A DNA stretch of 64,000 nt. Source: Fodinibius saliphilus. GTDB lineage: Bacteria; Bacteroidota; Rhodothermia; Balneolales; Balneolaceae. The notes beneath the pieces are model-generated. The model was not told the DNA's origin, ran no database searches, and saw only the letters and a list, made by a program, of their open reading frames with translations. The DNA lies in the NCBI RefSeq assembly GCF_005869845.1, contig NZ_VAWF01000004.1:248001-312000 (forward strand), given 5' to 3'. A program made the position numbers and the translations under genes. Below, piece after piece: positions 1 through 64,000 of this stretch; positions within the stretch are counted from its first letter, which is position 1, and each line of letters starts with the position of its first letter.

Positions 1-267
1 AGAATTAAAGAACTCTTGGGTAGGATGGGAAACAAGTTTTTTATCGAATATTTCGAGCCTTATGCCAATGAAAAAGATCTTAAGAGTGAGTTCACCTTTG
101 ATGATTATACTGTCAACTCTTATAACACCAGGCTCAGTACCCTTAGAACTATATTCAAAGAAGATCTCGAAATTAAAGCCTTAAAACTTATTTCTGAAAA
201 AGAGAATTCAAGATTAAGTCCCGAGACACTCAAAAAAGCATCTGAACTATTTATGGAATACAAATAA
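1..267 (+). CDS. Hypothetical protein, C-terminal part (5' end outside window)
   Basis: The reading frame is open from the first base of the window, so this is the C-terminal end of a longer gene; the internal ATG at 16 is probably not the start. About 88 residues are visible, charged and mostly helical in appearance, ending in LFMEYK. No recognisable motif was found and the family is unknown to me. It ends only 5 bp before the nucleotidase gene and reads in the same direction, which suggests one transcription unit with the next two genes. Confidence 0.55.
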   Translation, partial: RIKELLGRMGNKFFIEYFEPYANEKDLKSEFTFDDYTVNSYNTRLSTLRTIFKEDLEIKALKLISEKENSRLSPETLKKASELFMEYK

Positions 268-272
268 CAATT

Positions 273-959
273 ATGTTCACTAAAAAAATAGTCTATATCG
301 ATATGGACAATGTTCTGGTCAATTTCAAATCAGGCATTGACCAGCTATCTCAAGAGGAACTACAGGAATATGAGGACCGATATGATGAGGTTCCGGGGAT
401 CTTCAAGCTGATGGAACCCAACGATGGGGCCATTGAGACCTTCCAATGGATATCCAAATATTTTGACACCTACATCCTTTCTACAGCTCCTTGGGAAAAC
501 CATTCTGCTTGGTCCGACAAACTTAACTGGGTAAAAAAATATCTGGGTGAACCAGCCTATAAACGGCTGATCCTAAGCCATCATAAAAATCTCTTGTCAG
601 GCGACTATCTCATTGATGACCGAACTAAAAGAGGAGTTAAAGATTTCAGTGGTAAACATATCCATTTCGGGACGGATGAGTTCCGTCACTGGACCGATGT
701 AAAACTCTTCCTCAAATATGACGCCCTCGATATCGATATGGAGGATCCAGAAACATGGGGAGCAACACTCCTTAAAAATAGCTATAAATTATACAAGGCT
801 TCGGAAGAATGGGAGCTTGAAGACCCGATATCATTTGATGAGTTTCAAATCAAACTACAACACGAAGAATCATTTCGAAAAACCAACCTCCCCTCTATTG
901 AAATGCTTGACCCTGATTATGATCCATATTCAATAAAACCACATTATTCAGAATCATAA
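273..959 (+). CDS. 5'(3')-deoxyribonucleotidase-like HAD phosphatase
   Basis: This is a HAD-superfamily phosphatase of the NT5C type, a family that removes phosphate from (deoxy)nucleoside monophosphates in the cytosol. The nucleophile motif DMDNV is at residues 10-14, the motif II region is ILSTAPW at about 68-74, and the acidic motif is DYLIDDR at 111-117. The phosphatase core ends near residue 145. The remaining roughly 80 residues are an acidic tail that many family members lack. It follows the preceding gene after 5 bp and precedes an unknown gene after 10 bp. A role in nucleotide salvage is likely; a defence role by dNTP depletion is only a guess from the neighbourhood. Confidence 0.8.
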   Translation: MFTKKIVYIDMDNVLVNFKSGIDQLSQEELQEYEDRYDEVPGIFKLMEPNDGAIETFQWISKYFDTYILSTAPWENHSAWSDKLNWVKKYLGEPAYKRLILSHHKNLLSGDYLIDDRTKRGVKDFSGKHIHFGTDEFRHWTDVKLFLKYDALDIDMEDPETWGATLLKNSYKLYKASEEWELEDPISFDEFQIKLQHEESFRKTNLPSIEMLDPDYDPYSIKPHYSES

Positions 960-969
960 AAAGAAGATT

Positions 970-1581
970 ATGAATACTGTCCCTTCCCTGAATAGCAAAA
1001 CATATAAAACCCTTTGTAATAAAACTGACGTTACAGATATAGATGCCTGGTACGATAAAACTTATCCCCTATTTCAAAAGGGCAAATTTAAACTCGCGAA
1101 TCATGAAGACTTTCTCATCTTGGTTTCTTTGGCTTATTCCTGGATGCCAACAGTGCCAGTATATCATGACAGTGGTGACTGGGAAGAGGCATCACAATAT
1201 CTAAAACATTTACCAGAACAGGAAGCACTCCGGAAATTCATGGAATTAGTCGTCCCCATGATTAATAATTCTATCGTTGGAGTTTCCAAAGCATTGCACT
1301 TTGCATATCCAAATGACATTTCTATCATCGACAGTAATGTAGTGAAAGGTTGGCGAAAACTATTTTATAAAACTGAAACTGAGGGGTATAAAGACCCAGC
1401 CATTTCACCTCTACCAATTAATTTTGGAAGTTTCAATGGTAGAAAAAGCACTATGAGTCGACATATTGACTATTATTTGAGGTATTGTAATAACTTAAAT
1501 GAGTGGACTAAAAATTTAGATAATGACGTTACACCACGAGATATTGAAACAAGATTATACCTATTAGGAAAAGAGCTGTGA
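970..1581 (+). CDS. Hypothetical protein, 203 aa
   Basis: I do not recognise the family. The protein is soluble with no signal peptide or membrane segment. Its centre holds the pattern VSKALHFAYPNDISIIDSNV (residues about 101-120), a helix followed by a short strand-like IIDSN segment. Similar K-x-LHF...P...I-x-DS patterns occur in uncharacterised bacterial proteins, sometimes near defence genes; that remark comes from memory, not a search. It follows the nucleotidase by 10 bp and probably shares its transcript. Confidence 0.55.
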   Translation: MNTVPSLNSKTYKTLCNKTDVTDIDAWYDKTYPLFQKGKFKLANHEDFLILVSLAYSWMPTVPVYHDSGDWEEASQYLKHLPEQEALRKFMELVVPMINNSIVGVSKALHFAYPNDISIIDSNVVKGWRKLFYKTETEGYKDPAISPLPINFGSFNGRKSTMSRHIDYYLRYCNNLNEWTKNLDNDVTPRDIETRLYLLGKEL

Positions 1582-1626
1582 TATATATTATCCAGATGAA
1601 ATATGACTTTTATCCCCTTTTAGCTA

Positions 1627-1851
1627 TTACCACCATTCGTTTTCATCAATAAAATCATATTTCTTTAACCGTTCTTTAAAAGCCTCACGATGTTCTTTGT
1701 TTTTCTTTCTATTATACTCTTTCATCTCTTGAAGTGAAAAAAGATGAAAACCCTCGGGCAGCTCCCCCCTGTCCATCAATTCCTTCAATGTGGCAGTAGG
1801 AATTTGCTCTTTCAACTTTTTTGTCTCTTCTCTCCTTTTTTTACTTGACAT
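1627..1851 (-). CDS. Small highly charged hypothetical protein
   Basis: A 74-residue protein rich in Lys and Glu, beginning with a basic run (SSKKRREETKKLKEQ) and ending NEWW. No domain is recognised. It converges on the preceding gene with a 45-bp gap. Its reading frame is clean and the composition fits a small soluble, probably helical protein, but no family evidence supports it. A nucleic-acid-binding role would be speculation. Confidence 0.4.
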   Translation of the reverse strand: MSSKKRREETKKLKEQIPTATLKELMDRGELPEGFHLFSLQEMKEYNRKKNKEHREAFKERLKKYDFIDENEWW

Positions 1852-1998
1852 AAGCTGGCTCTTTAAGTTGGCATTCAGTTTTAAAATATGAATTAGACTG
1901 ACACCATGCTGTCATATCAGTTTGTTTCTATGAATTAGCCTCTGTTTATTATTTCAGAGTGCTTAACATATTGATCATTTATCCAATGCTACTTCGTT

Positions 1999-3927
1999 AT
2001 GTCCCATTACCTCACAAAGTCTAAATTCGTCCGAGCCCTCGACTGTCCCACAAAACTATACTATGCACAGCACGATGAATATAAAAGCACTTTAGAAGAT
2101 AACGATTTCATGCAGGCGCTTGCCGAAGGCGGCTTACAGGTCGGTGAACTGGCCAAACTCTATTTTCCGGGCGGACATGATATCCCCATGATGCAAGAGA
2201 AGTCTAAGTCACTCAGCGAAACCAAGGCTTTACTGCAACAAAATGATGTCACCATTTACGAGGCAGCCATGCAGCACAAAAACTGTTTTGTATTGGTGGA
2301 CGTCCTCCAAAAGAAAGGGAATCGGCTGGATCTGATTGAGGTAAAATCAAAGTCTTGGGAACCAGACGAAAGTTTTACTTACAAAAATAAGGATGATATT
2401 TATAGCGACTGGCAGGAGTATCTATTTGACGTAGCATTCCAAACATGGGTAGCACGTCGGGCTTATCCGAATTTTCAAATTGAGCCTTATCTGATGCTTA
2501 TCGATAAAACCCAAAAAGCTACGGTGGATGGCCTGCATCAATACTTTAAAATAATGGAAGAAAACGGACGCAGTGAAGTCAAAGTTAAAGACGGGGTAAA
2601 TAAAGATGATCTTGGCGCTCAAATCTTACGAAAAGTGCATGTTGGTGAATACGTAGAACAAATATTAGAAGGCAACGGACGAGAACCGGAGCACGAACTG
2701 GAGGCCGCCGGATTTGACCATTGGATATCGACGCTAAGCGAATATCTAAAGGCTGATCAAAAGTATCCGATAACCACCGGAAACAAGTGCAAAAGCTGTG
2801 AATATCGTATCACTCCCGATAAATTATCTGGCAATGAAAAGAGCGGCTTTGCCGAATGTTGGAAACAAGACCTGCAGTGGAGGGATGATGATTTAGCCAA
2901 ACCGCATGTCTTTGATATTTGGAACGACCGACGGACGGAAAAATATCTTGACCAAGGTGTCTACCACATGGAAGAACTTATCCCCGGAATGTTGCGAGCT
3001 AATCCCGACAAACTCTATAAGCAGACCGAGTGGGATTACGGGCAGCGTCAGACCGTACAGATTATGAAAGCCACCGGTCATCATTCCCAAGAGGAAGCAG
3101 TTCTGGCCGGACTTTTTCAAGAGATGGATAGCTGGAACTTTCCCCTTCACTTTATTGACTTTGAGGCCGTAACCCCTGCTATTCCCTTTCACAAAGGACA
3201 AAAGCCCTACAAGAAAACGCCTTTCCAGTTTTCCTGTCACACTATTTATGAAGACGGCACATTAGAACACACCGCAGAGTGGATTGAAGATACGCCCGGT
3301 AAATTTCCATGCTTTGATTTTGTTAGGGAGCTAAAGAAATGCCTGGAAGGTGATGATGGCAGCGTATTCATGTACCACCACTTTGAAAACACGGTGCTCA
3401 ATGATGTCATCGATCTGCTGGAAGAACGTCAGCCGGATGATGCCAGCGAGCTTATTGAATGGATTAAAACTATCACAAAGGGTGGTCCGCGCGAGATGAT
3501 CGATCAACAGCGAATGGTGGTGAAGTATTATTACTCTCCATATATGGGCAGCTCTAACAGCATCAAAGATGTGTTGCCGGCAGTACTTAATGAAAGCCCG
3601 AGACTTAAAGAAATATATTCCCAACCATACAACGGGCTTAGCATCAAAGACAAAGTGCTCTATCAAACAGACGAGAATTCCGGTAAAGTGCTAAGTCCTT
3701 ATAAGCTGCTGGATCCTATTGGTTTCGACATCCCCGACTATGAAACTGCTGAAGAAACCATTGCCGAAGGCGGTACGGCCATGATGGCGTGGAGCCGTAT
3801 GCAGTTTGATGATGTATCTCCCGAAGAACGGGAAGCTACTTTTAAAGCACTGCTGAAATACTGCGAGCTAGATACTTTGGCGATGGTGATGATTCATCAG
3901 CACTGGGTGTGGTTAAAGAATAGTTAA
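1999..3927 (+). CDS. DUF2779-family nuclease-like protein (RecB/Cas4-like N-terminus)
   Basis: The N-terminal 270 residues look like a PD-(D/E)XK nuclease of the RecB/Cas4 kind: an early Cys in DCPTKLYY (about 15-22), then acidic residues near 101 and 111 and an E-V-K triad residue set at 114-116. A Cys pair in KCKSCEYR (about 275) and a later GFAECWKQ suggest a metal or Fe-S site with the first Cys. The C-terminal half matches DUF2779, with HFIDFEA (about 392-398) resembling an exonuclease-fold motif and a final YCELDTLAM. The family is uncharacterised but predicted to act on nucleic acids. It lies opposite the HerA operon, so a role in the same island is plausible. Length 642 aa is normal. 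Confidence 0.75.
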   Translation: MSHYLTKSKFVRALDCPTKLYYAQHDEYKSTLEDNDFMQALAEGGLQVGELAKLYFPGGHDIPMMQEKSKSLSETKALLQQNDVTIYEAAMQHKNCFVLVDVLQKKGNRLDLIEVKSKSWEPDESFTYKNKDDIYSDWQEYLFDVAFQTWVARRAYPNFQIEPYLMLIDKTQKATVDGLHQYFKIMEENGRSEVKVKDGVNKDDLGAQILRKVHVGEYVEQILEGNGREPEHELEAAGFDHWISTLSEYLKADQKYPITTGNKCKSCEYRITPDKLSGNEKSGFAECWKQDLQWRDDDLAKPHVFDIWNDRRTEKYLDQGVYHMEELIPGMLRANPDKLYKQTEWDYGQRQTVQIMKATGHHSQEEAVLAGLFQEMDSWNFPLHFIDFEAVTPAIPFHKGQKPYKKTPFQFSCHTIYEDGTLEHTAEWIEDTPGKFPCFDFVRELKKCLEGDDGSVFMYHHFENTVLNDVIDLLEERQPDDASELIEWIKTITKGGPREMIDQQRMVVKYYYSPYMGSSNSIKDVLPAVLNESPRLKEIYSQPYNGLSIKDKVLYQTDENSGKVLSPYKLLDPIGFDIPDYETAEETIAEGGTAMMAWSRMQFDDVSPEEREATFKALLKYCELDTLAMVMIHQHWVWLKNS

Positions 3928-3949
3928 TTGTCATTCTTAATCTATAGTT

Positions 3950-4657
3950 ATGTATTGGCCGAAAAAAATCGTCGATTTATTTCCAACAGTCATAAACAGC
4001 TTTCGAGAAAAAGAATTAGCCTATCTAAGTCTTACATCTAAACCGGAAAGACCTATACAAGACCGATATGCTTTACTACTAAATAAAAAGATTGATGACA
4101 AAGTTTTTATAAAAGAATATAAGCGCCGGGACCTTGTGGTATTTCATGACAACGGAAGACTTGCTTCAAAACCGAATAAAGAGGTTGATCATGTTATTGA
4201 ATTTAAGGCAGGATCCGCTTCCAGTTTTAGTAAAAAGATACAAGGCGAAGAATATTATAGTAAAGCAAATGAATTTATTGGAAGAGTCGTAAAGGACATT
4301 GCCAACAGAAAAAGAGAAGGATCTTCATATGCAGATACCCTAAATCTAGGAATAAAAGATTTGACAGGTGTATTTATAGGCGTAGAGGTTTTAGATGAAA
4401 TTCCAGAAAAATTTACAGAATTATTTCAATACTCTTCCAGACATAACAGACATCTATCCCATGAGGAAAAACCTGATTTGGAAAAACGCATGATCGAGCG
4501 GTTCACTGAATATACTGGAGAGCATTCAGTAAAAGCATTTAACACAGTACTTCATCGTGTTGAAGAGGTAGGATCTTTTGAAAATATTAGAGTGAAAATT
4601 CACTTGATTGCTGTTCAAGGGAATTCAAATTTCCCTTTTCAAGAATTAGCTGATTAG
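3950..4657 (+). CDS. Hypothetical protein, possible PD-(D/E)XK nuclease fold
   Basis: No family is recognised with certainty. Residues about 62-90 read RRDLVVFHDNG followed by HVIEFKAGS, which fits the Asp...Glu-x-Lys core of a PD-(D/E)XK nuclease; the rest is helical and charged. It starts 22 bp after the DUF2779 gene and reads the same way, so co-transcription is likely. Its stop lies 4 bp from the stop of the convergent SbcC-like gene. A restriction-like enzyme is possible, but a protein with only a degenerate fold cannot be excluded. Confidence 0.5.
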   Translation: MYWPKKIVDLFPTVINSFREKELAYLSLTSKPERPIQDRYALLLNKKIDDKVFIKEYKRRDLVVFHDNGRLASKPNKEVDHVIEFKAGSASSFSKKIQGEEYYSKANEFIGRVVKDIANRKREGSSYADTLNLGIKDLTGVFIGVEVLDEIPEKFTELFQYSSRHNRHLSHEEKPDLEKRMIERFTEYTGEHSVKAFNTVLHRVEEVGSFENIRVKIHLIAVQGNSNFPFQELAD

Positions 4658-4661
4658 TAGA

Positions 4662-7103
4662 TTAAATTGTTTGTAATGCTACTCTATTTGTATCAAGCTC
4701 CTCTGCGTGATCTGGATGGCAAGTCATTACAATTGTTTGGTACTGCCCTGAAAACTCATTGATAGCCTTTACTACTTTTTCCCTGCGCTCAGGATCGATA
4801 TCGACCATCGGATCATCAAGAATTGCAAACCCATTACCATCGGAGAGAAATTTCTCACATAGGGCAAATCGCCACGCAAGGGCTACCGTATCTTTGGTTC
4901 CATGGGAAAGCAGGTTGTAGGTGAGGGAGGTAGCTTCCTGTGTCTTAAAGGCAGTAGGCATATCACTGTCCATATCTACGGTAGAAAAACGGTCGCCGAC
5001 CATCAGATCCAGCCATTTGACAAAGCTGGTTTCAAGGCCCTTGTAAGTGTCGCTGTCCATTGACTCGATCAGTTTCAGCGATTTCTCGCGCACCCGGGCC
5101 AGTGTTTCAGCTCGACTATTAATGAGTTCAAATTCAGCTTCTGCTTCTTGGCGTAGTTTCTGTAATTCTTCCGATGAGGTGTCCGGAGTTTCTGCTTCCA
5201 ACTGCGTGCGTTCCTGCTTCTTTTCAAAAATCTGATCCTTTAACTGCTGGATATCTTTGTCCAGTTGGCTAACCTCTTCAATAAATTCTTCGGAGGATTC
5301 ATAACCCTCGGGCAGAGAGGGAAGATCATCGAGATCACTTTTCAGAACCTTGAGTAACTTCGAGGTTTCAGCTAATTGAAGAATCAAATCATCGGAAGAG
5401 CCATATTTTTCAGTCCATTCTTCAATCTTAGTCTCCGCTTCTTCTGCTTCCTTTTTTAGTTGGTTTAATGTTGTCTTCGTTTCAACGATATCCTCTGTAA
5501 TCTCCTCGGAGCTGCGCACCTTGGACAAATCACCATAGGCCTCCAACTCTTCTTTAAGGTCTTCCAGTTCGTGATCGCCCAGCTCTTTCTTGTAAGCTTT
5601 TTTAGCTTGCGCCAGATCATTCTCCTTTTTTTGATAAAGTCCGGCATAAGACTCTGCCTCCTGAACGGATCCGACCTCAAGATCATCTAAATAACCGGAA
5701 ATCTCTTCTTTCTTCGCCTGAAGGGTTTCAATCGTATCCTCAAGATCTCCCTCTCCCGAAAATACTTTTACCATAAGCCCGTCTGTTTTCAGAGTAAATC
5801 CGCCAGAAGCGGTTTGATCGAGCGTTTCACCACTATCTGCAGCAATTTCTTTTTCATCCTGACCAGCCTCACTATAACGCAACGTTTGATCTGAATTGCT
5901 TTCAATACGAACGGTAAGTTTAGCTGCCTCTATCTTCGTTTGTAGTTGACGTATATCCGACTGAAGCTCTCGTAGTTTTTGGAGGTCTTCCTGAGTTACT
6001 TTCTGCGCCTCTTCAAGTTCATCCTTCGCTTCTTCTACCTGTGAGGTAAGCTCTTCAATTTTAGCAATTCGTTGTTTTAGCTGTTCGGCCTTCTGCTTGC
6101 TTTGTGCCTTTTGTTGCTCTTGCTGAAGCTCCTCCAAGTTTTTCCGGTGTGCATCAAGCTTGGGCTCCAGGTTCTCCATCTTATCTTCAAAAACAGGCCA
6201 TTTTTTGCTTATATGTAGGAGCCGTTGCTTTTTCTCTTTAGCTGATTCGAATTTTTGCTCTTTTAGTTGCCTTTCCTGTATGCCCTTTTTCAATGGCCTA
6301 CGCTCTTCAAACTTTTCCTTTTTTTCTTCCTGCTTTGCTATTAGAATACTCAATGCCTCATTCAACGAATCCAGATCGTCTTCAAAACGCTTAGCCTCCT
6401 CTAAATCTAACCGGAGCTGTTCTTTTTTATAATAGGCCTCAACAACTTTGCCAGTACCTACTTTGTAAGGATTCTTGATACCCCGATTGTTTTCAGGATA
6501 CTGCTGTTGACGATTCCAACGCTTAAAGTAATTTTTATATTTCTGTTCGAGTAATTCCTTAAAGCGATCTACAGATACTCCGCCCGTCTCCATTAAATTT
6601 CTACGAAGTACATTGCCAAGCTCTTTACGAACTTTGTCTTTTTGCCTCATGTCTTGCATCGTCTGATGTAGTTCGGACTGATTGGCAAGCATGATAGTTC
6701 GCATAGTAGCTGGAGAGACAGGAAACAATGATTCAATCTGATCCTGTACCTTCTTCTCATCGGTTATTTCGGAACCATCTGGTAATTTCAGAGAAGCACT
6801 ACCATTCCGGTTTCCTTTCTTCCAGATCTTCTGAATTCGAATAATATTATTATCGGAATTCTCCAATTCCAGACCTACCCGAATAACATCACCGCCCACG
6901 GCCGGGAAATAGCTTCCCATGATGTCTTCCACTTTGGTCTGTGTAAGTGATGTAGTAGTCAGTAGGCCATGCATTACAGCCTGAAATACTGTAGACTTCC
7001 CTGCTTCGTTTGGACCCAGTAGAACATTTAGACCATCATCAAATTCAAACACATCATCTTCAATGCCGGCAAATGGATGGAGATATACTTTTGATAACTT
7101 CAT
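4662..7103 (-). CDS. SbcC/YhaN-like SMC-family ATPase
   Basis: The head domain is split across the ends. Walker A GPNEAGKST is at residues 30-38, the signature LLSHGTKDTVALAW is near 735, and Walker B FAILDDPMVD is near 765. Between them lie long coiled coils rich in Glu, Lys and Gln. There is no CxxC zinc hook: only two cysteines exist, both in the C-terminal head. The middle (about 395-455) is instead a short beta-rich insert, so YhaN-type is a better match than classical SbcC. It overlaps the phosphoesterase gene by 4 bp, the usual SbcD-SbcC coupling. It should form a complex that opens and processes DNA ends. It is the last gene of the seven-gene operon. Confidence 0.85.
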   Translation of the reverse strand: MKLSKVYLHPFAGIEDDVFEFDDGLNVLLGPNEAGKSTVFQAVMHGLLTTTSLTQTKVEDIMGSYFPAVGGDVIRVGLELENSDNNIIRIQKIWKKGNRNGSASLKLPDGSEITDEKKVQDQIESLFPVSPATMRTIMLANQSELHQTMQDMRQKDKVRKELGNVLRRNLMETGGVSVDRFKELLEQKYKNYFKRWNRQQQYPENNRGIKNPYKVGTGKVVEAYYKKEQLRLDLEEAKRFEDDLDSLNEALSILIAKQEEKKEKFEERRPLKKGIQERQLKEQKFESAKEKKQRLLHISKKWPVFEDKMENLEPKLDAHRKNLEELQQEQQKAQSKQKAEQLKQRIAKIEELTSQVEEAKDELEEAQKVTQEDLQKLRELQSDIRQLQTKIEAAKLTVRIESNSDQTLRYSEAGQDEKEIAADSGETLDQTASGGFTLKTDGLMVKVFSGEGDLEDTIETLQAKKEEISGYLDDLEVGSVQEAESYAGLYQKKENDLAQAKKAYKKELGDHELEDLKEELEAYGDLSKVRSSEEITEDIVETKTTLNQLKKEAEEAETKIEEWTEKYGSSDDLILQLAETSKLLKVLKSDLDDLPSLPEGYESSEEFIEEVSQLDKDIQQLKDQIFEKKQERTQLEAETPDTSSEELQKLRQEAEAEFELINSRAETLARVREKSLKLIESMDSDTYKGLETSFVKWLDLMVGDRFSTVDMDSDMPTAFKTQEATSLTYNLLSHGTKDTVALAWRFALCEKFLSDGNGFAILDDPMVDIDPERREKVVKAINEFSGQYQTIVMTCHPDHAEELDTNRVALQTI

Positions 7104-8203
7104 TGCTGTACCTCTTTTATCAATTCGTATGCCATCTGCAACTCCTCTTCTTCCTCATCTTCTGAAAAAGAAGACAATAACTGTTCGGGAAATGAGCCCT
7201 TAGAAAATTCTTTCTTTATTTGTTCGGAAGTAACTTTTCGGCGGACTTCGTTATCTTCCAATCGAAGCTCTAATACGGATTCACGAATTTGTGACCTGCT
7301 TTCCTGCCAAGATTCAAATACTTCCTCTTCCAACTTTCCAGATACCTTTAACTCAACAACAGCTTGCTGCCAAGCATTTTCGCTAAACTCTTCTACCAGA
7401 TCTTGAACGTCTTTGGTAGATGAAATATGCTCATCTTTCTGAATAAAGCGATAGGTACCCGTGCTGACTATTTCAGTTTTGATTTCTTTATCTTCTCTGA
7501 CAGTATGCAGAAAAGCCCGTCCTTCGTGATTACAAGAAAATCCGTCGGGTTCAGGCGTACCTGGATTAAAGACCATATCCCGCTTGTCAGGCTTCTCCGG
7601 CCAGGTAATATGCGTGTGCCCCATCAGCCAGAGATCGACACCGGACTGCTCCAATTCATGAATGGACATAGGAAAGTATCGCTGATCGAAATCGGGTGAT
7701 ACCCCTTCTATACTGCCATGGGCAACTCCAATGTGAAGGGCGTCCTCGTCTTTTTCTATCTCATTAACCCACCCGATGGCATGATCAGCCGAATGCTTGG
7801 CATGGCAGGGAGCGGGATATATCACAACTTCCGGTTCAAAGACCGAAAGAGTTAGCAGCTCTTTCTTATCCAACACTAAAACATGCTCTTCAGCTTCTTT
7901 TTTAAAACGATCCCAAAGCTGACTATCGGCCGTGATATAGTCATGGTTGCCGGGCAGGACCAATACTACTTCTCCTGCAAATTGATTGATCGCCCGAACA
8001 GCTTTCTGAATATCTCCGACCTTCATTGAGGTACGATCAAACAGATCACCGGCAATGACAAAAATATCGGTCTCTAATTCATTCGCTTTATCAATTGTCT
8101 TCTGAAGTGTTTCATACCGTGCTTCAGAAAGTTTGTCTTGCGCCTCTGGTAAGTTTCGGAAAGTACGGCCAAGATGGAGGTCTGCTATGTGGAATATTTT
8201 CAT
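7100..8203 (-). CDS. SbcD/YhaO/Mre11-like DNA metallophosphoesterase
   Basis: A calcineurin-like phosphoesterase of the Mre11/SbcD group. The metal-binding motifs appear in order: HIADLHLGR (residues 5-13), AGDLFDR (about 51-57), LPGNHDY (about 83-89), VAHGSIEG (about 140) and MGHTHITWP (about 195). After the catalytic core comes a capping region and a very acidic C-terminal segment (SEDEEEEE) that may contact the ATPase partner. In this family the protein is a Mn2+-dependent nuclease. It overlaps the SbcC/YhaN-like gene by 4 bp and begins 2 bp after the KTSC gene, so translation is probably coupled. Confidence 0.88.
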   Translation of the reverse strand: MKIFHIADLHLGRTFRNLPEAQDKLSEARYETLQKTIDKANELETDIFVIAGDLFDRTSMKVGDIQKAVRAINQFAGEVVLVLPGNHDYITADSQLWDRFKKEAEEHVLVLDKKELLTLSVFEPEVVIYPAPCHAKHSADHAIGWVNEIEKDEDALHIGVAHGSIEGVSPDFDQRYFPMSIHELEQSGVDLWLMGHTHITWPEKPDKRDMVFNPGTPEPDGFSCNHEGRAFLHTVREDKEIKTEIVSTGTYRFIQKDEHISSTKDVQDLVEEFSENAWQQAVVELKVSGKLEEEVFESWQESRSQIRESVLELRLEDNEVRRKVTSEQIKKEFSKGSFPEQLLSSFSEDEEEEELQMAYELIKEVQQ

Positions 8204-8205
8204 TC

Positions 8206-8436
8206 CTATACCCGCGAATAACGATAATTTCCTTTTATGTTGTAATGCAAGAACTGCCCTTTTGACTCTGCAGTCTTAAATTGTTCCCAGATATGTTCTG
8301 GAACATCAAAGTATTGATATACCCTTCTATTTTGGAATTCTACTTCTAAGGTTGAACTAGATGATTCATAGCCTATCTTATAAATATTAGATGATTCAAA
8401 ATTTTGAAAATATTCCATTGATTTATTCCTCTTCAT
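8206..8436 (-). CDS. KTSC-domain small protein
   Basis: The 76-residue protein is almost entirely one KTSC domain: a Ser-rich start, then IYKIGYESSSSTLEVEFQNR, the VYQYFDVPEHIW strand-turn and an A-x-S-x-G-QF motif. The domain is known at the C-terminus of some lysyl-tRNA synthetases and as stand-alone small proteins, and is thought to bind nucleic acid or protein; its function is not established. The start overlaps the end of herA by 14 bp and its stop is 2 bp before the phosphoesterase gene, so it is embedded in the operon and probably made together with HerA. Confidence 0.75.
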   Translation of the reverse strand: MKRNKSMEYFQNFESSNIYKIGYESSSSTLEVEFQNRRVYQYFDVPEHIWEQFKTAESKGQFLHYNIKGNYRYSRV

Positions 8437-10351
8437 TTTGATTCCAGTCCTGTGGCAATTTTGGATCTTTTTGTCGCCAAACTAACATGAATTCTTCATA
8501 GTTTGGATCATCTTCCATAGGAATACCCCAACCACCTGGATTCATAGACTCCTCTGGTCCAAGTGGATCTGAAACTACCGGATCTTGACTATCTGGCCTA
8601 TGCCCAACTGGTGGTGCTTGGATCCGTGTTCTCATAGGTAACTTAACCGATTCGCCTAATACTATTGCTTCTCCTGTTCTTAACACTGGAAGCATATTTG
8701 TTAATCCTTCTAGATTATCTGTAATCGCACCTGAAATATGTGAGCGGTCAGTACTATTTGATAAACGTTGAGCGATAAATGTGCCGCATTGGGATAATAT
8801 TGTAGGATCTATCTCAGAAGGTCTTTGACTAACAATCATTGCTCCTATTCCATACTTCCTACCTTCTTTCACAATTCGTTGAACAATATCAGATGCAGGA
8901 CCTATAGATTCATTATTTAGATATGAGTGAGCCTCCTCCATTACTACTAACAAAGGCCGTTCTTTCCCTCCTTGTGATAAATTTCTAGCCCAAAACAAGC
9001 CGTCGTAAAGTATTCTTAGTAAGATACCGATTATGTCATTCATAATCGGTATTGGAACACCTGACAGATCTAAAACTGTAACTGGATTTTCTGATCCAAT
9101 CCAATTTTTAAAAAGCTCAGATAAATCCTTACTAGTATTACCTTCGATATCTGGGGCCCAATCTCCAGGATCAAATAAAAAGTCATATCGAGGATCACGT
9201 AACTTTGTTGCCAAGCTATCAAGTTGTCTAGATATATTTAAATTTTGAGCACTTAGATAAATTTGTCCCCGAACCTGATTTTTATACTTTGGCGGAATTA
9301 CACTTTCGGCATCACCTTCTTCTTTAGGTTCTCCAGTATCTTCATCTACTTTTAAAGCTTCAGTAGTTTTAGCTGGATCAAAATCCTCTGTAATATCGCA
9401 AAACTCTTGCCCCGTTCCGGGCTCAGTATGGGTTGATTTAATAAGTCTATGTAGATATAACCAAAGTCTCCTTATACTAAAAGGTACTGGAGTATCAACT
9501 GTTAGGTTTTGGGAACTTACTCCAGCATAATTGTTTTTTTTGTGAGATTTTAGTTTAAGAGCAGTAATATATTCTAATATCTTTCCCTTATCCTCTTCCT
9601 TAACTTTACCAAATGCTATATTTATTAATTCTTCAAAACTCATAGCCCAAAACGGAATATGGAGGGGTTTTTCATTATCTTTCCTATCATCTGGATTAAC
9701 CTTATAAATATCTGCTTTATCTTTTAAAGCATTTCCATATTCTCCATGAATATCTAGAACAATGATACGGGCAGATGGAAACTTGTTCTCATTAGAAAGT
9801 GATCTTAAAATACTTGAAACAGTTGTTGATTTTCCCGATCCAGTTGTGCCAACAATAGCTGAATGCCTTGTAACAAGTTTATTTATATTAATCAAAGCAT
9901 CAATAGATTCAGAACCAGCAATGTTGCCAATTCTAACTAAATGACTTTGTTTTCGTTTCTCTCCATAAATATTTGCTAAACTTTCTTCGGATACTAAGTG
10001 TACTTCGTCTTCAATTGTAGGGTACTGCGATATTCCTCGTTGGAAATGCCCTTTTTGAAAACCTTCCCCAATTAACTGGACCTTTAACCATCTCTTTCCA
10101 TAAGGTTCTTCCTCAGCAACATTTTCTGGTACAGCACTAGCACCTACTTGTGATACAATCCCAAAAAGATCAATGTAACCAATTGGTATTCTAACAAAGC
10201 TACCTATTTGTCCAATTCTGTAACCTTGTCCATCTACAAAAGTCAACCCAGATAAAAAAGAATCTTTTAATACAACACTAACAGTAGTTCCTGTTACATC
10301 CTGAACTGTACCAAGTAAAGTCGAATTATTCTTCCTTCTTTTCTCCTTCAT
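8423..10351 (-). CDS. herA: HerA-type FtsK/HerA ATPase (DUF87), partner of SIR2
   Basis: An N-terminal HAS-barrel (about residues 10-70) precedes a RecA-like ATPase. Walker A GTTGSGKST is at 168-176, Walker B VVMEEAHS at about 469-476 and the sensor-like SQRPS at 508-512. Such proteins form hexamers that move along double-stranded DNA. Together with an adjacent SIR2 protein of this size it matches the SIR2-HerA (Nezha) anti-phage system, where the complex degrades NAD+ and may cut DNA. The start overlaps the SIR2 gene by 26 bp, and the end overlaps the KTSC gene. A Pro- and Asp-rich tail of about 50 residues follows the ATPase core. Confidence 0.9.
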   Translation of the reverse strand: MKEKRRKNNSTLLGTVQDVTGTTVSVVLKDSFLSGLTFVDGQGYRIGQIGSFVRIPIGYIDLFGIVSQVGASAVPENVAEEEPYGKRWLKVQLIGEGFQKGHFQRGISQYPTIEDEVHLVSEESLANIYGEKRKQSHLVRIGNIAGSESIDALININKLVTRHSAIVGTTGSGKSTTVSSILRSLSNENKFPSARIIVLDIHGEYGNALKDKADIYKVNPDDRKDNEKPLHIPFWAMSFEELINIAFGKVKEEDKGKILEYITALKLKSHKKNNYAGVSSQNLTVDTPVPFSIRRLWLYLHRLIKSTHTEPGTGQEFCDITEDFDPAKTTEALKVDEDTGEPKEEGDAESVIPPKYKNQVRGQIYLSAQNLNISRQLDSLATKLRDPRYDFLFDPGDWAPDIEGNTSKDLSELFKNWIGSENPVTVLDLSGVPIPIMNDIIGILLRILYDGLFWARNLSQGGKERPLLVVMEEAHSYLNNESIGPASDIVQRIVKEGRKYGIGAMIVSQRPSEIDPTILSQCGTFIAQRLSNSTDRSHISGAITDNLEGLTNMLPVLRTGEAIVLGESVKLPMRTRIQAPPVGHRPDSQDPVVSDPLGPEESMNPGGWGIPMEDDPNYEEFMLVWRQKDPKLPQDWNQNEEE

Positions 10352-11564
10352 TATCAGAACTGTTTTGATTTGAACTTAACTCCCCCAAAAATTCACCAAA
10401 CTTAGAAAAATCTCCTAGCTTCATATAGTAAGATTCAATTTCATCATCTTCTTCTTTTCTAACGACTCGAGCAGGTATATCCTGTAGTTTCTCATCATCG
10501 TTTATATGCCAACAACCTTGTTGTCTACCAATAATGGCTTCATCAAAAGCCATTAAACTTAGATTAGGTGTTCGTTGGGCACACTTCCTTGCATCTTCAT
10601 ATCTCTCACTACTTAATTCCTCATATAAAAACGCAAATACCATCGAAGTTGGGTTACTTTGCAGTCCCTGAACAATAATATCATTGATGTGATCATCACT
10701 AAAGGAATATCCACATATACAAAGAATAGCGCCCTGTTTATTAAAAAAATCCTTCAACCTATCTAACATAGCTAGGTAAGGCATTTTCCTACTTTGGTTA
10801 TATTTTAAGTGAGAAGGATAAATAAGATGATTATCATCTTCATCTATGTCTGTACTGCGGATAACCTCTCCATCTTGATTAAGTTTCCAATTAATTGATC
10901 CGTGTATTTTCCAAAGTCGACTCCATCTTGCATTTAGCAAACTCTCTTCTTCGACAGTTCTAATATCAAAAAAAGCTTTTCTACTCCCTATAAATCCATC
11001 AAAATACGGACACGAAGATTCTTCTAAAGCCTGTTCGATAAGAAGATCATAATTAGTAGTAAATAGATGTACAGCTTTGTCTCTTGGTATTGATCTCATC
11101 CATACAGCAAGGTTATGGTATGGCGAATCTTTTGTAGGTAACTCTTTAAAAACATATTCGGAAATCAGACTACAAATATCTGAATCTAAAGCTTCAAGAT
11201 CCTCTAGCTCAAAGCTGCGTACTTTACCAGTACCAACTACCTGCTTTAACGCTCTTATCTGACTTAATATATCCTCAATGTTTGGGTTTTCAATTCCATC
11301 TTTTTTAATCTGAGAGATTAACTTATCGTATGCATTAGGATTTTCTTTCTCTCCACTTGAGAGTTGACTAGTAACTTTTTTTGTAAGACCAGCAACATCT
11401 GGAATTAGTGGATCTGATTTAAATTCTCCTGTCTCCTCATCTTCCTCAATATTTACTCTGATTGATAGTGGACATCCCGCACCAATAAATACTCCAAGCG
11501 CTTTTTTGTTTTGAGATAAAGCTTCTTGAATATAAGCTACTTGTCTAAATGCATCATGCTTCAT
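10326..11564 (-). CDS. sir2: SIR2-family NAD-binding defence protein
   Basis: A SIR2 domain covers most of the 412 residues. Visible motifs are the NAD-binding GAG at 28-30, the TTNYD motif with catalytic-type Asn at about 171, KIHGSINW with the catalytic-type His at about 221, and ICGYSFSDDHIND near 286. Defence SIR2 proteins are NAD+ hydrolases that deplete NAD+ when triggered by a phage. Both key residues are intact, so activity is expected. It starts 22 bp after the DUF2075 helicase gene and overlaps herA by 26 bp, the arrangement of the SIR2-HerA system. The inserted acidic stretch at about 38-60 is variable in the family. Confidence 0.9.
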   Translation of the reverse strand: MKHDAFRQVAYIQEALSQNKKALGVFIGAGCPLSIRVNIEEDEETGEFKSDPLIPDVAGLTKKVTSQLSSGEKENPNAYDKLISQIKKDGIENPNIEDILSQIRALKQVVGTGKVRSFELEDLEALDSDICSLISEYVFKELPTKDSPYHNLAVWMRSIPRDKAVHLFTTNYDLLIEQALEESSCPYFDGFIGSRKAFFDIRTVEEESLLNARWSRLWKIHGSINWKLNQDGEVIRSTDIDEDDNHLIYPSHLKYNQSRKMPYLAMLDRLKDFFNKQGAILCICGYSFSDDHINDIIVQGLQSNPTSMVFAFLYEELSSERYEDARKCAQRTPNLSLMAFDEAIIGRQQGCWHINDDEKLQDIPARVVRKEEDDEIESYYMKLGDFSKFGEFLGELSSNQNSSDNEGEKKEE

Positions 11565-11586
11565 GACACTAATAATTTTGTAAAAA

Positions 11587-13446
11587 TTATTTTATCAAAT
11601 TACTCTTGAAATACTCTTCAGTCTCTTTATCCGTACAAAAGATATAGCATCCCTTCATACCCCTTGTCATTAGCGTACGATACGTATTCTTGATAATACG
11701 ATCGGCAACAGCGGCTGCTTTATCCGGATCTTTCTTTCGCATCTTCTTGAGGCCACGGATTGAGGAATCATAGGTATACCGCTCATCCAAATTAGTAATC
11801 ACTTTACCGTCTCTAACCTTGAAGTCTGGACCAATTATTACTCCAACGTAATCTAACTCCAGTCCCTGGCAGGTATGTATGCAGCCGATCTGTTCCATAG
11901 ATCCCTCCTGTACCAACCACTTCTGGCCATGATCCTTCAGGTTCCATTGTTTACTGAAGTCATGTTCCGGAATCACGATATCCATTGCTCGGTTATCCTT
12001 CTTGCTTTTCCACGGCCAACAATAACCTGCTACAACCCGGGATTTATCATTGATCTTATTCTTCTCTTTAATTTCCTCGAATAGTTTATTAGGAGAAGAG
12101 AATACCTGAAAATCATAATCAATATCAGACAGATCCGTATTAGCCGTATCTCTTATTTGTAGGGTGCGATCGACCCAAGCGAGGTATCCGTCCGAACCAT
12201 TACATCGGAACTGGGAGGAAAGCTTTGTCTCAATAACTTCCGCATCAAATTCATCAGCCCACTTTCGGATCTCTTCTTTTCTACCAATATCGTTGATATG
12301 AATACGCTGATCTTCATCAATAAAGAAGACCGAAACGTTAGAGGCATTTATTATTTCTTTTATCTGGTTCTCCCCTTGATTGCTGTAAAGACCGGACTTT
12401 TCATTTAGGCGATGGGCTTCATCTACAACCAGTGCATCGAAATCATTGGGTTCAGCATCAATAAATTGTCCAGAGCTGCGAAACAGGTTTTCCACACTGG
12501 ACCTTTTCATACTGCCGGTAAGATAGGAGGTGTAAACCTGGCGTGGGGCAGAGTTCTTCGTAACATAACTGGTGACATGCCCCTTACCTATTAACTTTAC
12601 AAGCAGATTAACTGCAATAACAGATTTCCCCGTCCCTGGCCCTCCTTCTACGATGATTACTTTTTTTTGGTCTTTCTCTGCACTTTCAACGGCACTCATT
12701 ACATATTCAAAGGCAACCTTCTGTTCATCAATCATTACAAACTCTTCATTGCCTTCAAGCATCGACTCCAAGCTATCCGCCAACATCTTGGAAGGACGAA
12801 TCTCCCCGTTATCTATGCGGTAAAGAATATCAGAATGATCTCCATATTTGACATGCTTTTTGATGAAAGAACGAAGCTTTCGGTGATCACGCTGTTTAAA
12901 AACAGGAGCTTTATGAACGTACTCTTTGTAGAAATTATGATCTAAGACATTCTCTCCCGTAAAATTATGCAAATAGGCACAGGGCTTTAACTGTATATCA
13001 TCCTCATAGACAGACTTGTTAAAATCCTGAAGCAACTTGGCATAAGACCATGCCTGGTAAGAAGGATGACTGGTATTATGCAACCCTCCCTGGAAATACG
13101 TTTTTACCACCCCGTCCATGTTCGTACGCTGAGCAGTTTCCCATTGCTTAAGCTCCACAATAACTGCATGATCTTCTTTATTCTCATCCTGTCCCGCGAT
13201 GATGAAATCAATCCTCTTCGAAGTCTGCGGGATCTGTAACTCAATACTTATCCCCGAGTCATCCGGGATATCATCGTCATTCAATACCATATACATGTAT
13301 TGCAATGAGTTTTTCCACGAGCGCTTTTCGGAATCGGATACACGCCTATTCAATCGTGACTCGTACATGTACGATATCGATTCCTGAACTCCGCCTGACT
13401 CTATATCATCTGTAAAAGACTCTTTATCCGCCTGGTAAACAATCAT
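11587..13446 (-). CDS. DUF2075 (Schlafen group 3-type) helicase with N-terminal nuclease domain
   Basis: Residues about 60-110 carry a PD-(D/E)XK-like core: RIDFIIAG with Asp at 80, then VIVELKQW with Glu 98 and Lys 100. A superfamily 1-like helicase domain of the DUF2075/SLFN-g3 family follows, with Walker A GGPGTGKS at 268-275, Walker B VVDEAHR at about 340-346, a motif FFIDEDQRI and a late CHTCQGLELDYVGV-type motif (here IHTCQGLELDYVGV). Related DUF2075 proteins often sit beside MazG-like enzymes in defence islands. Here the MazG-like gene ends 3 bp upstream and SIR2 starts 22 bp downstream. Predicted role: sensing and processing foreign nucleic acid. Confidence 0.85.
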   Translation of the reverse strand: MIVYQADKESFTDDIESGGVQESISYMYESRLNRRVSDSEKRSWKNSLQYMYMVLNDDDIPDDSGISIELQIPQTSKRIDFIIAGQDENKEDHAVIVELKQWETAQRTNMDGVVKTYFQGGLHNTSHPSYQAWSYAKLLQDFNKSVYEDDIQLKPCAYLHNFTGENVLDHNFYKEYVHKAPVFKQRDHRKLRSFIKKHVKYGDHSDILYRIDNGEIRPSKMLADSLESMLEGNEEFVMIDEQKVAFEYVMSAVESAEKDQKKVIIVEGGPGTGKSVIAVNLLVKLIGKGHVTSYVTKNSAPRQVYTSYLTGSMKRSSVENLFRSSGQFIDAEPNDFDALVVDEAHRLNEKSGLYSNQGENQIKEIINASNVSVFFIDEDQRIHINDIGRKEEIRKWADEFDAEVIETKLSSQFRCNGSDGYLAWVDRTLQIRDTANTDLSDIDYDFQVFSSPNKLFEEIKEKNKINDKSRVVAGYCWPWKSKKDNRAMDIVIPEHDFSKQWNLKDHGQKWLVQEGSMEQIGCIHTCQGLELDYVGVIIGPDFKVRDGKVITNLDERYTYDSSIRGLKKMRKKDPDKAAAVADRIIKNTYRTLMTRGMKGCYIFCTDKETEEYFKSNLIK

Positions 13447-13449
13447 GTA

Positions 13450-13797
13450 TTAAAGATCTGTATATTTCTTTGATGAACCTTTTGCTTTCTCAACAGGGTA
13501 TTTTTCCCTGTTTTTTGCCAACTTCTTTTTTCCTGCTTCCAGTAAATTGATGTCATATTTTGAGGCCAACAATTGCAGATATAGGAATACATCCCCCAGC
13601 TCTTCTTCCAGCTTGTCCTTTTCGTCTGCATCCAGCTCAAAACTCTCTTCTCCCTGCATCCACTGGAAGATCTCGACAATTTCGCTGGCTTCTACCGACA
13701 GTGCCATTGCTACATTCTTGGGAGAATGGAACTGATCCCAATCGCGCTCTTTATTAAATTCTTCCAGCTTCTCTTTTAATTCTTGTAACTGATCCAT
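13450..13797 (-). CDS. MazG-like nucleotide pyrophosphohydrolase
   Basis: An all-helical iMazG/RS21-C6-type enzyme of 115 residues that would hydrolyse (d)NTPs to the monophosphate and pyrophosphate. The Mg2+-binding acidic motifs are EASEIVE at about 36-42 and EEELGD at about 64-69, with a WMQGEE segment between them. It is the first gene of the seven-gene minus-strand operon, and its stop is 3 bp before the helicase start. In other DUF2075 neighbourhoods this enzyme is a frequent partner, so it probably belongs to the system rather than to general nucleotide clean-up. I saw no distinct promoter in the 250 bp upstream. Confidence 0.88.
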   Translation of the reverse strand: MDQLQELKEKLEEFNKERDWDQFHSPKNVAMALSVEASEIVEIFQWMQGEESFELDADEKDKLEEELGDVFLYLQLLASKYDINLLEAGKKKLAKNREKYPVEKAKGSSKKYTDL

Positions 13798-14046
13798 TTA
13801 AACAAAACTAACTTCTTTTAAAAGAGAACCTGCTCTTCTGTTCATGCATATTCTCTTAATCTATATGTAACAATCAACCAACCGGCGTCGGAAGAAAACT
13901 CATTCTAAGAACTGGGAAGGGAAAGAGCAAGAACCAAAGGGGTTTAAGAGTTCTTATATGTTATCATGTACTCTCATTCAGATCACCAAGAAACATATAG
14001 CATATTATTGAACTGGATAAAGGGTTGTTTCTTATTTTTCAAACCA

Positions 14047-14961
14047 TTAATTCCAGTCTGCCCCTGCTTCCCAATATTTGTCAAAATGTTCACTATTCGC
14101 CAACGCTTCGCTCACCGGCCACAAAAATACTTTTAGCCTATCTGCCACCTTTAGATGATCTTTGGGAACCTGATTATCTGAGATCTTACTCAGAAATGCA
14201 TTCCACTGTTTTACTTTAGCTTCATCTTCGAAGAAATCGCCTGATAGAGCAGTCGGTATTCTGATAGGAATATCCGTTTCTCTTCGCTCAAATGTTTCCT
14301 TAATTGCTTTTTGAAGTTCGTTTCCTTCAAAAGAATGGTTTTCAGAAAGAAAATAAATATCATAGAAGTCTTTCATCCTACTATTGGCCAGATCAAAACT
14401 TACCATCGCCTGGTACTTCTCGGCAATAGCACTTTCTAATGTATAAGCCTGAATTTTCGGCTTATTGTTATCCAGCATTGTTGGATACTCAACCCACAAC
14501 GGTTCTGGCGTTATTACATCACCAAATCCTATATCTATCTGAATAGTAATACGGGCATTACCTAAATTACCCCGGACTTTTATTCTTACTCCATCATAGG
14601 CCTCCTGCTCTCGGATTTCCTCCCCCTCCACGCTTTCCGGATCAAAAACTAATCCATCCTCTTCGACATTTATTTTACAGCATTCAACAATATTCTCTTC
14701 AAGATCTGGTATCGTACTATTGCCATATTTTAATACATCAATATCACGGGTAGGCCTAATATCGGAAATACCAGTAGCACGAAGCAGCAAAGCACCTTTT
14801 AGCACATAGTCATCTGCATTGGCCAATTTGCTCATCCGGAGGAGAAACTTCTCCATTGCATAGTACTGCAACAGTTCATTGAATGGACGGTTTGTTTCCC
14901 GGGCTTTATTGAGCAGTCGTTGATGAATGGAATCAATAGTCCCCTGACTGGGTTTATCCAT
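14047..14961 (-). CDS. abiEii: AbiEii/AbiGii-family nucleotidyltransferase toxin
   Basis: The protein carries the DNA polymerase beta-like nucleotidyltransferase core: KGALLLRATGISDIRPTRDID (about residues 46-66) gives the GG/GA-LLR and R-x-TRD-x-D motifs, and a second acidic/Lys region follows. The family is the toxin of the type IV AbiE system, which transfers nucleotides to tRNA acceptor ends and arrests growth. The start overlaps the antitoxin gene by 8 bp, as is typical. Length 304 aa is normal. It is one of the clearest defence modules here and is separate from the SIR2-HerA operon by about 250 bp. Confidence 0.88.
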   Translation of the reverse strand: MDKPSQGTIDSIHQRLLNKARETNRPFNELLQYYAMEKFLLRMSKLANADDYVLKGALLLRATGISDIRPTRDIDVLKYGNSTIPDLEENIVECCKINVEEDGLVFDPESVEGEEIREQEAYDGVRIKVRGNLGNARITIQIDIGFGDVITPEPLWVEYPTMLDNNKPKIQAYTLESAIAEKYQAMVSFDLANSRMKDFYDIYFLSENHSFEGNELQKAIKETFERRETDIPIRIPTALSGDFFEDEAKVKQWNAFLSKISDNQVPKDHLKVADRLKVFLWPVSEALANSEHFDKYWEAGADWN

Positions 14962-15571
14962 GAGCTATTGCCTCCAGATATGGTTTTATAACAGTTTTAA
15001 CACGACAAATTTCGGCATATTTCAGGATATCACTGTAGCTGGCTTTGTCTCGCTTAATGCCCTCTTCGAGTGCCTCCATTGCTATATCGAGTCCTATCTT
15101 ATTCCGGAATTTGAAACAGTCGGCAATCGTCTTGGCTGGACTATAAACCTGGACCTCCACACCATCGATTTTATGACTCTCTATTCCTTTAGTCAGGCTC
15201 TCTCCTGAAAAGCGATACGTTTTAACTGGGGGATAGTCCAGCTTGGGATCCCTGTTGGTCCTGGGAATCGCAATATGGACGGCATGCGGAATTTCTGTGG
15301 TCATATCATGAAAGTCCAGCGCTGATATCAGACATACCCTTGCCTTGGGTACCTTTTTGGCAACGATGGCCAGATCGGGATTGGAAAGCATATCTGCATC
15401 TGCAAGTTTGTATACTCCCCGCTCCAGCTTGTTTACATAACCTTCTTCAAGCATCTTGTACAAGGTCCTGTTATGAATACCAAGATCTTCCGCTTCTGAA
15501 GTTCTCAGTATCCCCCCTTGCTTCTTAAATAGGCGTACTGCCTCATCAATTTTTCCCTTTGAAACATACAT
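14954..15571 (-). CDS. abiEi: AbiEi-family antitoxin and transcriptional repressor
   Basis: An N-terminal winged-helix domain (about residues 5-55, with GGILRTSEAEDLGIHNRTLY) is followed by the AbiEi C-terminal domain (YSPAKTIADCFKFRNKIG at about 145-162), which is the standard architecture of the type IV antitoxin. Family members neutralise the toxin without stable complex formation and repress their own promoter by binding inverted repeats. A fitting inverted repeat lies just upstream of the start codon. It is the first gene of the two-gene module. Confidence 0.88.
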   Translation of the reverse strand: MYVSKGKIDEAVRLFKKQGGILRTSEAEDLGIHNRTLYKMLEEGYVNKLERGVYKLADADMLSNPDLAIVAKKVPKARVCLISALDFHDMTTEIPHAVHIAIPRTNRDPKLDYPPVKTYRFSGESLTKGIESHKIDGVEVQVYSPAKTIADCFKFRNKIGLDIAMEALEEGIKRDKASYSDILKYAEICRVKTVIKPYLEAIAHG

Positions 15572-15583
15572 ATGGATATCTTT

Positions 15584-15609
15584 GCATACATTTAACTATA
15601 AGTGTATGC
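15584..15609. promoter_or_regulatory. Inverted repeat upstream of abiEi, candidate operator
   Basis: The arms GCATACATTTA and TAAGTGTATGC are 11 bp, separated by 4 bp, with one mismatch. The repeat begins 13 bp before the abiEi start codon. AbiEi proteins are known to bind inverted repeats in their own promoter, so self-repression is the natural reading. A second short repeat, GCATAA and TTATGC with a 2-bp spacer, lies at 15761-15774. Confidence 0.65.
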
Positions 15610-16400
15610 GTTTTTATCCACATAATCAATTAAGCTATCGCTTTTAAAACCGGCAAGTCAAATTCAGTTGACTATTTAGATAATTCATCATTGAGCCAAT
15701 ACTTCTAGATATAGTTTACTAATATCTGACCTTCCAGTTATTTTTCCGGTTTATTTATTTGCATAACCTTATGCTAAGTATGCAGTTACATCAATATCAC
15801 ATGCATATACTTCCGGTTGGTTTGCCGGTTAACTTATCACTGCCCATGCTTTTATAAAAAGGTTGACCATTTATAAATATACCTAACTACATTCCTCAGC
15901 TTGGTATCACTTTCAAAATGATAAGCTAGTTCTGGTTCAGTACCCTCTTCATCAATTATAATTTTTTTTGTTTTACTCCATGCCTTCTCTACTCGATAAG
16001 GTTCAATTTTCTTGTAGGCCGACATCGAGGATAACCTTAATATCCTACGATGAAATAAGGTGACAATAAAAGATCTAAAGCGAGTAGCGAAGTACCACAA
16101 AGCCAAGCATAATATTCATCAAGCTATAAGCTAACTCTACACCAATAGATATAACTTGTATTGAAGTCCACCTGACAGGAACTGTCAATATACACGCTAA
16201 TATTGGATCCGAGGTGCCATTCTGAATTCTTTTAACCATCCTTTTTTAGCTGAAACGAGATGGACAAAAATGTCCTTAGCGTTAATAGGAAATAGGGTAT
16301 TCTTAATTTCCTGAACAAGTTTTTTGGGTTACTGATGAGTCATATCCTAAAATATGCTTCAAAATAGTCGGCAATCATAGTAATAACGCAGTTAAATAGG
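15610..16400. other. Relic region without an intact gene
   Basis: No convincing gene is present. An 84-codon minus-strand frame at 15852-16106 is probably spurious. On the plus strand about 16062-16127 encodes KVTIKDLKRVAKYHKAK and then stops; about 45 bp of this is also found, with few differences, at 31698-31735. The stretch is probably decayed DNA. Confidence 0.4.
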
Positions 16401-17273
16401 TTACTGTTCAATGATATATACCTTGTTTTCAAGGAGGGCAGGTACAATAAACTGATTGCCTCGATTATATATGCTAAAATCAGCTGGGCCAGCCATGAGC
16501 TCTTCCAAAGAAAGCAAAGTCACTTTTTCTGAATTTAGGTCCAGCTTATTAAGTACGCCTTTCTTTTTAAAGTCTTTCCAGTCGGAAAAAAACAACTCAT
16601 TATTTTGATATTGTATTCCATCTAAGTAACCTTGATAACTTGAAACCTTTTCCATCTCAAGTTGACTTAAATCTATTTTCACAATGCTTCCGTTTGGCTT
16701 GTTATTTTGACCAAATCCAACACAAAAAAGTTTTGCTTTATCGTCGGATAACGCCAGTCCATTTGCACCTTTAATTTTTGGTATATTCAAATACTGATAA
16801 GAATTTTCTCTCAAATCCACTCTAGCTATTTTGCCTGTTTTAGTAGCACTCACAAACAGGGTTTGCTTATTTTTTACCACAATATCATTCAGATACTTGG
16901 CATCTTCTAAAGATAGTTCAAAAACCTGTTTGCGATTTGTTAAATCGAAACCCAATAACCGGTCTATGTCGGCCACATAAAGTGTGTTTTGGACTATTGC
17001 TAATCCTTTAGGAGCATGGAGCTGGGGCAAGTAATGAAGCTGTTCAATACTGAAGCTCGAAAGATCCACTTTACTGATAAATCCATCTTCATCCTTAGCA
17101 GTTGGCTGTAATTTTTGCCCAATATTACTAATATACAGATACCCGTTTTGTACTACTATACTTTCAGGATGGGAAAACCCATTTATGGTCTTAGTCAAAG
17201 ACTGCGCTTGGAGATTAATAGATATGAATAAACCAATTAAAAAGATTGAGAATACTTTCATGGTCATAATCAT
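16401..17273 (-). CDS. Secreted SMP-30/NHL-like beta-propeller protein
   Basis: A signal peptide (KVFSIFLIGLFISINLQAQ) precedes a domain of about 265 residues with repeated blades such as SHPESIVVQNGYLYISNIG and LHAPKGLAIVQNTLYVADID, typical of SMP-30/gluconolactonase or NHL-type propellers. The ATG at 17261 (MKVFS) is the more likely start because it places the basic residue at the head of the signal. Substrate is unknown; family members bind sugars, lactones or act as scaffolds. It begins 60 bp after the AraC-family gene and may be controlled by it. Confidence 0.7.
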   Translation of the reverse strand: MIMTMKVFSIFLIGLFISINLQAQSLTKTINGFSHPESIVVQNGYLYISNIGQKLQPTAKDEDGFISKVDLSSFSIEQLHYLPQLHAPKGLAIVQNTLYVADIDRLLGFDLTNRKQVFELSLEDAKYLNDIVVKNKQTLFVSATKTGKIARVDLRENSYQYLNIPKIKGANGLALSDDKAKLFCVGFGQNNKPNGSIVKIDLSQLEMEKVSSYQGYLDGIQYQNNELFFSDWKDFKKKGVLNKLDLNSEKVTLLSLEELMAGPADFSIYNRGNQFIVPALLENKVYIIEQ

Positions 17274-17333
17274 TGATTAGCATTCAATTTATTACCTGTA
17301 ATGCTAACCAGTTTGATCCCCAAAATCTGTTGT

Positions 17334-18215
17334 CTACGATTCAGATTTTGTGCTTCTTTGTTCAAGTTGAAACTGCTTGGGAGTTATTCCATATCTTCGC
17401 TTAAAAGCTTGAACAAAATGCGATAGATTTTTGAACCCAACCTCAAAACAAACCTGAGTAACATTGAGTCTCTTACTGCGGAGTAAAAATTTTGACTCCT
17501 GTAACTGTTTTTGCTTAACCCATCGACCTGGTGTTGTATTAAACTCTTTTTTAAACAAGCGTTTAAAAGTAGAAAGGCTATGACCCGATAGAAAAGCATA
17601 TTCTTTGAGGGTGAGGTTTTCTTTATAATGCATATTCATGAATTCCCTTAAATCCTTGGCAGGTGATTTGCCCAAATTACTTAAGAAGGATTTAAATTCA
17701 TCTCCGATCCCTTTTATTAGCAACAAAAAAAGTTCTTGAAGTTTAAGTTTTGCAAGGCCTTCCATGTCAGATAAATCCGAATCTTGTAAATAAGTTGATA
17801 ATCCAGCTAAATAGCTCTTAAGCAAATTGTTAGTTTCAAATGTCCTCATAGGTGATTTTATATTTTCTGAGCCAGATTTTAAATCGATAAGACTACTTGT
17901 AAACTGATGAGCAAATTTATCCGAGAAAAAGAACAGCATACTCTTGTAAAATTCATCGTTCTCTAGCTTTTCTGAAAGCAGATAGTTACCCTTTTTAATC
18001 AAAAAGCCTTCCCCTTTGCGGATGATTTTATTTTTACTCTCCCCTAGGAGCTTTTTATACCCACTAGTAACAAAAACAACCAAGTTCTGTGTTAGCTGAA
18101 CATTAACTTGCTCAACCTCTTCCTCTTGAGTATATGAGATTATCCTTAGTCCTTTAGAATCAATTATTTGTGGAAGGCCGTCCGATAAATTATCAGGAAC
18201 TTTAATATGCGCCAT
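17334..18215 (-). CDS. AraC-family transcriptional regulator
   Basis: The C-terminal 100 residues form the double helix-turn-helix of AraC/XylS regulators: LTLKEYAFLSGHSLSTFKRL for the first and LNVTQVCFEVGFKNLSHFVQ for the second, ending FKRRYGITPKQF. The N-terminal 180 residues look like an ExsA/effector-binding cupin-like domain with a GEGFLIKKGNYLLS strand set. It lies upstream of the propeller gene on the same strand, so that gene is the first candidate target. The inducer is unknown. Confidence 0.88.
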   Translation of the reverse strand: MAHIKVPDNLSDGLPQIIDSKGLRIISYTQEEEVEQVNVQLTQNLVVFVTSGYKKLLGESKNKIIRKGEGFLIKKGNYLLSEKLENDEFYKSMLFFFSDKFAHQFTSSLIDLKSGSENIKSPMRTFETNNLLKSYLAGLSTYLQDSDLSDMEGLAKLKLQELFLLLIKGIGDEFKSFLSNLGKSPAKDLREFMNMHYKENLTLKEYAFLSGHSLSTFKRLFKKEFNTTPGRWVKQKQLQESKFLLRSKRLNVTQVCFEVGFKNLSHFVQAFKRRYGITPKQFQLEQRSTKSES

Positions 18216-18685
18216 TTTAAGCTCCTCCGTTTCAGTTATTAATTTCCACTTTTACTATTACTGTTATTCTTTTCTTCAACTCTTTACTTTAGAATTTTGA
18301 ATAAATAGATAAAGGCCTGGAAATCAATCCAAACCTTTACTAGGGTTAGGGCTCTCTTGGTAAGGATTAGTACAAATCAAGTAACTAGCTTAAAACCTGT
18401 AATAATTAATGCTCATATCTTTTTAGGACATATAAATCAATTACCGGTTGATAGGAGAATCTATTTTTCCATGCCCAACATGAACATGAGAAGCGGTACT
18501 GATATAATCTTTATTTTTATTACCATCGTTATGGTATCCAATTACTTTTCCCTCTCCGGTATCTTTAAAAACGACTTAGTCATGAGCAAGCTAATCACCC
18601 ATTTTTTTTCAAATCTGACCAAAGAAGTAGCAGAACTTTAACATTTATGTTACCGTATCTCATAAACAAATAGCTTTCTTAATAT
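18216..18685. other. Intergenic region between AraC gene and SusC/D terminator
   Basis: I see no supported gene. A TTG-started 94-codon plus-strand frame with hydrophobic stretches is present but has no family or start signal behind it. An imperfect hairpin (AAAGG...CCTTT) lies at about 18311-18339. Confidence 0.35.
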
Positions 18686-18717
18686 ATAAAACCGCCCCAA
18701 TCCTGAGGCGGTTTTAT
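18686..18717 (-). terminator. Rho-independent terminator of the susC-susD operon
   Basis: The perfect 11-bp arms ATAAAACCGCC and GGCGGTTTTAT flank a 10-base loop. It lies 18 bp after the susD stop and, read on the minus strand, ends in a T-rich stretch. It separates the uptake operon from the AraC gene. Confidence 0.85.
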
Positions 18718-18735
18718 AAATAGGTTCTAATTTTC

Positions 18736-20121
18736 CTATTGATTTACCGGCGTTGCCTTAAACAACACACTTGCATCTTGTTCCGGCACATTTTCATTAG
18801 CATTCAGCTCTGAGTCTGGATAGAGGAATCGTTCCGGGAATTCCGGTTGTCCCGATACCGGCTGCAGATTAGTGACACCATAATCCACCCGCCGCGTGAA
18901 ATTAAAGGCCTCAATTTGATGCATCAGAGACAAATACGTTTCATCTCGAATTTCCTGCATCAGTTCACCGAGGTCAGCAAAATCTGCTGCCGTGTAGTCA
19001 TCGTAAGTTCCACCAAACACATTCTCATTATAGCCACGAGCATCGTTGAGGTGGTCAATTGCATCTACGGCAGCTTGATCAGCCAAGCTAGTTGCCGACC
19101 GTGCCGACGCTTCGGCCATTATAAGGTGGGTTTCCGACGCCCGGATCAACGGATAGGACGCAGATTTATAATACGCCCCGCCCTCGCTGATATTCAGGTC
19201 ATCGCCAGCGCTGTTATAATAAAACGCCATCCGACCCGACTCGTCTGTTTTGGGGTCATTGGCCGTACGCTGTTCCATAAGGGGGAAAGCCAAGTTATCC
19301 CCGGCTGTGAAGTACCCAGACCGGTCAAAAACCTTAAATGAATACCAGTAGTTCATATTCCCCTGGTAGGTTTCCCCGTGGGGAATCATTAGGTCTTCGG
19401 ACCCATCCATGGCGGTTACCCCATTTGATGCGGCCGCCAATGCCTGGGAGTAATTACCGGTGTGCATGTAGTAGCGCGCTTTCAGGGTATACGCTGCTTT
19501 TGTCCACAGCGCGTCATCTCCGTTATAAGAATAAGCATCCGCAACTTCAGAAGGTAATGGAGCGTTGAGATTAGAGATGGCATTATCAAGCAGTGACTGA
19601 AGACTACCATAGACATCGCCCTGAGCTTCATATTTGGGACTGTACTCGGGCTCACCAATTTGGGCAGCCTCACTATAAGGTACATCGCCCCACAAAGCTG
19701 CGACGGTTCCCATAACCAATGCTTCATTTATTTTTGAAATCGCAGTTAGAGAATTAGCTTTAGCAGTACTTTCACCTTCTAACTTACTCTGCGTAATTCG
19801 CTGGTTTGTTAATGCACGCGTATAAGCTAAAAACCAAGCACCACCACTATCTCCGGATGTATACCCATACGAATGGAATCCGGAAAATTGACGATCAGAT
19901 CCTGTGGCCTGTCGCGTCCACATCGCAGCCACCTGGGCTGCCTCACCTTCCAAAAATTCTATAGCTGCTGTCTGGCCAGCTATAAATGTTTTTTCAGGCT
20001 TGGCATCCGTTGGATTATTTGGATCTTCGTTATATCCATCGGTAAACGAGGTGTTTACCGCCTCACAGCCAATAAATCCTGTGAGTAATACAAGTATTAT
20101 TATACTTTTATATAGTCTCAT
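18736..20121 (-). CDS. SusD/RagB-family nutrient-binding outer-membrane lipoprotein
   Basis: The signal peptide ends in a lipobox, TGFIGC, with Cys 19 as the lipidation site. The mature start (NTSFTDGYNEDPNNP) and a TPR-like helical body with GTVAALWGDVPYSEA are hallmarks of the SusD-like_2 type. It would sit on the outer face of the outer membrane as a lid on the SusC-like channel and bind substrate, perhaps peptides or oligosaccharides; nothing here names the substrate, and no glycoside hydrolase or peptidase gene is adjacent. It follows the SusC gene after 20 bp. Confidence 0.9.
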   Translation of the reverse strand: MRLYKSIIILVLLTGFIGCEAVNTSFTDGYNEDPNNPTDAKPEKTFIAGQTAAIEFLEGEAAQVAAMWTRQATGSDRQFSGFHSYGYTSGDSGGAWFLAYTRALTNQRITQSKLEGESTAKANSLTAISKINEALVMGTVAALWGDVPYSEAAQIGEPEYSPKYEAQGDVYGSLQSLLDNAISNLNAPLPSEVADAYSYNGDDALWTKAAYTLKARYYMHTGNYSQALAAASNGVTAMDGSEDLMIPHGETYQGNMNYWYSFKVFDRSGYFTAGDNLAFPLMEQRTANDPKTDESGRMAFYYNSAGDDLNISEGGAYYKSASYPLIRASETHLIMAEASARSATSLADQAAVDAIDHLNDARGYNENVFGGTYDDYTAADFADLGELMQEIRDETYLSLMHQIEAFNFTRRVDYGVTNLQPVSGQPEFPERFLYPDSELNANENVPEQDASVLFKATPVNQ

Positions 20122-20141
20122 AATAATATCACTTTAAATTG

Positions 20142-23100
20142 TTAGTAATTCACGCGCAGACTAAAAATCCACGAACGGGTATTCGGATTATTAAAATAAT
20201 CCAAGCCCCGGCCATTACTTGGACCGGTCAGATTCGTTTCGGGATCAATGCCCGAATAATCGGTCCATAGTTTTAGGTTTCTTGCTTTGACGCCAAAGTC
20301 AAGCGAAGACAGACCAGTCAATTCCCGAAATCCTTCCGAGCTAAGGGAGTACGAAACAGAAACCTCGCGGAGACGAATAAAACTGCCATCTTCGATAAAT
20401 TGTTCGCCCGGCCCCGTAAATCCTGATCCTCGACCTTGCCAAAACCAGGTTTCATCTACAATAACAGGCCCATCTCCGAAATCTTTAATATATCCACGAA
20501 ATGTATACGTGCCATCACTATTCTGTTGATAAGCACCAGACTGCGGAGAAGCTCCGGTCCAATTATTATAATATTGATTCATTTTGGCTACAGTCCTTCC
20601 CTCAAAATTCAGTAAGCTCTGGGCTTTCTGAGCTGAAATGGTGGTCCACCAATCTTGGCTGCCATGCCGACCAAAGTAGGAGAGGGCCCCTCGTGTACCA
20701 TTCCACACATCACCACCCTGCTTGATATCCAGCAATGCGCTCACTTTCAGACCTTTCCACTGGATGGTATTGCTGATGCCAGCCGTCCAGTCAGGATTGG
20801 GATCACCAATAACTTTTGAATCTCCCTCGACAGGAAAACCATTCGCATCAAGCACGCGGTTGCCATTCTCATCGCGCTCCCAGGCACTGCCGTAGAGAAC
20901 GCCCACAGGTTTGCCCTCAACAGCTCGTGAGGAGGTCGAGGAAAAACCATTTAGAAATACATTGTCGACACCTGACAAAGCGGTTACTTCGTTTTCATTT
21001 TTATTGAAGTTAACCGATGTGGTGATAATTAAGTCTTTCAACTGCAGCCATTCAGCGTCAAGGGTCAATTCAACACCTTTATTCTCAATCTTGGCGCCAT
21101 TGGCCAGTCGTTCAGAGAAGCCTGAAGATGGAGCCACATCTAACCCTAGAATAGCTTGGTCGGTATTGGTCTGGTAGTAGGTACCGGAAAGCGAAATGCG
21201 ACCATCAAAAAATCGCAGGTCAAGTCCTAGCTCCGCTTCCGTAGTTATTTCGGGTTCCAATATCGGATTACCCTCTTGGGCAGCTCGAGAAGCACCTCCA
21301 CCATAGTAGAGAGCATCCATGGCCGGTCCCCAGCCACTTCCGAAACTAGGCGCGAAATAATTAGTCTTAGTATTGTATGGACCAGGCTGTACCCCGGCTT
21401 TACCATAAGAGGCTCGGATTTTACCGAAGCTTAACAAGTTTTGATTGTCAAAGGCCTCAAGGTTTGTAAATCTCCAAGCCACGTTAGCAGACGGATAAAA
21501 ATAATTTTCATCCGTTTGACTACCATAGGTCGATGCACTTTCGGAGCGTCCGGAAATTTTAATATCCAGCTGATTATAAGCTGTAACATTAAACTCCGAA
21601 TATAGTGCTGACGTTCGAATAGTTGAAGTGTTCTGAAAAGGAAACCGATCCTGCGCATTTGCCACGTCTTTTGGGGCATCCTCTAGAACAAAGTTAGTTG
21701 AGGTCGCTCCCACATTATCAAATTTACGCTGGTTAAGGTTGTACCCGATCAAAAGCGAGCCCGATAGATCCTTATTTAGGGTGTGAGAAGCGCGAACAAT
21801 CAAGTCATTGTTGATCTGTTCCTCAGTTATATTTTGCTCGGTAAGCTGACCTGTAGGTACCGTGGCGTTTTGAGTTGGAAATAGTTCATACCGTCGATCA
21901 GTATATCGATCATAACCAAATCGTTCCGTGATGCTCAGCCATGAGGTCGGATTATATTGAAGCTCAGTACTACCAATAAATCGATTAACTTCCGACTCAT
22001 TCAGGTTCTCATTAATAATCCAGTACGGATTATCATATCGAGCACCTCCTGGCCGATTTCCTGTACTGTTTCGATAGGATCGGTGCCGCCCTTCAAAAAC
22101 ATTACCTTGCGGTGATACATAATCTACTAAATACGGTCTATTGTTAAAATCTGGCGGTGTACGATACATACCCAACAACAATCCAGATATATTAGAACCC
22201 ATTTGAATACGATTGGATTTTGAACTTACGTAGTTAGTATGGACCGAGGCCGTCAATTCTTGAGCGAAAGAATGATCAATGTTTGCACGGAATGACGTTC
22301 TATCATAATCGTGGTTGCTTTTGACAATACCCAGCTCCCGCAAGTTAGAAGCATTCAAATAAAACGTGCTAGACTCGTTACCACCACTAATGCTAACTGA
22401 GTTGTCCCAACTGGTCGCATTTCGAAAGACCTCATCAGAATGATCCCACGTTTGCTTGGATCGTTTTTCGGTTATGGGAGCATAATCGTAATTACTCCGG
22501 CTTCTAACATCTTTTCCACCTGGCCGCAATGAGATCTTATCCCCCCAACTGGTACCAACGTAGGAGAATAATCCTGAACCACCGCCCCAGGAACCGTAAA
22601 TACCTTGACCAAATTCGTTTTGGAGATCAACAGTTTTATTCAACTCGTTGATTTTCATTTCCGAATCAAAGGAGATGTTCACCTTATTTTGATCACTGCT
22701 ACCGGTCTTTGTTTCTATAACAACAACACCATTAGCTGCTCGAGAACCCCAGATAGCAGCGGCAGAAGGTCCTTTTAGGACTTCTACTGACGCGATATCA
22801 TCAGGATTCAAATCGTTCATGCGCGACTGCTGGGTTACACCAGCTACTCCGGATCCCACGTTGGAATTGTAAACCGGCACACCATCAATTACAAACAGGG
22901 GCTGATTGTCTGTATTAAGTGATTTGGCACCGCGAATAAGGATGCGAGCTCCAGCACCAGGATCTCCAGAACTCTGCGTAATATCTACGCCGGCTGCTTT
23001 GGCGGAAAGTCCTTGCAAAACCGAATTTTCACCGGATTCAGCAACTTCTTCTCCTGAGATATTCGCTGAGGATACGCCCATCTTATCTCGGTCTTCCTCG

Positions 23101-23453
23101 AATCCAAGGGCGCTCACCACAACTTCTTCCATCCCTAATACATCAGAAGTAAGTTGGATATTTCGCGTAACTGTTTCCCCACTTCCTACAGTGATTTCAA
23201 CTTCATATCGCTTATATCCTACAAAAGTAGCCCTAAGCGTATATGTACCACTTGGGATATCAGATATAACATATTCACCGTTGGCATCTGTTGAAGCACC
23301 AATTTGATTTTCTACTAAGAATATATTTACTCCCGGAAGTGTTTCTCCAGAATTAGCATCAGTAACCGTACCGGTTACTGTACCATTTTGGGCCACAGAC
23401 GCAGCCACAAAACAGAAAGTAAACACTACCATAGCAAGTAACTTTTTAGTCAT
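20142..23453 (-). CDS. SusC/RagA-family TonB-linked outer-membrane transporter
   Basis: A signal peptide ends near SVAQ, then comes a carboxypeptidase-regulatory-like beta domain (GTVTDANSGETLPGVNIFL, about 30-100), a TonB-dependent plug with the SusC signature LKGPSAAAIWGSRAANGVV (about 225-245), and a beta-barrel of about 850 residues ending in an aromatic C-terminus (SLRVNY). It imports nutrients bound by SusD using TonB energy. Length 1103 aa is normal. The operon is SusC-SusD only. Upstream lies a 76-bp hairpin-forming element rather than an anti-sigma/sigma pair, so the regulator is not evident. Confidence 0.93.
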   Translation of the reverse strand: MTKKLLAMVVFTFCFVAASVAQNGTVTGTVTDANSGETLPGVNIFLVENQIGASTDANGEYVISDIPSGTYTLRATFVGYKRYEVEITVGSGETVTRNIQLTSDVLGMEEVVVSALGFEEDRDKMGVSSANISGEEVAESGENSVLQGLSAKAAGVDITQSSGDPGAGARILIRGAKSLNTDNQPLFVIDGVPVYNSNVGSGVAGVTQQSRMNDLNPDDIASVEVLKGPSAAAIWGSRAANGVVVIETKTGSSDQNKVNISFDSEMKINELNKTVDLQNEFGQGIYGSWGGGSGLFSYVGTSWGDKISLRPGGKDVRSRSNYDYAPITEKRSKQTWDHSDEVFRNATSWDNSVSISGGNESSTFYLNASNLRELGIVKSNHDYDRTSFRANIDHSFAQELTASVHTNYVSSKSNRIQMGSNISGLLLGMYRTPPDFNNRPYLVDYVSPQGNVFEGRHRSYRNSTGNRPGGARYDNPYWIINENLNESEVNRFIGSTELQYNPTSWLSITERFGYDRYTDRRYELFPTQNATVPTGQLTEQNITEEQINNDLIVRASHTLNKDLSGSLLIGYNLNQRKFDNVGATSTNFVLEDAPKDVANAQDRFPFQNTSTIRTSALYSEFNVTAYNQLDIKISGRSESASTYGSQTDENYFYPSANVAWRFTNLEAFDNQNLLSFGKIRASYGKAGVQPGPYNTKTNYFAPSFGSGWGPAMDALYYGGGASRAAQEGNPILEPEITTEAELGLDLRFFDGRISLSGTYYQTNTDQAILGLDVAPSSGFSERLANGAKIENKGVELTLDAEWLQLKDLIITTSVNFNKNENEVTALSGVDNVFLNGFSSTSSRAVEGKPVGVLYGSAWERDENGNRVLDANGFPVEGDSKVIGDPNPDWTAGISNTIQWKGLKVSALLDIKQGGDVWNGTRGALSYFGRHGSQDWWTTISAQKAQSLLNFEGRTVAKMNQYYNNWTGASPQSGAYQQNSDGTYTFRGYIKDFGDGPVIVDETWFWQGRGSGFTGPGEQFIEDGSFIRLREVSVSYSLSSEGFRELTGLSSLDFGVKARNLKLWTDYSGIDPETNLTGPSNGRGLDYFNNPNTRSWIFSLRVNY

Positions 23454-23606
23454 AATACACCTTCATTTGATTAGAAGTATTGTGAAATAGGCTCTAACCT
23501 ATATAGACAAAGCTCTCTTGAGAAGCAGAATGTGATAAGGTGTTGCATAAATATATGAGTCGTGATATTTTGGGAAATGCTTATCTGAAAGTACTTGATA
23601 ATAAAA

Positions 23607-23682
23607 TAGCCCAGCTAGTATCCTATTTTAGGGTGTGAATTATTCACTATGCTTAGAAAGTTGGATACCTTAAGCTGGGCTA
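23607..23682. repeat. Long inverted repeat with an inner hairpin upstream of susC
   Basis: The outer arms TAGCCCAGCT (23607-23616) and AGCTGGGCTA (23673-23682) are perfect complements. They continue inward as AGTATCC against GGATACCT. Inside is a second hairpin, GTGAAT-T-ATTCAC, at 23635-23647. The whole lies in the 417-bp gap between the susC start and the histidine kinase stop, which holds no gene. It could be a structured leader RNA, a terminator-like element or a small palindromic repeat. Confidence 0.6.
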
Positions 23683-23870
23683 ACACAGTAATTGTGTAAT
23701 TCTATGATATTGAATATTAAGTCGGCAAGTAACTAGAATGTGACGAGAAGTGAATATTTGTTATAGGTAGCTTGACCAAAAACTTAATATCTGAGAAACC
23801 TCTCTTGAAATAGAAAAAATGATTGGGCATTAGCAATTGCCACAGTAGAGATTTGATGTTACAGTACCTT

Positions 23871-25274
23871 TTAGCTTACAGTACTATAACCCCCAATTGC
23901 GCTTCTTGAACCTTTTATTTTTTGTTTCTCAAATAGAAATTCAACTAGTACCCCATTCTGATTTTTAATACTTAGCTCACCTTCTAATTGCTTAATAAGC
24001 TGACGAATTATGTCAAATCCTAAGGATTTTTTTTCAAGCTGCTTTGCTGATATTCCAGCCCCATTATCCTTAATAGATATAGATACCTTTCCTTCAATTT
24101 CCTTTACAGATATATCAACATTACCTTTAAACTTACTTTTAAAAGCATGGACAAATGAATTACTTAAAACTTCATTAATTATAAGTGCACATGGAATAGC
24201 TTGGTTGATATCCAGCTCAAAACTATCACAATCAACATTCATTTCAATTTTATGTGTAAAATCATAAGACTTCTTAATTACTTTAGTAAAGTCATTTACG
24301 TAGTGTTCCATTTGAACACTTATTAAAGAGTTTGACGCGTATAGTTTTTCATGTATTTGAGCTATTGTCAGTATTTGGTTTTCACACTCAATTAATGTCT
24401 TTAATATATGATCATCATCGATATTAAATTTTTTTAGCTGTAGTAGGCTCATAACTACCGCTAAATTATTTTTTACTCTGTGATGCACTTCCTTAAGTAG
24501 TACTTTTTTTTCTACTAAGGAAGTCTCCAATTTATTCATGTATTCAACTCTTTCAGAAATATCACAGTATAGTATGTAATAAATAGTTTCATGGTTTGTA
24601 ACGACAACAGGTATACCTGCTACTAACACTTCAACTTCAGTTCCGTCTTTACAAATCCGAATAGATTCTTCTTCAAATGTCCCTTCTTTATCTACCTCTT
24701 TTAGTTTGATTAGATCTTTATTCCCCTCTTCTCGATGACAGGTAGAAATTAAATCATCAATATTTTTACCAATAACCTCTTCTTTTTTGTATTTAAAGAT
24801 CTTCTCAAATTTATTATTTGAATCTAGCAAGTTTCCATTAGAATCAACTGTAACAATTCCAACGGGTGCATTTTCAAAAAGTTTAGATTGGAGCTTATTC
24901 TTGTATTTTAGCCTTTGCTCAAATTCAATACGTTCAGAAATATCAATCCCTGTACCCATAATATAGTATTCCCCATTTTGCTTGAAACGGGTACTAGTTA
25001 TTTGATACCATCCATGTGATCCGTTTTTTCTTTTAAGTTTATCTACGAATTTAACACCACCGGACTTAAATACAGACTGAATTCTCTTCTTAATTCGTTC
25101 ATGGTCCTCTTCAAAATGAAAATCAAGAGGATGCATAATCTCAATTTCTTCCCTGGTGTAACCAAGTTCCTCAACAAAATTATCATTTACCCTAATAAAA
25201 TTTCTTTCTTTATTAAGTATATAAAAAAAACCCGGTATTACATCTAGAATCTTTCTATTCGGAATATTCTTCAT
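23871..25274 (-). CDS. PAS-domain sensor histidine kinase (HisKA_2 type)
   Basis: Two PAS domains (about residues 8-115 and 125-245; each followed by the ...DISERVE linker typical of PAS/PAC) lead into a HisKA_2 dimerisation domain, LLKEVHHRVKNNLAVVMSLL (about 264-283, with the phospho-accepting His in HHRVKNN), and a HATPase domain with INEVLSNSFVHAF (N box) and ISIKDNGAGI (G1). There is no membrane segment, so it senses a cytosolic signal. It starts 16 bp after a LytTR-domain gene and forms an operon with it, although no receiver domain is present nearby on the same transcript. Confidence 0.88.
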   Translation of the reverse strand: MKNIPNRKILDVIPGFFYILNKERNFIRVNDNFVEELGYTREEIEIMHPLDFHFEEDHERIKKRIQSVFKSGGVKFVDKLKRKNGSHGWYQITSTRFKQNGEYYIMGTGIDISERIEFEQRLKYKNKLQSKLFENAPVGIVTVDSNGNLLDSNNKFEKIFKYKKEEVIGKNIDDLISTCHREEGNKDLIKLKEVDKEGTFEEESIRICKDGTEVEVLVAGIPVVVTNHETIYYILYCDISERVEYMNKLETSLVEKKVLLKEVHHRVKNNLAVVMSLLQLKKFNIDDDHILKTLIECENQILTIAQIHEKLYASNSLISVQMEHYVNDFTKVIKKSYDFTHKIEMNVDCDSFELDINQAIPCALIINEVLSNSFVHAFKSKFKGNVDISVKEIEGKVSISIKDNGAGISAKQLEKKSLGFDIIRQLIKQLEGELSIKNQNGVLVEFLFEKQKIKGSRSAIGGYSTVS

Positions 25275-25290
25275 TCAACATTGGCTTTTT

Positions 25291-25647
25291 TTAGACCTTA
25301 AACTTATTTAATGCCTGTTTGTAGTTGCGACTCATTTTAATTTTTTTCCCATTTAATAAAAAAATATGGGCATCTCCTGTGAACCAAGGTTCAATTGCTT
25401 TAACTTTGTTAATATTAACAATCGAAGAGCGATGAACTCTGATAAAATTCTGTGGATCAAGCTTTTTCAGTAGTTTCTTTAAAGAAGATCTGATTATGTA
25501 TTCGGTATTTTCCAAATGAAGAATAGCGTAATTGCCAGAAGATTCTATCCAAAATATTTTTGATACTCCCACAAGGATTTGTCGATCTGAATCTTTAGCC
25601 AAAATTTTTGTTAAAAAGGTTTGATTATTCTCCATTTTAAGTAGCAA
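25291..25647 (-). CDS. Stand-alone LytTR DNA-binding regulator
   Basis: The 118 residues are one LytTR domain: WIESSGNYAILHLENTEYII, then LKKLDPQNFIRVHRSSIVNI and a final KIKMSRNYKQALNKF. The domain is an atypical beta-rich DNA-binding fold that recognises pairs of 9-bp direct repeats about 21 bp apart. There is no receiver domain, so control must come through another route, perhaps the histidine kinase encoded 16 bp downstream. Tandem CGTCTTT repeats with a 20-21 bp period occur before several genes nearby and are possible targets. Confidence 0.85.
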   Translation of the reverse strand: MLLKMENNQTFLTKILAKDSDRQILVGVSKIFWIESSGNYAILHLENTEYIIRSSLKKLLKKLDPQNFIRVHRSSIVNINKVKAIEPWFTGDAHIFLLNGKKIKMSRNYKQALNKFKV

Positions 25648-25712
25648 AGATCATTTTAAAATTCTTTTGGTCGAGATAATCTAAAACACTTCAAATAACA
25701 CGAAATAACTTG

Positions 25713-25726
25713 ATTTGAAGCCAAAT
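25713..25726. promoter_or_regulatory. Short palindrome ATTTGAAGCCAAAT upstream of the LytTR gene
   Basis: The site is ATTTGA-AG-CCAAAT, a palindrome with one mismatch, 66 bp before the LytTR start. The same 14-mer with a perfect arm pair (ATTTGAAGTCAAAT) is at 31003-31016, and the match extends to GATTTGAAG-CAAATAAA. It may be a binding site for an unknown regulator. Confidence 0.4.
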
Positions 25727-25906
25727 AAAGTTATTTAATAAAAAACTTACTATACTCTTGTTACTTACTGACACATATAGTTGTAAGACGAATTTTTGTG
25801 TGTTATTTCTCAGAAACAATCTAAGATGCTCCGTTTTTATATTTCTAGGTTATCTGTATAGTACAAACAATATTAATCCAGTATCAATATAGATACTAGT
25901 TATTAA

Positions 25907-27214
25907 TTACTCGGTTCTGGATAGGACTACAGCAGTCATGTCATCAAACAGGTTTGACTGCTGACTATGTTTGGTGCTGTCATTGAAAATATTGTCAATT
26001 AATTCTGAAGATGAATTCCTAACAGCTTTTAATAGCAATCGTTGTAACCGTTTTTCACCATACTCCTCATTTCTTTTATCACGACTGTCGATTAATCCAT
26101 CAGAATAAATGACTAGCTTATCTCCTGGTATAAATTTAATTGTTTCACTTTCAAATTTTTGATTCTCCATAACCCCCAACGGAACCCCTCCTTTCATAAG
26201 TCGATCAAAACTTTTATCTGTGTGGATTAAAAATGGATATTCATGACCTGCATTTGAGTATGTGAAGGAATGGGATCGAAGGTTAAGGATCCCTACAAAT
26301 AGGGTAGCAAACTTATCGTTACTAGTATTTTGAAAGAGTTTATTGTTAACATTTTCTAGCAGTACTTCTATTTCGGAGTGACAAGGCAGTTCACCACGAA
26401 TAAGAGCCTGTAAGTTAGACATCAACAAAGATGCGGGCAGTCCTTTTCCACTTACATCTCCCAAACAAATCACCCATCTATGGTCATCCAGTTTGATAAA
26501 ATCATAATAATCTCCACCAACAGTCTTAGCCGTTATGTTTTTACCTAATAAGTTGTATTGTTTTAGTAAGGGAGCTTCGTCGGGTAGTAGTTGCCCCTGA
26601 ATTTTATTTGCTACCTCAACTTCTTTTTCAATTTCATTTAGCCTCTGCTCCTTTTCATTGAGACGAGCATTTTCTAACACCTGAGCCGATTGGGATCCAA
26701 TGATCGAAAGCAGCTGTTCATCTTGTTTTGTAAAGCTTCCAGAATTTTTCTTGTTATAAATACTTAAGACACCAATCAGTTGAGAACGCACCATTAATGG
26801 AACTGATAAAATAGATTTGAGACCTCTTTTATTTTTTTTGTCAATATACTTTGTATTTACCTGTGGATCATTTACCCGTAAGGGTTTTTGGTTTGACTCG
26901 ATCCATCCCAAAATATTCTCTTGTGGACCGATAGTCGAAAGCTCTTTTGAACTGCAGGTACTCTTTACCAACATTTCAGTATTTCCTTCATCCTTTTCTC
27001 GAATAAGCACAATATTCCCTTGCTCGGCACCAATAAAACAGATAGCTCTATCTATAATGGAATCCATAATTTTATTGGTATCAATAGTACCGCTGATTGA
27101 AAGTGACAGATCGTTTAACATGGTAAGCTCATCAAGAGCCCTTCGGAGACTATCACTTTCATCAGACAACTCCTTTGACTTATTCACTAAATCTGCTACA
27201 GGTGAAATATCCAT
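25907..27214 (-). CDS. GAF-domain PP2C phosphatase (SpoIIE/RsbU-like)
   Basis: A short coiled start is followed by a GAF domain (about residues 30-175; LSVPLMVRSQLIGVLSIYNK) and a SpoIIE-type PP2C phosphatase domain (about 210-435) with metal-site motifs GGDYYDF, LGDVSGKG, YSNAGHEYPFLI and YSDGLIDSRD. Such proteins dephosphorylate anti-sigma antagonists and release sigma factors in partner-switching stress pathways; no antagonist or anti-sigma kinase is seen in the window. A tandem CGTCTT box precedes its start by about 36 bp, the same arrangement as in the resistance island, so it likely belongs to that regulon. Confidence 0.88.
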   Translation of the reverse strand: MDISPVADLVNKSKELSDESDSLRRALDELTMLNDLSLSISGTIDTNKIMDSIIDRAICFIGAEQGNIVLIREKDEGNTEMLVKSTCSSKELSTIGPQENILGWIESNQKPLRVNDPQVNTKYIDKKNKRGLKSILSVPLMVRSQLIGVLSIYNKKNSGSFTKQDEQLLSIIGSQSAQVLENARLNEKEQRLNEIEKEVEVANKIQGQLLPDEAPLLKQYNLLGKNITAKTVGGDYYDFIKLDDHRWVICLGDVSGKGLPASLLMSNLQALIRGELPCHSEIEVLLENVNNKLFQNTSNDKFATLFVGILNLRSHSFTYSNAGHEYPFLIHTDKSFDRLMKGGVPLGVMENQKFESETIKFIPGDKLVIYSDGLIDSRDKRNEEYGEKRLQRLLLKAVRNSSSELIDNIFNDSTKHSQQSNLFDDMTAVVLSRTE

Positions 27215-27243
27215 GCGAATTATTTTTTATTACCGTTCATATT

Positions 27244-27270
27244 AAAGACGAATGAAATATTAAGAAGACG
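27244..27270 (-). promoter_or_regulatory. Tandem CGTCTT box before the GAF-SpoIIE phosphatase gene
   Basis: Read on the minus strand, CGTCTTC and ATTCGTCTTTAA have first bases 20 bp apart. The downstream copy is 36 bp before the start codon. It is one of five such boxes in the window. Confidence 0.55.
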
Positions 27271-27304
27271 ACATAGCCTTTCTATTATTTCTCACGAGTC
27301 ATTT

Positions 27305-27332
27305 CGTCTTTTCCAATTAGTGATTCGTCTTT
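27305..27332 (+). promoter_or_regulatory. Tandem CGTCTT box before the flavoprotein gene
   Basis: TTCGTCTTTT and ATTCGTCTTTAAAG lie with first bases 21 bp apart, the downstream copy 43 bp before the start codon. The leader after it (AAACAGACTA) is shared with the box at 32405. It may be a SigZ promoter or a LytTR direct-repeat site. Confidence 0.6.
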
Positions 27333-27368
27333 AAAGTAGAAATCAATCCTAAAAACAGACTAGTTACA

Positions 27369-28733
27369 ATGAATACACAAGCTCCTGTAGCAATTATTGG
27401 TGCTGGCCCAGTTGGGCTGGCGGCAGCAGCTCACCTGATCGAACGAGGAAAGCAACCTATTATATTTGAGGCAGGCAATGAAATTGGATACTCCATTAAA
27501 CAATGGCAACATGTTCAACTTTTTTCTCCATGGGAATTTAATGTCGATAAAGCATCAAAAAGACTACTCCAAAAAGAAGGATGGGAGATGCCCCCCGAAG
27601 ATCAACTGCCAACGGGGAAAGAACTTCGCGAAGAGTATTTGCTACCCTTGGCTTCATTACCCACCATGCAATCCCAAATTAAACTAAATGCAGAAGTAAC
27701 AGCCGTAAGCAAAAAAAACTGGGATAAAGTAAAAGATTACGACCGAGAAAAATATCCATATGTACTCAAGGTGAAACTAGCTAAGGATCAAGAATATATA
27801 ATTGAAGCGAAGTCTGTAATTGATGCATCCGGAACTTGGTTTAATCCTAACCCTATAGGGTCCAGTGGTATTCCAGCACCTGGTGAAAAACATAACCAAG
27901 GATATATTGCATATGGTATCCCAGATGTTAAGGAGCGACTAAAGAAGGAGTATCAAAATAAGTCGGTCACTGTAGTAGGAAGTGGGCACTCTGCCATGCA
28001 GGTCGTACTGGATCTTCTGAAATTGCAAGAATCTCATCCTGAGACAAAAATACATTGGATTATGCGATCAACAAACTTAGATAAGGTTTTTGGGGGCGGT
28101 GAAGACGACCAACTTGAAGCTCGTGGAGAGCTAGGTATCCGAGCTCGAAAAGCGATAGAGAACGATCAGATCAAATTGCATACTCCTTTTCTCCTTCAAC
28201 GGATTGAGGAGATAGAAGATCATCCACATAATCTTAGGATAACAGGAGATCAAAATGGCAGTCAAAAATACTTTACCACTGATCGCATTGTCGGGACCAC
28301 TGGCTTTCGGCCAGATCTTAATATGATCCGTGAGGTACGAACCAATATCGATCCCGGCATTGAATCAGTGGGAGATCTTGCTCCTCTAATTGATCCTAAT
28401 ATCCATAGTTGTGGTACTGTTCATCCTCACGGGATAAATGAGCTCAAACATCCAGATGAAAACTTTTTTATAACTGGTATCAAAAGTTATGGACGGGCGC
28501 CTAACTTTTTGCTGGCAACTGGTTACGAACAAGTACGGTCTATTGCAGCTTATTTGACAGGTGACTACGAAGCAGCCAATTCCATTGAGTTAAATCTGCC
28601 GGATACCGGTGTCTGTTCAACTGATTTTATCCTGGATACCGAAAAAAACGGCAACTCTGAGAATAGCACAAATACTGGATGTTGTGGAACCAATAAACAA
28701 GAAACTCAACAAGAAAACGACTGCTCTTGTTAA
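27369..28733 (+). CDS. FAD/NAD(P)-dependent flavoprotein of a metalloid-resistance island
   Basis: An N-terminal dinucleotide-binding motif, AIIGAGPVGLAAAAHL (residues 8-23), and a second one, VTVVGSGHSAMQVVLDLL (about 199-216), identify a two-dinucleotide-binding flavoprotein resembling bacterial flavin monooxygenases. The C-terminus is Cys-rich: GCCGTNKQETQQENDCSC, which could bind soft metals or As(III). The partner MFS gene starts 4 bp after its stop. Similar flavoproteins occur in arsenic gene clusters (ArsO-like), but the reaction here is unproven. A tandem CGTCTT box precedes it. Confidence 0.8.
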   Translation: MNTQAPVAIIGAGPVGLAAAAHLIERGKQPIIFEAGNEIGYSIKQWQHVQLFSPWEFNVDKASKRLLQKEGWEMPPEDQLPTGKELREEYLLPLASLPTMQSQIKLNAEVTAVSKKNWDKVKDYDREKYPYVLKVKLAKDQEYIIEAKSVIDASGTWFNPNPIGSSGIPAPGEKHNQGYIAYGIPDVKERLKKEYQNKSVTVVGSGHSAMQVVLDLLKLQESHPETKIHWIMRSTNLDKVFGGGEDDQLEARGELGIRARKAIENDQIKLHTPFLLQRIEEIEDHPHNLRITGDQNGSQKYFTTDRIVGTTGFRPDLNMIREVRTNIDPGIESVGDLAPLIDPNIHSCGTVHPHGINELKHPDENFFITGIKSYGRAPNFLLATGYEQVRSIAAYLTGDYEAANSIELNLPDTGVCSTDFILDTEKNGNSENSTNTGCCGTNKQETQQENDCSC

Positions 28734-28737
28734 GAAG

Positions 28738-29958
28738 ATGATAAGTAAAATTAAATCACTACTTAAGACAACAAATAAAAAACAAATTCGGCTCGTAATA
28801 TACCTGTCAATTACCCAGCTAATTGGCTGGGGAACCTTATATTATGCTTTCTCTCTTTTTGTGGATCCATTACATACTACCTACGGATGGACTAAATCTG
28901 AGATCAATACTGCATTGACGTTAGGATTTATTACTTGGGCTGCTTCAGCTCCATTTATAGGTACTGCTCTTGACAGTTTTGGAGGCAGGAAAGTAATGAG
29001 CTTTGGGTCTTTACTTGGTGCAATTTCATTACTAGTATGGGCTCAAAGCTCCTCCCTTTTTATGCTTTATGGAGCTTGGATACTGATGGGGGTGGCTATG
29101 GCGTCAGCTCTCTATAAGCCTGCTTTTTATGTTTTGACAATGAGGTTTCCAGAGTCGTACAAAAAAGTAATCACTTGGTTGACACTTGCTGGTGGTTTTG
29201 CCAGCACCATTTTTATACCAGCAATAGAATTTGCTATCAATACTATTGGTTGGCACTATTCTCTGATAAGCATGGCAGCCTGTAACTTATTTATAGCAGT
29301 ACCCATTCATTTTTTAAAATTGCCTAGTAAAGACTCTTATAAAAAGCAAAGGACACCAAACAAAAAATTGCTTGATTTTCAGTTGTTCAAAGAGGACGAT
29401 TTCAAAGTCCAAACATTTTGGGGCCTCAATCTTTGGTTTGTTATTCTGAATAGCATAACTACAGGAATCACCTTTTTACTTATACCCTTGCTGTCTGAAG
29501 TTGGAACTGACCAAAGTATCATCATTTTCAGCTTTTCAATGATTGGACCAATGCAAGTTGTAGGCAGATTCATAATGATGTGGTTTGATAAAAATCTACA
29601 TGCTCTTAAAGTGGGAACGATCGTTACTTTGCTTGCACCTTTAGGTATTGCGTTTGCTGCCATTTTCCCCAAAAGTCTCATTGCTTTACTTTTATTCGCA
29701 ATATTTTTCGGAACCTCTAAGGGTATTATGACAATTATTAAAGGAACAATCGTGGCGGAACAAATGGACTTTTCAGTCTATGCTCGCACAAATGGATGGC
29801 TTGCTCTATTTTCTAAAATAGCAAAGGCCGTAACTCCTACAGCAATGGCTGGATTATGGGCATTGACCGGTGACCCAATTTTAACACTTGGTGTAATTGG
29901 ATTACTTGGAATTATTGCACCGCTGGGAATTTGGCTTGTAAAAAAAGATAATAACTAA
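28738..29958 (+). CDS. MFS transporter
   Basis: About twelve membrane helices are visible over 406 residues, with the MFS motif A region as DSFGGRKVMSFGSLLGA (about 80-96). The start used is the ATG 4 bp after the flavoprotein stop (MISKIKSLL); longer frames into the upstream gene have no signal to support them. It resembles oxalate/formate-antiporter-like MFS proteins found with flavoproteins in arsenic clusters. Export of an oxidised or modified toxic product made by the flavoprotein is a reasonable inference; substrate is not shown by sequence. Confidence 0.8.
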   Translation: MISKIKSLLKTTNKKQIRLVIYLSITQLIGWGTLYYAFSLFVDPLHTTYGWTKSEINTALTLGFITWAASAPFIGTALDSFGGRKVMSFGSLLGAISLLVWAQSSSLFMLYGAWILMGVAMASALYKPAFYVLTMRFPESYKKVITWLTLAGGFASTIFIPAIEFAINTIGWHYSLISMAACNLFIAVPIHFLKLPSKDSYKKQRTPNKKLLDFQLFKEDDFKVQTFWGLNLWFVILNSITTGITFLLIPLLSEVGTDQSIIIFSFSMIGPMQVVGRFIMMWFDKNLHALKVGTIVTLLAPLGIAFAAIFPKSLIALLLFAIFFGTSKGIMTIIKGTIVAEQMDFSVYARTNGWLALFSKIAKAVTPTAMAGLWALTGDPILTLGVIGLLGIIAPLGIWLVKKDNN

Positions 29959-29969
29959 TAATGAACATA

Positions 29970-30500
29970 CTACTTAGCTGATTCACAACCAATGATCTCT
30001 CCATGCTGATTGTATTTTAGCTGGCAGCAACGCTTTCGAAACTCAGCTAAAATAACACTACGTGCCTTCTGCACCCTCGATTTGAAGGTACTGTAAGGCA
30101 AGTCGAGGTAATTAGCTGCCTCTTTTTGAGTAAGGGATTTTGTAAAAACATCAAGCAAAATATCTTGTTGCTCTTGACTGTATTCTTCAATTAGCTCATA
30201 CAAACAGTCCGAAATTAATTCTATATCAGAAACCTGCTCGTGGAAATCAGTAGAATCGATAATTTCTGAATCAATAAGCGAATCTTCTTTTTTCTTTCGA
30301 GTATAATCAATAAGCGTATTTTGAGCTATTCTGAAGACCCAAGCCTCATGATTGTCTACATTTTTTAACTTTTCTTTATTACTTAAAACTTTATTGAATG
30401 TGTCCTGTGTCAGGTCTTTGGCCACTTCCCTTTTTCCCACCTGATCCAACAGGTAGTAACGAACTTCTTCAGAGTACTTTTTGTATAGTTCCTCAGTCAT
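29970..30500 (-). CDS. sigZ: RNA polymerase sigma factor, SigZ type (copy 1)
   Basis: A 176-residue ECF-type factor with region 2 (DLTQDTFNKVL...AWVFRIAQNTLIDYTRKK) and region 4 (LTQKEAANYLDLPYSTFKSRVQKAR). The C-terminal tail KRCCQLKYNQHGEIIGC, with a Cys pair and another Cys, is a hallmark of SigZ proteins and may sense metal or redox. It converges on the MFS gene with an 11-bp gap. No anti-sigma gene is adjacent. A perfect 16-bp palindrome lies 35 bp before the start codon and is shared with copy 2. Confidence 0.88.
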   Translation of the reverse strand: MTEELYKKYSEEVRYYLLDQVGKREVAKDLTQDTFNKVLSNKEKLKNVDNHEAWVFRIAQNTLIDYTRKKKEDSLIDSEIIDSTDFHEQVSDIELISDCLYELIEEYSQEQQDILLDVFTKSLTQKEAANYLDLPYSTFKSRVQKARSVILAEFRKRCCQLKYNQHGEIIGCESAK

Positions 30501-30535
30501 TACCGTGTGGTTTATTAGAATGAAATATTTATTAT

Positions 30536-30551
30536 ATCGTAAATTTACGAT
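30536..30551 (-). promoter_or_regulatory. Palindromic operator before sigZ copy 1
   Basis: ATCGTAAATTTACGAT is a perfect 16-bp palindrome. It ends exactly 35 bp before the sigZ start codon. A 14-of-16 match occupies the same position before sigZ copy 2, and the 35 bp between are also similar (AAATATT-CATT-TAATA). Confidence 0.7.
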
Positions 30552-31002
30552 GAAGCAAAATATTGTTTTAGCACATTTTACTTATCAATTGGCTTTTTAT
30601 GCATTACCGTAACATTTAAAAGACAAATAATTGAAAACTCATTACTACTTTGTAATAAAACATGTACTTGATGACGATCTATTCCCTTATAAAAAAGTTT
30701 TGCCGGTTTGTTATCAGCAAATACAATTCTTTGATATTTGCCTCTGCTGCATAAATTTTAAGCTTTTAAAATAGTCTTTTCACGAACACTCTCTGATGAT
30801 ATTCTATTGATACAACTAACAAATTCAAAAGGCTATGGGTAAAGAGTGACTCTATCCCAATAGGTCCTACTATTTACTCGTTATTCTCTATTATTAAATA
30901 ATGCTTAATATTCTAAACAAAAGTATCTTGATTGGGCAGTTCATATTTTCAATATAAGTTCAGGATTATAATAATCAACTTTTGCTTTTTTAATTGATAA
31001 CG
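30552..31002. other. Intergenic stretch without a gene
   Basis: I see no supported gene or RNA in this AT-rich stretch. It lies upstream of sigZ copy 1 and downstream of the DoxX-like gene. The only signals are the sigZ palindrome at one edge and the ATTTGAAGTCAAAT palindrome at the other. Confidence 0.4.
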
Positions 31003-31016
31003 ATTTGAAGTCAAAT
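31003..31016. promoter_or_regulatory. Palindrome ATTTGAAGTCAAAT
   Basis: A perfect ATTTGA-AG-TCAAAT palindrome, 20 bp after the stop of the DoxX-like gene. It is the second copy of the site found upstream of the LytTR gene at 25713-25726. Confidence 0.4.
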
Positions 31017-31035
31017 AAAACGCTTAATAATCTAT

Positions 31036-31440
31036 TTAAAATGTAGTCTTATAGTTTGGAAGGTTTTGAATATCAGGTCGCATTATCTCTAACAATGACT
31101 TTCCTGCTCTATTTACCAAAAGAAGCAACCCACCAATAAGGGATATATTTAAAAGTATTGCCGATGGAGGACTAGCTAAAAAAAGTAAGACAAGAACTCT
31201 ATCCCCAATAAGAATTGATAATGCATAATTATATTTATGCTTGACCAACAATAAGAATCCTGCTGCTATTTCAGTTAATGCAACAACAGCAAATGAATCT
31301 GGAATAATGGGTCCTAAAGTTTGGTTTAAAGATATATTAATGCTGGCTGGGGAAATACATTCCATAATTCCTAAACAAATGCATGTAAATGCAATACAAA
31401 ACCTACCTACTGTAGTTTTCTTCTCATTCATGATCTTCAT
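31036..31440 (-). CDS. Small DoxX-like membrane protein (copy 1)
   Basis: About four hydrophobic helices fill 134 residues, ending in MRPDIQNLPNYK. The tail matches the ending TDIENVPYYK of the membrane protein at 32462, and both have the same helix layout, so the two are diverged paralogues. The general look is DoxX/MauE-like, a family of quinone- or thiol-linked membrane proteins; the role is unknown. The ATG at 31431 (MNEKK) is as plausible as the first ATG, because it puts the CGTCTT box at the same distance as in the other units. Confidence 0.65.
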   Translation of the reverse strand: MKIMNEKKTTVGRFCIAFTCICLGIMECISPASINISLNQTLGPIIPDSFAVVALTEIAAGFLLLVKHKYNYALSILIGDRVLVLLFLASPPSAILLNISLIGGLLLLVNRAGKSLLEIMRPDIQNLPNYKTTF

Positions 31441-31459
31441 CTATATTCGTCTTTATTTA

Positions 31460-31486
31460 AAAGACGAATGAGATTAAAAAAAGACG
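31460..31486 (-). promoter_or_regulatory. Tandem CGTCTT box before DoxX-like copy 1
   Basis: On the minus strand TTCGTCTTTT and ATTCGTCTTTTAAA have first bases 20 bp apart. A third copy in inverse orientation gives a 10-bp inverted repeat (ATTCGTCTTT and AAAGACGAAT at 31445-31469) next to the start codon. Confidence 0.6.
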
Positions 31487-31668
31487 AAACGACTTAAATA
31501 CTTAATCAATCAGCTATTTAATAGGCTATTTCCTATTCAGTTCAGAAGAACAATCCAGTAGTTCTTAGTTAGCTTTAGCATTATTACAAATTAGATAATC
31601 AAAGGTAATTACCACAGGGACAACATAGGGACAAACAGAATTCTTCAATGCTATGGGATTAAAATAGA

Positions 31669-31968
31669 TATTCAACTTAGATCTGGAGGCTACAGATAAG
31701 GTGACAGAAAAAGACCTAAAGCGAGTGGCCAAGTGTTACAGGACCTAGCAAAGCATTCCCGGGAGTCTATTTATGGGGGAACAAACCAAGACGCCTTTGC
31801 CCAAGCCGATGATATTGAGACCAAAGCTGAAAATACGTTTAACTTTGAAGCCTCCGGTGAAGGGACACGCAAAGCCAATGAAAAATCTTCCGAATTGGTG
31901 GCCAGCCCCCGGGTGAGTCCTAATTCTAAGGAAACAGAAGGCCAAGAAATGAATGTTGCTAATTTTTA
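31669..31968 (+). pseudogene. Relic coding fragment with a frame change
   Basis: One frame reads NLDLEATDKVTEKDLKRVAK and then stops; the overlapping frame continues with SGQVLQDLAKHSRESIYGG and stays open to VANF. The first part is about 45 bp similar to the relic at 16062. The family is not recognised. No start codon with context precedes it, so a decayed gene is the best reading. The rest of the 1-kb gap up to 32400 shows nothing supportable. Confidence 0.35.
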
Positions 31969-32404
31969 ATCAAGGTACCCAAAAAATATGGCTGAAATTA
32001 CAAGTAGTAAACTGGCAAGCAACAAGGATTCAATGTTTGGCATAGATCCTGAGAATATTATTCGATAATTGTTGCCCCCTCTTTATTAGCTTATTAACAA
32101 ATTCATCAGCCACTGCAGTAAAATTAGCTCCTACTTCATCATCGGTATAATTTTTTATGAAAACCTCAGATGAATGGGGTTACTTCTTATCTTTCTTAGT
32201 AAACCAACAGACCTATTTGAACTTTATTCTACATGGATTTTCAATGGGTGTAATTCTTTGCCTTTCAGAATTAGAAATCTCCTACTCGGTTGTTTTCCTC
32301 TGTTTCATAGTATCGGTTTTTAATTCGACGTAATTACTATAGACGAAATAAAAAGACAAATAGATTTTCAGATAGTAGTTGCAGATAAAGATTTTTTAAA
32401 ATCT

Positions 32405-32431
32405 CGTCTTTTCATTTTCTCGTTCGTTTTT
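32405..32431 (+). promoter_or_regulatory. Tandem CGTCTT box before DoxX-like copy 2 operon
   Basis: CTCGTCTTTT and GTTCGTTTTTAAAG have first bases 20 bp apart; the downstream copy has one change (CGTTTTT). It is 37 bp before the ATG at 32462. The sequence after it (AAACAGACTA) matches the leader of the flavoprotein gene. Confidence 0.6.
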
Positions 32432-32461
32432 AAAGTGTCAACCGAAACAGACTATACCGAT

Positions 32462-32842
32462 ATGAAAGCGACAATAAATACTGCTGCACGATTTTTGATA
32501 GGAGGGTTTCAAACCGGTTATGGAATATGGCTACTGAAATATTTTTATCGAACTGATGTTCTCTCTGCACCTTTGGAAACGAATCTCCTATTAGGAATCG
32601 GGGGACTAGCCTTCTTAGCGGGACTATTCCTTTTTCTTGGCTATAAGGTGAATACAGCAGCAATTCTACTAATTGGTATAACAATAGGCACTATGCCGTT
32701 ATTCTCACATACCTTTCTAGATTTCTTTGAAAGTCTCGCCCATATAGCCGGGCTCCTGCTTTTAGTACAAAATGATTCAGGAGAAACCTTTTTGGAATAT
32801 GCCCAGACAGATATAGAAAATGTCCCCTACTACAAAATGTAA
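32462..32842 (+). CDS. Small DoxX-like membrane protein (copy 2)
   Basis: A 126-residue protein with about four membrane helices (FLIGGFQTGYGIWLL, LLLGIGGLAFLAGLFLFLG, AAILLIGITIGTM, HIAGLLLLV) and the tail TDIENVPYYKM shared with copy 1. The start chosen is the ATG giving MKATINTAARF; an upstream GTG lies inside the regulatory box. It is the first gene of a plus-strand unit with ArsN2, a thioredoxin-like protein and a permease, each separated by 11-25 bp. It may supply redox equivalents, but that is inference. Confidence 0.65.
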   Translation: MKATINTAARFLIGGFQTGYGIWLLKYFYRTDVLSAPLETNLLLGIGGLAFLAGLFLFLGYKVNTAAILLIGITIGTMPLFSHTFLDFFESLAHIAGLLLLVQNDSGETFLEYAQTDIENVPYYKM

Positions 32843-32867
32843 TCTAAACTATAAAACCTAGTCAATT

Positions 32868-33320
32868 ATGTTACCCAATAAACTAGATATTACTAAAGCC
32901 CAGAAAAAAGACTTGGAAAATGTTAAGCAACTACTTAGAAAATGCCAGCTACCGAGTAGTGATCTTACTAAACATCATATGGATCATTTCTTTTTGCTTA
33001 AGTCTGGAAATAAGATTCATGGAAGTGTAGGCCTAGAGATTTTCGAACCTTACGGGCTACTTCGATCATTGGCTATAAAGAAAGAAATGCGAGAGCAGGG
33101 TTATGGAAAACTATTGGTAAACCAAATAGAAAACTATGGCCACGAACAAGATATAAAACGAATTTACTTGCTTACCACTACTGCCCAAAACTTTTTCAAA
33201 AAGAATGATTATAGGAATATAAACCGGAATCGCATCCCTCAAAATGTAAAAAAGAGCAAAGAGTTTTCTTCTCTTTGCCCAGAATCAGCTGCTTCAATGG
33301 TCAAATACTTTAATAAATAA
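32868..33320 (+). CDS. arsN2: ArsN2-type GNAT N-acetyltransferase
   Basis: The 150-residue protein has the ArsN2 order of motifs: GSVGLEIFEPYGLLRSLAI (about 53-71), the acetyl-CoA loop REQGYGKLLV (about 77-86), IYLLTTTAQNFFKKNDY (about 102-118) and a late LCPESAASMVKYF. ArsN-type enzymes acetylate arsenical compounds, and ArsN2 genes are regularly found in ars clusters, although the substrate of ArsN2 itself is less certain. It is the strongest marker that this island deals with arsenic or organoarsenicals. It starts 25 bp after the DoxX-like gene. Confidence 0.82.
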   Translation: MLPNKLDITKAQKKDLENVKQLLRKCQLPSSDLTKHHMDHFFLLKSGNKIHGSVGLEIFEPYGLLRSLAIKKEMREQGYGKLLVNQIENYGHEQDIKRIYLLTTTAQNFFKKNDYRNINRNRIPQNVKKSKEFSSLCPESAASMVKYFNK

Positions 33321-33345
33321 TAAACAACAAAACACTTCTACTGTT

Positions 33346-33603
33346 ATGTGCATTGATATAAAAATTCTAAAATCATCTTGCTGTAAAACAACTGACTCTA
33401 TTATCACAGATCAACTAGAGGCTGCCTCGACTAACACAGGTACCAATTTTGATCTCGAAATCCTTTCTGACTTACAGGAAACCATGAAATATGGAGCAAT
33501 AAATTTTCCCTCTCTTGTGGTAAATGGAGAGGTGTATGACTATGCAGATTTCAACACCGTACAGGATTTAGAACTCATCCTTAAAAAACATTCTAACATA
33601 TAA
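33346..33603 (+). CDS. Thioredoxin-like small redox protein
   Basis: An 85-residue thioredoxin-fold protein of the kind encoded beside DUF318/ArsP permeases: IDIKILKSSCCKT at the N-terminus, then a cis-Pro loop INFPSLVVNGEV (about 60-71). The usual C-x-x-C is replaced by adjacent cysteines at about 12-13, so thiol-metalloid binding or transfer may matter more than classic disulfide exchange. Its stop is 11 bp before the permease start, supporting a joint function. Confidence 0.7.
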   Translation: MCIDIKILKSSCCKTTDSIITDQLEAASTNTGTNFDLEILSDLQETMKYGAINFPSLVVNGEVYDYADFNTVQDLELILKKHSNI

Positions 33604-33614
33604 GCTTACAGGTT

Positions 33615-34589
33615 ATGGAAACGTTTTTTGATCAGTTTATCTCACTGGCGGACTATTTAGTTTATGATGCGATAAATATATCCCGGGAGCTATGGTATGC
33701 TGAAGCGCTACACTTCTTCATTGCCAATTTTTCTAAAATTTTTGTACTCCTGGTCATTGCCATCTACATAATGAATCTCATCACTGATTACTTATCATAT
33801 GAACGAATTGGTGCCTATTTAGAAAAGAATAAACAATTAGGCACAGGAAATATTCTCGCATCCTCCCTGGGTGTTGTAAGCCCCTTCTGCTCCTGTTCTT
33901 CGGTCCCCTTATTTGTGAGCATGATGCAGGGCAGAGTCCCCTTGGGCATCTCGTTATCATTTTTGATTACTTCTCCCTTAGTAAACGAAGTGGCCATTGC
34001 AGTATTTTGGGCAACTTATGGTTGGAAAGTTACATTTATATATGTGGCTTCGGGAATTATTCTCGGCGTAATTGGAGGAATAACCCTAGAAAAACTGGGA
34101 TATGAAAAACATGTAGCCGATTGGATTAAGGACCTAAACTATAAGGAAACAACAGTTCAACAAGAATCCAGGACCTTTCGAGAGCGCCTTACAGATATTC
34201 ACCAGGAGGCCTCAACTACCATTATTAAATTAGTACCATATATTTTCGTTGGCATGGTTGCCGGTTCTTTAATTCATGGATATGTTCCCCGGTCATTTTT
34301 CCAGCACTACATGCCCGAAAACAGCCTATTTGCTGTCCCCTTGTCAGTCATTATGGCTATCCCACTCTATCTTGATGCAGTGAGTGTTCTGCCCGTTATT
34401 GAATCCTTAATTGGTAAAGGAGTACCTATGGGAACAGCAATTGCCTTTATGATGGGAGCTATTGGGTTATCCCTGCCAGAAGCACTACTGTTAAAGAAAG
34501 TGATGAAAAAGAAACTACTCATTGCATTCTTTACAACAATCGGCATAGGCATGGTTATATCCGGATACTTCTTTAACATGATATTTTAA
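33615..34589 (+). CDS. ArsP/YraQ-type permease (DUF318)
   Basis: About eight membrane helices over 324 residues, with the family signature GVVSPFCSCSSVPLFVSMM (about 95-113; the FCSCSSVP Cys pair is diagnostic) and the second motif YLDAVSVLPV near 253-262. ArsP members export trivalent organoarsenicals such as methylarsenite. The adjacent thioredoxin-like protein and ArsN2 fit this. Other members of the wider family are linked to other metals, so the substrate stays open. It is followed after 89 bp by sigZ copy 2. Confidence 0.83.
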   Translation: METFFDQFISLADYLVYDAINISRELWYAEALHFFIANFSKIFVLLVIAIYIMNLITDYLSYERIGAYLEKNKQLGTGNILASSLGVVSPFCSCSSVPLFVSMMQGRVPLGISLSFLITSPLVNEVAIAVFWATYGWKVTFIYVASGIILGVIGGITLEKLGYEKHVADWIKDLNYKETTVQQESRTFRERLTDIHQEASTTIIKLVPYIFVGMVAGSLIHGYVPRSFFQHYMPENSLFAVPLSVIMAIPLYLDAVSVLPVIESLIGKGVPMGTAIAFMMGAIGLSLPEALLLKKVMKKKLLIAFFTTIGIGMVISGYFFNMIF

Positions 34590-34627
34590 CACTCATAATA
34601 ATGAATGTATAGCACCAATTTGATTTA

Positions 34628-34643
34628 ATCGCAAAATTACGAT
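34628..34643 (+). promoter_or_regulatory. Palindromic operator before sigZ copy 2
   Basis: ATCGCAAAATTACGAT matches the perfect palindrome before sigZ copy 1 at 14 of 16 bases and also ends exactly 35 bp before the start codon. The intervening 35 bp keep AAATATTCATTTTAATA-like sequence. Confidence 0.7.
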
Positions 34644-34678
34644 AATATAAATATTCATTTTAATACAACCCTAAGAAG

Positions 34679-35212
34679 ATGACTGAGCAACTATGGATGC
34701 AATATTCCGATCCGATATGCAACTACTTTAAAAAAAGAACGGGTGATCGAGCACTTTCCTGTGACCTAATGCAAGACACCTTTACTAAGATTGTGGATCA
34801 CAGGAAGCAGCTGGATGATATTGATAACCCCAAAGGGTGGATCTATCGCATAGCGCGAAACCTGCTTATTGATTACAGGCGAAAGATGAAAGAAACTTCA
34901 ATATCTGATGACAATTTAGCTGCCTTAACTATGGATGTGGAAAATACGGATTCTAATGTCAATGATATTGCAGAATGCTTGCATCAACTTATTAACGAGT
35001 ATGAAGGTAGTGACCAAAAGATCTTATCTCATGTATTTAAAAAATCAATAACTCAAAAAGAAATGGCTCAATACCTAGAAATACCATACAGCACATTTAA
35101 ATCACGAGTTCAAAAAGCCAGAAAAGAAATCATTGATGAATTCAACAAGCGTTGCTGTAAATTAAGGTATGATAATAACGATCGTATTATTGGTTGTGCT
35201 CCAACCAACTAA
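34679..35212 (+). CDS. sigZ: RNA polymerase sigma factor, SigZ type (copy 2)
   Basis: A paralogue of copy 1 with the same layout: DLMQDTFTKIVDHRKQL and GWIYRIARNLLIDYRRK for region 2, ITQKEMAQYLEIPYSTFKSRVQKAR for region 4, and the SigZ tail KRCCKLRYDNNDRIIGC with conserved cysteines. It lies at the end of the permease unit with its own conserved upstream palindrome. Two sigZ genes at the two edges of one resistance island suggest that they control it or each other. Confidence 0.88.
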   Translation: MTEQLWMQYSDPICNYFKKRTGDRALSCDLMQDTFTKIVDHRKQLDDIDNPKGWIYRIARNLLIDYRRKMKETSISDDNLAALTMDVENTDSNVNDIAECLHQLINEYEGSDQKILSHVFKKSITQKEMAQYLEIPYSTFKSRVQKARKEIIDEFNKRCCKLRYDNNDRIIGCAPTN

Positions 35213-35597
35213 TAAATAGAGGTTTTATCGCATGATTCATATCAAGTTGCTGCTAGCGATTGCCCAATTCAGATTTTATACGGCTTATGAGGAGCCCGTT
35301 TACGATGTGTATTTTTGATGATGCAATCAGCCATAGCTGACGCTTTATAACAAAAAACTGACTGTGGACTTAAGTAACATATTTTACCATTACATTGCAT
35401 TTTAAAAAATCTTGAAATTGAATTTCAAAACCGATTTTTGCACCTTCCCATAAATACACATAGACACTCATAAAACTTGAAATATATTCTACTTGTCATT
35501 GTAAGTATCGCCATCGACACCAACCCTCACTGAAATTTTGTATCATAGGGTTCTACCATCCAATCGAAATACGACCAACAATAACAGGGAGGGATGT
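35213..35597. other. Intergenic stretch without a gene
   Basis: I see no supported gene or RNA between sigZ copy 2 and the SRAP gene. A purine-rich GGGAGGG ribosome-binding site just before 35598 belongs to the next gene. Confidence 0.45.
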
Positions 35598-36275
35598 ATG
35601 TGCGGACGATATACGCTTATTGAAAGCGATGCAGAAATTGAAACGTGGTTTGATGCGACCATGGAAGAGGGAGAGCAGTACGGGCCAAACTATAACGTAG
35701 CCCCGACTCATAGCATGCCGGTGGTGGGGCAGAACCGAGAGGGCCAACGTACCATCCAGCATTTCCGCTGGGGACTGTTGCCGTTCTGGGCAAAGGAAAA
35801 GAAAATGAGCTACAGCATGATCAACGCCCGGGCGGAATCAGTCGACACCAAGAAATCTTACAAGCGTTCATTCGAAAAATACCGGTGCCTGATTCCAGCC
35901 AGCGGATTCTACGAATGGAAGGGCGAAAAAGGCAACAAAACGCCCTACTATATTCACCCGACCCATGAACCGATGTTTGCATTTGCGGGCATCTACAACG
36001 TGTGGGAATCTCCCGAAGGAGAGAACATACCGACCTATAGTATTATCACAACCGACGCAAATAAAAAAATGAAGGCTCTGCACGAACGTATGCCGGCTAT
36101 GCTCCTAAAGGAGGAGTGGACGGAATGGCTGAATCCTAATAACCATAACACCAAGGCCCTGAAAGACTTGCTTACTCCTTTTCCCGATGATGGAATCGAT
36201 TATTACCAAGTAAGTAAAGCTGTAAATAGCGTAAAGAATAATTCTGAAGAGCTAATAGAGCCGGCAAGTCGATAG
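35598..36275 (+). CDS. SRAP/YedK-family abasic-site protein
   Basis: The start is set by the family: Met must be directly followed by Cys, and MCGRYTLIE begins here behind a strong GGGAGGG site; the longer frame upstream cannot be right because Cys2 becomes the catalytic N-terminus. Other hallmarks are PNYNVAPTHSMPVV (about 33-46), INARAESV (about 76-83), CLIPASGFYEW (about 98-108) and LHERMPAML (about 160-168). The protein forms a stable crosslink with abasic sites in single-stranded DNA and is linked to the SOS response. It stands alone here. Confidence 0.93.
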   Translation: MCGRYTLIESDAEIETWFDATMEEGEQYGPNYNVAPTHSMPVVGQNREGQRTIQHFRWGLLPFWAKEKKMSYSMINARAESVDTKKSYKRSFEKYRCLIPASGFYEWKGEKGNKTPYYIHPTHEPMFAFAGIYNVWESPEGENIPTYSIITTDANKKMKALHERMPAMLLKEEWTEWLNPNNHNTKALKDLLTPFPDDGIDYYQVSKAVNSVKNNSEELIEPASR

Positions 36276-36323
36276 TAATAGAAACTTGGAAAGAAAATAT
36301 AGCTAACACCTTTTTTTATTTTT

Positions 36324-36390
36324 TGGCTGGATCGGAATTGAACCGATTTGCGGAGTTACCATAATCATGGTTCCATTTGCAGTATACCAT
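36324..36390 (-). tRNA. Degenerate tRNA 3'-end relic, possible attachment site
   Basis: On the minus strand a perfect T-arm is visible: ATCGG, loop TTCAATT, CCGAT, followed by acceptor-like CCAGCCA. Upstream there is no matching acceptor strand TGGCTGG at the right distance and the anticodon arm does not fold normally, so it is not a functional tRNA gene. tRNA 3' ends are common integration sites; the relic may be the scar of an integrated element. The surrounding 36276-36676 region holds no other feature. Confidence 0.4.
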
Positions 36391-36676
36391 TTTAGAGATA
36401 TAGGCGATCGAGAAATTACAAGTTAACATGAAGTTATAAATAACATTACCATTATACTTATAATGATCACTGTCTTTTGGTTGTGCTTTTAGACTATTTG
36501 GTAACTATTAGAAACAGTAAATCCTTCAAAAAGGAAAACCTCAGGCAAACAGTGCTCACTCAGCATGCTTATTTCCTTCTTTTATACTTCATGTTTCAAA
36601 GCTGTCAATAGTATTGAGCTCCCCCCCAATCAAAAGTAGAGAATCGGGCGCTATGTACACTTTCTCAATATATTCA

Positions 36677-37210
36677 CTAATTTTGAATGCTAATCTCGAG
36701 CGTAGCCTCAGCTGATTTGTTATTATAATTGGTACCTCCATAGGTAAGTTTTATAAAACCTCCCGAAAAGGTCATACCATTATCACAATAATTTTTGTTC
36801 TCAAAATTGTAGGTCTCAACATATTTAGACCATGCCTCACCATCATCATCTAATCCTAAATCACTTTCTCTTTCAATACCCATAGTTGGCCCATGTCGGG
36901 TTACTACAGTATCTGACTCACAACTAAAACTAGTGATAGGGCTGACAGTTTTTATCTTTTTTACTCCGCCCGAATCCTTAATAAATGCAAGTACTGAAAA
37001 AGGCTTGCCATAATCTACGGTTGCACTGGCATCCCCTGTTTTGTGAATTGGATTTGAATTTGAATGAAAGGCAATAGTCCACTCTATATTAGGACTTGAC
37101 TTGTCATTATAATCAGGTTGTGTTTTACAGGAACTGCAACCGGATAACATAATGGCTACCAATCCCACATAAATGTATCCTTTTATTTGTTTGCTTAGTC
37201 GTAGTAACAT
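36677..37210 (-). CDS. Hypothetical lipoprotein
   Basis: A signal peptide ends in a lipobox, IMLSGC, with Cys 25 as the likely lipidation site. The mature part of about 150 residues is beta-rich, with two internal cysteine pairs (SFSCES and KNYCDNG) and an Ig-like look (PFSVLAFIKDSGGVKKIKTVS). No known family is recognised. It would be anchored in the outer or inner membrane. It stands alone, with relic DNA downstream of its start. Confidence 0.6.
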   Translation of the reverse strand: MLLRLSKQIKGYIYVGLVAIMLSGCSSCKTQPDYNDKSSPNIEWTIAFHSNSNPIHKTGDASATVDYGKPFSVLAFIKDSGGVKKIKTVSPITSFSCESDTVVTRHGPTMGIERESDLGLDDDGEAWSKYVETYNFENKNYCDNGMTFSGGFIKLTYGGTNYNNKSAEATLEISIQN

Positions 37211-37267
37211 AACTTTCCTCTCTTGCTTGATGATTTGATTAATTATATGCGACTCAGTTACTTATAA

Positions 37268-37432
37268 TTAAAGGATAATTAAGAAAAGGGCAAATTGTGT
37301 GGTACGCTCACCCAACTCAATATTGCCACCACAGCTGTCCAAACCCCTCATTACAGCTTGGGCGAACAGCTCGTCTGTCTTGGCCTCCAACCTGCTGGTA
37401 TCAACTTCGGGATTAAACCTGAGGATTGACTC
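37268..37432 (-). pseudogene. 3' remnant of an unrecognised coding gene
   Basis: An open minus-strand frame without a start codon reads LRFNPEVDTSRLEAKTDELF, then AQAVMRGLDSCGGNIELGER and stops; upstream it is closed by TAG. The composition is protein-like and unlike the surrounding AT-rich spacer. I do not recognise the family. The rest of 37211-37589 holds nothing else. Confidence 0.35.
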
Positions 37433-37589
37433 CTAAAAATCAATGAGACCATAATGTTAGAATCAATGAATTATCCCTTCGAGAAAGTATAACATCAAAA
37501 CACCAGCTCATTTAACTGCTCGCGCCGCTCCTAAAATAACTATAGTACCTGGTTTTAGATATTATTCTCAACTTGTCCAACTTCACTCA

Positions 37590-38714
37590 TTATTCAAAAA
37601 GGTTTATGTATTGTTTAAATACGTAAAGTCTATTTCGTTCGGCTCCCGTTACCTCTGTTAAAATATCAACATCTTCCAAAGATCTAATAAGCTTATAGGC
37701 GGTAGGCATAGAAACATCAGCGGCCTTACTCACCCCTTCGGCAGTAATAATCGGTCGTTCATACAATTGGCGAATCACCTGTTGTGCTTTTCCAACTCTT
37801 TTGCCCATCTCCTGCAAGTCGTGATCTACTTGTTGTTGGAGCTGCATTATAGCGTCAAACGTTTTGATTCCACTTTTGGCCGTATCAATGACTCCTGCTA
37901 AAAAGAATTTTATCCACTGTATAATATCATCCTTTTCCCGAACCCGCATCAGGTTATCATAGTATGCCTGCCGGTGGCGCTCGAAAAAATCAGACAAGTA
38001 AAGAATCGGCTGTTTTAAAATACCTTGACTAACCAGATAAAGCGTAATCATGAGCCTCCCTACCCGACCGTTTCCATCAAGAAACGGATGGATGGTCTCA
38101 AACTGGTAATGAACAATGGCAATTTTAATCAGATCCGGCAGATAGATTTCCTCGTTATGCACGAAGTGCTCCAAATCACTCATCAGCTCCGGGATACTTT
38201 CATGAATAGGTGGAATAAAAAGGGCATCTTTAATTGTTGCTCCGCCGATCCAGTTCTGGCTCGTTCTGAATTGGCCCGGTTGTTTTTGCTCTCCCCGTAC
38301 CCCTTGCATAAGTACTTTATGCGTGTTTTTGATCAGGCGAGACGAAAACGGAAGCTCCTCCAATTCATTTATAGCTGCATCCATCGCCGCAATATAATTT
38401 TGTACCTCCTCCCAGTCGTCCCTCTTTTCAGGGGCAACACGTTCTTTGTCCAAAAGCGCTTCTTCTACTTTCGTTTGGGTGCCCTCAATCTTGCTGCTCT
38501 GTGTCGCCTCCTTAGCCACGTGCATGCTAATAAACAGATCAATATTGGGGATATATTCAGAATACATATCTAAGCGGCCCAGCTGGCGATCGGCCTGACT
38601 TAATAAATCCACAATTTCCATACTTTCAAGCTGCCACTGCCGATTAACAGCATTGGGCTGAAAACTCTGGTAATGATCTTGGTTTATATATGTACCTGCT
38701 TTGAAATTTTTCAT
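37590..38714 (-). CDS. Fic-domain AMP-transferase-like protein with C-terminal winged helix
   Basis: The catalytic Fic motif HPFLDGNGRVGR (about residues 207-218) is intact, so nucleotidyl transfer to a hydroxyl on target proteins is expected. An N-terminal helix carries SSKIEG (about 77-82), matching the inhibitory (S/T)xxxE(G/N) motif that blocks ATP binding. A winged-helix DNA-binding domain occupies about 315-374 (EGVSKAADVSMPTAYKLIRSL). Length 374 aa is typical for this Fic/wHTH class. Six TTAAATAAGG-like sites upstream are likely bound by its own winged helix, giving autoregulation. Confidence 0.88.
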   Translation of the reverse strand: MKNFKAGTYINQDHYQSFQPNAVNRQWQLESMEIVDLLSQADRQLGRLDMYSEYIPNIDLFISMHVAKEATQSSKIEGTQTKVEEALLDKERVAPEKRDDWEEVQNYIAAMDAAINELEELPFSSRLIKNTHKVLMQGVRGEQKQPGQFRTSQNWIGGATIKDALFIPPIHESIPELMSDLEHFVHNEEIYLPDLIKIAIVHYQFETIHPFLDGNGRVGRLMITLYLVSQGILKQPILYLSDFFERHRQAYYDNLMRVREKDDIIQWIKFFLAGVIDTAKSGIKTFDAIMQLQQQVDHDLQEMGKRVGKAQQVIRQLYERPIITAEGVSKAADVSMPTAYKLIRSLEDVDILTEVTGAERNRLYVFKQYINLFE

Positions 38715-38718
38715 TGGA

Positions 38719-38877
38719 CCTTAAATAAGGATTTCGCTATTTAACAAAATGATCTATTTCTTAAATAAGGAAGATGCTTATTTAAAACAAACCTACCTTC
38801 CTTAAATAGGGACATGTTTTAAGAAAGCTGTTAAAGATAAACTCACGATATTAAATAAGGCATAACCTAATTTAAGG
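38719..38877. promoter_or_regulatory. Array of TTAAATAAGG sites upstream of the Fic gene
   Basis: Six copies occur in 160 bp: CCTTAAATAAGG at 38719 (a palindrome, 4 bp from the start codon), TCTTAAATAAGG at 38759, CTTATTTAA at 38777 in inverse orientation, CCTTAAATAGGG at 38800, ATTAAATAAGG at 38850 and CCTAATTTAAGG at 38866. Such an array suggests cooperative binding by a repressor, most simply the Fic protein itself. Confidence 0.6.
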
Positions 38878-38975
38878 AAATACTAAAAATCTTAATTACA
38901 CTGGGGGGGCTTAATTAAATAAAGAGCAAAACATTAAATTAGAATGGTATTTGCCTACAAAATACCTTGTACGTA

Positions 38976-39040
38976 AAAAGCACTGTCATCCTGAGCCTGT
39001 CGAAGGATCTCTTGGTAACAACTCGCGTAGTATCTAAAGG
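38976..39040 (+). repeat. 65-bp direct repeat, copy 1, with palindromic partner
   Basis: It begins AAAAGCACTGTCATCCTGAG and ends CTAAAGG; the second copy is at 39645-39709. A related inverted arm (GAGATTCTTCGAG... CCTCAGAATAACGG) lies at about 39128-39172. This resembles dispersed extragenic palindromic repeats seen in this group of bacteria. A short frame through it (38967-39170) is an artefact of the repeat. Confidence 0.65.
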
Positions 39041-39267
39041 ATTAGCCCTGATCCATGAGCAAATCGCTTCCAGGAGATGGATTCGACTTCACTTCGTTTC
39101 GCTCACCATGACGGTCGTTGATGAGGAGATTCTTCGAGTCCATTCGCTGCGCTCATTCCCCTCAGAATAACGGACCTTGGTAAAGATGTTCGGCTTTACT
39201 CCCCCTAAACAGGCATTAATGTAATAAAACTGTAAGGACCACCCTCTGTAAACAATCTTACTATCTT

Positions 39268-39558
39268 ATGGAAAAGAAATATCACGTATATATAATGACT
39301 AACCCCCATCACACGGTACTTTATACCGGTATTACCAGCGATATTATCAAACGAGGCTGGCAACACCGGAAGAGAGAAGTGGAGGGATTTACAAAACGCT
39401 ACAATTGTACGAAGATGATTTATGTTGAGGAGTACGATCATCCCCAAGAAGCTATTGACCGGGAAAATCAAATTAAGGGCTGGACTCGTAAAAAGAAGGA
39501 GGCGCTTATTAAGCGGTTAAATCCGGAGTGGAAAGATTTATATGGGGAGTTTATTTGA
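39268..39558 (+). CDS. GIY-YIG nuclease-family protein
   Basis: A 96-residue stand-alone GIY-YIG domain of the UPF0213/YhbQ-like type: YHVYIMTNPHHTVLYTGITSD gives the two tyrosine-centred strands (residues 4-24), with Arg in KRGWQHR, and Glu in DRENQIKGW. Family members are small predicted endonucleases with unclear roles, widespread in Bacteroidota as multiple copies. The gene lies between two 65-bp direct repeats, which suggests it has moved or been duplicated as a cassette. Confidence 0.8.
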   Translation: MEKKYHVYIMTNPHHTVLYTGITSDIIKRGWQHRKREVEGFTKRYNCTKMIYVEEYDHPQEAIDRENQIKGWTRKKKEALIKRLNPEWKDLYGEFI

Positions 39559-40045
39559 TCTCTTTTAAAGCAACCCTTGCACAACAATAGCCTATCTTTA
39601 TGGAGATGGTTCGGCTGGCTCACCATGACATCAATACTAAACATAAAAGCACCGTCATCCTGAGCCTGCTGAAGGATCTCTTGGTAACAACTCGCGTAGT
39701 AGCTAAAGGGCTCCCCCCCGCACCAGGGAGCTTATTCGAGGAGAGGAAATCGACATGCTAAAAGAGACCGACGCTTCGGTAAATGTGGCTGAAAAAATTC
39801 ACAATAAAATATTGTGTGCTGACCACTTTTGATCTGTTAGGGATCATTTAACTGGCTTTCAGCCCAGCGAAAAAAACCGACAAATACTACCGATATGAGC
39901 GATCTTTGGTATATAGGGATGAAAACAATGCTGAAAACAAAACTATCAAAAAAATTATATCAAACTTTAAAAAAAACATGGAAAAACGCGAGCTCAGTGA
40001 ATATAATAGATTTTAAATATTTACTTCCACTACAACTGTACTTGC
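39559..40045. other. Repeat copy and relic DNA
   Basis: It contains the second 65-bp repeat (39645-39709). After it a short frame reads IRGEEIDMLKETDASVNVAE and stops, a likely coding relic of unknown family. A 62-codon frame at 39895 is not credible (Lys/Leu-rich with no support). Confidence 0.35.
39645..39709 (+). repeat. 65-bp direct repeat, copy 2
   Basis: It matches copy 1 at 38976-39040 closely, including GGATCTCTTGGTAACAACTC and CGCGTAGTA. The pair flanks the GIY-YIG gene. Confidence 0.65.
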
Positions 40046-40441
40046 CTATGAAATGGATAGCACTTCTTCCCATTCTTCTTTAAAAGGACCACTCTCTGTA
40101 GAAATATCAACAATTTCCCTGAGCTCTTTCCGGTAGTGATCTCGTATCGTTGAGATGGAAAGATTGGACAGGCCTCCTCCCTCTTCAACTAACGTACTGA
40201 CTGCTTCTTTAAGATTTTGGTAATGAAATTCAGCGTGTTCGCGCGCATCCCGGTGGACGATCTTCCCATTTCTCCGCTCCTGGTATTCTTTCGCCAAGAT
40301 ATCTTTCATAGAGTAATGATCCGGCCAGGGCGAAACTACTTGTGATTTGTGAAGCCTGACGGAGTTATCAGGCTCTATGTATATCTTCAATGTAACATCC
40401 CCGGGGCCGCGGACTTGCAAAATCAAATCTGATCTTTTCAT
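40046..40441 (-). CDS. Hypothetical protein, full-length copy of a duplicated gene
   Basis: A 131-residue protein of unknown family. The first 55 residues (MKRSDLILQVRGPGDVTLKI and the part containing SQVVSPWPDHYSMKDILAKE) are nearly identical to the truncated copy at 48082-48303. The second half is helical (AREHAEFHYQNLKEAVSTLV). The similarity continues into the upstream DNA (GACACCGT-TTGTCACC), so the event duplicated promoter and gene. The two copies bracket the secreted operon. Confidence 0.55.
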   Translation of the reverse strand: MKRSDLILQVRGPGDVTLKIYIEPDNSVRLHKSQVVSPWPDHYSMKDILAKEYQERRNGKIVHRDAREHAEFHYQNLKEAVSTLVEEGGGLSNLSISTIRDHYRKELREIVDISTESGPFKEEWEEVLSIS

Positions 40442-40812
40442 CTGTTAATAAATTTGTGGTTAACTGATGGTTATACACAAATGTATCGTCCTAGGGAGAC
40501 ACCGTGTTGTCACCCCACTTTAAGTAAAACCACCCCTCCTCATAGCCTCCAAAGGCCGATAATTGTTCCGTTTCAATCGCATGCCTATTCGATTTTTTTC
40601 TATGCCTATGTTTTGATTGGATTATGCGCATCAATCATTTGGTTGAATACTATGTTTTTGTGGAAACATGCGCATGTTTTCGCAAAGTATGCAAAACACT
40701 CTCTTGAACTGTGTTTATGGCTTCCTAATGCCTTTCGGAAGTCCATATATCCCCATATCTCTCAGGATAAGCCGTAAAATAAAAAGCAATATCAGATTAG
40801 CTTAAAAAATCT

Positions 40813-40839
40813 CGTCTTTTCGGTTCCTCATTCGTCTTT
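40813..40839 (+). promoter_or_regulatory. Tandem CGTCTT box before the nuclease pseudogene
   Basis: CTCGTCTTTT and ATTCGTCTTTAGG have first bases 20 bp apart. The leader that follows (ATAGAAATAAATCTGA) is close to the leader of the flavoprotein gene (GTAGAAATCAATCC), so promoter and leader were probably copied as a unit. Confidence 0.55.
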
Positions 40840-40865
40840 AGGATAGAAATAAATCTGAATAAAAC

Positions 40866-41277
40866 TATACACTGCAACAAGTCCTGAAGGACTCTACAAC
40901 GGGGGAGCAGCTACGCCCGGGGGCACTATATATCAGGGACGATATGGTCGGCCGGGATCGCTCCGAATACATCAGCGACACCTATCGAATTAACCACCTT
41001 TCTAATGTGGTCCCTCAAGACTATGATGGGTTTAATGGCGGTGCGAGGATATAACGTAACCAGAGCGATATATCCAAGAGACTATCCTAGAAGAGAGGGA
41101 AAAAGAGGTTTGGGTCATGGCCGGTCCAGTTCTGGGCCTCGGTGAGATCCAAGACTATTGGGTGAGCGTAGATATCATTAAAGCGATGACCGGGCTAGAT
41201 TTCTTTCGGATCTTGACGAAGCCGCCCAAGTCTCGCTAGAGGCAACCGATACCTGGGTAAACTGGAATAGGTTTTAA
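40866..41277 (+). pseudogene. Broken DNA/RNA non-specific endonuclease gene
   Basis: Pieces in different frames add up to a non-specific nuclease: INHLSNVVPQDYDGFNGGAR, then a stop, then VWVMAGPVLGLGE, then after a frameshift LDEAAQVSLEATDTWVNWNR and the final stop. FNGG and VW-MAGPVLG match the conserved blocks around the catalytic Asn and the following strand. The DRGH-type active-site motif is not preserved (GRDRSEY stands in its place). It has a CGTCTT box upstream. The rest of 40442-40812 holds no gene. Confidence 0.5.
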
Positions 41278-41300
41278 TTAATTGACATAAGAAGCTGTAC

Positions 41301-41978
41301 TCACTTTACAAGCATCATCTTTTTTTGCTCAACTATCCTCTGCTGATCTTTTCCTTCTGCTACCACGCGATAAAAATATAATCCACTGGCCATATTGCTG
41401 GCATTCCATTGCAAATCATGTTGACCAGCCTTTTGAACTTCATTAGCCAAGGTGGCCACCTTTCTGCCTAACACATTAAAAATAGTAACCTTAACTCTCA
41501 TTTGATCAGGTAATTGATATCTAATAGTAGTAGTTGGATTAAAGGGGTTGGGATAATTAGGCATCAACTTAAACTCTGAGGGGGCTATTGCTGTAAGCCT
41601 TATCTTCTTTGACCAAGAAAACCCTGATCCGTTTTCAGCTTTAATATGTACAATTGCTGAATCACCGGCCGAAACCTCCCCTATTATTCCAAATGTAAAT
41701 GTTACAGGCACTTCTTTCTCTTTTTCAATACTCTTTATTTGGTACTCTTCCTCTTGAGCCTTAAACCAGACCGGACCTTCCTCCACCGTCACTGAAAGAT
41801 TACTTAAGTCTCTTTCAGTACTATTAGCAAGGACCAGTTGTATTAGGTTACCCTCACTGCCTATAGGCACCTCATATACCTTTTTGTTTTCGACCTTACT
41901 TTTTTGACCAATTAGTGATAAGGGAACACAGCAAATAATAAATAATACAGCGATTTTTTTATAAACTTGTACAATCAT
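41301..41978 (-). CDS. Secreted protein with C-terminal sorting domain
   Basis: A signal peptide (KKIAVLFIICCVPLSLIGQ) is followed by a beta-sandwich region (residues about 30-135) and a C-terminal domain starting PNYPNPFNPTTTIRYQLP (about 137-154) and ending ASGLYFYRVVAEG...MMLVK. This tail is the FlgD-like/type IX-style sorting domain widespread in this phylum and marks export to the cell surface. It is the last gene of the four-gene unit, 11 bp after the preceding one, and may anchor the products or serve as a partner. Confidence 0.7.
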   Translation of the reverse strand: MIVQVYKKIAVLFIICCVPLSLIGQKSKVENKKVYEVPIGSEGNLIQLVLANSTERDLSNLSVTVEEGPVWFKAQEEEYQIKSIEKEKEVPVTFTFGIIGEVSAGDSAIVHIKAENGSGFSWSKKIRLTAIAPSEFKLMPNYPNPFNPTTTIRYQLPDQMRVKVTIFNVLGRKVATLANEVQKAGQHDLQWNASNMASGLYFYRVVAEGKDQQRIVEQKKMMLVK

Positions 41979-41989
41979 AACGACATCTC

Positions 41990-43399
41990 TTACTTGTTTT
42001 TACCCGGAGACTCTTTTGATAATTGATTCTTTAAATACTCTGCATTAAAGAAAAGCAACCCATACCCTTCACTTGTCAAATGCTTATCTTTTTGGGCTTT
42101 GACCTGATTTATATAAGCCGTAAGTACATTTCTTGCAGTTTTTTCTTTCCCCTTCTTCAAATGCCTTTTAACATTATCCAATTTCTTTTTCAGACTATTA
42201 CAGATCCCTTTTTGAGTGATCCACTTTAGATTACACGCTTGATCCTGATAAGTTATGAGTGAATCTATTACTGCATTTTCTTTAACAGAGCCTAAAAAGC
42301 TGTAAGATCCCAATGTAGTTCCAGAAACTGAATTATTTATAAGATCATTAGCATCATAAGATAAATCACCATTATTCCCTTTAACAAAATAGGTGGACGG
42401 ACGTGGCAGTCCAGTAGCCTCAAAACTAAATGAAGAATATGAATTCCCGACTTCTAAAAGAGCAGTTGGAAGTTTTGAAGCTTGCCATCCAACAATATGC
42501 ATAGTATTGAGCGATTTAAATTCCCAATTCTTAGGGCTTGATTTATTATTTGTATTTGAATACAAATTCTTCAAAGCAAACTCCTCAACATGTTGTACAC
42601 TTTCACTCTTATTTTTAACAGTATAATTAAAAATTAGCTCATCACTATCTGCTTTTTTCTTAATTATGGCATCAACTTCTACGTCAATACCATCACGAGG
42701 TAATTGATCTGGAAGTGAAATCCCCCAATCACCATATTTTTGACCATTCCAACTGTATAGTACAGGCTTTCCATCAAACCCCTTCCCCTTTATTTCCAAT
42801 ACCCCATCCGGCTCAATATCTATAAGTTCAGACGATTCCCGTCGCATCTTGATAATCGACTGACCATCGTCGTTCGTATTAGATATTAACTCAGCTCGAT
42901 TGCCATTCCACTCATAAATTAGCGAGCTCTCACTTTGTCCTTGCATTCCATGATAAAGTGCTACCCAAATCTCAACTATCCCATCTTTATTCAAGTCCAT
43001 GGCTCCCTTCAAATTTCCACCGGCAAAATTTGTTGAATTAATTAAGGAATTAGATAGCCATAAAATTTCTTCATTTTTGAAAATTCCAATTCGGTCTTCA
43101 ACCTCTTTATTACTTGAATTGAATCTATTGCTGACAAAGAACATATAACAATCTCTAAGAGTCCCGTAAGGATCTCTGATTGGTTTTTCAAAGACCCAAT
43201 ATTCTGAAGTTTTCGCACTGTCAAAATTAACAATACCAATAACCTTTAAATTTTTATTCAGATATTGATCTACTAATTGCTGAATAGTTTTATAATCCGC
43301 ATTTGTTACACCAGGTTCTTTCATCTGAGCACGACCAACTGAAACCAGTCCAAACACAACTATAGTCAAACATGATATGGCAAGTTTGAATGAGTTCAT
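41990..43399 (-). CDS. Secreted FIMAH-like protein, paralogue B
   Basis: A signal peptide (FKLAISCLTIVVFGLVSVGRAQ) leads into an integrin/VCBS-like beta region with Asp-rich calcium-like turns (DLNKDGIVEIWV near residue 138, DIEPDGVLEI near 192). The C-terminus (about 375-465) resembles a FIMAH domain: ACNLKWITQKGICNSLKKKL then HLTSEGYGLLFFNAEYLKNQ. It overlaps the upstream paralogue by 4 bp (ATGA), so the pair is translationally coupled. The two are clearly homologous along their length. Function is unknown; surface binding or enzyme presentation is possible. Confidence 0.6.
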   Translation of the reverse strand: MNSFKLAISCLTIVVFGLVSVGRAQMKEPGVTNADYKTIQQLVDQYLNKNLKVIGIVNFDSAKTSEYWVFEKPIRDPYGTLRDCYMFFVSNRFNSSNKEVEDRIGIFKNEEILWLSNSLINSTNFAGGNLKGAMDLNKDGIVEIWVALYHGMQGQSESSLIYEWNGNRAELISNTNDDGQSIIKMRRESSELIDIEPDGVLEIKGKGFDGKPVLYSWNGQKYGDWGISLPDQLPRDGIDVEVDAIIKKKADSDELIFNYTVKNKSESVQHVEEFALKNLYSNTNNKSSPKNWEFKSLNTMHIVGWQASKLPTALLEVGNSYSSFSFEATGLPRPSTYFVKGNNGDLSYDANDLINNSVSGTTLGSYSFLGSVKENAVIDSLITYQDQACNLKWITQKGICNSLKKKLDNVKRHLKKGKEKTARNVLTAYINQVKAQKDKHLTSEGYGLLFFNAEYLKNQLSKESPGKNK

Positions 43400-44817
43400 T
43401 GTCCTCTGTTAATATCTTCCTGTAACTGTTTCAATAAATACTCTGTATTAAAATACAATAGGCTGTATCCCTCGCTTGTCAAATGGTTACGATGAACAGC
43501 CTCAACTTCGTTTAGAAATGCCTGCACATTATTGGTGACCGTTCTTATGTTACCACGCTCGAGTTGGAGTTTTACATTTTGCAGTTTCTTCTCTAGGCTA
43601 TTGCAAACGCCCCGGTTAGTAATCCACTCCAGCTGGCAGGCCCGGGTGGTGTAAGACTGCAAGGAGTCGGTGAATACGCTCGCATCGAAAGGATCAGGAG
43701 GATTAGCCGGCCCAAGTGTATAACCAGAAACAGAGTTTGTTTTAATATCCTCCACTATGTCTTCAAAAGAAACATCCGTCGGCGTCTCGTTGGCTCCCTG
43801 AATATAATAACGCGATATAAACGGAAGGGCTTTTGTAGAATATGAAAACGAAGAATCTGTCTCACCCGCTAGTATTTCATCCTGCTCCATTCCCCAGTCA
43901 GACCAAAAGAAAAACGGGGTTCGATTCCTATCTGAAAAACGCCAACCATGTTTAGAAGTATGCTCAATTACCAATTTTTTTATTTGAGGCAATAAATAAA
44001 ACTCATTAATTCCCTGCTTACTATTTTCCTTATTCTTTAATATATATTGATAATGCAATGCCCCATCTTTTTTTGTTACAAAGCTTTTTACAGAAATACT
44101 CAGTTTATCTCGAGGATAGAATGTACTAGGACCTGGCTGTGGAGTATCCGACCAGGAACCAAACGCTTGTCCATTCCAGCTAAAAGTTTTGTAACCTTCC
44201 TGATCGCCAAATTTATAGGATTGAATTTCTTCTACCCCATCTCCATTTACATCGGCAAACCACATGTGTCCATGAGGGACATAAACCTGAGATTCGTGGC
44301 CGGTATCATTTAATCCATTAACAATTTTACCTTGGGTACCATCCCAGCTGACAATCCATACTTCTCCTGCTCTTCCTTTTGCACCTTGTTTCCATGTGAA
44401 TATTAATTCCAGGTTACCGTCTCCTGTCAGGTCTCGGCTCGCATAAAAGTTTGCCAGACCGGTGTCAGGACGATTTATGATTCTTGGGGAAACCCATAGG
44501 AACTCACCATTTCCATATATACCTATGAACCCTTTATTCTGATTCTCTGTATTTCTAGGACCGAGTGCCATCACAATATAAGTTTCATTCATTAAATCAT
44601 GTGGATCTTGGACCCGATTTTCATACAGCGATGATCCTTCGGCTTGATCAAATTCTACAATGGCCAAGTCATAATCTACTCCAAATCTATTTGTGATTTG
44701 TTGCCGAATGTTCTGAATGATTTCATCATTTATATCATGTTGTTGAGCAATGGAGTAAGCCGGGAAGAGTAACTCCAATAACATTACAGTCAGAATCGTA
44801 AAATTTTTCTTATTCAT
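43396..44817 (-). CDS. Secreted FIMAH-like protein, paralogue A
   Basis: It has the same layout as its neighbour: signal peptide (TILTVMLLELLFPAYSIAQ), a repeated beta region with DLTGDGNLELIFTWK and DVNGDGVEEIQSYKF, and a FIMAH-like tail (ACQLEWITNRGVCNSLEKKL ... NHLTSEGYSLLYFNTEYLLK). It begins 16 bp after the transglycosylase-like gene. The D-x-(N/D)-x-DG motifs suggest a calcium-bound propeller of the FG-GAP/VCBS type. Function is unknown. Confidence 0.6.
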   Translation of the reverse strand: MNKKNFTILTVMLLELLFPAYSIAQQHDINDEIIQNIRQQITNRFGVDYDLAIVEFDQAEGSSLYENRVQDPHDLMNETYIVMALGPRNTENQNKGFIGIYGNGEFLWVSPRIINRPDTGLANFYASRDLTGDGNLELIFTWKQGAKGRAGEVWIVSWDGTQGKIVNGLNDTGHESQVYVPHGHMWFADVNGDGVEEIQSYKFGDQEGYKTFSWNGQAFGSWSDTPQPGPSTFYPRDKLSISVKSFVTKKDGALHYQYILKNKENSKQGINEFYLLPQIKKLVIEHTSKHGWRFSDRNRTPFFFWSDWGMEQDEILAGETDSSFSYSTKALPFISRYYIQGANETPTDVSFEDIVEDIKTNSVSGYTLGPANPPDPFDASVFTDSLQSYTTRACQLEWITNRGVCNSLEKKLQNVKLQLERGNIRTVTNNVQAFLNEVEAVHRNHLTSEGYSLLYFNTEYLLKQLQEDINRGQ

Positions 44818-44833
44818 AACAACAGTTAGTAGA

Positions 44834-47800
44834 TTAATTTGTTTGGGGTAAATACAAATTCATGAATTGAAAAACCTTTTCTTCATATCGAGGTGCGTAT
44901 GGATTCCATTTATCCACAGCCTGATACCAACTCTTTTCATATCCTTTTTCCCAGTTTACTTTTTTGGTTACTTGGTTTTGTAAATGGGTTTGATACAAGA
45001 GCATTACTACCTTGAAATGTACAGCTAACTCACTCAAATCTTCTGGTCGAGCTGCTAGTTTTCCACTTTTTCTTTTTATCGGATAATTATAGTCCCTACT
45101 AGTAGTATATAGCAATTGTAATGGTCCATACGAACTAGCTATTCGAGTTTGGGCATACATATTTTTCAATCCTCCACGCCATTCATTTTTAAGGTATTTA
45201 GCCATTGTATCTCTTGCTATCGTATACAGCGAGTCTCCTGAATAATCCCTTTTTAAGCCACCCAATATTTCACTATAAATTTTCTTTGGCGCACCATAGA
45301 TAAACTTCATTTTTCCAGAATTTTCTAATTGACCATATTGAGGCCAACCACCTTCAGACGGCTTTCCCTTAAGATGGGAGTATTTTTTTACCATATCCCA
45401 AATTGTCTGAGGAGATTTTGGGTAGATCAATTTTTCCAAGTACAAATGACTGGGAACTGACTCGCCAGTTCCCATCGAACTTTCTATAACCTTGTAAGGA
45501 CTTTCAAACCAATGGTAAGGAGCATCATTGTTAATAGCATAGTCTCGCTTAGCACTTCTAATCTTGAACTCTGTATTGTATGCCTCATATAAATAACCAG
45601 GTGTAAATCCCCAACCAACTGAGCCACCAAAATTCTTGGCATATGATTCTTTATCAATATGTCCTTTTATCAACTGGGGCGGAACCCCATACTTCCCCGC
45701 ATTCGCGATAATTACCGAATCCATATCTATCACTTCATCTAACACAGTTCGGGCTTTTCCGTACTTATTGCCAAGCTGGTTGGGCTTTACTACTTCTATT
45801 TTCAGTTCTCCACTGCTGCCAGCTGCTTCAGCTTTCAGCTTTACCTTATAGTCTTTTCCTTTCTCCCAATAGCGTCCTATCACCCGAACCATACCTGAAG
45901 GCAAATCGCCTGAACTAATTGAACCCGTATTACTATCAATTGAAGCCCACTTTTTCTCCCAATACACACCCGACTTTCCGCCGGATATTACCTCGATAGG
46001 ATAATCTGAGAACGCATTGGGAACCAGCCCACTGGGCTCCGAAGGCTTACCGTCAGTACCAGCTGCTACCTCTTCAATAACTATCTCATTTTTCTGAGAT
46101 GGATTCTTCCATCGAGCCGCGTAATATTTTGATTCGCCAAGCAATATTTCATTTCCCTCTGGCTCTCCAAACTCAAGCCTACCATAGCCAATCATATACC
46201 ATGTCTCTCCTTCTTCAGAACTCGTTGATATACTGCTAGCGGATTGTGGTAAACCAGCACTCGAATCTGCTTTATTTTTGGGTAGCCGTATATACTGTAT
46301 TAGTTCTTCATCTCCTTGGGTCTTAAGATATTCTACTAGTTTCTTTTGTTGCTTAGTATAATCAAACAAAGAATCCTGGCTCGTAGAAGGAGCTTCCATA
46401 TTACTGGTAAACCCACTATTCATTGATAACAATTCAAAGGAACGATCAAACGTAATATCAGTACCAACATATATCCATACTACAGCAGACTCTTGATCTA
46501 TATCAGGGTTGGCGACAAATTTGATACCCGGGGAAAGATAGTTTCCCCCATTACCTATATTTTTGCCATCTGCTGTCTCCAAATGCCCATACTTCTTCCC
46601 TTTAATAATAGCTACTGAATAGAATTGGTGACCTTCCTCAAAATACTGCTGTTCACCATCCCTATACTCAAAATAGGGTTTGATCAGAGTTTTATTACCG
46701 GGTGAAATAGGATCCTTTTCAAAACCTACTTTTAAAGCTTCTCGTCTTAAAGACATACGCTCATACCCCTCAATTTCATAAGGAGGATATGGATCTTTCA
46801 GTTTTGTTTTTGCGAATATATCAGGGGAAGAAAATCCAGGTTCAAAACCTAACTCATCTACTGTTTTTGTTAAATACAAAACAGGTTGTGTAACATTAGT
46901 TAAATAATCTCCCCGTTGTTTACCATCTTTAGATACTAAAGTGCCATATTGTTTACCCTCTTCATTAATCCAAACATCGAACTTCTGATCTTTAGGAAAT
47001 TTCTTATCCCATCCAATGTTTGTTCGTCCTGTAAAATAGACATAAGTAGTGTCTCCATATATAGTTGCATATGGAAGCGGATATGGTTCTACCCCATTTG
47101 GATCACTTGGCATTAAACCTTCACCTAAACTTATCGAAAGATCATTAAAAAGAAGATCACTTCCCCCTTCAAATCGTATCTTCCAAAAAGACTTATTACC
47201 ATACATCTTTATATCTTTGACAGGATCATGTGAGGACTTAATATAAAAAACCATTTTCTCACCTAACGAATAGGGACCAAGGCGAAAAGTTTGATGAATT
47301 TTATCACCTACATTTTTAGCAAGTAATTTTTGTTCTGGGGACTCTAAGTACAGGTCATAATTATAGCTTTTGGTTGCTCTTTCTATCTTCACATACCCCC
47401 ACCTTTTTTCATCAAATGAGAAATGTACATTGCCCGGATCAGTAAAATCTTTTTTGAGACAATTCATTACTCTTTGAGGTGGAAAAGATAATTTTGTTGA
47501 ATCTGGTTCCCAACTTAAAGACATAACATCCAAAAAGGAATAACCTTGGTAATCTTGCTCAAGGTTACACCTGTGAGATGACGATCCGACATACCTTTTT
47601 TCACCAGTTTTTCTATTCTTAAAATAAAATGTAAAACCAGTCCATTGAGGAAAATGACCTAAGTTATAATCATCAATGGCCCTACCTGCTGCTATTCTAC
47701 CGATATCCTCTTCATATAACACCCAGTCTTCTAAGTAATAACGGCTGCTAGTTTTAATATCTAACGTTATATCACCACTATAACCTATGAAAAACCGAAA

Positions 47801-47965
47801 GTTCTCATATGCACCATTGGTTGAAGCTAAAGAGGTTTTTTTGTTTTGAAGCTCCATCCGGTCTTTAATAACAACCTGCGCTGAAATATTAAATGGAATA
47901 GATAAGAACAATGATAGTACGATCCCATAAAAAACTTGATGAATAAATTTCATTTTATCTTGCAT
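44834..47965 (-). CDS. Large secreted protein with C-terminal lytic-transglycosylase-like domain
   Basis: A signal peptide (FYGIVLSLFLSIPFNISAQ) precedes roughly 700 residues of beta-rich sequence with no domain I can name. The C-terminal 270 residues look like an SLT/lysozyme-type fold: AGKYGVPPQLIKGHIDKES places a candidate catalytic Glu at about 773, and SYGPLQLLYTTSRDY near 945 matches the G-x-LQL motif, with a late WYQAVDKWNPYAPRYEEKV. It would cleave peptidoglycan in the periplasm or outside. It is the first gene of the four-gene unit. The gap up to 48081 is short and holds no clear promoter. Confidence 0.55.
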   Translation of the reverse strand: MQDKMKFIHQVFYGIVLSLFLSIPFNISAQVVIKDRMELQNKKTSLASTNGAYENFRFFIGYSGDITLDIKTSSRYYLEDWVLYEEDIGRIAAGRAIDDYNLGHFPQWTGFTFYFKNRKTGEKRYVGSSSHRCNLEQDYQGYSFLDVMSLSWEPDSTKLSFPPQRVMNCLKKDFTDPGNVHFSFDEKRWGYVKIERATKSYNYDLYLESPEQKLLAKNVGDKIHQTFRLGPYSLGEKMVFYIKSSHDPVKDIKMYGNKSFWKIRFEGGSDLLFNDLSISLGEGLMPSDPNGVEPYPLPYATIYGDTTYVYFTGRTNIGWDKKFPKDQKFDVWINEEGKQYGTLVSKDGKQRGDYLTNVTQPVLYLTKTVDELGFEPGFSSPDIFAKTKLKDPYPPYEIEGYERMSLRREALKVGFEKDPISPGNKTLIKPYFEYRDGEQQYFEEGHQFYSVAIIKGKKYGHLETADGKNIGNGGNYLSPGIKFVANPDIDQESAVVWIYVGTDITFDRSFELLSMNSGFTSNMEAPSTSQDSLFDYTKQQKKLVEYLKTQGDEELIQYIRLPKNKADSSAGLPQSASSISTSSEEGETWYMIGYGRLEFGEPEGNEILLGESKYYAARWKNPSQKNEIVIEEVAAGTDGKPSEPSGLVPNAFSDYPIEVISGGKSGVYWEKKWASIDSNTGSISSGDLPSGMVRVIGRYWEKGKDYKVKLKAEAAGSSGELKIEVVKPNQLGNKYGKARTVLDEVIDMDSVIIANAGKYGVPPQLIKGHIDKESYAKNFGGSVGWGFTPGYLYEAYNTEFKIRSAKRDYAINNDAPYHWFESPYKVIESSMGTGESVPSHLYLEKLIYPKSPQTIWDMVKKYSHLKGKPSEGGWPQYGQLENSGKMKFIYGAPKKIYSEILGGLKRDYSGDSLYTIARDTMAKYLKNEWRGGLKNMYAQTRIASSYGPLQLLYTTSRDYNYPIKRKSGKLAARPEDLSELAVHFKVVMLLYQTHLQNQVTKKVNWEKGYEKSWYQAVDKWNPYAPRYEEKVFQFMNLYLPQTN

Positions 47966-48081
47966 TCTTTTTTGAACATACTCCGAAATTAATAGTCTTA
48001 CTAACAGGAGTATTGAGAAAGCAATTTGTTACAATATTTTTAAGATCTATTCATTCAACTTCCTATTGCAGTGGATATATA

Positions 48082-48303
48082 TTATGCTGAATAGTAAAAT
48101 AACTTATCCAAAAAGAAGGCGTCTAAGCCATCTCTCTGCTCCTGGTATTCTTTCGCCAAAATATCTTTCATAGAATAATGATCCGGCCAGGGAGAAACCA
48201 CTTGGGACTTATGAAGCCTGACAGAGTTATCTGGCTCTATATATATTTTCAATGTAACGCTCTCGGGTCCCTGAACTTGTAGTATCAAATCTGACTTTTT
48301 CAT
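48082..48303 (-). pseudogene. Truncated copy of the duplicated hypothetical gene
   Basis: The first 52 residues (MKKSDLILQVQG...SMKDILAKEYQEQRDG) match the gene at 40046-40441, then the sequence diverges into LDAFFLDKLFYYSA and stops. The start is the ATG matching the other copy; a longer frame upstream is unlikely. It looks like the 3'-truncated duplicate. The upstream sequence is also shared. Confidence 0.55.
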
Positions 48304-48686
48304 CTGCTGAAGCTTTTTTATTTGTCTAATGAACGTTGATGGAAACGTATCATCAGGGGAAGACACCGTATTGTCACCCTACTTTACGCACCTTTCCTTC
48401 CCATTAGCACTATATCTTATATCTAGAAACCGCTTTGATACCACCCTAATCTCTTTTTGATTTACTTATACCTATGTTTTGAACGGCAGAAACAAGTGAT
48501 CCTCGGCCGGCTGTTCCCAATTTTTCTAATACTCTGCCTATACTAATTTAGCTCTATACTGGCATATGTGGTCTGTATCCGAGTTCCTAAATTTTCCTGT
48601 ATCCAATCACTAACTTTCATCTTGATAAAGTGCCCGGAAAAGGAGTTTATACCACCTGCACCAACATCCAAAAAGACACTACACCA

Positions 48687-49022
48687 ATGTCTATAAACGA
48701 AGACGATTTACAGTTCATTTTTGAGGCAGAGAAAGCGGAAACCAGTCCCTCTGAAGAGGAGCTGGACTTCCTGGAACAACGAGCCCGAATTGAGGCTGAC
48801 ACACTTCCCCTTTTAAGTATTGATCAATATGAGGAACAATACGCACTGTTTTGCCAATACGGACTGGAAGAGGAGATGCTTCAACGAACAGAGCCCCATA
48901 TCCGGTATCTCAGTCGTTTCGAGCCGGGCGAATTACTGGCAAGCAGTTTCTATAAGCAGTTTAGGAATAAGAAGATCGTCCGCCAATATGTGAAAGAAAA
49001 TATTGACTTGGTAGAGGATTAA
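48687..49022 (+). CDS. Acidic hypothetical protein, 111 aa
   Basis: The likely start is the ATG giving MSINEDDLQFIFEAEKAE. The protein is acidic and helical (EELDFLEQRARIEADTLPLL, QYEEQYALFCQYGLEEEML), with no known domain. It diverges from the truncated duplicate gene. The pair may once have been one two-gene locus. The 48304-48686 gap holds no other gene. Confidence 0.45.
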   Translation: MSINEDDLQFIFEAEKAETSPSEEELDFLEQRARIEADTLPLLSIDQYEEQYALFCQYGLEEEMLQRTEPHIRYLSRFEPGELLASSFYKQFRNKKIVRQYVKENIDLVED

Positions 49023-49261
49023 GGGATAAAGACACAGCAAATATTACATCCCGAAGAGTTAAAGCTGCCCCCATTTTTCTTATGAACCAAGAGTGGTGGC
49101 ATATTTTTAACAATACCCCGCCAACTAGCTGAGTTATTCCCCATTGCACATTGTCATATACAAAGAACCAAAGTAGAAATACATTTTTGAAACTATTACT
49201 CTTACTTATCAGTCTTAATTTAATTATTCTTCTGTAATGCAAACTGCTGTATTGAAAAGAG

Positions 49262-49507
49262 GTGTTATTTCAACTCCTTTCACAAGAGACCTCTACGGTT
49301 GTACAAAACACATTTCCTATAATAGCACCCCAAGGCAAAATTAATCTGTCAATTCTCAAAATACATTGGTTCTATCAACCTAATAAAGAAAGTGAATATA
49401 TTTTTGTACACAGAAACAACATCAAATATCTTGGGTATGATACAAGATTTGCCGATGACCAAGCTATTGAATTTGAAGTAGAAGAAACAAAACAGATAAG
49501 GGGCTAA
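49262..49507 (+). CDS. Small hypothetical protein, possibly partial
   Basis: An 81-residue frame with a GTG start and no clear ribosome-binding site. It has protein-like composition (KINLSILKIHWFYQPNKE, DQAIEFEVEETKQ). A terminator-like hairpin follows 57 bp after the stop. No family is recognised, and it could be the remains of a longer gene. Confidence 0.3.
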   Translation: MLFQLLSQETSTVVQNTFPIIAPQGKINLSILKIHWFYQPNKESEYIFVHRNNIKYLGYDTRFADDQAIEFEVEETKQIRG

Positions 49508-49564
49508 GTGCAATGAATGTAGGAAAGCAGAAGTATAATATTCTGCTTATTCAGATATAATTCT

Positions 49565-49590
49565 AAAGTCCTGGTGGGTGCCGGGGCTTT
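49565..49590 (+). terminator. Hairpin terminator with wobble pairs
   Basis: The arms AAAGTCCTGG and CCGGGGCTTT pair with two G-T wobbles across a 6-base loop and are followed by TT-rich sequence. It fits the end of the small plus-strand gene just upstream. Confidence 0.5.
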
Positions 49591-49603
49591 TTATTGACCA
49601 GTA

Positions 49604-49864
49604 CTAATCAGGAGCAGCTACATTGCTCACCAGAAGTTCTTTTTCCTCTTTGCTAAACTGTTTAATCTCATACTCTCTTTTGCAGGCTTCAGACCTGTTA
49701 GAATGCTCTTCCACATAAACCACAGCCTTGGGCTCGTTACTGCGCAGATACTTGGCCCCCTTCCCCTCTTTGTGTTTGTGCCAGCGTCGAACCAAGTGGT
49801 TGGTACTGCCGGTATATAGGTTCCCATTAAAACAACGAATCATATATACAAACCAAGAATCCAT
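49604..49864 (-). CDS. GIY-YIG nuclease-family protein (second gene)
   Basis: An 86-residue stand-alone GIY-YIG domain: WFVYMIRCFNGNLYTGSTNHL (residues 3-23) with RRWHKHKEGKGAKYLR and KREYEIKQFSKEEKELL, where the late Glu is the metal-binding residue of the fold. This is the UPF0213-type. It is not closely similar to the GIY-YIG gene at 39268, so it is probably an independent copy. Confidence 0.82.
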   Translation of the reverse strand: MDSWFVYMIRCFNGNLYTGSTNHLVRRWHKHKEGKGAKYLRSNEPKAVVYVEEHSNRSEACKREYEIKQFSKEEKELLVSNVAAPD

Positions 49865-50480
49865 GGAATTTTATTCGAATTGTAGGTCTAGATATAGCTT
49901 ATTTCATACTCAGTAGGAGAAGTACTGAACCAGTTTGATGGAAGGTAATAAATTATTGCCACTATCATCTCAAGCTGACCAAATATGTTCCTCAACAAAA
50001 ATCAGCGTAAGATTTAAGTGTTTTTCTCTTAATTATAAGTCACAAAAAATTCGGAAAGTATTATCCAATACGTTTATGTTCAGACAGACATTACATAAAA
50101 AAAGCCCCACAAGTATCAGTTGTGGGGCCCTAACTATTCATCAAGAGAGACGCTCATAAGTTGAGCGTTTGTAAATATCATCAGTTCCCGTTTAATAACC
50201 AAACTATAAACGAAATTTGAGTGTATATGCCTACCTCGGTATAAGCTTTTATGCCAATACAAGCTCCTTATCTATAGGCTTTTAACCGTAGGTGATCTTA
50301 AGTTGAGACATTTATAAGAAAAAGATCAACAACGGAACTATTAAAGTTTGTCCCATCAAACCAAAACTTAGTATACGATTCTGTGTTAACAAAATATACC
50401 GCTCTTGAGGAAACTATCTTTTTAAAAGGATACAATTATTTTCAATACAAACAGACCGCTCCCCATAATTATCTCTACTA
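49865..50480. other. Gene-poor stretch with two hairpins
   Basis: No convincing gene. A strong hairpin with a poly-T tract on the minus strand is at 50104-50128, and another (ACGCTCA / TGAGCGT) at 50150-50168. The distance between them and the LysR stop (about 310 bp) leaves room for a small RNA or a long 3' region. Confidence 0.4.
50104..50128 (-). terminator. Strong Rho-independent terminator
   Basis: The perfect 9-bp arms GCCCCACAA and TTGTGGGGC flank a 7-base loop, and on the minus strand a run of seven T follows. Minus-strand transcription therefore ends here, about 350 bp after the LysR gene's stop. Confidence 0.75.
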
Positions 50481-51377
50481 TCATTCATTTAACTGCCGGT
50501 ACTGTTGGCGGGCAACATCCGCAAAGGTCTTGGATGCTTTATTTCGATAGCCCCCTTTTCGCCACAAGATACCTACTTCGCGCTGGGGAGATGGTTTCTC
50601 AAGGTGTATCGCCATAAGCCCTTCGGCAGCCTTCATCTCCATTGTCAGTGCCGGCAATATCGTACCAACCTTTGTGTTGTATTGAATAGCAGAAAGTAGA
50701 CCGTCAATGGTATTCATTTCAATCTGTACATTAGGTTCAACTTCTTCTTCTTGAGCAACCGCATCCCAAATCCTTCGGGTACAATAACCATGGGAAAGCA
50801 ATAACAGCTGCTGCCCATCCATCTCTTTAACATCAATAGCCGTGCGGTCAGCCAATTTGTGCCCAGCATTTACAATCATCAACAACTGCTCGCTGAAAAT
50901 ACGATCAAAGTCGAGCTCTGAATACACCGAGGGGTTAAAACTAATACCAATATCCAGCTCATGATTATATAACTTTTCTTCAAGTAAAGGAGCAGAAAGT
51001 TCTTCAATTGCCAGCTTAACCTTAGGATATTCGCGGGAGAAGTGAGAAACTACCCGGGGTATGAGATATGCGTTGACCGTTTGCACAACACCTATACTCA
51101 AAGTGCCTCGACAAAGTCCTTCAAGATCTTCAATCGCATTTTTAGCTTCTTTTACCTCATTAATAATCTTCTTGGCCCGTTGATGAAGAATCTCCCCTGC
51201 TTCAGTAAATCGCAACCGATTGCGAGAACGATCAAACAGAGGCACCCCCAGCTCCTCTTCCATGCGTTTTACCTGCTGCGATAACGCTGACTGTGAGATA
51301 AATAGTTTTTCTGCGGCTGCGGTAAACGTTCCTTCTTCTGCTATTGACACCAAATATTTTAATTGTCGTAGCTCCAT
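50481..51377 (-). CDS. LysR-family transcriptional regulator (CynR-like)
   Basis: The N-terminal winged helix-turn-helix is canonical (LVSIAEEGTFTAAAEKLFIS, QSALSQQVKRMEEELGVPLF; about residues 10-55) and is followed by a substrate-binding domain of two lobes (about 90-295) in the CynR/OxyR-like group. Length 298 aa is normal. It diverges from the secreted-protein gene at 51488, which is the obvious target. A palindrome ATAAGT-TAT-ACTTAT lies 8 bp before its start. Confidence 0.9.
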   Translation of the reverse strand: MELRQLKYLVSIAEEGTFTAAAEKLFISQSALSQQVKRMEEELGVPLFDRSRNRLRFTEAGEILHQRAKKIINEVKEAKNAIEDLEGLCRGTLSIGVVQTVNAYLIPRVVSHFSREYPKVKLAIEELSAPLLEEKLYNHELDIGISFNPSVYSELDFDRIFSEQLLMIVNAGHKLADRTAIDVKEMDGQQLLLLSHGYCTRRIWDAVAQEEEVEPNVQIEMNTIDGLLSAIQYNTKVGTILPALTMEMKAAEGLMAIHLEKPSPQREVGILWRKGGYRNKASKTFADVARQQYRQLNE

Positions 51378-51384
51378 ATCAACT

Positions 51385-51399
51385 ATAAGTTATACTTAT
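51385..51399. promoter_or_regulatory. LysR-type box between divergent genes
   Basis: ATAAGT-TAT-ACTTAT is a perfect 6-3-6 inverted repeat of the T-N11-A kind, close to the LysR gene start. A partial copy (GACTTATAACT) follows at about 51424. It fits autoregulation and control of the divergent gene. Confidence 0.55.
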
Positions 51400-51487
51400 G
51401 ATAGTAAGAAGTAAATATCGATAGACTTATAACTAAAATCCAGCTAATTTCCTCTTCACAGTTATAAACAAACTTTAAAAAACAAAT

Positions 51488-52240
51488 ATGGAATTGCGGA
51501 TACTACTTTCAACTTTGACTTTTCTTATCACACTTAGCGGGATTGTCTCAACCAGTACTGCTCAAATAGCACCTGAAGAGGAGATAGCCCTCCTCAACAC
51601 CGCAGATATGGACCTTAACCAAGCAGTGGTTAGCTATCAAAACGAACTTGACCTACTCATCTTCGAAATGAGTGTGAAAGGAACCGCCGGCAACACAACA
51701 CCCGAGCCCGCCGGCCAAATGAACGGCGCACCCGTACTGGGTTACATTTTCCCTACAACACTCAATCCTTCAGACGTAGGTTTCGGCAACGTTGAAGGCA
51801 TCGTGGCTTTTGCCGTGACCTCTCATCCCGACTTTGACGACACCCCATTATGGGATGAGAATAATGACAAAAATTATGAAAACGACGGCAATTCTTTCCA
51901 CACGCACTGGGTTGTACTGGAAAAAAATGAGGATACTCCCGAAGGACTAGCCGTCAAGGAATTAAAGAAAGAAAAACAAAGCGTAGTACTCCCGCCTACT
52001 AATCCCGGTATGCCGATGTACCTCGATTCGCCCGGATTTTCCGTGGTATTCCGGGAGCACACCCTAAAGGTTGCTGTGCCGGCGCAACGAGTAAACAATA
52101 AAAGGTCATTTAGTTACGACGGCGTAACTGCATACATGGAAGTATCCACTGATTTGGAACAACCCATGCTAGGGGTATATGCCATCTATGAGGTGCTTTC
52201 CGGTGATTTACGCTTGCCTTATAATGTACAATTTAAATAA
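51488..52240 (+). CDS. Secreted conserved hypothetical protein
   Basis: A signal peptide (LRILLSTLTFLITLSGIVS...AQ) precedes a beta-rich domain of about 220 residues with GIVAFAVTSHPDFDDTPLWDE and DGNSFHTHWVVL; the His/Asp/Glu density could bind a metal. I do not recognise the family. It diverges from the LysR gene and is probably its target. The stop is 48 bp before the tRNA-Cys gene. Confidence 0.6.
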   Translation: MELRILLSTLTFLITLSGIVSTSTAQIAPEEEIALLNTADMDLNQAVVSYQNELDLLIFEMSVKGTAGNTTPEPAGQMNGAPVLGYIFPTTLNPSDVGFGNVEGIVAFAVTSHPDFDDTPLWDENNDKNYENDGNSFHTHWVVLEKNEDTPEGLAVKELKKEKQSVVLPPTNPGMPMYLDSPGFSVVFREHTLKVAVPAQRVNNKRSFSYDGVTAYMEVSTDLEQPMLGVYAIYEVLSGDLRLPYNVQFK

Positions 52241-52288
52241 ATAGAACTCTAACCCTACCGGTGTAGGAGCCCTGATAGGCTTATAACT

Positions 52289-52358
52289 GGCGATGTGACC
52301 GAGTGGTAGGTTGAAGCTTGCAAAGCTTCGTACGGAGGTTCGAATCCTCCCATCGCCT
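52289..52358 (+). tRNA. tRNA-Cys (GCA)
   Basis: The acceptor arms GGCGATG and CATCGCC pair fully. The anticodon stem GAAGC/GCTTC carries loop TTGCAAA with anticodon GCA, and the T-arm is GGAGG-TTCGAAT-CCTCC. The discriminator base is T, as expected for bacterial tRNA-Cys. CCA is not encoded. Confidence 0.97.
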
Positions 52359-52372
52359 CAATTTTTTACTTT

Positions 52373-53170
52373 ATGACTAACTCCATTCCCCGTAATATCA
52401 GAATTGTTAAAAAACGCATAGTAAAAGCCTGTGATCGTGTCGGGCGTAATCCCGAATCTGTTCAAATAATACTGGCTACAAAGGAAGTAGAACCCAAACG
52501 AATTCTTGAAGCAAAACAATACGGATATGGTATTGCAGCTGAAAACAAGGTGCAAGAAGCAGAAGAAAAAATCAAAAAGATGGCTGATCGTGCCAGCGAA
52601 CTATCTTGGCACTTCATTGGGCACCTGCAAAGCAATAAGGTCAACAAAGTGGTTCGCTTCGCCTCAATGATTCAATCGATTGACCGTATAAAAATTGTTC
52701 ATAAGCTAAACCAGCGACTTACAAAAGTTGACAAAACGATGGATGCCTTGGTGCAAGTTAATACCTCCGGTGAAGACAGTAAATACGGCATTGCCCCCGA
52801 TGAAACGATCGAATTTATCAAAACGGCCTCTGAATATGATCGTCTGAGTATTAAGGGTCTAATGACTATTGGACTATTCTCCGATAATTGGCCAAAGGTG
52901 CGGGCCGGCTTTCGCCAGCTGCGTAAATTACGGGATACTATAGCTGCAGAACAGATTGACAACGTTTCAATGAAACATCTTTCAATGGGTATGACCAATG
53001 ACTTTGAGCTGGCTATTGAGGAAGGAGCAACAATGGTCCGGCTGGGACGTGCGGTTTTTGGTGATCGCGATACCCCCGACTCCTACTATTGGCCCGGCAT
53101 AGGCATGCCCGCTTTTAATACAGAATCAAACAAAAAGGGCGTTGAGATATCTCCTTATAAGCCCATCTAA
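52373..53170 (+). CDS. yggS: YggS-family pyridoxal phosphate homeostasis protein
   Basis: The PLP-binding fold-type III barrel is clear: LATKEVEPKRILEAKQYGYG with the PLP lysine (about residues 29-48), WHFIGHLQSNKVNKVV (about 81-96), KGLMTIGLFSDN (about 161-172) and LSMGMTNDFELAIEEGATMVR (about 202-222). The protein has no known catalytic activity but buffers PLP. It starts 14 bp after the tRNA gene and is 16 bp from the amidotransferase gene, with thiD after that; all three may share a transcript. Confidence 0.93.
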   Translation: MTNSIPRNIRIVKKRIVKACDRVGRNPESVQIILATKEVEPKRILEAKQYGYGIAAENKVQEAEEKIKKMADRASELSWHFIGHLQSNKVNKVVRFASMIQSIDRIKIVHKLNQRLTKVDKTMDALVQVNTSGEDSKYGIAPDETIEFIKTASEYDRLSIKGLMTIGLFSDNWPKVRAGFRQLRKLRDTIAAEQIDNVSMKHLSMGMTNDFELAIEEGATMVRLGRAVFGDRDTPDSYYWPGIGMPAFNTESNKKGVEISPYKPI

Positions 53171-53186
53171 AATATACTAATTGCCA

Positions 53187-53873
53187 ATGCACATTCATTA
53201 CCTGCAACATGTAAATTTTGAAGGGCTTGGTTATATCCGAACTTGGGTTGAACAAAATGGACACCCCCTAACAAGCACCCATCTTTATAAGAATGAATCA
53301 CTACCTCAACCTGAAGAAATCGATGCTCTAATTATTTTGGGTGGCCCTATGGGGGTAGATGATGAGAAGCGGTACTCATGGCTTAACGATGAGAAAAAGT
53401 TTATTGCCTCTTGTATTAACCAACAGAAAAAGGTGCTGGGTATTTGCTTGGGGGCACAGCTTATTGCCCATTTATTGGGAGCTGAAGTATATATGATGAA
53501 TCAAAAAGAGATCGGCTGGTTCCCTGTAAATTGGTCTGATGAAGCCCGAAGCCACCCGACCTTAAATTTTCTGCCTACCCAACAAAAAGTACTGCACTGG
53601 CATGGTGATATGTTTGAAGTTCCCGATAAGGCCCTGCCCCTTGGAACCAGCAGGACATGCTCTAATCAAGGCTTTTTTATCCCCACCCAAACTTTGGGAT
53701 TACAATTTCACTTGGAGATTACCAACGAAGGCTTAAAAAACCTTATTAACCACTCCAGCAAAAAACTCTGGAAAGAACCTTTCATCCAGGAACCGAGAGA
53801 GATGCTTAACAGCAAGCTTTTTGGCGAGAACCATCAAACAATGGCAAATATTCTAACCCAATTCTTTGACTGA
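53187..53873 (+). CDS. Type 1 glutamine amidotransferase
   Basis: A class I glutamine amidotransferase-like protein: ILGGPMGVDDEKRY, the nucleophile elbow LGICLGAQLIAHLLG with Cys, and QFHLEIT with the catalytic His-x-Glu. The ATG giving MHIHYLQHV is the likely start. Relatives are GMP synthase-like proteins with unknown acceptor, often stand-alone. Its TGA stop overlaps the thiD start by 1 bp (TGATG), so the two are coupled. Confidence 0.88.
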   Translation: MHIHYLQHVNFEGLGYIRTWVEQNGHPLTSTHLYKNESLPQPEEIDALIILGGPMGVDDEKRYSWLNDEKKFIASCINQQKKVLGICLGAQLIAHLLGAEVYMMNQKEIGWFPVNWSDEARSHPTLNFLPTQQKVLHWHGDMFEVPDKALPLGTSRTCSNQGFFIPTQTLGLQFHLEITNEGLKNLINHSSKKLWKEPFIQEPREMLNSKLFGENHQTMANILTQFFD

Positions 53874-54688
53874 TGCAAAAAGTTAAAAACCCTCAACCCA
53901 CCGCTCTTACCATTGCCGGCAGTGATCCCATCGGCGGGGCCGGCCTGCAGGCTGACCTTAAAACCTTTGCTGCATTTGGGGTATATGGCATGACAGCCAT
54001 CACCACCCTTACAATTGGCAATACCAACGGCGTTTACGATACCATTACCATACCGCCTGCTGCTGTATTTTCTCAAATCAAAGCCGTATATGAAGATATC
54101 GCTCCCCACTGCGTTAAAACCGGCCTCCTGGGAAGTCCGAAAAACATTGTTGACATTGCCAATGAACTTCCCAAACTCACCCCTTGCCCCCTGGTGGTTG
54201 ATCCGGTTATGGCTACCAAACGAGGTGATGTATTGGCTTCTAATGAAGAAGTTTCGGCCTACTATTCGCATCTTATTCCCATTGCCAATGTGGTTACCCC
54301 CAATATTAGAGAAGCTGAAATACTTTCGGGGCTCACTATAGAAAGGCCGGAGGTTATGCCCATGGCTGCAAAACAAATTCTCGACTTTGGATGTGATGCA
54401 GTTATTATCAAAGGTGGTTATTTTGATAACTGGAAATACTCCAACGATCTTTTTTATGATGGGTCTGATGAAATATGGCTTCGTTCTGATCGTATATTAA
54501 CTCCAAACACACACGGTACCGGCGACGCCTTCTCTGCTGCTATAGCGGCACTCTTAGCAAAAGGAATAGACCTCTCAAAAGTAGTTTCCATAGCTAAAGA
54601 CTATACCAGCCGTGCTATCCAAAATAATCTTGATCTGGGCCAGGGAGAAGGACCTATAAACTTTCACACTGCTACCAACCACGAATAA
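53873..54688 (+). CDS. thiD: Hydroxymethylpyrimidine/phosphomethylpyrimidine kinase ThiD
   Basis: A ribokinase-fold kinase of the ThiD family: ALTIAGSDPIGGAGLQADLK (about residues 8-27), VDPVMATKRGDVLA (about 103-116), TPNIREAEILSG (about 141-152) and the anion-hole motif NTHGTGDAFSAAIAALLA (about 218-235). It phosphorylates hydroxymethylpyrimidine twice in thiamine biosynthesis or salvage. Length 271 aa is normal. The rest of the thi genes are not in the window. The next 485 bp hold no gene other than the csp leader. Confidence 0.95.
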   Translation: MQKVKNPQPTALTIAGSDPIGGAGLQADLKTFAAFGVYGMTAITTLTIGNTNGVYDTITIPPAAVFSQIKAVYEDIAPHCVKTGLLGSPKNIVDIANELPKLTPCPLVVDPVMATKRGDVLASNEEVSAYYSHLIPIANVVTPNIREAEILSGLTIERPEVMPMAAKQILDFGCDAVIIKGGYFDNWKYSNDLFYDGSDEIWLRSDRILTPNTHGTGDAFSAAIAALLAKGIDLSKVVSIAKDYTSRAIQNNLDLGQGEGPINFHTATNHE

Positions 54689-55173
54689 ACCTAATATGCG
54701 TTTTACATTTCATTCCCATCCTTATAATTACATTCGACTAATGTTGCTGCTCTAATTATAAACATCAACTTTAAAATGTAATAATTTCTCCAACTATACC
54801 TCGCCCTTCCGGTAAATACCCCCTTGCAAAAAGACACCTGGAGACCAAATCTTAATATGAAACTGCAAATAAATTGGAAAGATATCTTAAGAATTTATAT
54901 AATCAGAAAACCTAAGTATATATGTTAGGGTTTCTGAAAAGTTTAACCAAAAACTAAATTAACGAAGATGTATTGCATCAATACTGCAATAAACACAGTC
55001 GGAATCAGGTTTTTATATTAGAAATTTTATTAAAAACTTGAGAAATAGTGTTTTAAGTAGGGAATCCCCCAAAAATATACTATACTTAGTCGTTCAACCG
55101 CTATTTATTGCGTTAGCAAGGCGTTTTTGAACATTTAAGTAGCACACGAAGTAAAATTTCTTGGAGATTTAAC
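54689..55173. other. Intergenic region with the cold-shock gene leader
   Basis: No gene is seen. The last 90 bp before the cold-shock gene form a possible leader hairpin: GTTCAA at 55092 and TTGAAC at 55127, with CGC/GCG inside. Cold-shock genes often have long structured leaders that respond to temperature. Confidence 0.4.
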
Positions 55174-55383
55174 ATGGCAGATCGCGAAGTAGGTACAGTA
55201 AAATGGTTCCATAATGGCAAAGGTTATGGATTTATCACTAGAGAAGAAGGCGAAGACATTTTCGTACACTTCAGTGAAATTGAGATGGAAGGCTATAAAA
55301 AATTAGAAGAAGGCCAGGAAGTCGAATTCACTGTAGCAGAAGGGGAGAAAGGCTTGCAAGCGCAAGAAGTTATTCCCGTCTAA
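55174..55383 (+). CDS. csp: Cold-shock protein, CspA family
   Basis: The 69-residue protein is a single cold-shock domain with both RNP motifs, KGYGFITRE (about 19-27) and DIFVHFSEI (about 32-40), and the expected surface aromatic residues. It binds single-stranded nucleic acids and acts as an RNA chaperone. A GGAG ribosome-binding site lies upstream. A strong terminator follows its stop by 23 bp, so it is monocistronic. Confidence 0.97.
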
Positions 55384-55406
55384 TCTATTTGCATAAGTAT
55401 CATTCC

Positions 55407-55439
55407 AAAGCGTCATCATTTCGGTGACGCTTTTTTTTT
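55407..55439 (+). terminator. Rho-independent terminator of the cold-shock gene
   Basis: The perfect 9-bp arms AAAGCGTCA and TGACGCTTT flank a 9-base loop, and a run of T follows. Confidence 0.93.
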
Positions 55440-55610
55440 GATACTTTGCAATATAAATAGTGGGGCTTACATATCTCCCTAACTCGCGCCGAGATATTTT
55501 ACATCCGGCGACTTAACCTTTGATAGAGGGAGTATAGCACCCTTAAAGCTATGGCTTAGAAAATTTCGCAAAAACTTCTTAATAAAAAATAACCCTTTAA
55601 TCTTATTGCT

Positions 55611-55817
55611 ATGGATAATCATACCTATAAAAAGATTGAAATTACAGGAACCTCTGATAAATCCCTGGAAGAAGCTATTGAAAATGCTATTAACAAAGCT
55701 TCACAAACCGTGGATGACATGAGTTGGTTCGAGGTTACCGAGACCAGAGGTAGCATTAAAGGTGGGGAAGTAGAACAATGGCAGGTAGGCCTTAAGGTAG
55801 GCTTTACTTTAAAGTAA
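55611..55817 (+). CDS. Dodecin-family flavin-binding protein
   Basis: A 68-residue dodecin: YKKIEITGTSDKSLEEAIEN for the first strand and helix, DDMSWFEVTETRG for the flavin-stacking Trp strand, and VEQWQVGLKVGFTLK at the end. Dodecins are spherical dodecamers that store and protect FMN or riboflavin. It converges on the kinase gene with a 4-bp gap. Confidence 0.93.
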   Translation: MDNHTYKKIEITGTSDKSLEEAIENAINKASQTVDDMSWFEVTETRGSIKGGEVEQWQVGLKVGFTLK

Positions 55818-55821
55818 CTGT

Positions 55822-57666
55822 TTATTGCTTGTCCAGTATATAGAATTCAAGCTTCTTTTGTAGCTCAGGAGGATTAAAAGGCTTCGTTAGGTAATCGTTC
55901 ATTCCCGAAGCAAACACCTGCTCTTTGACTTCTTTCAATGCTGCAGCGGTAAGAGCTACAATAGGTACGCTTGACTTCTTCTTGTCCGACATCTTCCGAA
56001 TTTTTCGAGTTGCTTCATAACCATCCATAACGGGCATTTGTAAATCCATTAGTATTAGATTTACATATTGCTCTTTGAGAGTTTCTACCGCCTCTTCCCC
56101 GTCACCAACAACAACAGCTTCAATATTCCATTTGTCAAGAAAACGCATCATCACTTTCTGATTTATGGCGTTATCTTCAACTACCATAACCGTGGCTCCA
56201 TTTAATGAGTCGGGCAAACTAAACTGATTAAAAGAGGTTGTCTGTGCATTTTCATCCGGATTAGCATCAAAGGGTATTTCTACAAAAAAGGTGCTACCTT
56301 TACCCTTTTTACTTTCAAGGTAAATTTCACCGCCCTGGAGTTCAACAAGCTTTTTACTGATGGTGAGTCCCAAGCCTGTACCTCCAAAAACACGTGATGT
56401 ATCACTTCGCTCTTGGGTAAAGCTTTTAAAAATTTCACTCTTTTTTTCTTCTGATATCCCGATACCGGTATCACATACACTGAATTTTATTTGGTAAGGC
56501 TCTTTATCTTCCATCAACTGTACGATAACACCTACACTCCCCTCTTCTGTAAACTTAACAGCATTACTAACCAGATTATTAATAATTTGGGTCAACCTGT
56601 TGGGGTCACCGATCAAAACATCGGGCAAATCATCCTTCATATCTATATACAGACGTACATCTTTTTTACTGGCAGTAAAACGGAAACTTTCAATTACACT
56701 ATTTAATACATCCTCAAGCTTAAATGGGACTTCTTCAAATTCAATTTTACCCGACTCAATTTTTGAAAAATCCAACACATCATTAATCAACGAGAGCAAT
56801 GTTTTTGCGGAGAAATCAAGGATTTCCAACTGCTCGAGCTGATCTTCGCGGGGATTATCTTTAACCAATAAATTCGTCATCCCAATAATAGCATTCATGG
56901 GCGTCCGAATTTCATGACTCATCGTTGTTAAAAATTCAGATTTTGCCTTAGAGCCTTCTTCTACCTTAGCTTTTGCTTCTTTCAGCTCATCAACCTTTTC
57001 TTCAAGCTGTTCTTTTTTCTGAATTAATTTTTTGTTGAGCTCGCGAGTCTCTTTTAAAAGCTCTTCTGTCTGCCGTTCAGCTAACTCTTTTGTATCTGAA
57101 AACTTATTAAACGTCATCCAGGTTGTTACAAATGCAGCCCCTAAAATAGACCACTTCAAGAAAGCACCTTCACCGGCCGATAATACTATTTGATCAAATA
57201 TTACATAATCTAAAACAAGATAGCATCCTACAGAAAATCCGATACCGATATTACGTAAATTGGTATTCTTATGATCAAAAATAAGAATTGCCAAACCACT
57301 GGCGGGGATATAAAATGCCTGGATAAACATCTCTTTGCCAAAAACAGAACTTAGAATAAGAATGCCAATATCAACATAGGCCAGTAACAGCAATTTAGAC
57401 ATCTTCTCATATCCTTTACGGGCTAAAAAAGGAATAAGGGTAAAAGCCACTGACATGCTGAGGAAAAACCAAGAAAGCGATATGGAATTATTTAGCCAAA
57501 AGGCAATAAGAAAAAGTAGCGATGTTGCTGCCAGAGAAAAAGAAACATTGTGTAGCACAATTATACCAGTTTTCCTGATCCGGCTTACACGGTCCTGAAC
57601 CAAGTCTTTAGCCAAGGCAAACTGTTTTAAGCTAGACAATAAATGCATATTCTTGTGCCACCGCAT
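55822..57666 (-). CDS. Hybrid sensor histidine kinase with response-regulator domain
   Basis: About six N-terminal membrane helices (residues about 35-190) are followed by a coiled coil (about 205-245), HisKA with [19 protein letters not shown] (H in SHEIRTP, about 250), HATPase ([17 protein letters not shown] and [19 protein letters not shown]) and a C-terminal receiver ([13 protein letters not shown]; phospho-Asp in [13 protein letters not shown], near 540). Length 614 aa. It is an ITR-type phosphorelay kinase with no output partner adjacent. The signal is unknown. Confidence 0.93.
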
Positions 57667-57759
57667 TTTTCAAATTATGGAAGAAATAAAACACCTAAAA
57701 AAGACAATAATATGAGAAATATAAATGGATATAAGAAAAACTTCTGTCGGTTCCCCTGA

Positions 57760-58203
57760 CTATGCTTCTTCTTTTTGTTGTTTTAGCTTCGTTTTATATG
57801 CCATGGCATAAATCTTCATCTGTTTTACCATTGCAGCAAGTCCATTAGATCGGGTAGGAGAAAGATGTTCTTCCATCCCTATTTTTTTAATAAAATCGGG
57901 ACTTGTAGAAATTATTGTATCTGGCTCTTGACCAGAGTAAAAACGAACCATAAGCGCCACCAATCCCTTTGTAATGGCAGCATCACTGTCGGCTTCAAAA
58001 ATCACCTTCCCATTTTCTAAATAGGTATGTAACCATACCTGTGACTGACAGCCGCGCACTAAATTTTCTTCCACCTTATATTCCTCATCAAGAGGATCGA
58101 GCTGCCGACCGAGTTCAATAATATGCTTATACCGATCAGTCCAGTCACTTAACGCTTTAAACTCATTTATAATTTGTAGTTGTAGCTCTTGAATATCGGC
58201 CAT
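57760..58203 (-). CDS. sufE: SufE-family sulfur acceptor protein
   Basis: A 147-residue SufE: VEENLVRGCQSQVWLHTYLE contains the conserved sulfur-acceptor Cys (about 50) in GCQSQVW, then SDAAITKGLVALMVRFYSGQ. It accepts sulfur from the SufS cysteine desulfurase for Fe-S cluster assembly. No other suf gene is present. It lies between the kinase and PAS genes on the same strand, separated by 93 and 65 bp. Confidence 0.93.
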   Translation of the reverse strand: MADIQELQLQIINEFKALSDWTDRYKHIIELGRQLDPLDEEYKVEENLVRGCQSQVWLHTYLENGKVIFEADSDAAITKGLVALMVRFYSGQEPDTIISTSPDFIKKIGMEEHLSPTRSNGLAAMVKQMKIYAMAYKTKLKQQKEEA

Positions 58204-58268
58204 GGATAGTAGTAGTAGATAATTTATTTATCGCTATAATAATACGAATAAATATCTATAAATTAAGA

Positions 58269-59534
58269 TTAAGCTTCTGTCTTTTTATACGCTTCATCCA
58301 AAGATACAGCACAACGAATATTACTGACTGTTTCCTGTTGAGAATCCCACTGTGGCTTACAATAATCAAGCACCTCAATATAATTTCCATCTTTTGAAAG
58401 AAGACGATACTTGCAGGTAGAACTCTCCCCATTCTGAACCTTTTTTAGATGCGACCAATAAGTATTGATATCATCTTCGTGGATAAATTTCTCTGCCGCC
58501 CATTCACCTTCCACAGAATCATTGGGTATACCTGTTACTTCAAAAAACTCAGATGAAAAGCTTTGAAATACAGGCTTATTACCTTCAAAGTCCACCGTAT
58601 AAGTAAACTCAGAGGCTTTCTCTACCACACGTACATAATTTGAGTTCCTTTTTTTTAAAGCATCCATTACCCGCTTTTTTAGTGATATATTCTCAAATTC
58701 CACCCGAATTAAGCGCTGATCTTGAAGATCCATAATTTGGGCATTAGCTTTAACCTGTATAGGAACACCACTTTTATGTTTTAAAATACTTTTGAACTCC
58801 TCTCCTTCTGAACCGATCTCTTCAATACCACTTTCGAACCAACCCGAAAGCATACGCATATATTTATCAGGGAACAGATCCCACGCTTTTACACGCTTAA
58901 GCTCATCTTTATTATACCCTACCAACTCACGAAACGACTTATTTGCCATTACGATGTTACCCTGTATATCAACATCTACTACAGTACGTTTTGACTCCTT
59001 ACGAAGGTTGTCAAATTCAATCTTCTGGTCTACCAGCTTTTCTTCGGCACGCTTACGTTCTGTAATATCATGCTGATAAGATACCCAATGGGTGATCTCA
59101 CCATCTTTATTTTTTAGCGGATGGATATCCCACTGATTTACAAACTCTGATCCATCTTTTTTATAATTTACGGTCTGACCAAAAAAGGAACGCCCCTCTT
59201 CAAGACGCTTCTTTAACTTTTCTAAAACTTTGGGATCTGTTTTAGGCCCTTGTAATATACGTGGCGTTTTTCCAATAACCTCCTCTTTAGAATAGCCGGT
59301 CATCTTGCAAAATCCATCATTTACGTACACGATCTTGGGGCCAGGCTTCTCCAAGCTTAATTCTGTTATTATTATAGAATCATAATCACTGCGAATTGCA
59401 GACTCAAGAAGACGTAGCCTTTTTTCCTTTTCGTCTCTTTCTTCAATGAGATCTTCAACGATCTCCTTCACTTTTCCAAAAGACTCTTCATCCTCACAAT
59501 ATTTCTTGAGCGTAATTACCTTGTCTGACCACAT
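58269..59534 (-). CDS. Multi-PAS sensor protein without an output domain
   Basis: Three PAS domains (about residues 45-165, 170-290 and 295-415) are visible, but no kinase, GGDEF or other output domain. The first is LOV-like in layout (GYSKEEVIGKTPRILQGPKT, then NQWDIHPLKNKDGEITHWVS), but the flavin-adduct Cys of the GRNCRFLQG motif is missing; the sequence reads GKTPRILQG, so it is not a classic photoreceptor. A coiled segment separates the domains. It may act with the kinase encoded downstream. Confidence 0.75.
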   Translation of the reverse strand: MWSDKVITLKKYCEDEESFGKVKEIVEDLIEERDEKEKRLRLLESAIRSDYDSIIITELSLEKPGPKIVYVNDGFCKMTGYSKEEVIGKTPRILQGPKTDPKVLEKLKKRLEEGRSFFGQTVNYKKDGSEFVNQWDIHPLKNKDGEITHWVSYQHDITERKRAEEKLVDQKIEFDNLRKESKRTVVDVDIQGNIVMANKSFRELVGYNKDELKRVKAWDLFPDKYMRMLSGWFESGIEEIGSEGEEFKSILKHKSGVPIQVKANAQIMDLQDQRLIRVEFENISLKKRVMDALKKRNSNYVRVVEKASEFTYTVDFEGNKPVFQSFSSEFFEVTGIPNDSVEGEWAAEKFIHEDDINTYWSHLKKVQNGESSTCKYRLLSKDGNYIEVLDYCKPQWDSQQETVSNIRCAVSLDEAYKKTEA

Positions 59535-59725
59535 ACTAATACAGGACCTTAAACCTAATTAACAGAAATTTTAATTTTCGTTTAGGAAAACTTCACCTGA
59601 AACCACTCAAAGCTAACAACATTATAATCAACTATCATTCCAAATAATCTCATATTTTTTTTGTTTAGAATCAAATTCCACAATACATTATACTACCATA
59701 GTAGTATTTATAGAAAAATCATCAG

Positions 59726-60487
59726 ATGATGGAAAAGAAGTACCTGCTAATTCCCGCACTCTTCATTGTATTCAACGCCTGTAGTATCTTTAAATCATCC
59801 ATCAATTCTATTCCCAAACCTGAAATGGTATTTCTTAAAGGTGGTACCTTTACAATGGGGGATGTCTGGGGGAAAGATGATCCCGATGCTACTCCCATTC
59901 ACAAAATCAACCTCTCAGATTTTAGAATTGGTAAATACGAAATTACTTATAAACAGTACGATGCTTTCGCTCGTAAAACGGGTCGCCCGCTACCACCTTC
60001 CGACTCACTGGGACGAGGAAATAGAGCAGTAGTATATGTAAGTTGGCAAGATGCGAAGGCTTTTTGTCAATACCACGGCTGGCGACTACCCACCGAACAG
60101 GAATGGGAATATGCTGCCCGCAGTGGTGGCCAAAAAATGAAATATGCGGGCACTAATAATATTGACAGCCTATCGGCTTATGCCCGGTATGATGATAACA
60201 GTGCCCCCTACTCTTATAAAGTGGGCTCAAAAAAGCCGAATAAAGCAGGCCTATATGATATGAGCGGTAATGTATTCGAGTGGATTGGGGATTACTACCA
60301 ATTTTATCCCCAAAAAGGACAGAAACCAAAATGGGATAGCCTGGGAGTACAATCTGTAAAAATAATGAGGGGAGGTAGCTTTAGAGAGCCAAAGTATATA
60401 TCTGCAACTTATCGCCGAGTAGGCACCCTCCCTGAAGCAGAAGAATATGATATCGGTTTTCGATGCGTAGAACCGCTAAATAACTAA
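59726..60487 (+). CDS. SUMF1/formylglycine-generating-enzyme-like lipoprotein
   Basis: The signal peptide ends in a lipobox, FNAC, at Cys 19. The mature part is one SUMF1 domain: GGTFTMGDVWGKDDPDATPIHKI, NLSDFRIGKYEITYKQYDAF, AVVYVSWQDAKAFCQYHGWR, LPTEQEWEYAARSGG, GNVFEWIGDYY, and the end MRGGSF...GFRCVE. True formylglycine-generating enzymes oxidise sulfatase Cys; lipoprotein members in this group (GldJ/GldK-like) often serve gliding or type IX secretion instead. No sulfatase gene is nearby. Length 253 aa is short for GldJ. Confidence 0.8.
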   Translation: MMEKKYLLIPALFIVFNACSIFKSSINSIPKPEMVFLKGGTFTMGDVWGKDDPDATPIHKINLSDFRIGKYEITYKQYDAFARKTGRPLPPSDSLGRGNRAVVYVSWQDAKAFCQYHGWRLPTEQEWEYAARSGGQKMKYAGTNNIDSLSAYARYDDNSAPYSYKVGSKKPNKAGLYDMSGNVFEWIGDYYQFYPQKGQKPKWDSLGVQSVKIMRGGSFREPKYISATYRRVGTLPEAEEYDIGFRCVEPLNN

Positions 60488-60581
60488 TGATGACGTAAAA
60501 AAGAAGGGCCACAACAATCTGTGTCCCCTCTTTCATATTTTTTGGCAAGATGTATAGCCTTGCCTAATAGCTTCGAGTCAG

Positions 60582-61745
60582 TTATTTCAAAAGCAACTTT
60601 GAAATTGTATTCAACTGCATATTGGAAGTCCCCTCATAAATTTTACCAATCTTGGCGTCACGATAGAATTTTTCTACCGGGTACTCCTTCACATAGCCAT
60701 ATCCGCCAAACAGATCAACTGCCTGAGAACTCACGCTCTCAGCAACTTCTGATGAGTGATACTTTGCCATTGCCGCTTCCTTTAAGAACTTCTGCCCATT
60801 TTCTTTCATCCGCGCTGCATTATAAACCAGTAACCGAGCGGTCTCAATATCAGTTGCCATCTTAGCCAACTGGAATTGAACACCTTGGAAGTCTGAAATA
60901 GATTTCCCAAACTGCTCACGCTCTTGGGTATACTCAACGGCAGCATCCAATGCTCCTTGGGCGATGCCGATCATCTGGGCCCCAATACCGATTCGACCTT
61001 CATTTAGGGTTTCAATAGCTACCTTATATCCTTTCCCTACTTCACCCAGCACATTTTCTTTCGGTACTTTGCAATCTTCAAGAAGAATTTCACAGGTTGA
61101 GCTTGCACGTATACCCAGTTTATTTTCTTTTTTAGAAACAGAAAAACCTTCAAAATCTTTTTCCACGATGAAAGCAGTAATACCCTTATAGCCTGCATCC
61201 GCATCTACAGTAGCAAAAACCAAGAATATGTCAGCCTCATTAGCATTTGTAATCCACATTTTTGATCCATTTAGGACATAATGATCTCCCTCATCTTTAG
61301 CCGAAGCTTTTAGAGCAAAAGCATCACTCCCTGATCCCGCCTCAGATAGGCAATAAGCCCCAACCTTTTCGGTTGCCAGCTGCGGCAGGTAACGTTCTTT
61401 GATATCATCACTTCCAAAATTCAGAAAAGCGTTGTTAACAAGGGTATTTTGTACATCCATAAACACACCGGCAGAAGCATCTACGCGAGAAATCTGCTCA
61501 ATAGCAACAATGGACATAAAGAACGAACCGCCACCACCACTGTAATTCTCGGGAATTTCGATGCCCATCAATCCCATATCAAAAAACTCTTGTACCAATT
61601 CGGGATCAAGCTTCGCTTTTTCGTCCATCTCATGCACTTTAGGCTTGATGGAGCTTTCTGCAAAATCACGTGCCGCATCCCTAAGCATTTTCTCATCTTC
61701 GGTTAGTGTAGTTAATGCGGGTACCTGTTGTTCTACCTGTTCCAT
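60582..61745 (-). CDS. Acyl-CoA dehydrogenase
   Basis: A full-length flavoprotein of 387 residues from the ATG giving MEQVEQQVPALTTLTEDEK; a longer upstream frame lacks a start signal. Motifs include AYCLSEAGSGSDAFALKASA (FAD/substrate), MWITNANEADIFLVFATVDA, RAQFG-like REQFGKSISDFQGVQ, and the C-terminal QAVDLFGGYGYVKEYPVEKF, with the catalytic Glu expected in the YEGTS segment (KIYEGTSNMQLNTI). It is of the short/branched-chain type and probably acts in fatty- or amino-acid oxidation. It diverges from the methylmalonyl-CoA mutase gene, which fits branched-chain and propionate metabolism. Confidence 0.95.
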   Translation of the reverse strand: MEQVEQQVPALTTLTEDEKMLRDAARDFAESSIKPKVHEMDEKAKLDPELVQEFFDMGLMGIEIPENYSGGGGSFFMSIVAIEQISRVDASAGVFMDVQNTLVNNAFLNFGSDDIKERYLPQLATEKVGAYCLSEAGSGSDAFALKASAKDEGDHYVLNGSKMWITNANEADIFLVFATVDADAGYKGITAFIVEKDFEGFSVSKKENKLGIRASSTCEILLEDCKVPKENVLGEVGKGYKVAIETLNEGRIGIGAQMIGIAQGALDAAVEYTQEREQFGKSISDFQGVQFQLAKMATDIETARLLVYNAARMKENGQKFLKEAAMAKYHSSEVAESVSSQAVDLFGGYGYVKEYPVEKFYRDAKIGKIYEGTSNMQLNTISKLLLK

Positions 61746-61993
61746 AGAATAACTTCCTTCATGTTCATAAATATTCAAATTTAAGTGGAGCAATATAGTA
61801 ATAAGTGATTAAAAAATCGGGGCAATTTTTTCATTCAATGAAAAATAATTGCAAAAAATGCTATCTATTATACCTTCAATGAGAAATAATATTCTCCATA
61901 ACTGTGAAAAAACGCAGTTCTTAACCAATATGTTAGTAAAGTAAGTGTAAGCTCATTATTTTGATGAGCGAAAATTGTGATCAAAAAAATATT

Positions 61994-64000
61994 ATGAGCG
62001 ATTCCAAAACGACTACCGAGTCTCTTTTTGACGAATTTCCTCCGACCTCTACAAAAGAGTGGGAAGAGGTTATTTCCAAAGATCTTAACGGGGCCGATTA
62101 TAAAGAGAAACTCCGATGGGATACCGGCGAAGGCATTTCTCCACTTCCTTTTTATCGCCGAGAAAATCTCTCCTCTATTAATCGAGAATCGGTCATACAC
62201 AAACAGTATTCGGATAAAACCCACAACTCATGGGAAATCCGGGCACCTATTTTTGCCCACTCTATAGAAGAGGCAAACAAAAAGGCCCTACAAGCTTTAA
62301 ATCGTGGAGCTGATGGCGTTCAATTCTTTATTCATGTCCAGCGACCGGAAGGAGCCTTAGGCGGTGACCTACGTGGAATACCACTACAGAATCAAAAAGA
62401 TTTTACTGATCTTTGTACTGATCTTTCACTTGAAAATACGGCAATCCATTTTGATGCAGGACTTGCGTCTCCTGCGGTATTGGCGATGCTTCGGAATGAA
62501 GTTAATAACCGAACGATCAATGCGAACAATGTCCAGGCCACATTTACCTACGACCCTTTTTCTTACATCCTCAAAAAAGGGCAATATCCAAAGGATAAAG
62601 AACAGATTTATCGACATCTCCATCAGTTAACTGACTTTACCACTAATCACTTCCCGGGCGTTCAGCCCCTCTGTATTGATGCACGTTTTTATCATAACAC
62701 GGGAGGCACTATTGCACAAGAGTTGGGATATGCTCTTTCAGCTGCTTCAGAATATTTATCAATACTTAGCGAGAAGGGGGACAACATTGATGATGTAGCT
62801 GACATGCTGCATTTTAACTTTTCTGTGGGATCTAACTATTTTTTGGAAATTGCCAAATTACGAGCTGCACGTCTGCTTTGGAAAAACCTATTGGATGCCT
62901 ATGGCGGTGATACCAATCAGCAGGTGTACCTTCATAGTGAAACTTCCCAGTGGAATAAAACACTCTATGATCCCTATACCAATATGTTGCGTACCTCAAC
63001 CGAAGGTATGGCCGCTGCTATAGCAGGTTGCGATGCTATGACGGTCCTCCCATTTGACCAACATTTTCGTCAACCAGATGAGTTTTCTCAACGTATTGCC
63101 CGTAACCAACAGCTTATTCTCAGTGAAGAGGCACACCTCGACAAAGTAGCGGACCCGTCAGCAGGCTCCTACTATATTGAAAAACTTACTGATGCTATCG
63201 GTAAAGAGGCATGGAAACTATTTCAGGATGTAGAAGCGGAAGGGGGGCTATTTAAGGCTATCGAAAATGGCACTGTTCAATCAGCAATTCATGACGCCCA
63301 GAATATGAGAGATCAACAAGTTGCTTCTCGCGGACGAACTTTTGTAGGAACCAACCAGTACTCAAACGCTGACGAAGAAATGAAGGATAAAGTAGAGAAC
63401 ACGCAACATTCGGTTTCACTCGATACTTCCGATACAGACTTTGACCCTAATACAGAAAAATTGTTAGACGATCTCACCACCGCTTTTGCTGATGGGGCTC
63501 AGCTAGGGGATGTAGTTCCTGCACTATTCAACTTCGGCCGCCATCAAATTACTACTATTGCCCCCTATCGCGGCTCACTAGCTTTTGAGGTACTGCGAGT
63601 CGCCACCGAGGAGCATTCATTTACCCCACAAGTGTTAACTTTACCAATGGGAGATAACAAATGGCGGAAAGCACGTTCTACCTTTTCAGCAAACTTCTTT
63701 GGCTGTGCCGGTTACAATATTGAAGAACCTATTGGTTTTGAAAATGTGGATGCAGCTCTTAGTGAAATCAAAGAACAGCAGCCTGATATTGTTGTGCTCT
63801 GCAGTTCCGACAAGGAATACAATGAGCTGGTTCCAAACATTTGTGAGGCCATTGACAAACTCCATAACCGCCCTATTCTTGTTCTGGCAGGGTATCCTAA
63901 AGAACAGGTAAACGATTTTAAAGAAGCGGGAATAGATGAGTTTATTCATGCAAAATGCAATGTTCTCGAAACGCTCAAACGCTTTCAAGAAAAGTTGAAT
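61994..64000 (+). CDS. mutA: Methylmalonyl-CoA mutase small (beta) subunit, 3' end outside window
   Basis: The frame is open from the ATG (MSDSKTTTESLFDEFPPTST) to the last base, 669 codons, so it is truncated by the window edge. It matches the MutA subunit: EWEEVISKDLNGADYKEKLR at the start, a TIM-barrel region with FSVGSNYFLEIAKLRAARLL (about 275-294) and GGDTNQQVYLHSETSQWNKT, and a Rossmann cobalamin-like domain near the end. As in other MutA proteins, the DxHxxG cobalamin motif is not evident. The catalytic partner mutB should follow outside the window. Confidence 0.93.
   Translation, partial: MSDSKTTTESLFDEFPPTSTKEWEEVISKDLNGADYKEKLRWDTGEGISPLPFYRRENLSSINRESVIHKQYSDKTHNSWEIRAPIFAHSIEEANKKALQALNRGADGVQFFIHVQRPEGALGGDLRGIPLQNQKDFTDLCTDLSLENTAIHFDAGLASPAVLAMLRNEVNNRTINANNVQATFTYDPFSYILKKGQYPKDKEQIYRHLHQLTDFTTNHFPGVQPLCIDARFYHNTGGTIAQELGYALSAASEYLSILSEKGDNIDDVADMLHFNFSVGSNYFLEIAKLRAARLLWKNLLDAYGGDTNQQVYLHSETSQWNKTLYDPYTNMLRTSTEGMAAAIAGCDAMTVLPFDQHFRQPDEFSQRIARNQQLILSEEAHLDKVADPSAGSYYIEKLTDAIGKEAWKLFQDVEAEGGLFKAIENGTVQSAIHDAQNMRDQQVASRGRTFVGTNQYSNADEEMKDKVENTQHSVSLDTSDTDFDPNTEKLLDDLTTAFADGAQLGDVVPALFNFGRHQITTIAPYRGSLAFEVLRVATEEHSFTPQVLTLPMGDNKWRKARSTFSANFFGCAGYNIEEPIGFENVDAALSEIKEQQPDIVVLCSSDKEYNELVPNICEAIDKLHNRPILVLAGYPKEQVNDFKEAGIDEFIHAKCNVLETLKRFQEKLN

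Follow-up and report, generated by a model that had tools for sequence, protein, structure and literature searches.

Five paired boxes related to CGTCTTT, found in the window (the whole 64-kb stretch of DNA that was analysed), are probably promoters of SigZ-like ECF sigma factors; both sigZ genes in the window would be under the control of ArsR, and arsenic would switch the box-preceded operons on. As judged from sequence comparison, a box would combine a -35 element, copy 1 (CGTCTTTT), with a -10 element, copy 2 (CGTC, in most cases CGTCT), their starts lying 19–21 bp apart. SigZ1 and/or SigZ2 would transcribe from these promoters the genes for an ArsO-like flavoprotein, an ArsK-like exporter, ArsN2, a thioredoxin-like protein and an ArsP_1 permease, and the gene for a GAF-PP2C phosphatase would be a further target of one or both factors. 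The ArsR of an arsR-arsM operon is predicted to repress both sigZ genes via a 16-bp palindrome located 35 nt before each start codon. An arsenical would then remove ArsR, SigZ1 and SigZ2 would accumulate, and transcription of the box operons would follow. Because SigZ2 is the last gene of the box-4 operon, the circuit would include positive feedback.

Boxes and genes of the metalloid island

The five boxes reported in the initial annotation were all recovered (Table 1). Three of them are exact CGTCTTT pairs (27305 and 40813 on the forward strand, 31460 on the reverse strand), of which none arose in 100 shuffles; the other two are altered, copy 1 reading CGTCTTC at 27244 (reverse strand) and copy 2 reading CGTTTTT at 32405 (forward strand). 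The distance from start to start was 20 bp in four boxes and 21 bp in the box at 27305. Copy 2 begins 43 bp upstream of the start codon at 27369, 36 bp upstream of that at 27214, 26 bp upstream of that at 31440 and 37 bp upstream of that at 32462; these values agree with the spacing and the range of 26–43 bp given previously. A fixed-spacing pattern with three mismatches allowed showed no excess, with 10 matches for an expectation of 5.87. A model derived from 24 hand-picked boxes of 19 other genomes (outside model) ranked the five boxes 1–5 in the 64-kb window, the score of box 4 (17.7) being barely above the maximum of ten shuffled windows (17.1).

Table 1. Boxes, presumed operators and genes in the window. 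Ranks and scores of boxes refer to the outside model.
Feature	Position	Strand	Remarks
LytTR protein gene	25291–25647	-	adjoins the island
GAF plus SpoIIE-type (PP2C) phosphatase	25907–27214	-	behind box 1; Pfam
Box 1	27244–27270	-	GAF-PP2C phosphatase promoter (predicted); weak -35 (CGTCTTCT), -10 CGTCT; rank 4, score 19.3
Box 2	27305–27332	+	ArsO-like/ArsK-like operon promoter (predicted); spacing 21; rank 2, score 28.2
ArsO-like flavoprotein	27369–28733	+	behind box 2; NCBIfam ArsO 52.3 bits, cut-off 425
ArsK-like MFS exporter	28609–29958	+	behind box 2; NCBIfam ArsK 187.4 bits, cut-off 400; 28609 is the ORF start as listed, translation probably beginning further on
SigZ1, SigZ-like ECF sigma factor, 176 aa	29970–30500	-	TIGR02959 115.5 bits, cut-off 168.65
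Presumed ArsR operator ATCGTAAATTTACGAT	30536–30551		35 nt before SigZ1 start codon
134-aa protein	31036–31440	-	behind box 3; no family match
Box 3	31460–31486	-	promoter of 134-aa protein gene (predicted); rank 1, score 30.0
Box 4	32405–32431	+	promoter of operon ending in SigZ2 (predicted); -10 changed (CGTTT); rank 5, score 17.7
126-aa protein	32462–32842	+	behind box 4; no family match
ArsN2 acetyltransferase	32868–33320	+	NCBIfam 146.5 bits, cut-off 125
Thioredoxin-like protein, 85 aa	33346–33603	+	Pfam Thioredoxin_3
ArsP_1-type permease	33615–34589	+	Pfam 211.1 bits
Presumed ArsR operator ATCGCAAAATTACGAT	34628–34643		35 nt before SigZ2 start codon
SigZ2, SigZ-like ECF sigma factor, 177 aa	34679–35212	+	TIGR02959 116.4 bits, cut-off 168.65
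Box 5	40813–40839	+	no intact gene close behind; rank 3, score 23.7

The leader words noted before were also present (AAACAGACTA at 27305 and 32405; TAGAAAT-AAT at 27305 and 40813). Such sharing outside the box, among the leaders of 27305, 32405 and 40813, would suit the spread of a single leader by duplication, with no regulator in common, as would the box at 40813, behind which the longest frame starting within 260 nt encodes 46 aa. In other genera and families, however, conservation is mostly confined to the two elements and the flanking sequence varies, and we regard duplication as hardly credible. Degraded frames were seen after 40839 and near 31690–31960.

Searches of Pfam and NCBIfam at E 0.001 gave no family match for the two proteins previously labelled DoxX (DoxX-1 being the 134-aa protein behind box 3), and the labels were not confirmed. 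SigZ1 and SigZ2 both contain the Pfam domains Sigma70_r2 and Sigma70_r4_2 (the latter scoring 21.9 in SigZ2, below the gathering score of 25.7) and both score above the cut-off of NCBIfam sigma70-ECF; they are called SigZ-like because neither reaches the TIGR02959 cut-off.

Within the 3.61-Mb genome, all three exact pairs with 10–16 bp between the copies and all four matches to the 20-bp form (up to two mismatches) fall in the island. The proposal of a regulon shared across the island and beyond thus fits the data inside the island, and its extension beyond is unsupported. Looser ECF-type patterns gave two extra matches outside, C5:24575 and C1:1622156, the first of which lies inside a 517-codon frame and was taken as chance; the genome-wide pattern searches yielded no well-supported copy outside the island. 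Around the third SigZ-type factor of the genome, the 5 kb of sequence examined contained no box.

The box beside SigZ-like genes in other genomes

The 24 outside boxes have a spacing of 20 bp in 17 cases, 19 bp in 5 and 21 bp in 2, and GTC of copy 2 is present in all of them, preceded by C in 22. Conservation differs between the halves (copy 1 CGTCTTTT, copy 2 CGTCT), which would behave as -35 and -10 elements. CGTC is the usual -10 motif of ECF factors, and the constantly spaced pair with CGTC in its -10 half lies near the sigma gene or its neighbours, as in ECF-type promoters. Further boxes were left out of the model, namely those of L179, L184, L185, L186 and L196 (three with CGTCA or CGTCC), two further ones of L199, two of L169, one of L205, and weak forms before the ArsO-like genes of L200 and L201; the last T of CGTCT therefore varies more than the 24 boxes suggest.

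In a survey across the phylum, the strict box (CGTCTTTT, then CGTC 19–21 bp on) occurred within 1.4 kb at 19 of 56 SigZ-like loci and at none of the 93 loci of other ECF factors (1/56 and 3/93 for the reversed pattern), and at 12 of 49 versus 0 of 93 when the seven design loci having matches were removed (P 1e-6); these tests are partly circular, because boxes resembling those of the window served as the starting point for both the search expression and the outside model. No strict box was present within this distance at 37 of the 56 loci. Upstream of SigZ-like genes, a loose form was found in 13 of the 56 regions, as compared with a mean of 0.23 after shuffling and with 0/56 for the reversed pattern. 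None of 101 control ECF upstream regions had a box, and the box came out top in an unguided word-pair search of the 56 SigZ-like regions. Across 38 SigZ-bearing genomes, 18 of 30 box matches had a SigZ-like gene no more than 6 kb away; the reversed pattern gave more matches in all (54), and hence only the position of the box is informative. The exact double box was discarded as a phylum-wide probe: it matched 15 of 296 genomes, in several of which the matches belonged to arrays of a tandemly repeated 21-bp unit, and the reversed exact pattern was equally frequent, which makes exact matching useless outside the island. Two loci on viral contigs were also set aside, both being remote ECF factors at 23% identity.

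The box precedes sigZ itself in other genera. Among the five closest sigZ genes, it is directly upstream in two (G187 and G304) and absent in G266 and before both sigZ genes of the window. The orthologous ArsO-like/ArsK-like operon of G187 is also preceded by a box, and G266 and G304 have weaker forms of it. In other genomes, boxes are followed by, above cut-off, arsM (L206 and L209) and arsI/cadI (L212), an ArsO-like gene (L199), genes for metallothionein-like peptides and the sigma gene itself; DUF5916, PhzF-like and MATE-like genes, which are not arsenic genes, also stand behind some boxes.

The initial annotation had offered a LytTR protein encoded nearby as an alternative reader of the boxes. 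The gene is indeed there and adjoins the island (Table 1), and LytTR proteins bind spaced direct repeats. Binding of this kind would, however, require two equivalent repeats, whereas the halves of the box differ; at the 15 context loci searched (neighbourhoods L199–L213 only), a LytTR-like match was obtained at one (L201, E 5e-7), versus a clear box near the sigma gene at 11. A LytTR site was therefore rejected as very improbable. It is also unlikely, if somewhat less so, that the box belongs to another regulator travelling with the SigZ-like and arsenic genes. Proximity alone cannot separate a sigma factor from its neighbour, and in L200 a MerR-like gene (judged by eye) adjoins sigZ; against this, comparison of the contexts with the window proteins only brought to light no common neighbour but the sigma gene, the -10 half has the form usual for ECF factors, and the box is missing from the 93 other ECF loci. 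Overall, the association of the box with SigZ-like genes across genomes strongly supports the SigZ-promoter reading put forward initially.

A palindrome before arsR and both sigZ genes

The arsR-arsM operon is located elsewhere in the genome. In this genome the 16-bp palindrome is exact only before sigZ1, has one mismatch only before arsR-arsM, and has two mismatches before sigZ2. Since it is conserved before arsR in relatives (up to three mismatches at 29 of 30 loci, four at the 30th), it is probably the ArsR operator. Among the 56 SigZ-like upstream regions it occurs in two, both from this genome. With up to three mismatches the genome gave 32 matches per strand versus 24 for the control, which is little excess. 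Other two-mismatch copies were not taken as operators, C1:816782 and C1:1267101 lying inside long frames and C4:355579 at the start of a possible 117-aa frame. The palindromes before the sigZ genes were absent from the initial annotation and are new here.

Relation to known sigma factors and ars operons

SigZ (TIGR02959, named after Bacillus subtilis) is, alongside PRK09637, the best-matching curated family for SigZ1 and SigZ2, and both fall short of its cut-off (Table 1). The third SigZ-type factor of the genome exceeds this cut-off and is not accompanied by a box. Among the matches listed, the open-licence literature contained nothing on SigZ targets or on an ECF factor in an arsenic response. 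The present analysis proposes for SigZ-like factors a promoter sequence, a set of targets and the probable inducer. If the proposed circuit is correct, arsenic defence would proceed via a sigma-factor cascade instead of ArsR alone, and the compact pair of promoter and sigma factor could be used in arsenic biosensors.

The SigZ-like proteins have a cysteine-rich C-terminal extension; cysteines 159 and 160 of the tail are present in 49 and 48 of the 56 SigZ-like proteins versus 1 and 2 of 93 control proteins, the profile that selected the 56 already containing both residues. The linker between sigma2 and sigma4 holds a single cysteine (C100) and lacks the CXC of CorE-type factors. SigZ1 and SigZ2 thus resemble CorE and CorE2 of Myxococcus in having a cysteine-rich tail and cysteine between sigma2 and sigma4 (PMC8999054 and PMC3107203), and differ from them in that the tail consists of CC plus one more cysteine and the linker is without CXC. 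The gene setting is arsenic for SigZ1 and SigZ2, and copper, cadmium or zinc for CorE and CorE2. By analogy with CorE, the linker and tail cysteines may add direct metalloid sensing to control by ArsR. More tentatively, and with somewhat less belief than doubt, we suggest that SigZ-like factors with a CC tail form a phylum-wide sigma class for arsenic and other thiol-binding metals, which would detect the metalloid directly by cysteines of the linker and tail and use CGTCTTTT-N-CGTCT promoters before arsM, arsI, arsO-like genes, genes for metallothionein-like peptides and their own gene; in this lineage ArsR would have gained control of the class, so that the cascade would have two sensors.

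According to the CorE paper (PMC3107203), autoregulation is usual among ECF factors. The system described here shares with such regulons a promoter of two parts, CGTC forming the -10, in front of the sigma gene and its neighbours, but the -35 of the box nearly repeats the -10, and the sigma genes of the window carry the ArsR palindrome in place of a box of their own. It is like ArsR-controlled ars operons in having arsR-arsM with a conserved palindrome just before arsR, and unlike them in that two sigma-factor genes are preceded by the palindrome as well, an arrangement that would place ArsR at the top of a cascade.

Boxes of the window and their distribution in the genome

The initial annotation had described five two-part CGTCTTT elements (boxes, consisting of copies 1 and 2), which are present in the sequence with the spacing, distances and leader words reported. 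Exact CGTCTTT pairs occurred three times in the window versus none in 100 shuffles. When the 3.61-Mb genome was searched, all three exact pairs (10–16 bp between the copies) and all four matches to the 20-bp form (up to 2 mismatches) lay inside the arsenic gene island of the window, so that the proposed extension of the regulon beyond the island is unsupported. The two ECF sigma factors encoded among the boxes, SigZ1 and SigZ2, are 48% identical. SigZ is their best match, yet both score under the family cut-off and are therefore named SigZ-like.

Boxes and other features of the window
Feature	Position	Strand	Remarks
Box	27244	-	deviates in copy 1
Box	27305	+	
Box	31460	-	
Box	32405	+	deviates in copy 2
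Box	40813	+	orphan
SigZ1, ECF sigma gene	29970-30500	-	
SigZ2, ECF sigma gene	34679-35212	+	
GAF-SpoIIE phosphatase			behind box
ArsO-like flavoprotein and ArsK-like exporter			behind box; both under family cut-off
134-aa protein			behind box; no family match
Operon			behind box; 126-aa protein (no match), ArsN2 (above cut-off), thioredoxin-like protein, ArsP_1 permease, SigZ2 last
LytTR DNA-binding protein, 118 aa	25291-25647	-	downstream of GAF-PP2C phosphatase gene, same strand
Coding remnants, degraded	40840-41290; about 31690-31960		broken frames; the first behind box 40813
Similar ~60-bp stretches	about 38975-39040 and 39640-39700		between genes (by eye)
Possible defence-gene cluster	4662-15571		AAA ATPase, metallophosphatase, HerA-like, SIR2-like, Schlafen-type helicase, MazG-like, AbiEii/AbiEi

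Association of the box with SigZ-like genes

The box had been read either as a promoter recognized by SigZ or as a pair of repeats bound by a LytTR protein, both kinds of regulator being encoded in the window. Relatives of SigZ1 and SigZ2 were found in 12 of 244 genomes of the class (four-sequence alignment query, E 1e-25). Among the five closest sigZ genes (the two of the window and those of genomes G187, G304 and G266), a box lies directly upstream in G187 and G304 only; a second box in G187 precedes an operon orthologous to that behind box 27305, and in both G266 and G304 the ArsO-like gene has a weaker form of the box upstream.

We compiled 56 SigZ-like loci (30, plus 20 from lower-ranked places of the same search and 6 more), a set that includes the two of this genome. 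Within the 250 bp upstream, a loose expression matched at 13 of them, against a mean of 0.23 in shuffles and none for the reversed pattern; the test is partly circular, as the expression was derived from about ten of these loci plus the window. A strict box was present within 1.4 kb at 19/56 SigZ-like versus 0/93 other ECF loci (P 9e-10), and its reversed pattern at 1/56 and 3/93, respectively. With the seven matching design loci removed, 12 of 49 SigZ-like loci had a strict box (P 1e-6); these 49 still include three seen at the design stage, without a strict match. The box also ranked top in an unguided word-pair search of the 56 upstream regions, CTTT, 12–14 bp, GTCT occurring in 18 regions and CGTC, 15–17 bp, CGTC in 14 (0.4 and 0.15, respectively, in shuffles), and it was absent from all 101 control ECF upstream regions searched.

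The pattern CGTCTTTTN{11,13}CGTCT gave 30 matches in 21 of 38 SigZ-bearing genomes, and a SigZ-like gene lies no more than 6 kb away from 18 of these matches. The reversed pattern gave 54; thus, boxes are not in excess by number, and the signal is their position near SigZ-like genes. Frames of at least 100 codons enclose 10 of the 12 distant matches (>6 kb) and 7 of the 18 near ones; around the near ones, such a frame is often the gene that follows the box, extended upstream. A third SigZ-type factor of this genome (L294:1360-2818, contig C2) scores above the family cut-off and has an ArsI/CadI gene directly downstream; no box was found in the 5 kb examined.

The form of the element was modelled on 24 boxes chosen by hand in 19 genomes other than this one. 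Copy 1 reads CGTCTTT, with A in place of G in 4 and an extra T following in 21; copy 2 starts with CGTC (22) or TGTC (2) followed by T in 23, and the spacing is 20 bp in 17, 19 bp in 5 and 21 bp in 2; the final T is missing in three of five strict boxes found later, outside this list. The model placed the five window boxes at ranks 1–5 (30.0, 28.2, 23.7, 19.3 and 17.7; next-best 14.8), and its maximum in ten shuffled windows was 17.1. CGTC is the usual −10 element of ECF promoters. Judged by sequence, the unequal halves and near-constant spacing are compatible with −35 and −10 elements. Together with the tie of the box to SigZ-like rather than other ECF loci, the unequal halves make a SigZ promoter very likely; a LytTR repeat pair is very unlikely.

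Genes behind boxes in other genomes

ArsM lies behind boxes in loci L206 and L209 and ArsI/CadI in L212 (all above family cut-off), DUF2703 in L213, GNAT in L199, DUF5916 in L201 (Pfam families), and an ArsO-like gene in L199 (under cut-off). By eye, we recognized ArsI-like VOC proteins (L185, L196), a MATE-like protein (L163), PhzF-like proteins in two genomes (L179, L186), an unexpected target, and, directly behind boxes, very small metallothionein-like Cys-rich peptides with CTC/CNC repeats (L202, L204, L208, L167, L173). The sigma gene itself follows a box in at least nine loci (L149, L150, L153, L155, L158, L169, L172, L200, L037). The arsenic theme is clear, though not exclusive.

Control of the sigZ genes and cysteines of SigZ-like proteins

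Neither sigZ gene of the window has a box of its own; both are preceded by a palindrome ending 35 nt upstream of the start codon. The genome contains a single exact copy (before sigZ1), a single one-mismatch copy (before arsR-arsM, contig C2) and four two-mismatch copies, among them that of sigZ2; with up to 3 mismatches there is little excess (32 matches versus 24 per strand for the control). An arsR relative is present in 73 of 92 genomes of the family. In the 30 arsR loci listed, the palindrome lies 7–16 nt upstream of the start codon, with up to 3 mismatches in 29 and 4 in one (shuffled mean 0.045 of 30), and 28 contain an ArsM gene. Because it is kept before arsR in these loci, the palindrome is very probably the ArsR operator. 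It was found in 2/56 SigZ-like upstream regions, both of this genome, and the ArsR-to-SigZ link may therefore be a local rewiring. Overall, the analysis adds a very likely promoter, with its targets, for the SigZ-like factors of the phylum and, for this genome, the prediction of a cascade from ArsR to SigZ.

As(III) is suited by three thiols. In SigZ2 numbering, C100 of the sigma2-sigma4 linker is conserved in 34/56 SigZ-like versus 1/93 control proteins, and the tail cysteines C159, C160 and C173 in 49, 48 and 11 versus 1, 2 and 0, respectively, counts to be read with the fact that the profile selecting the 56 proteins itself included these cysteines. A Cys-rich tail together with a linker CXC is described for CorE-type factors in the review PMC8999054, where ECF287 and ECF288 appear as possible further cases of this type.
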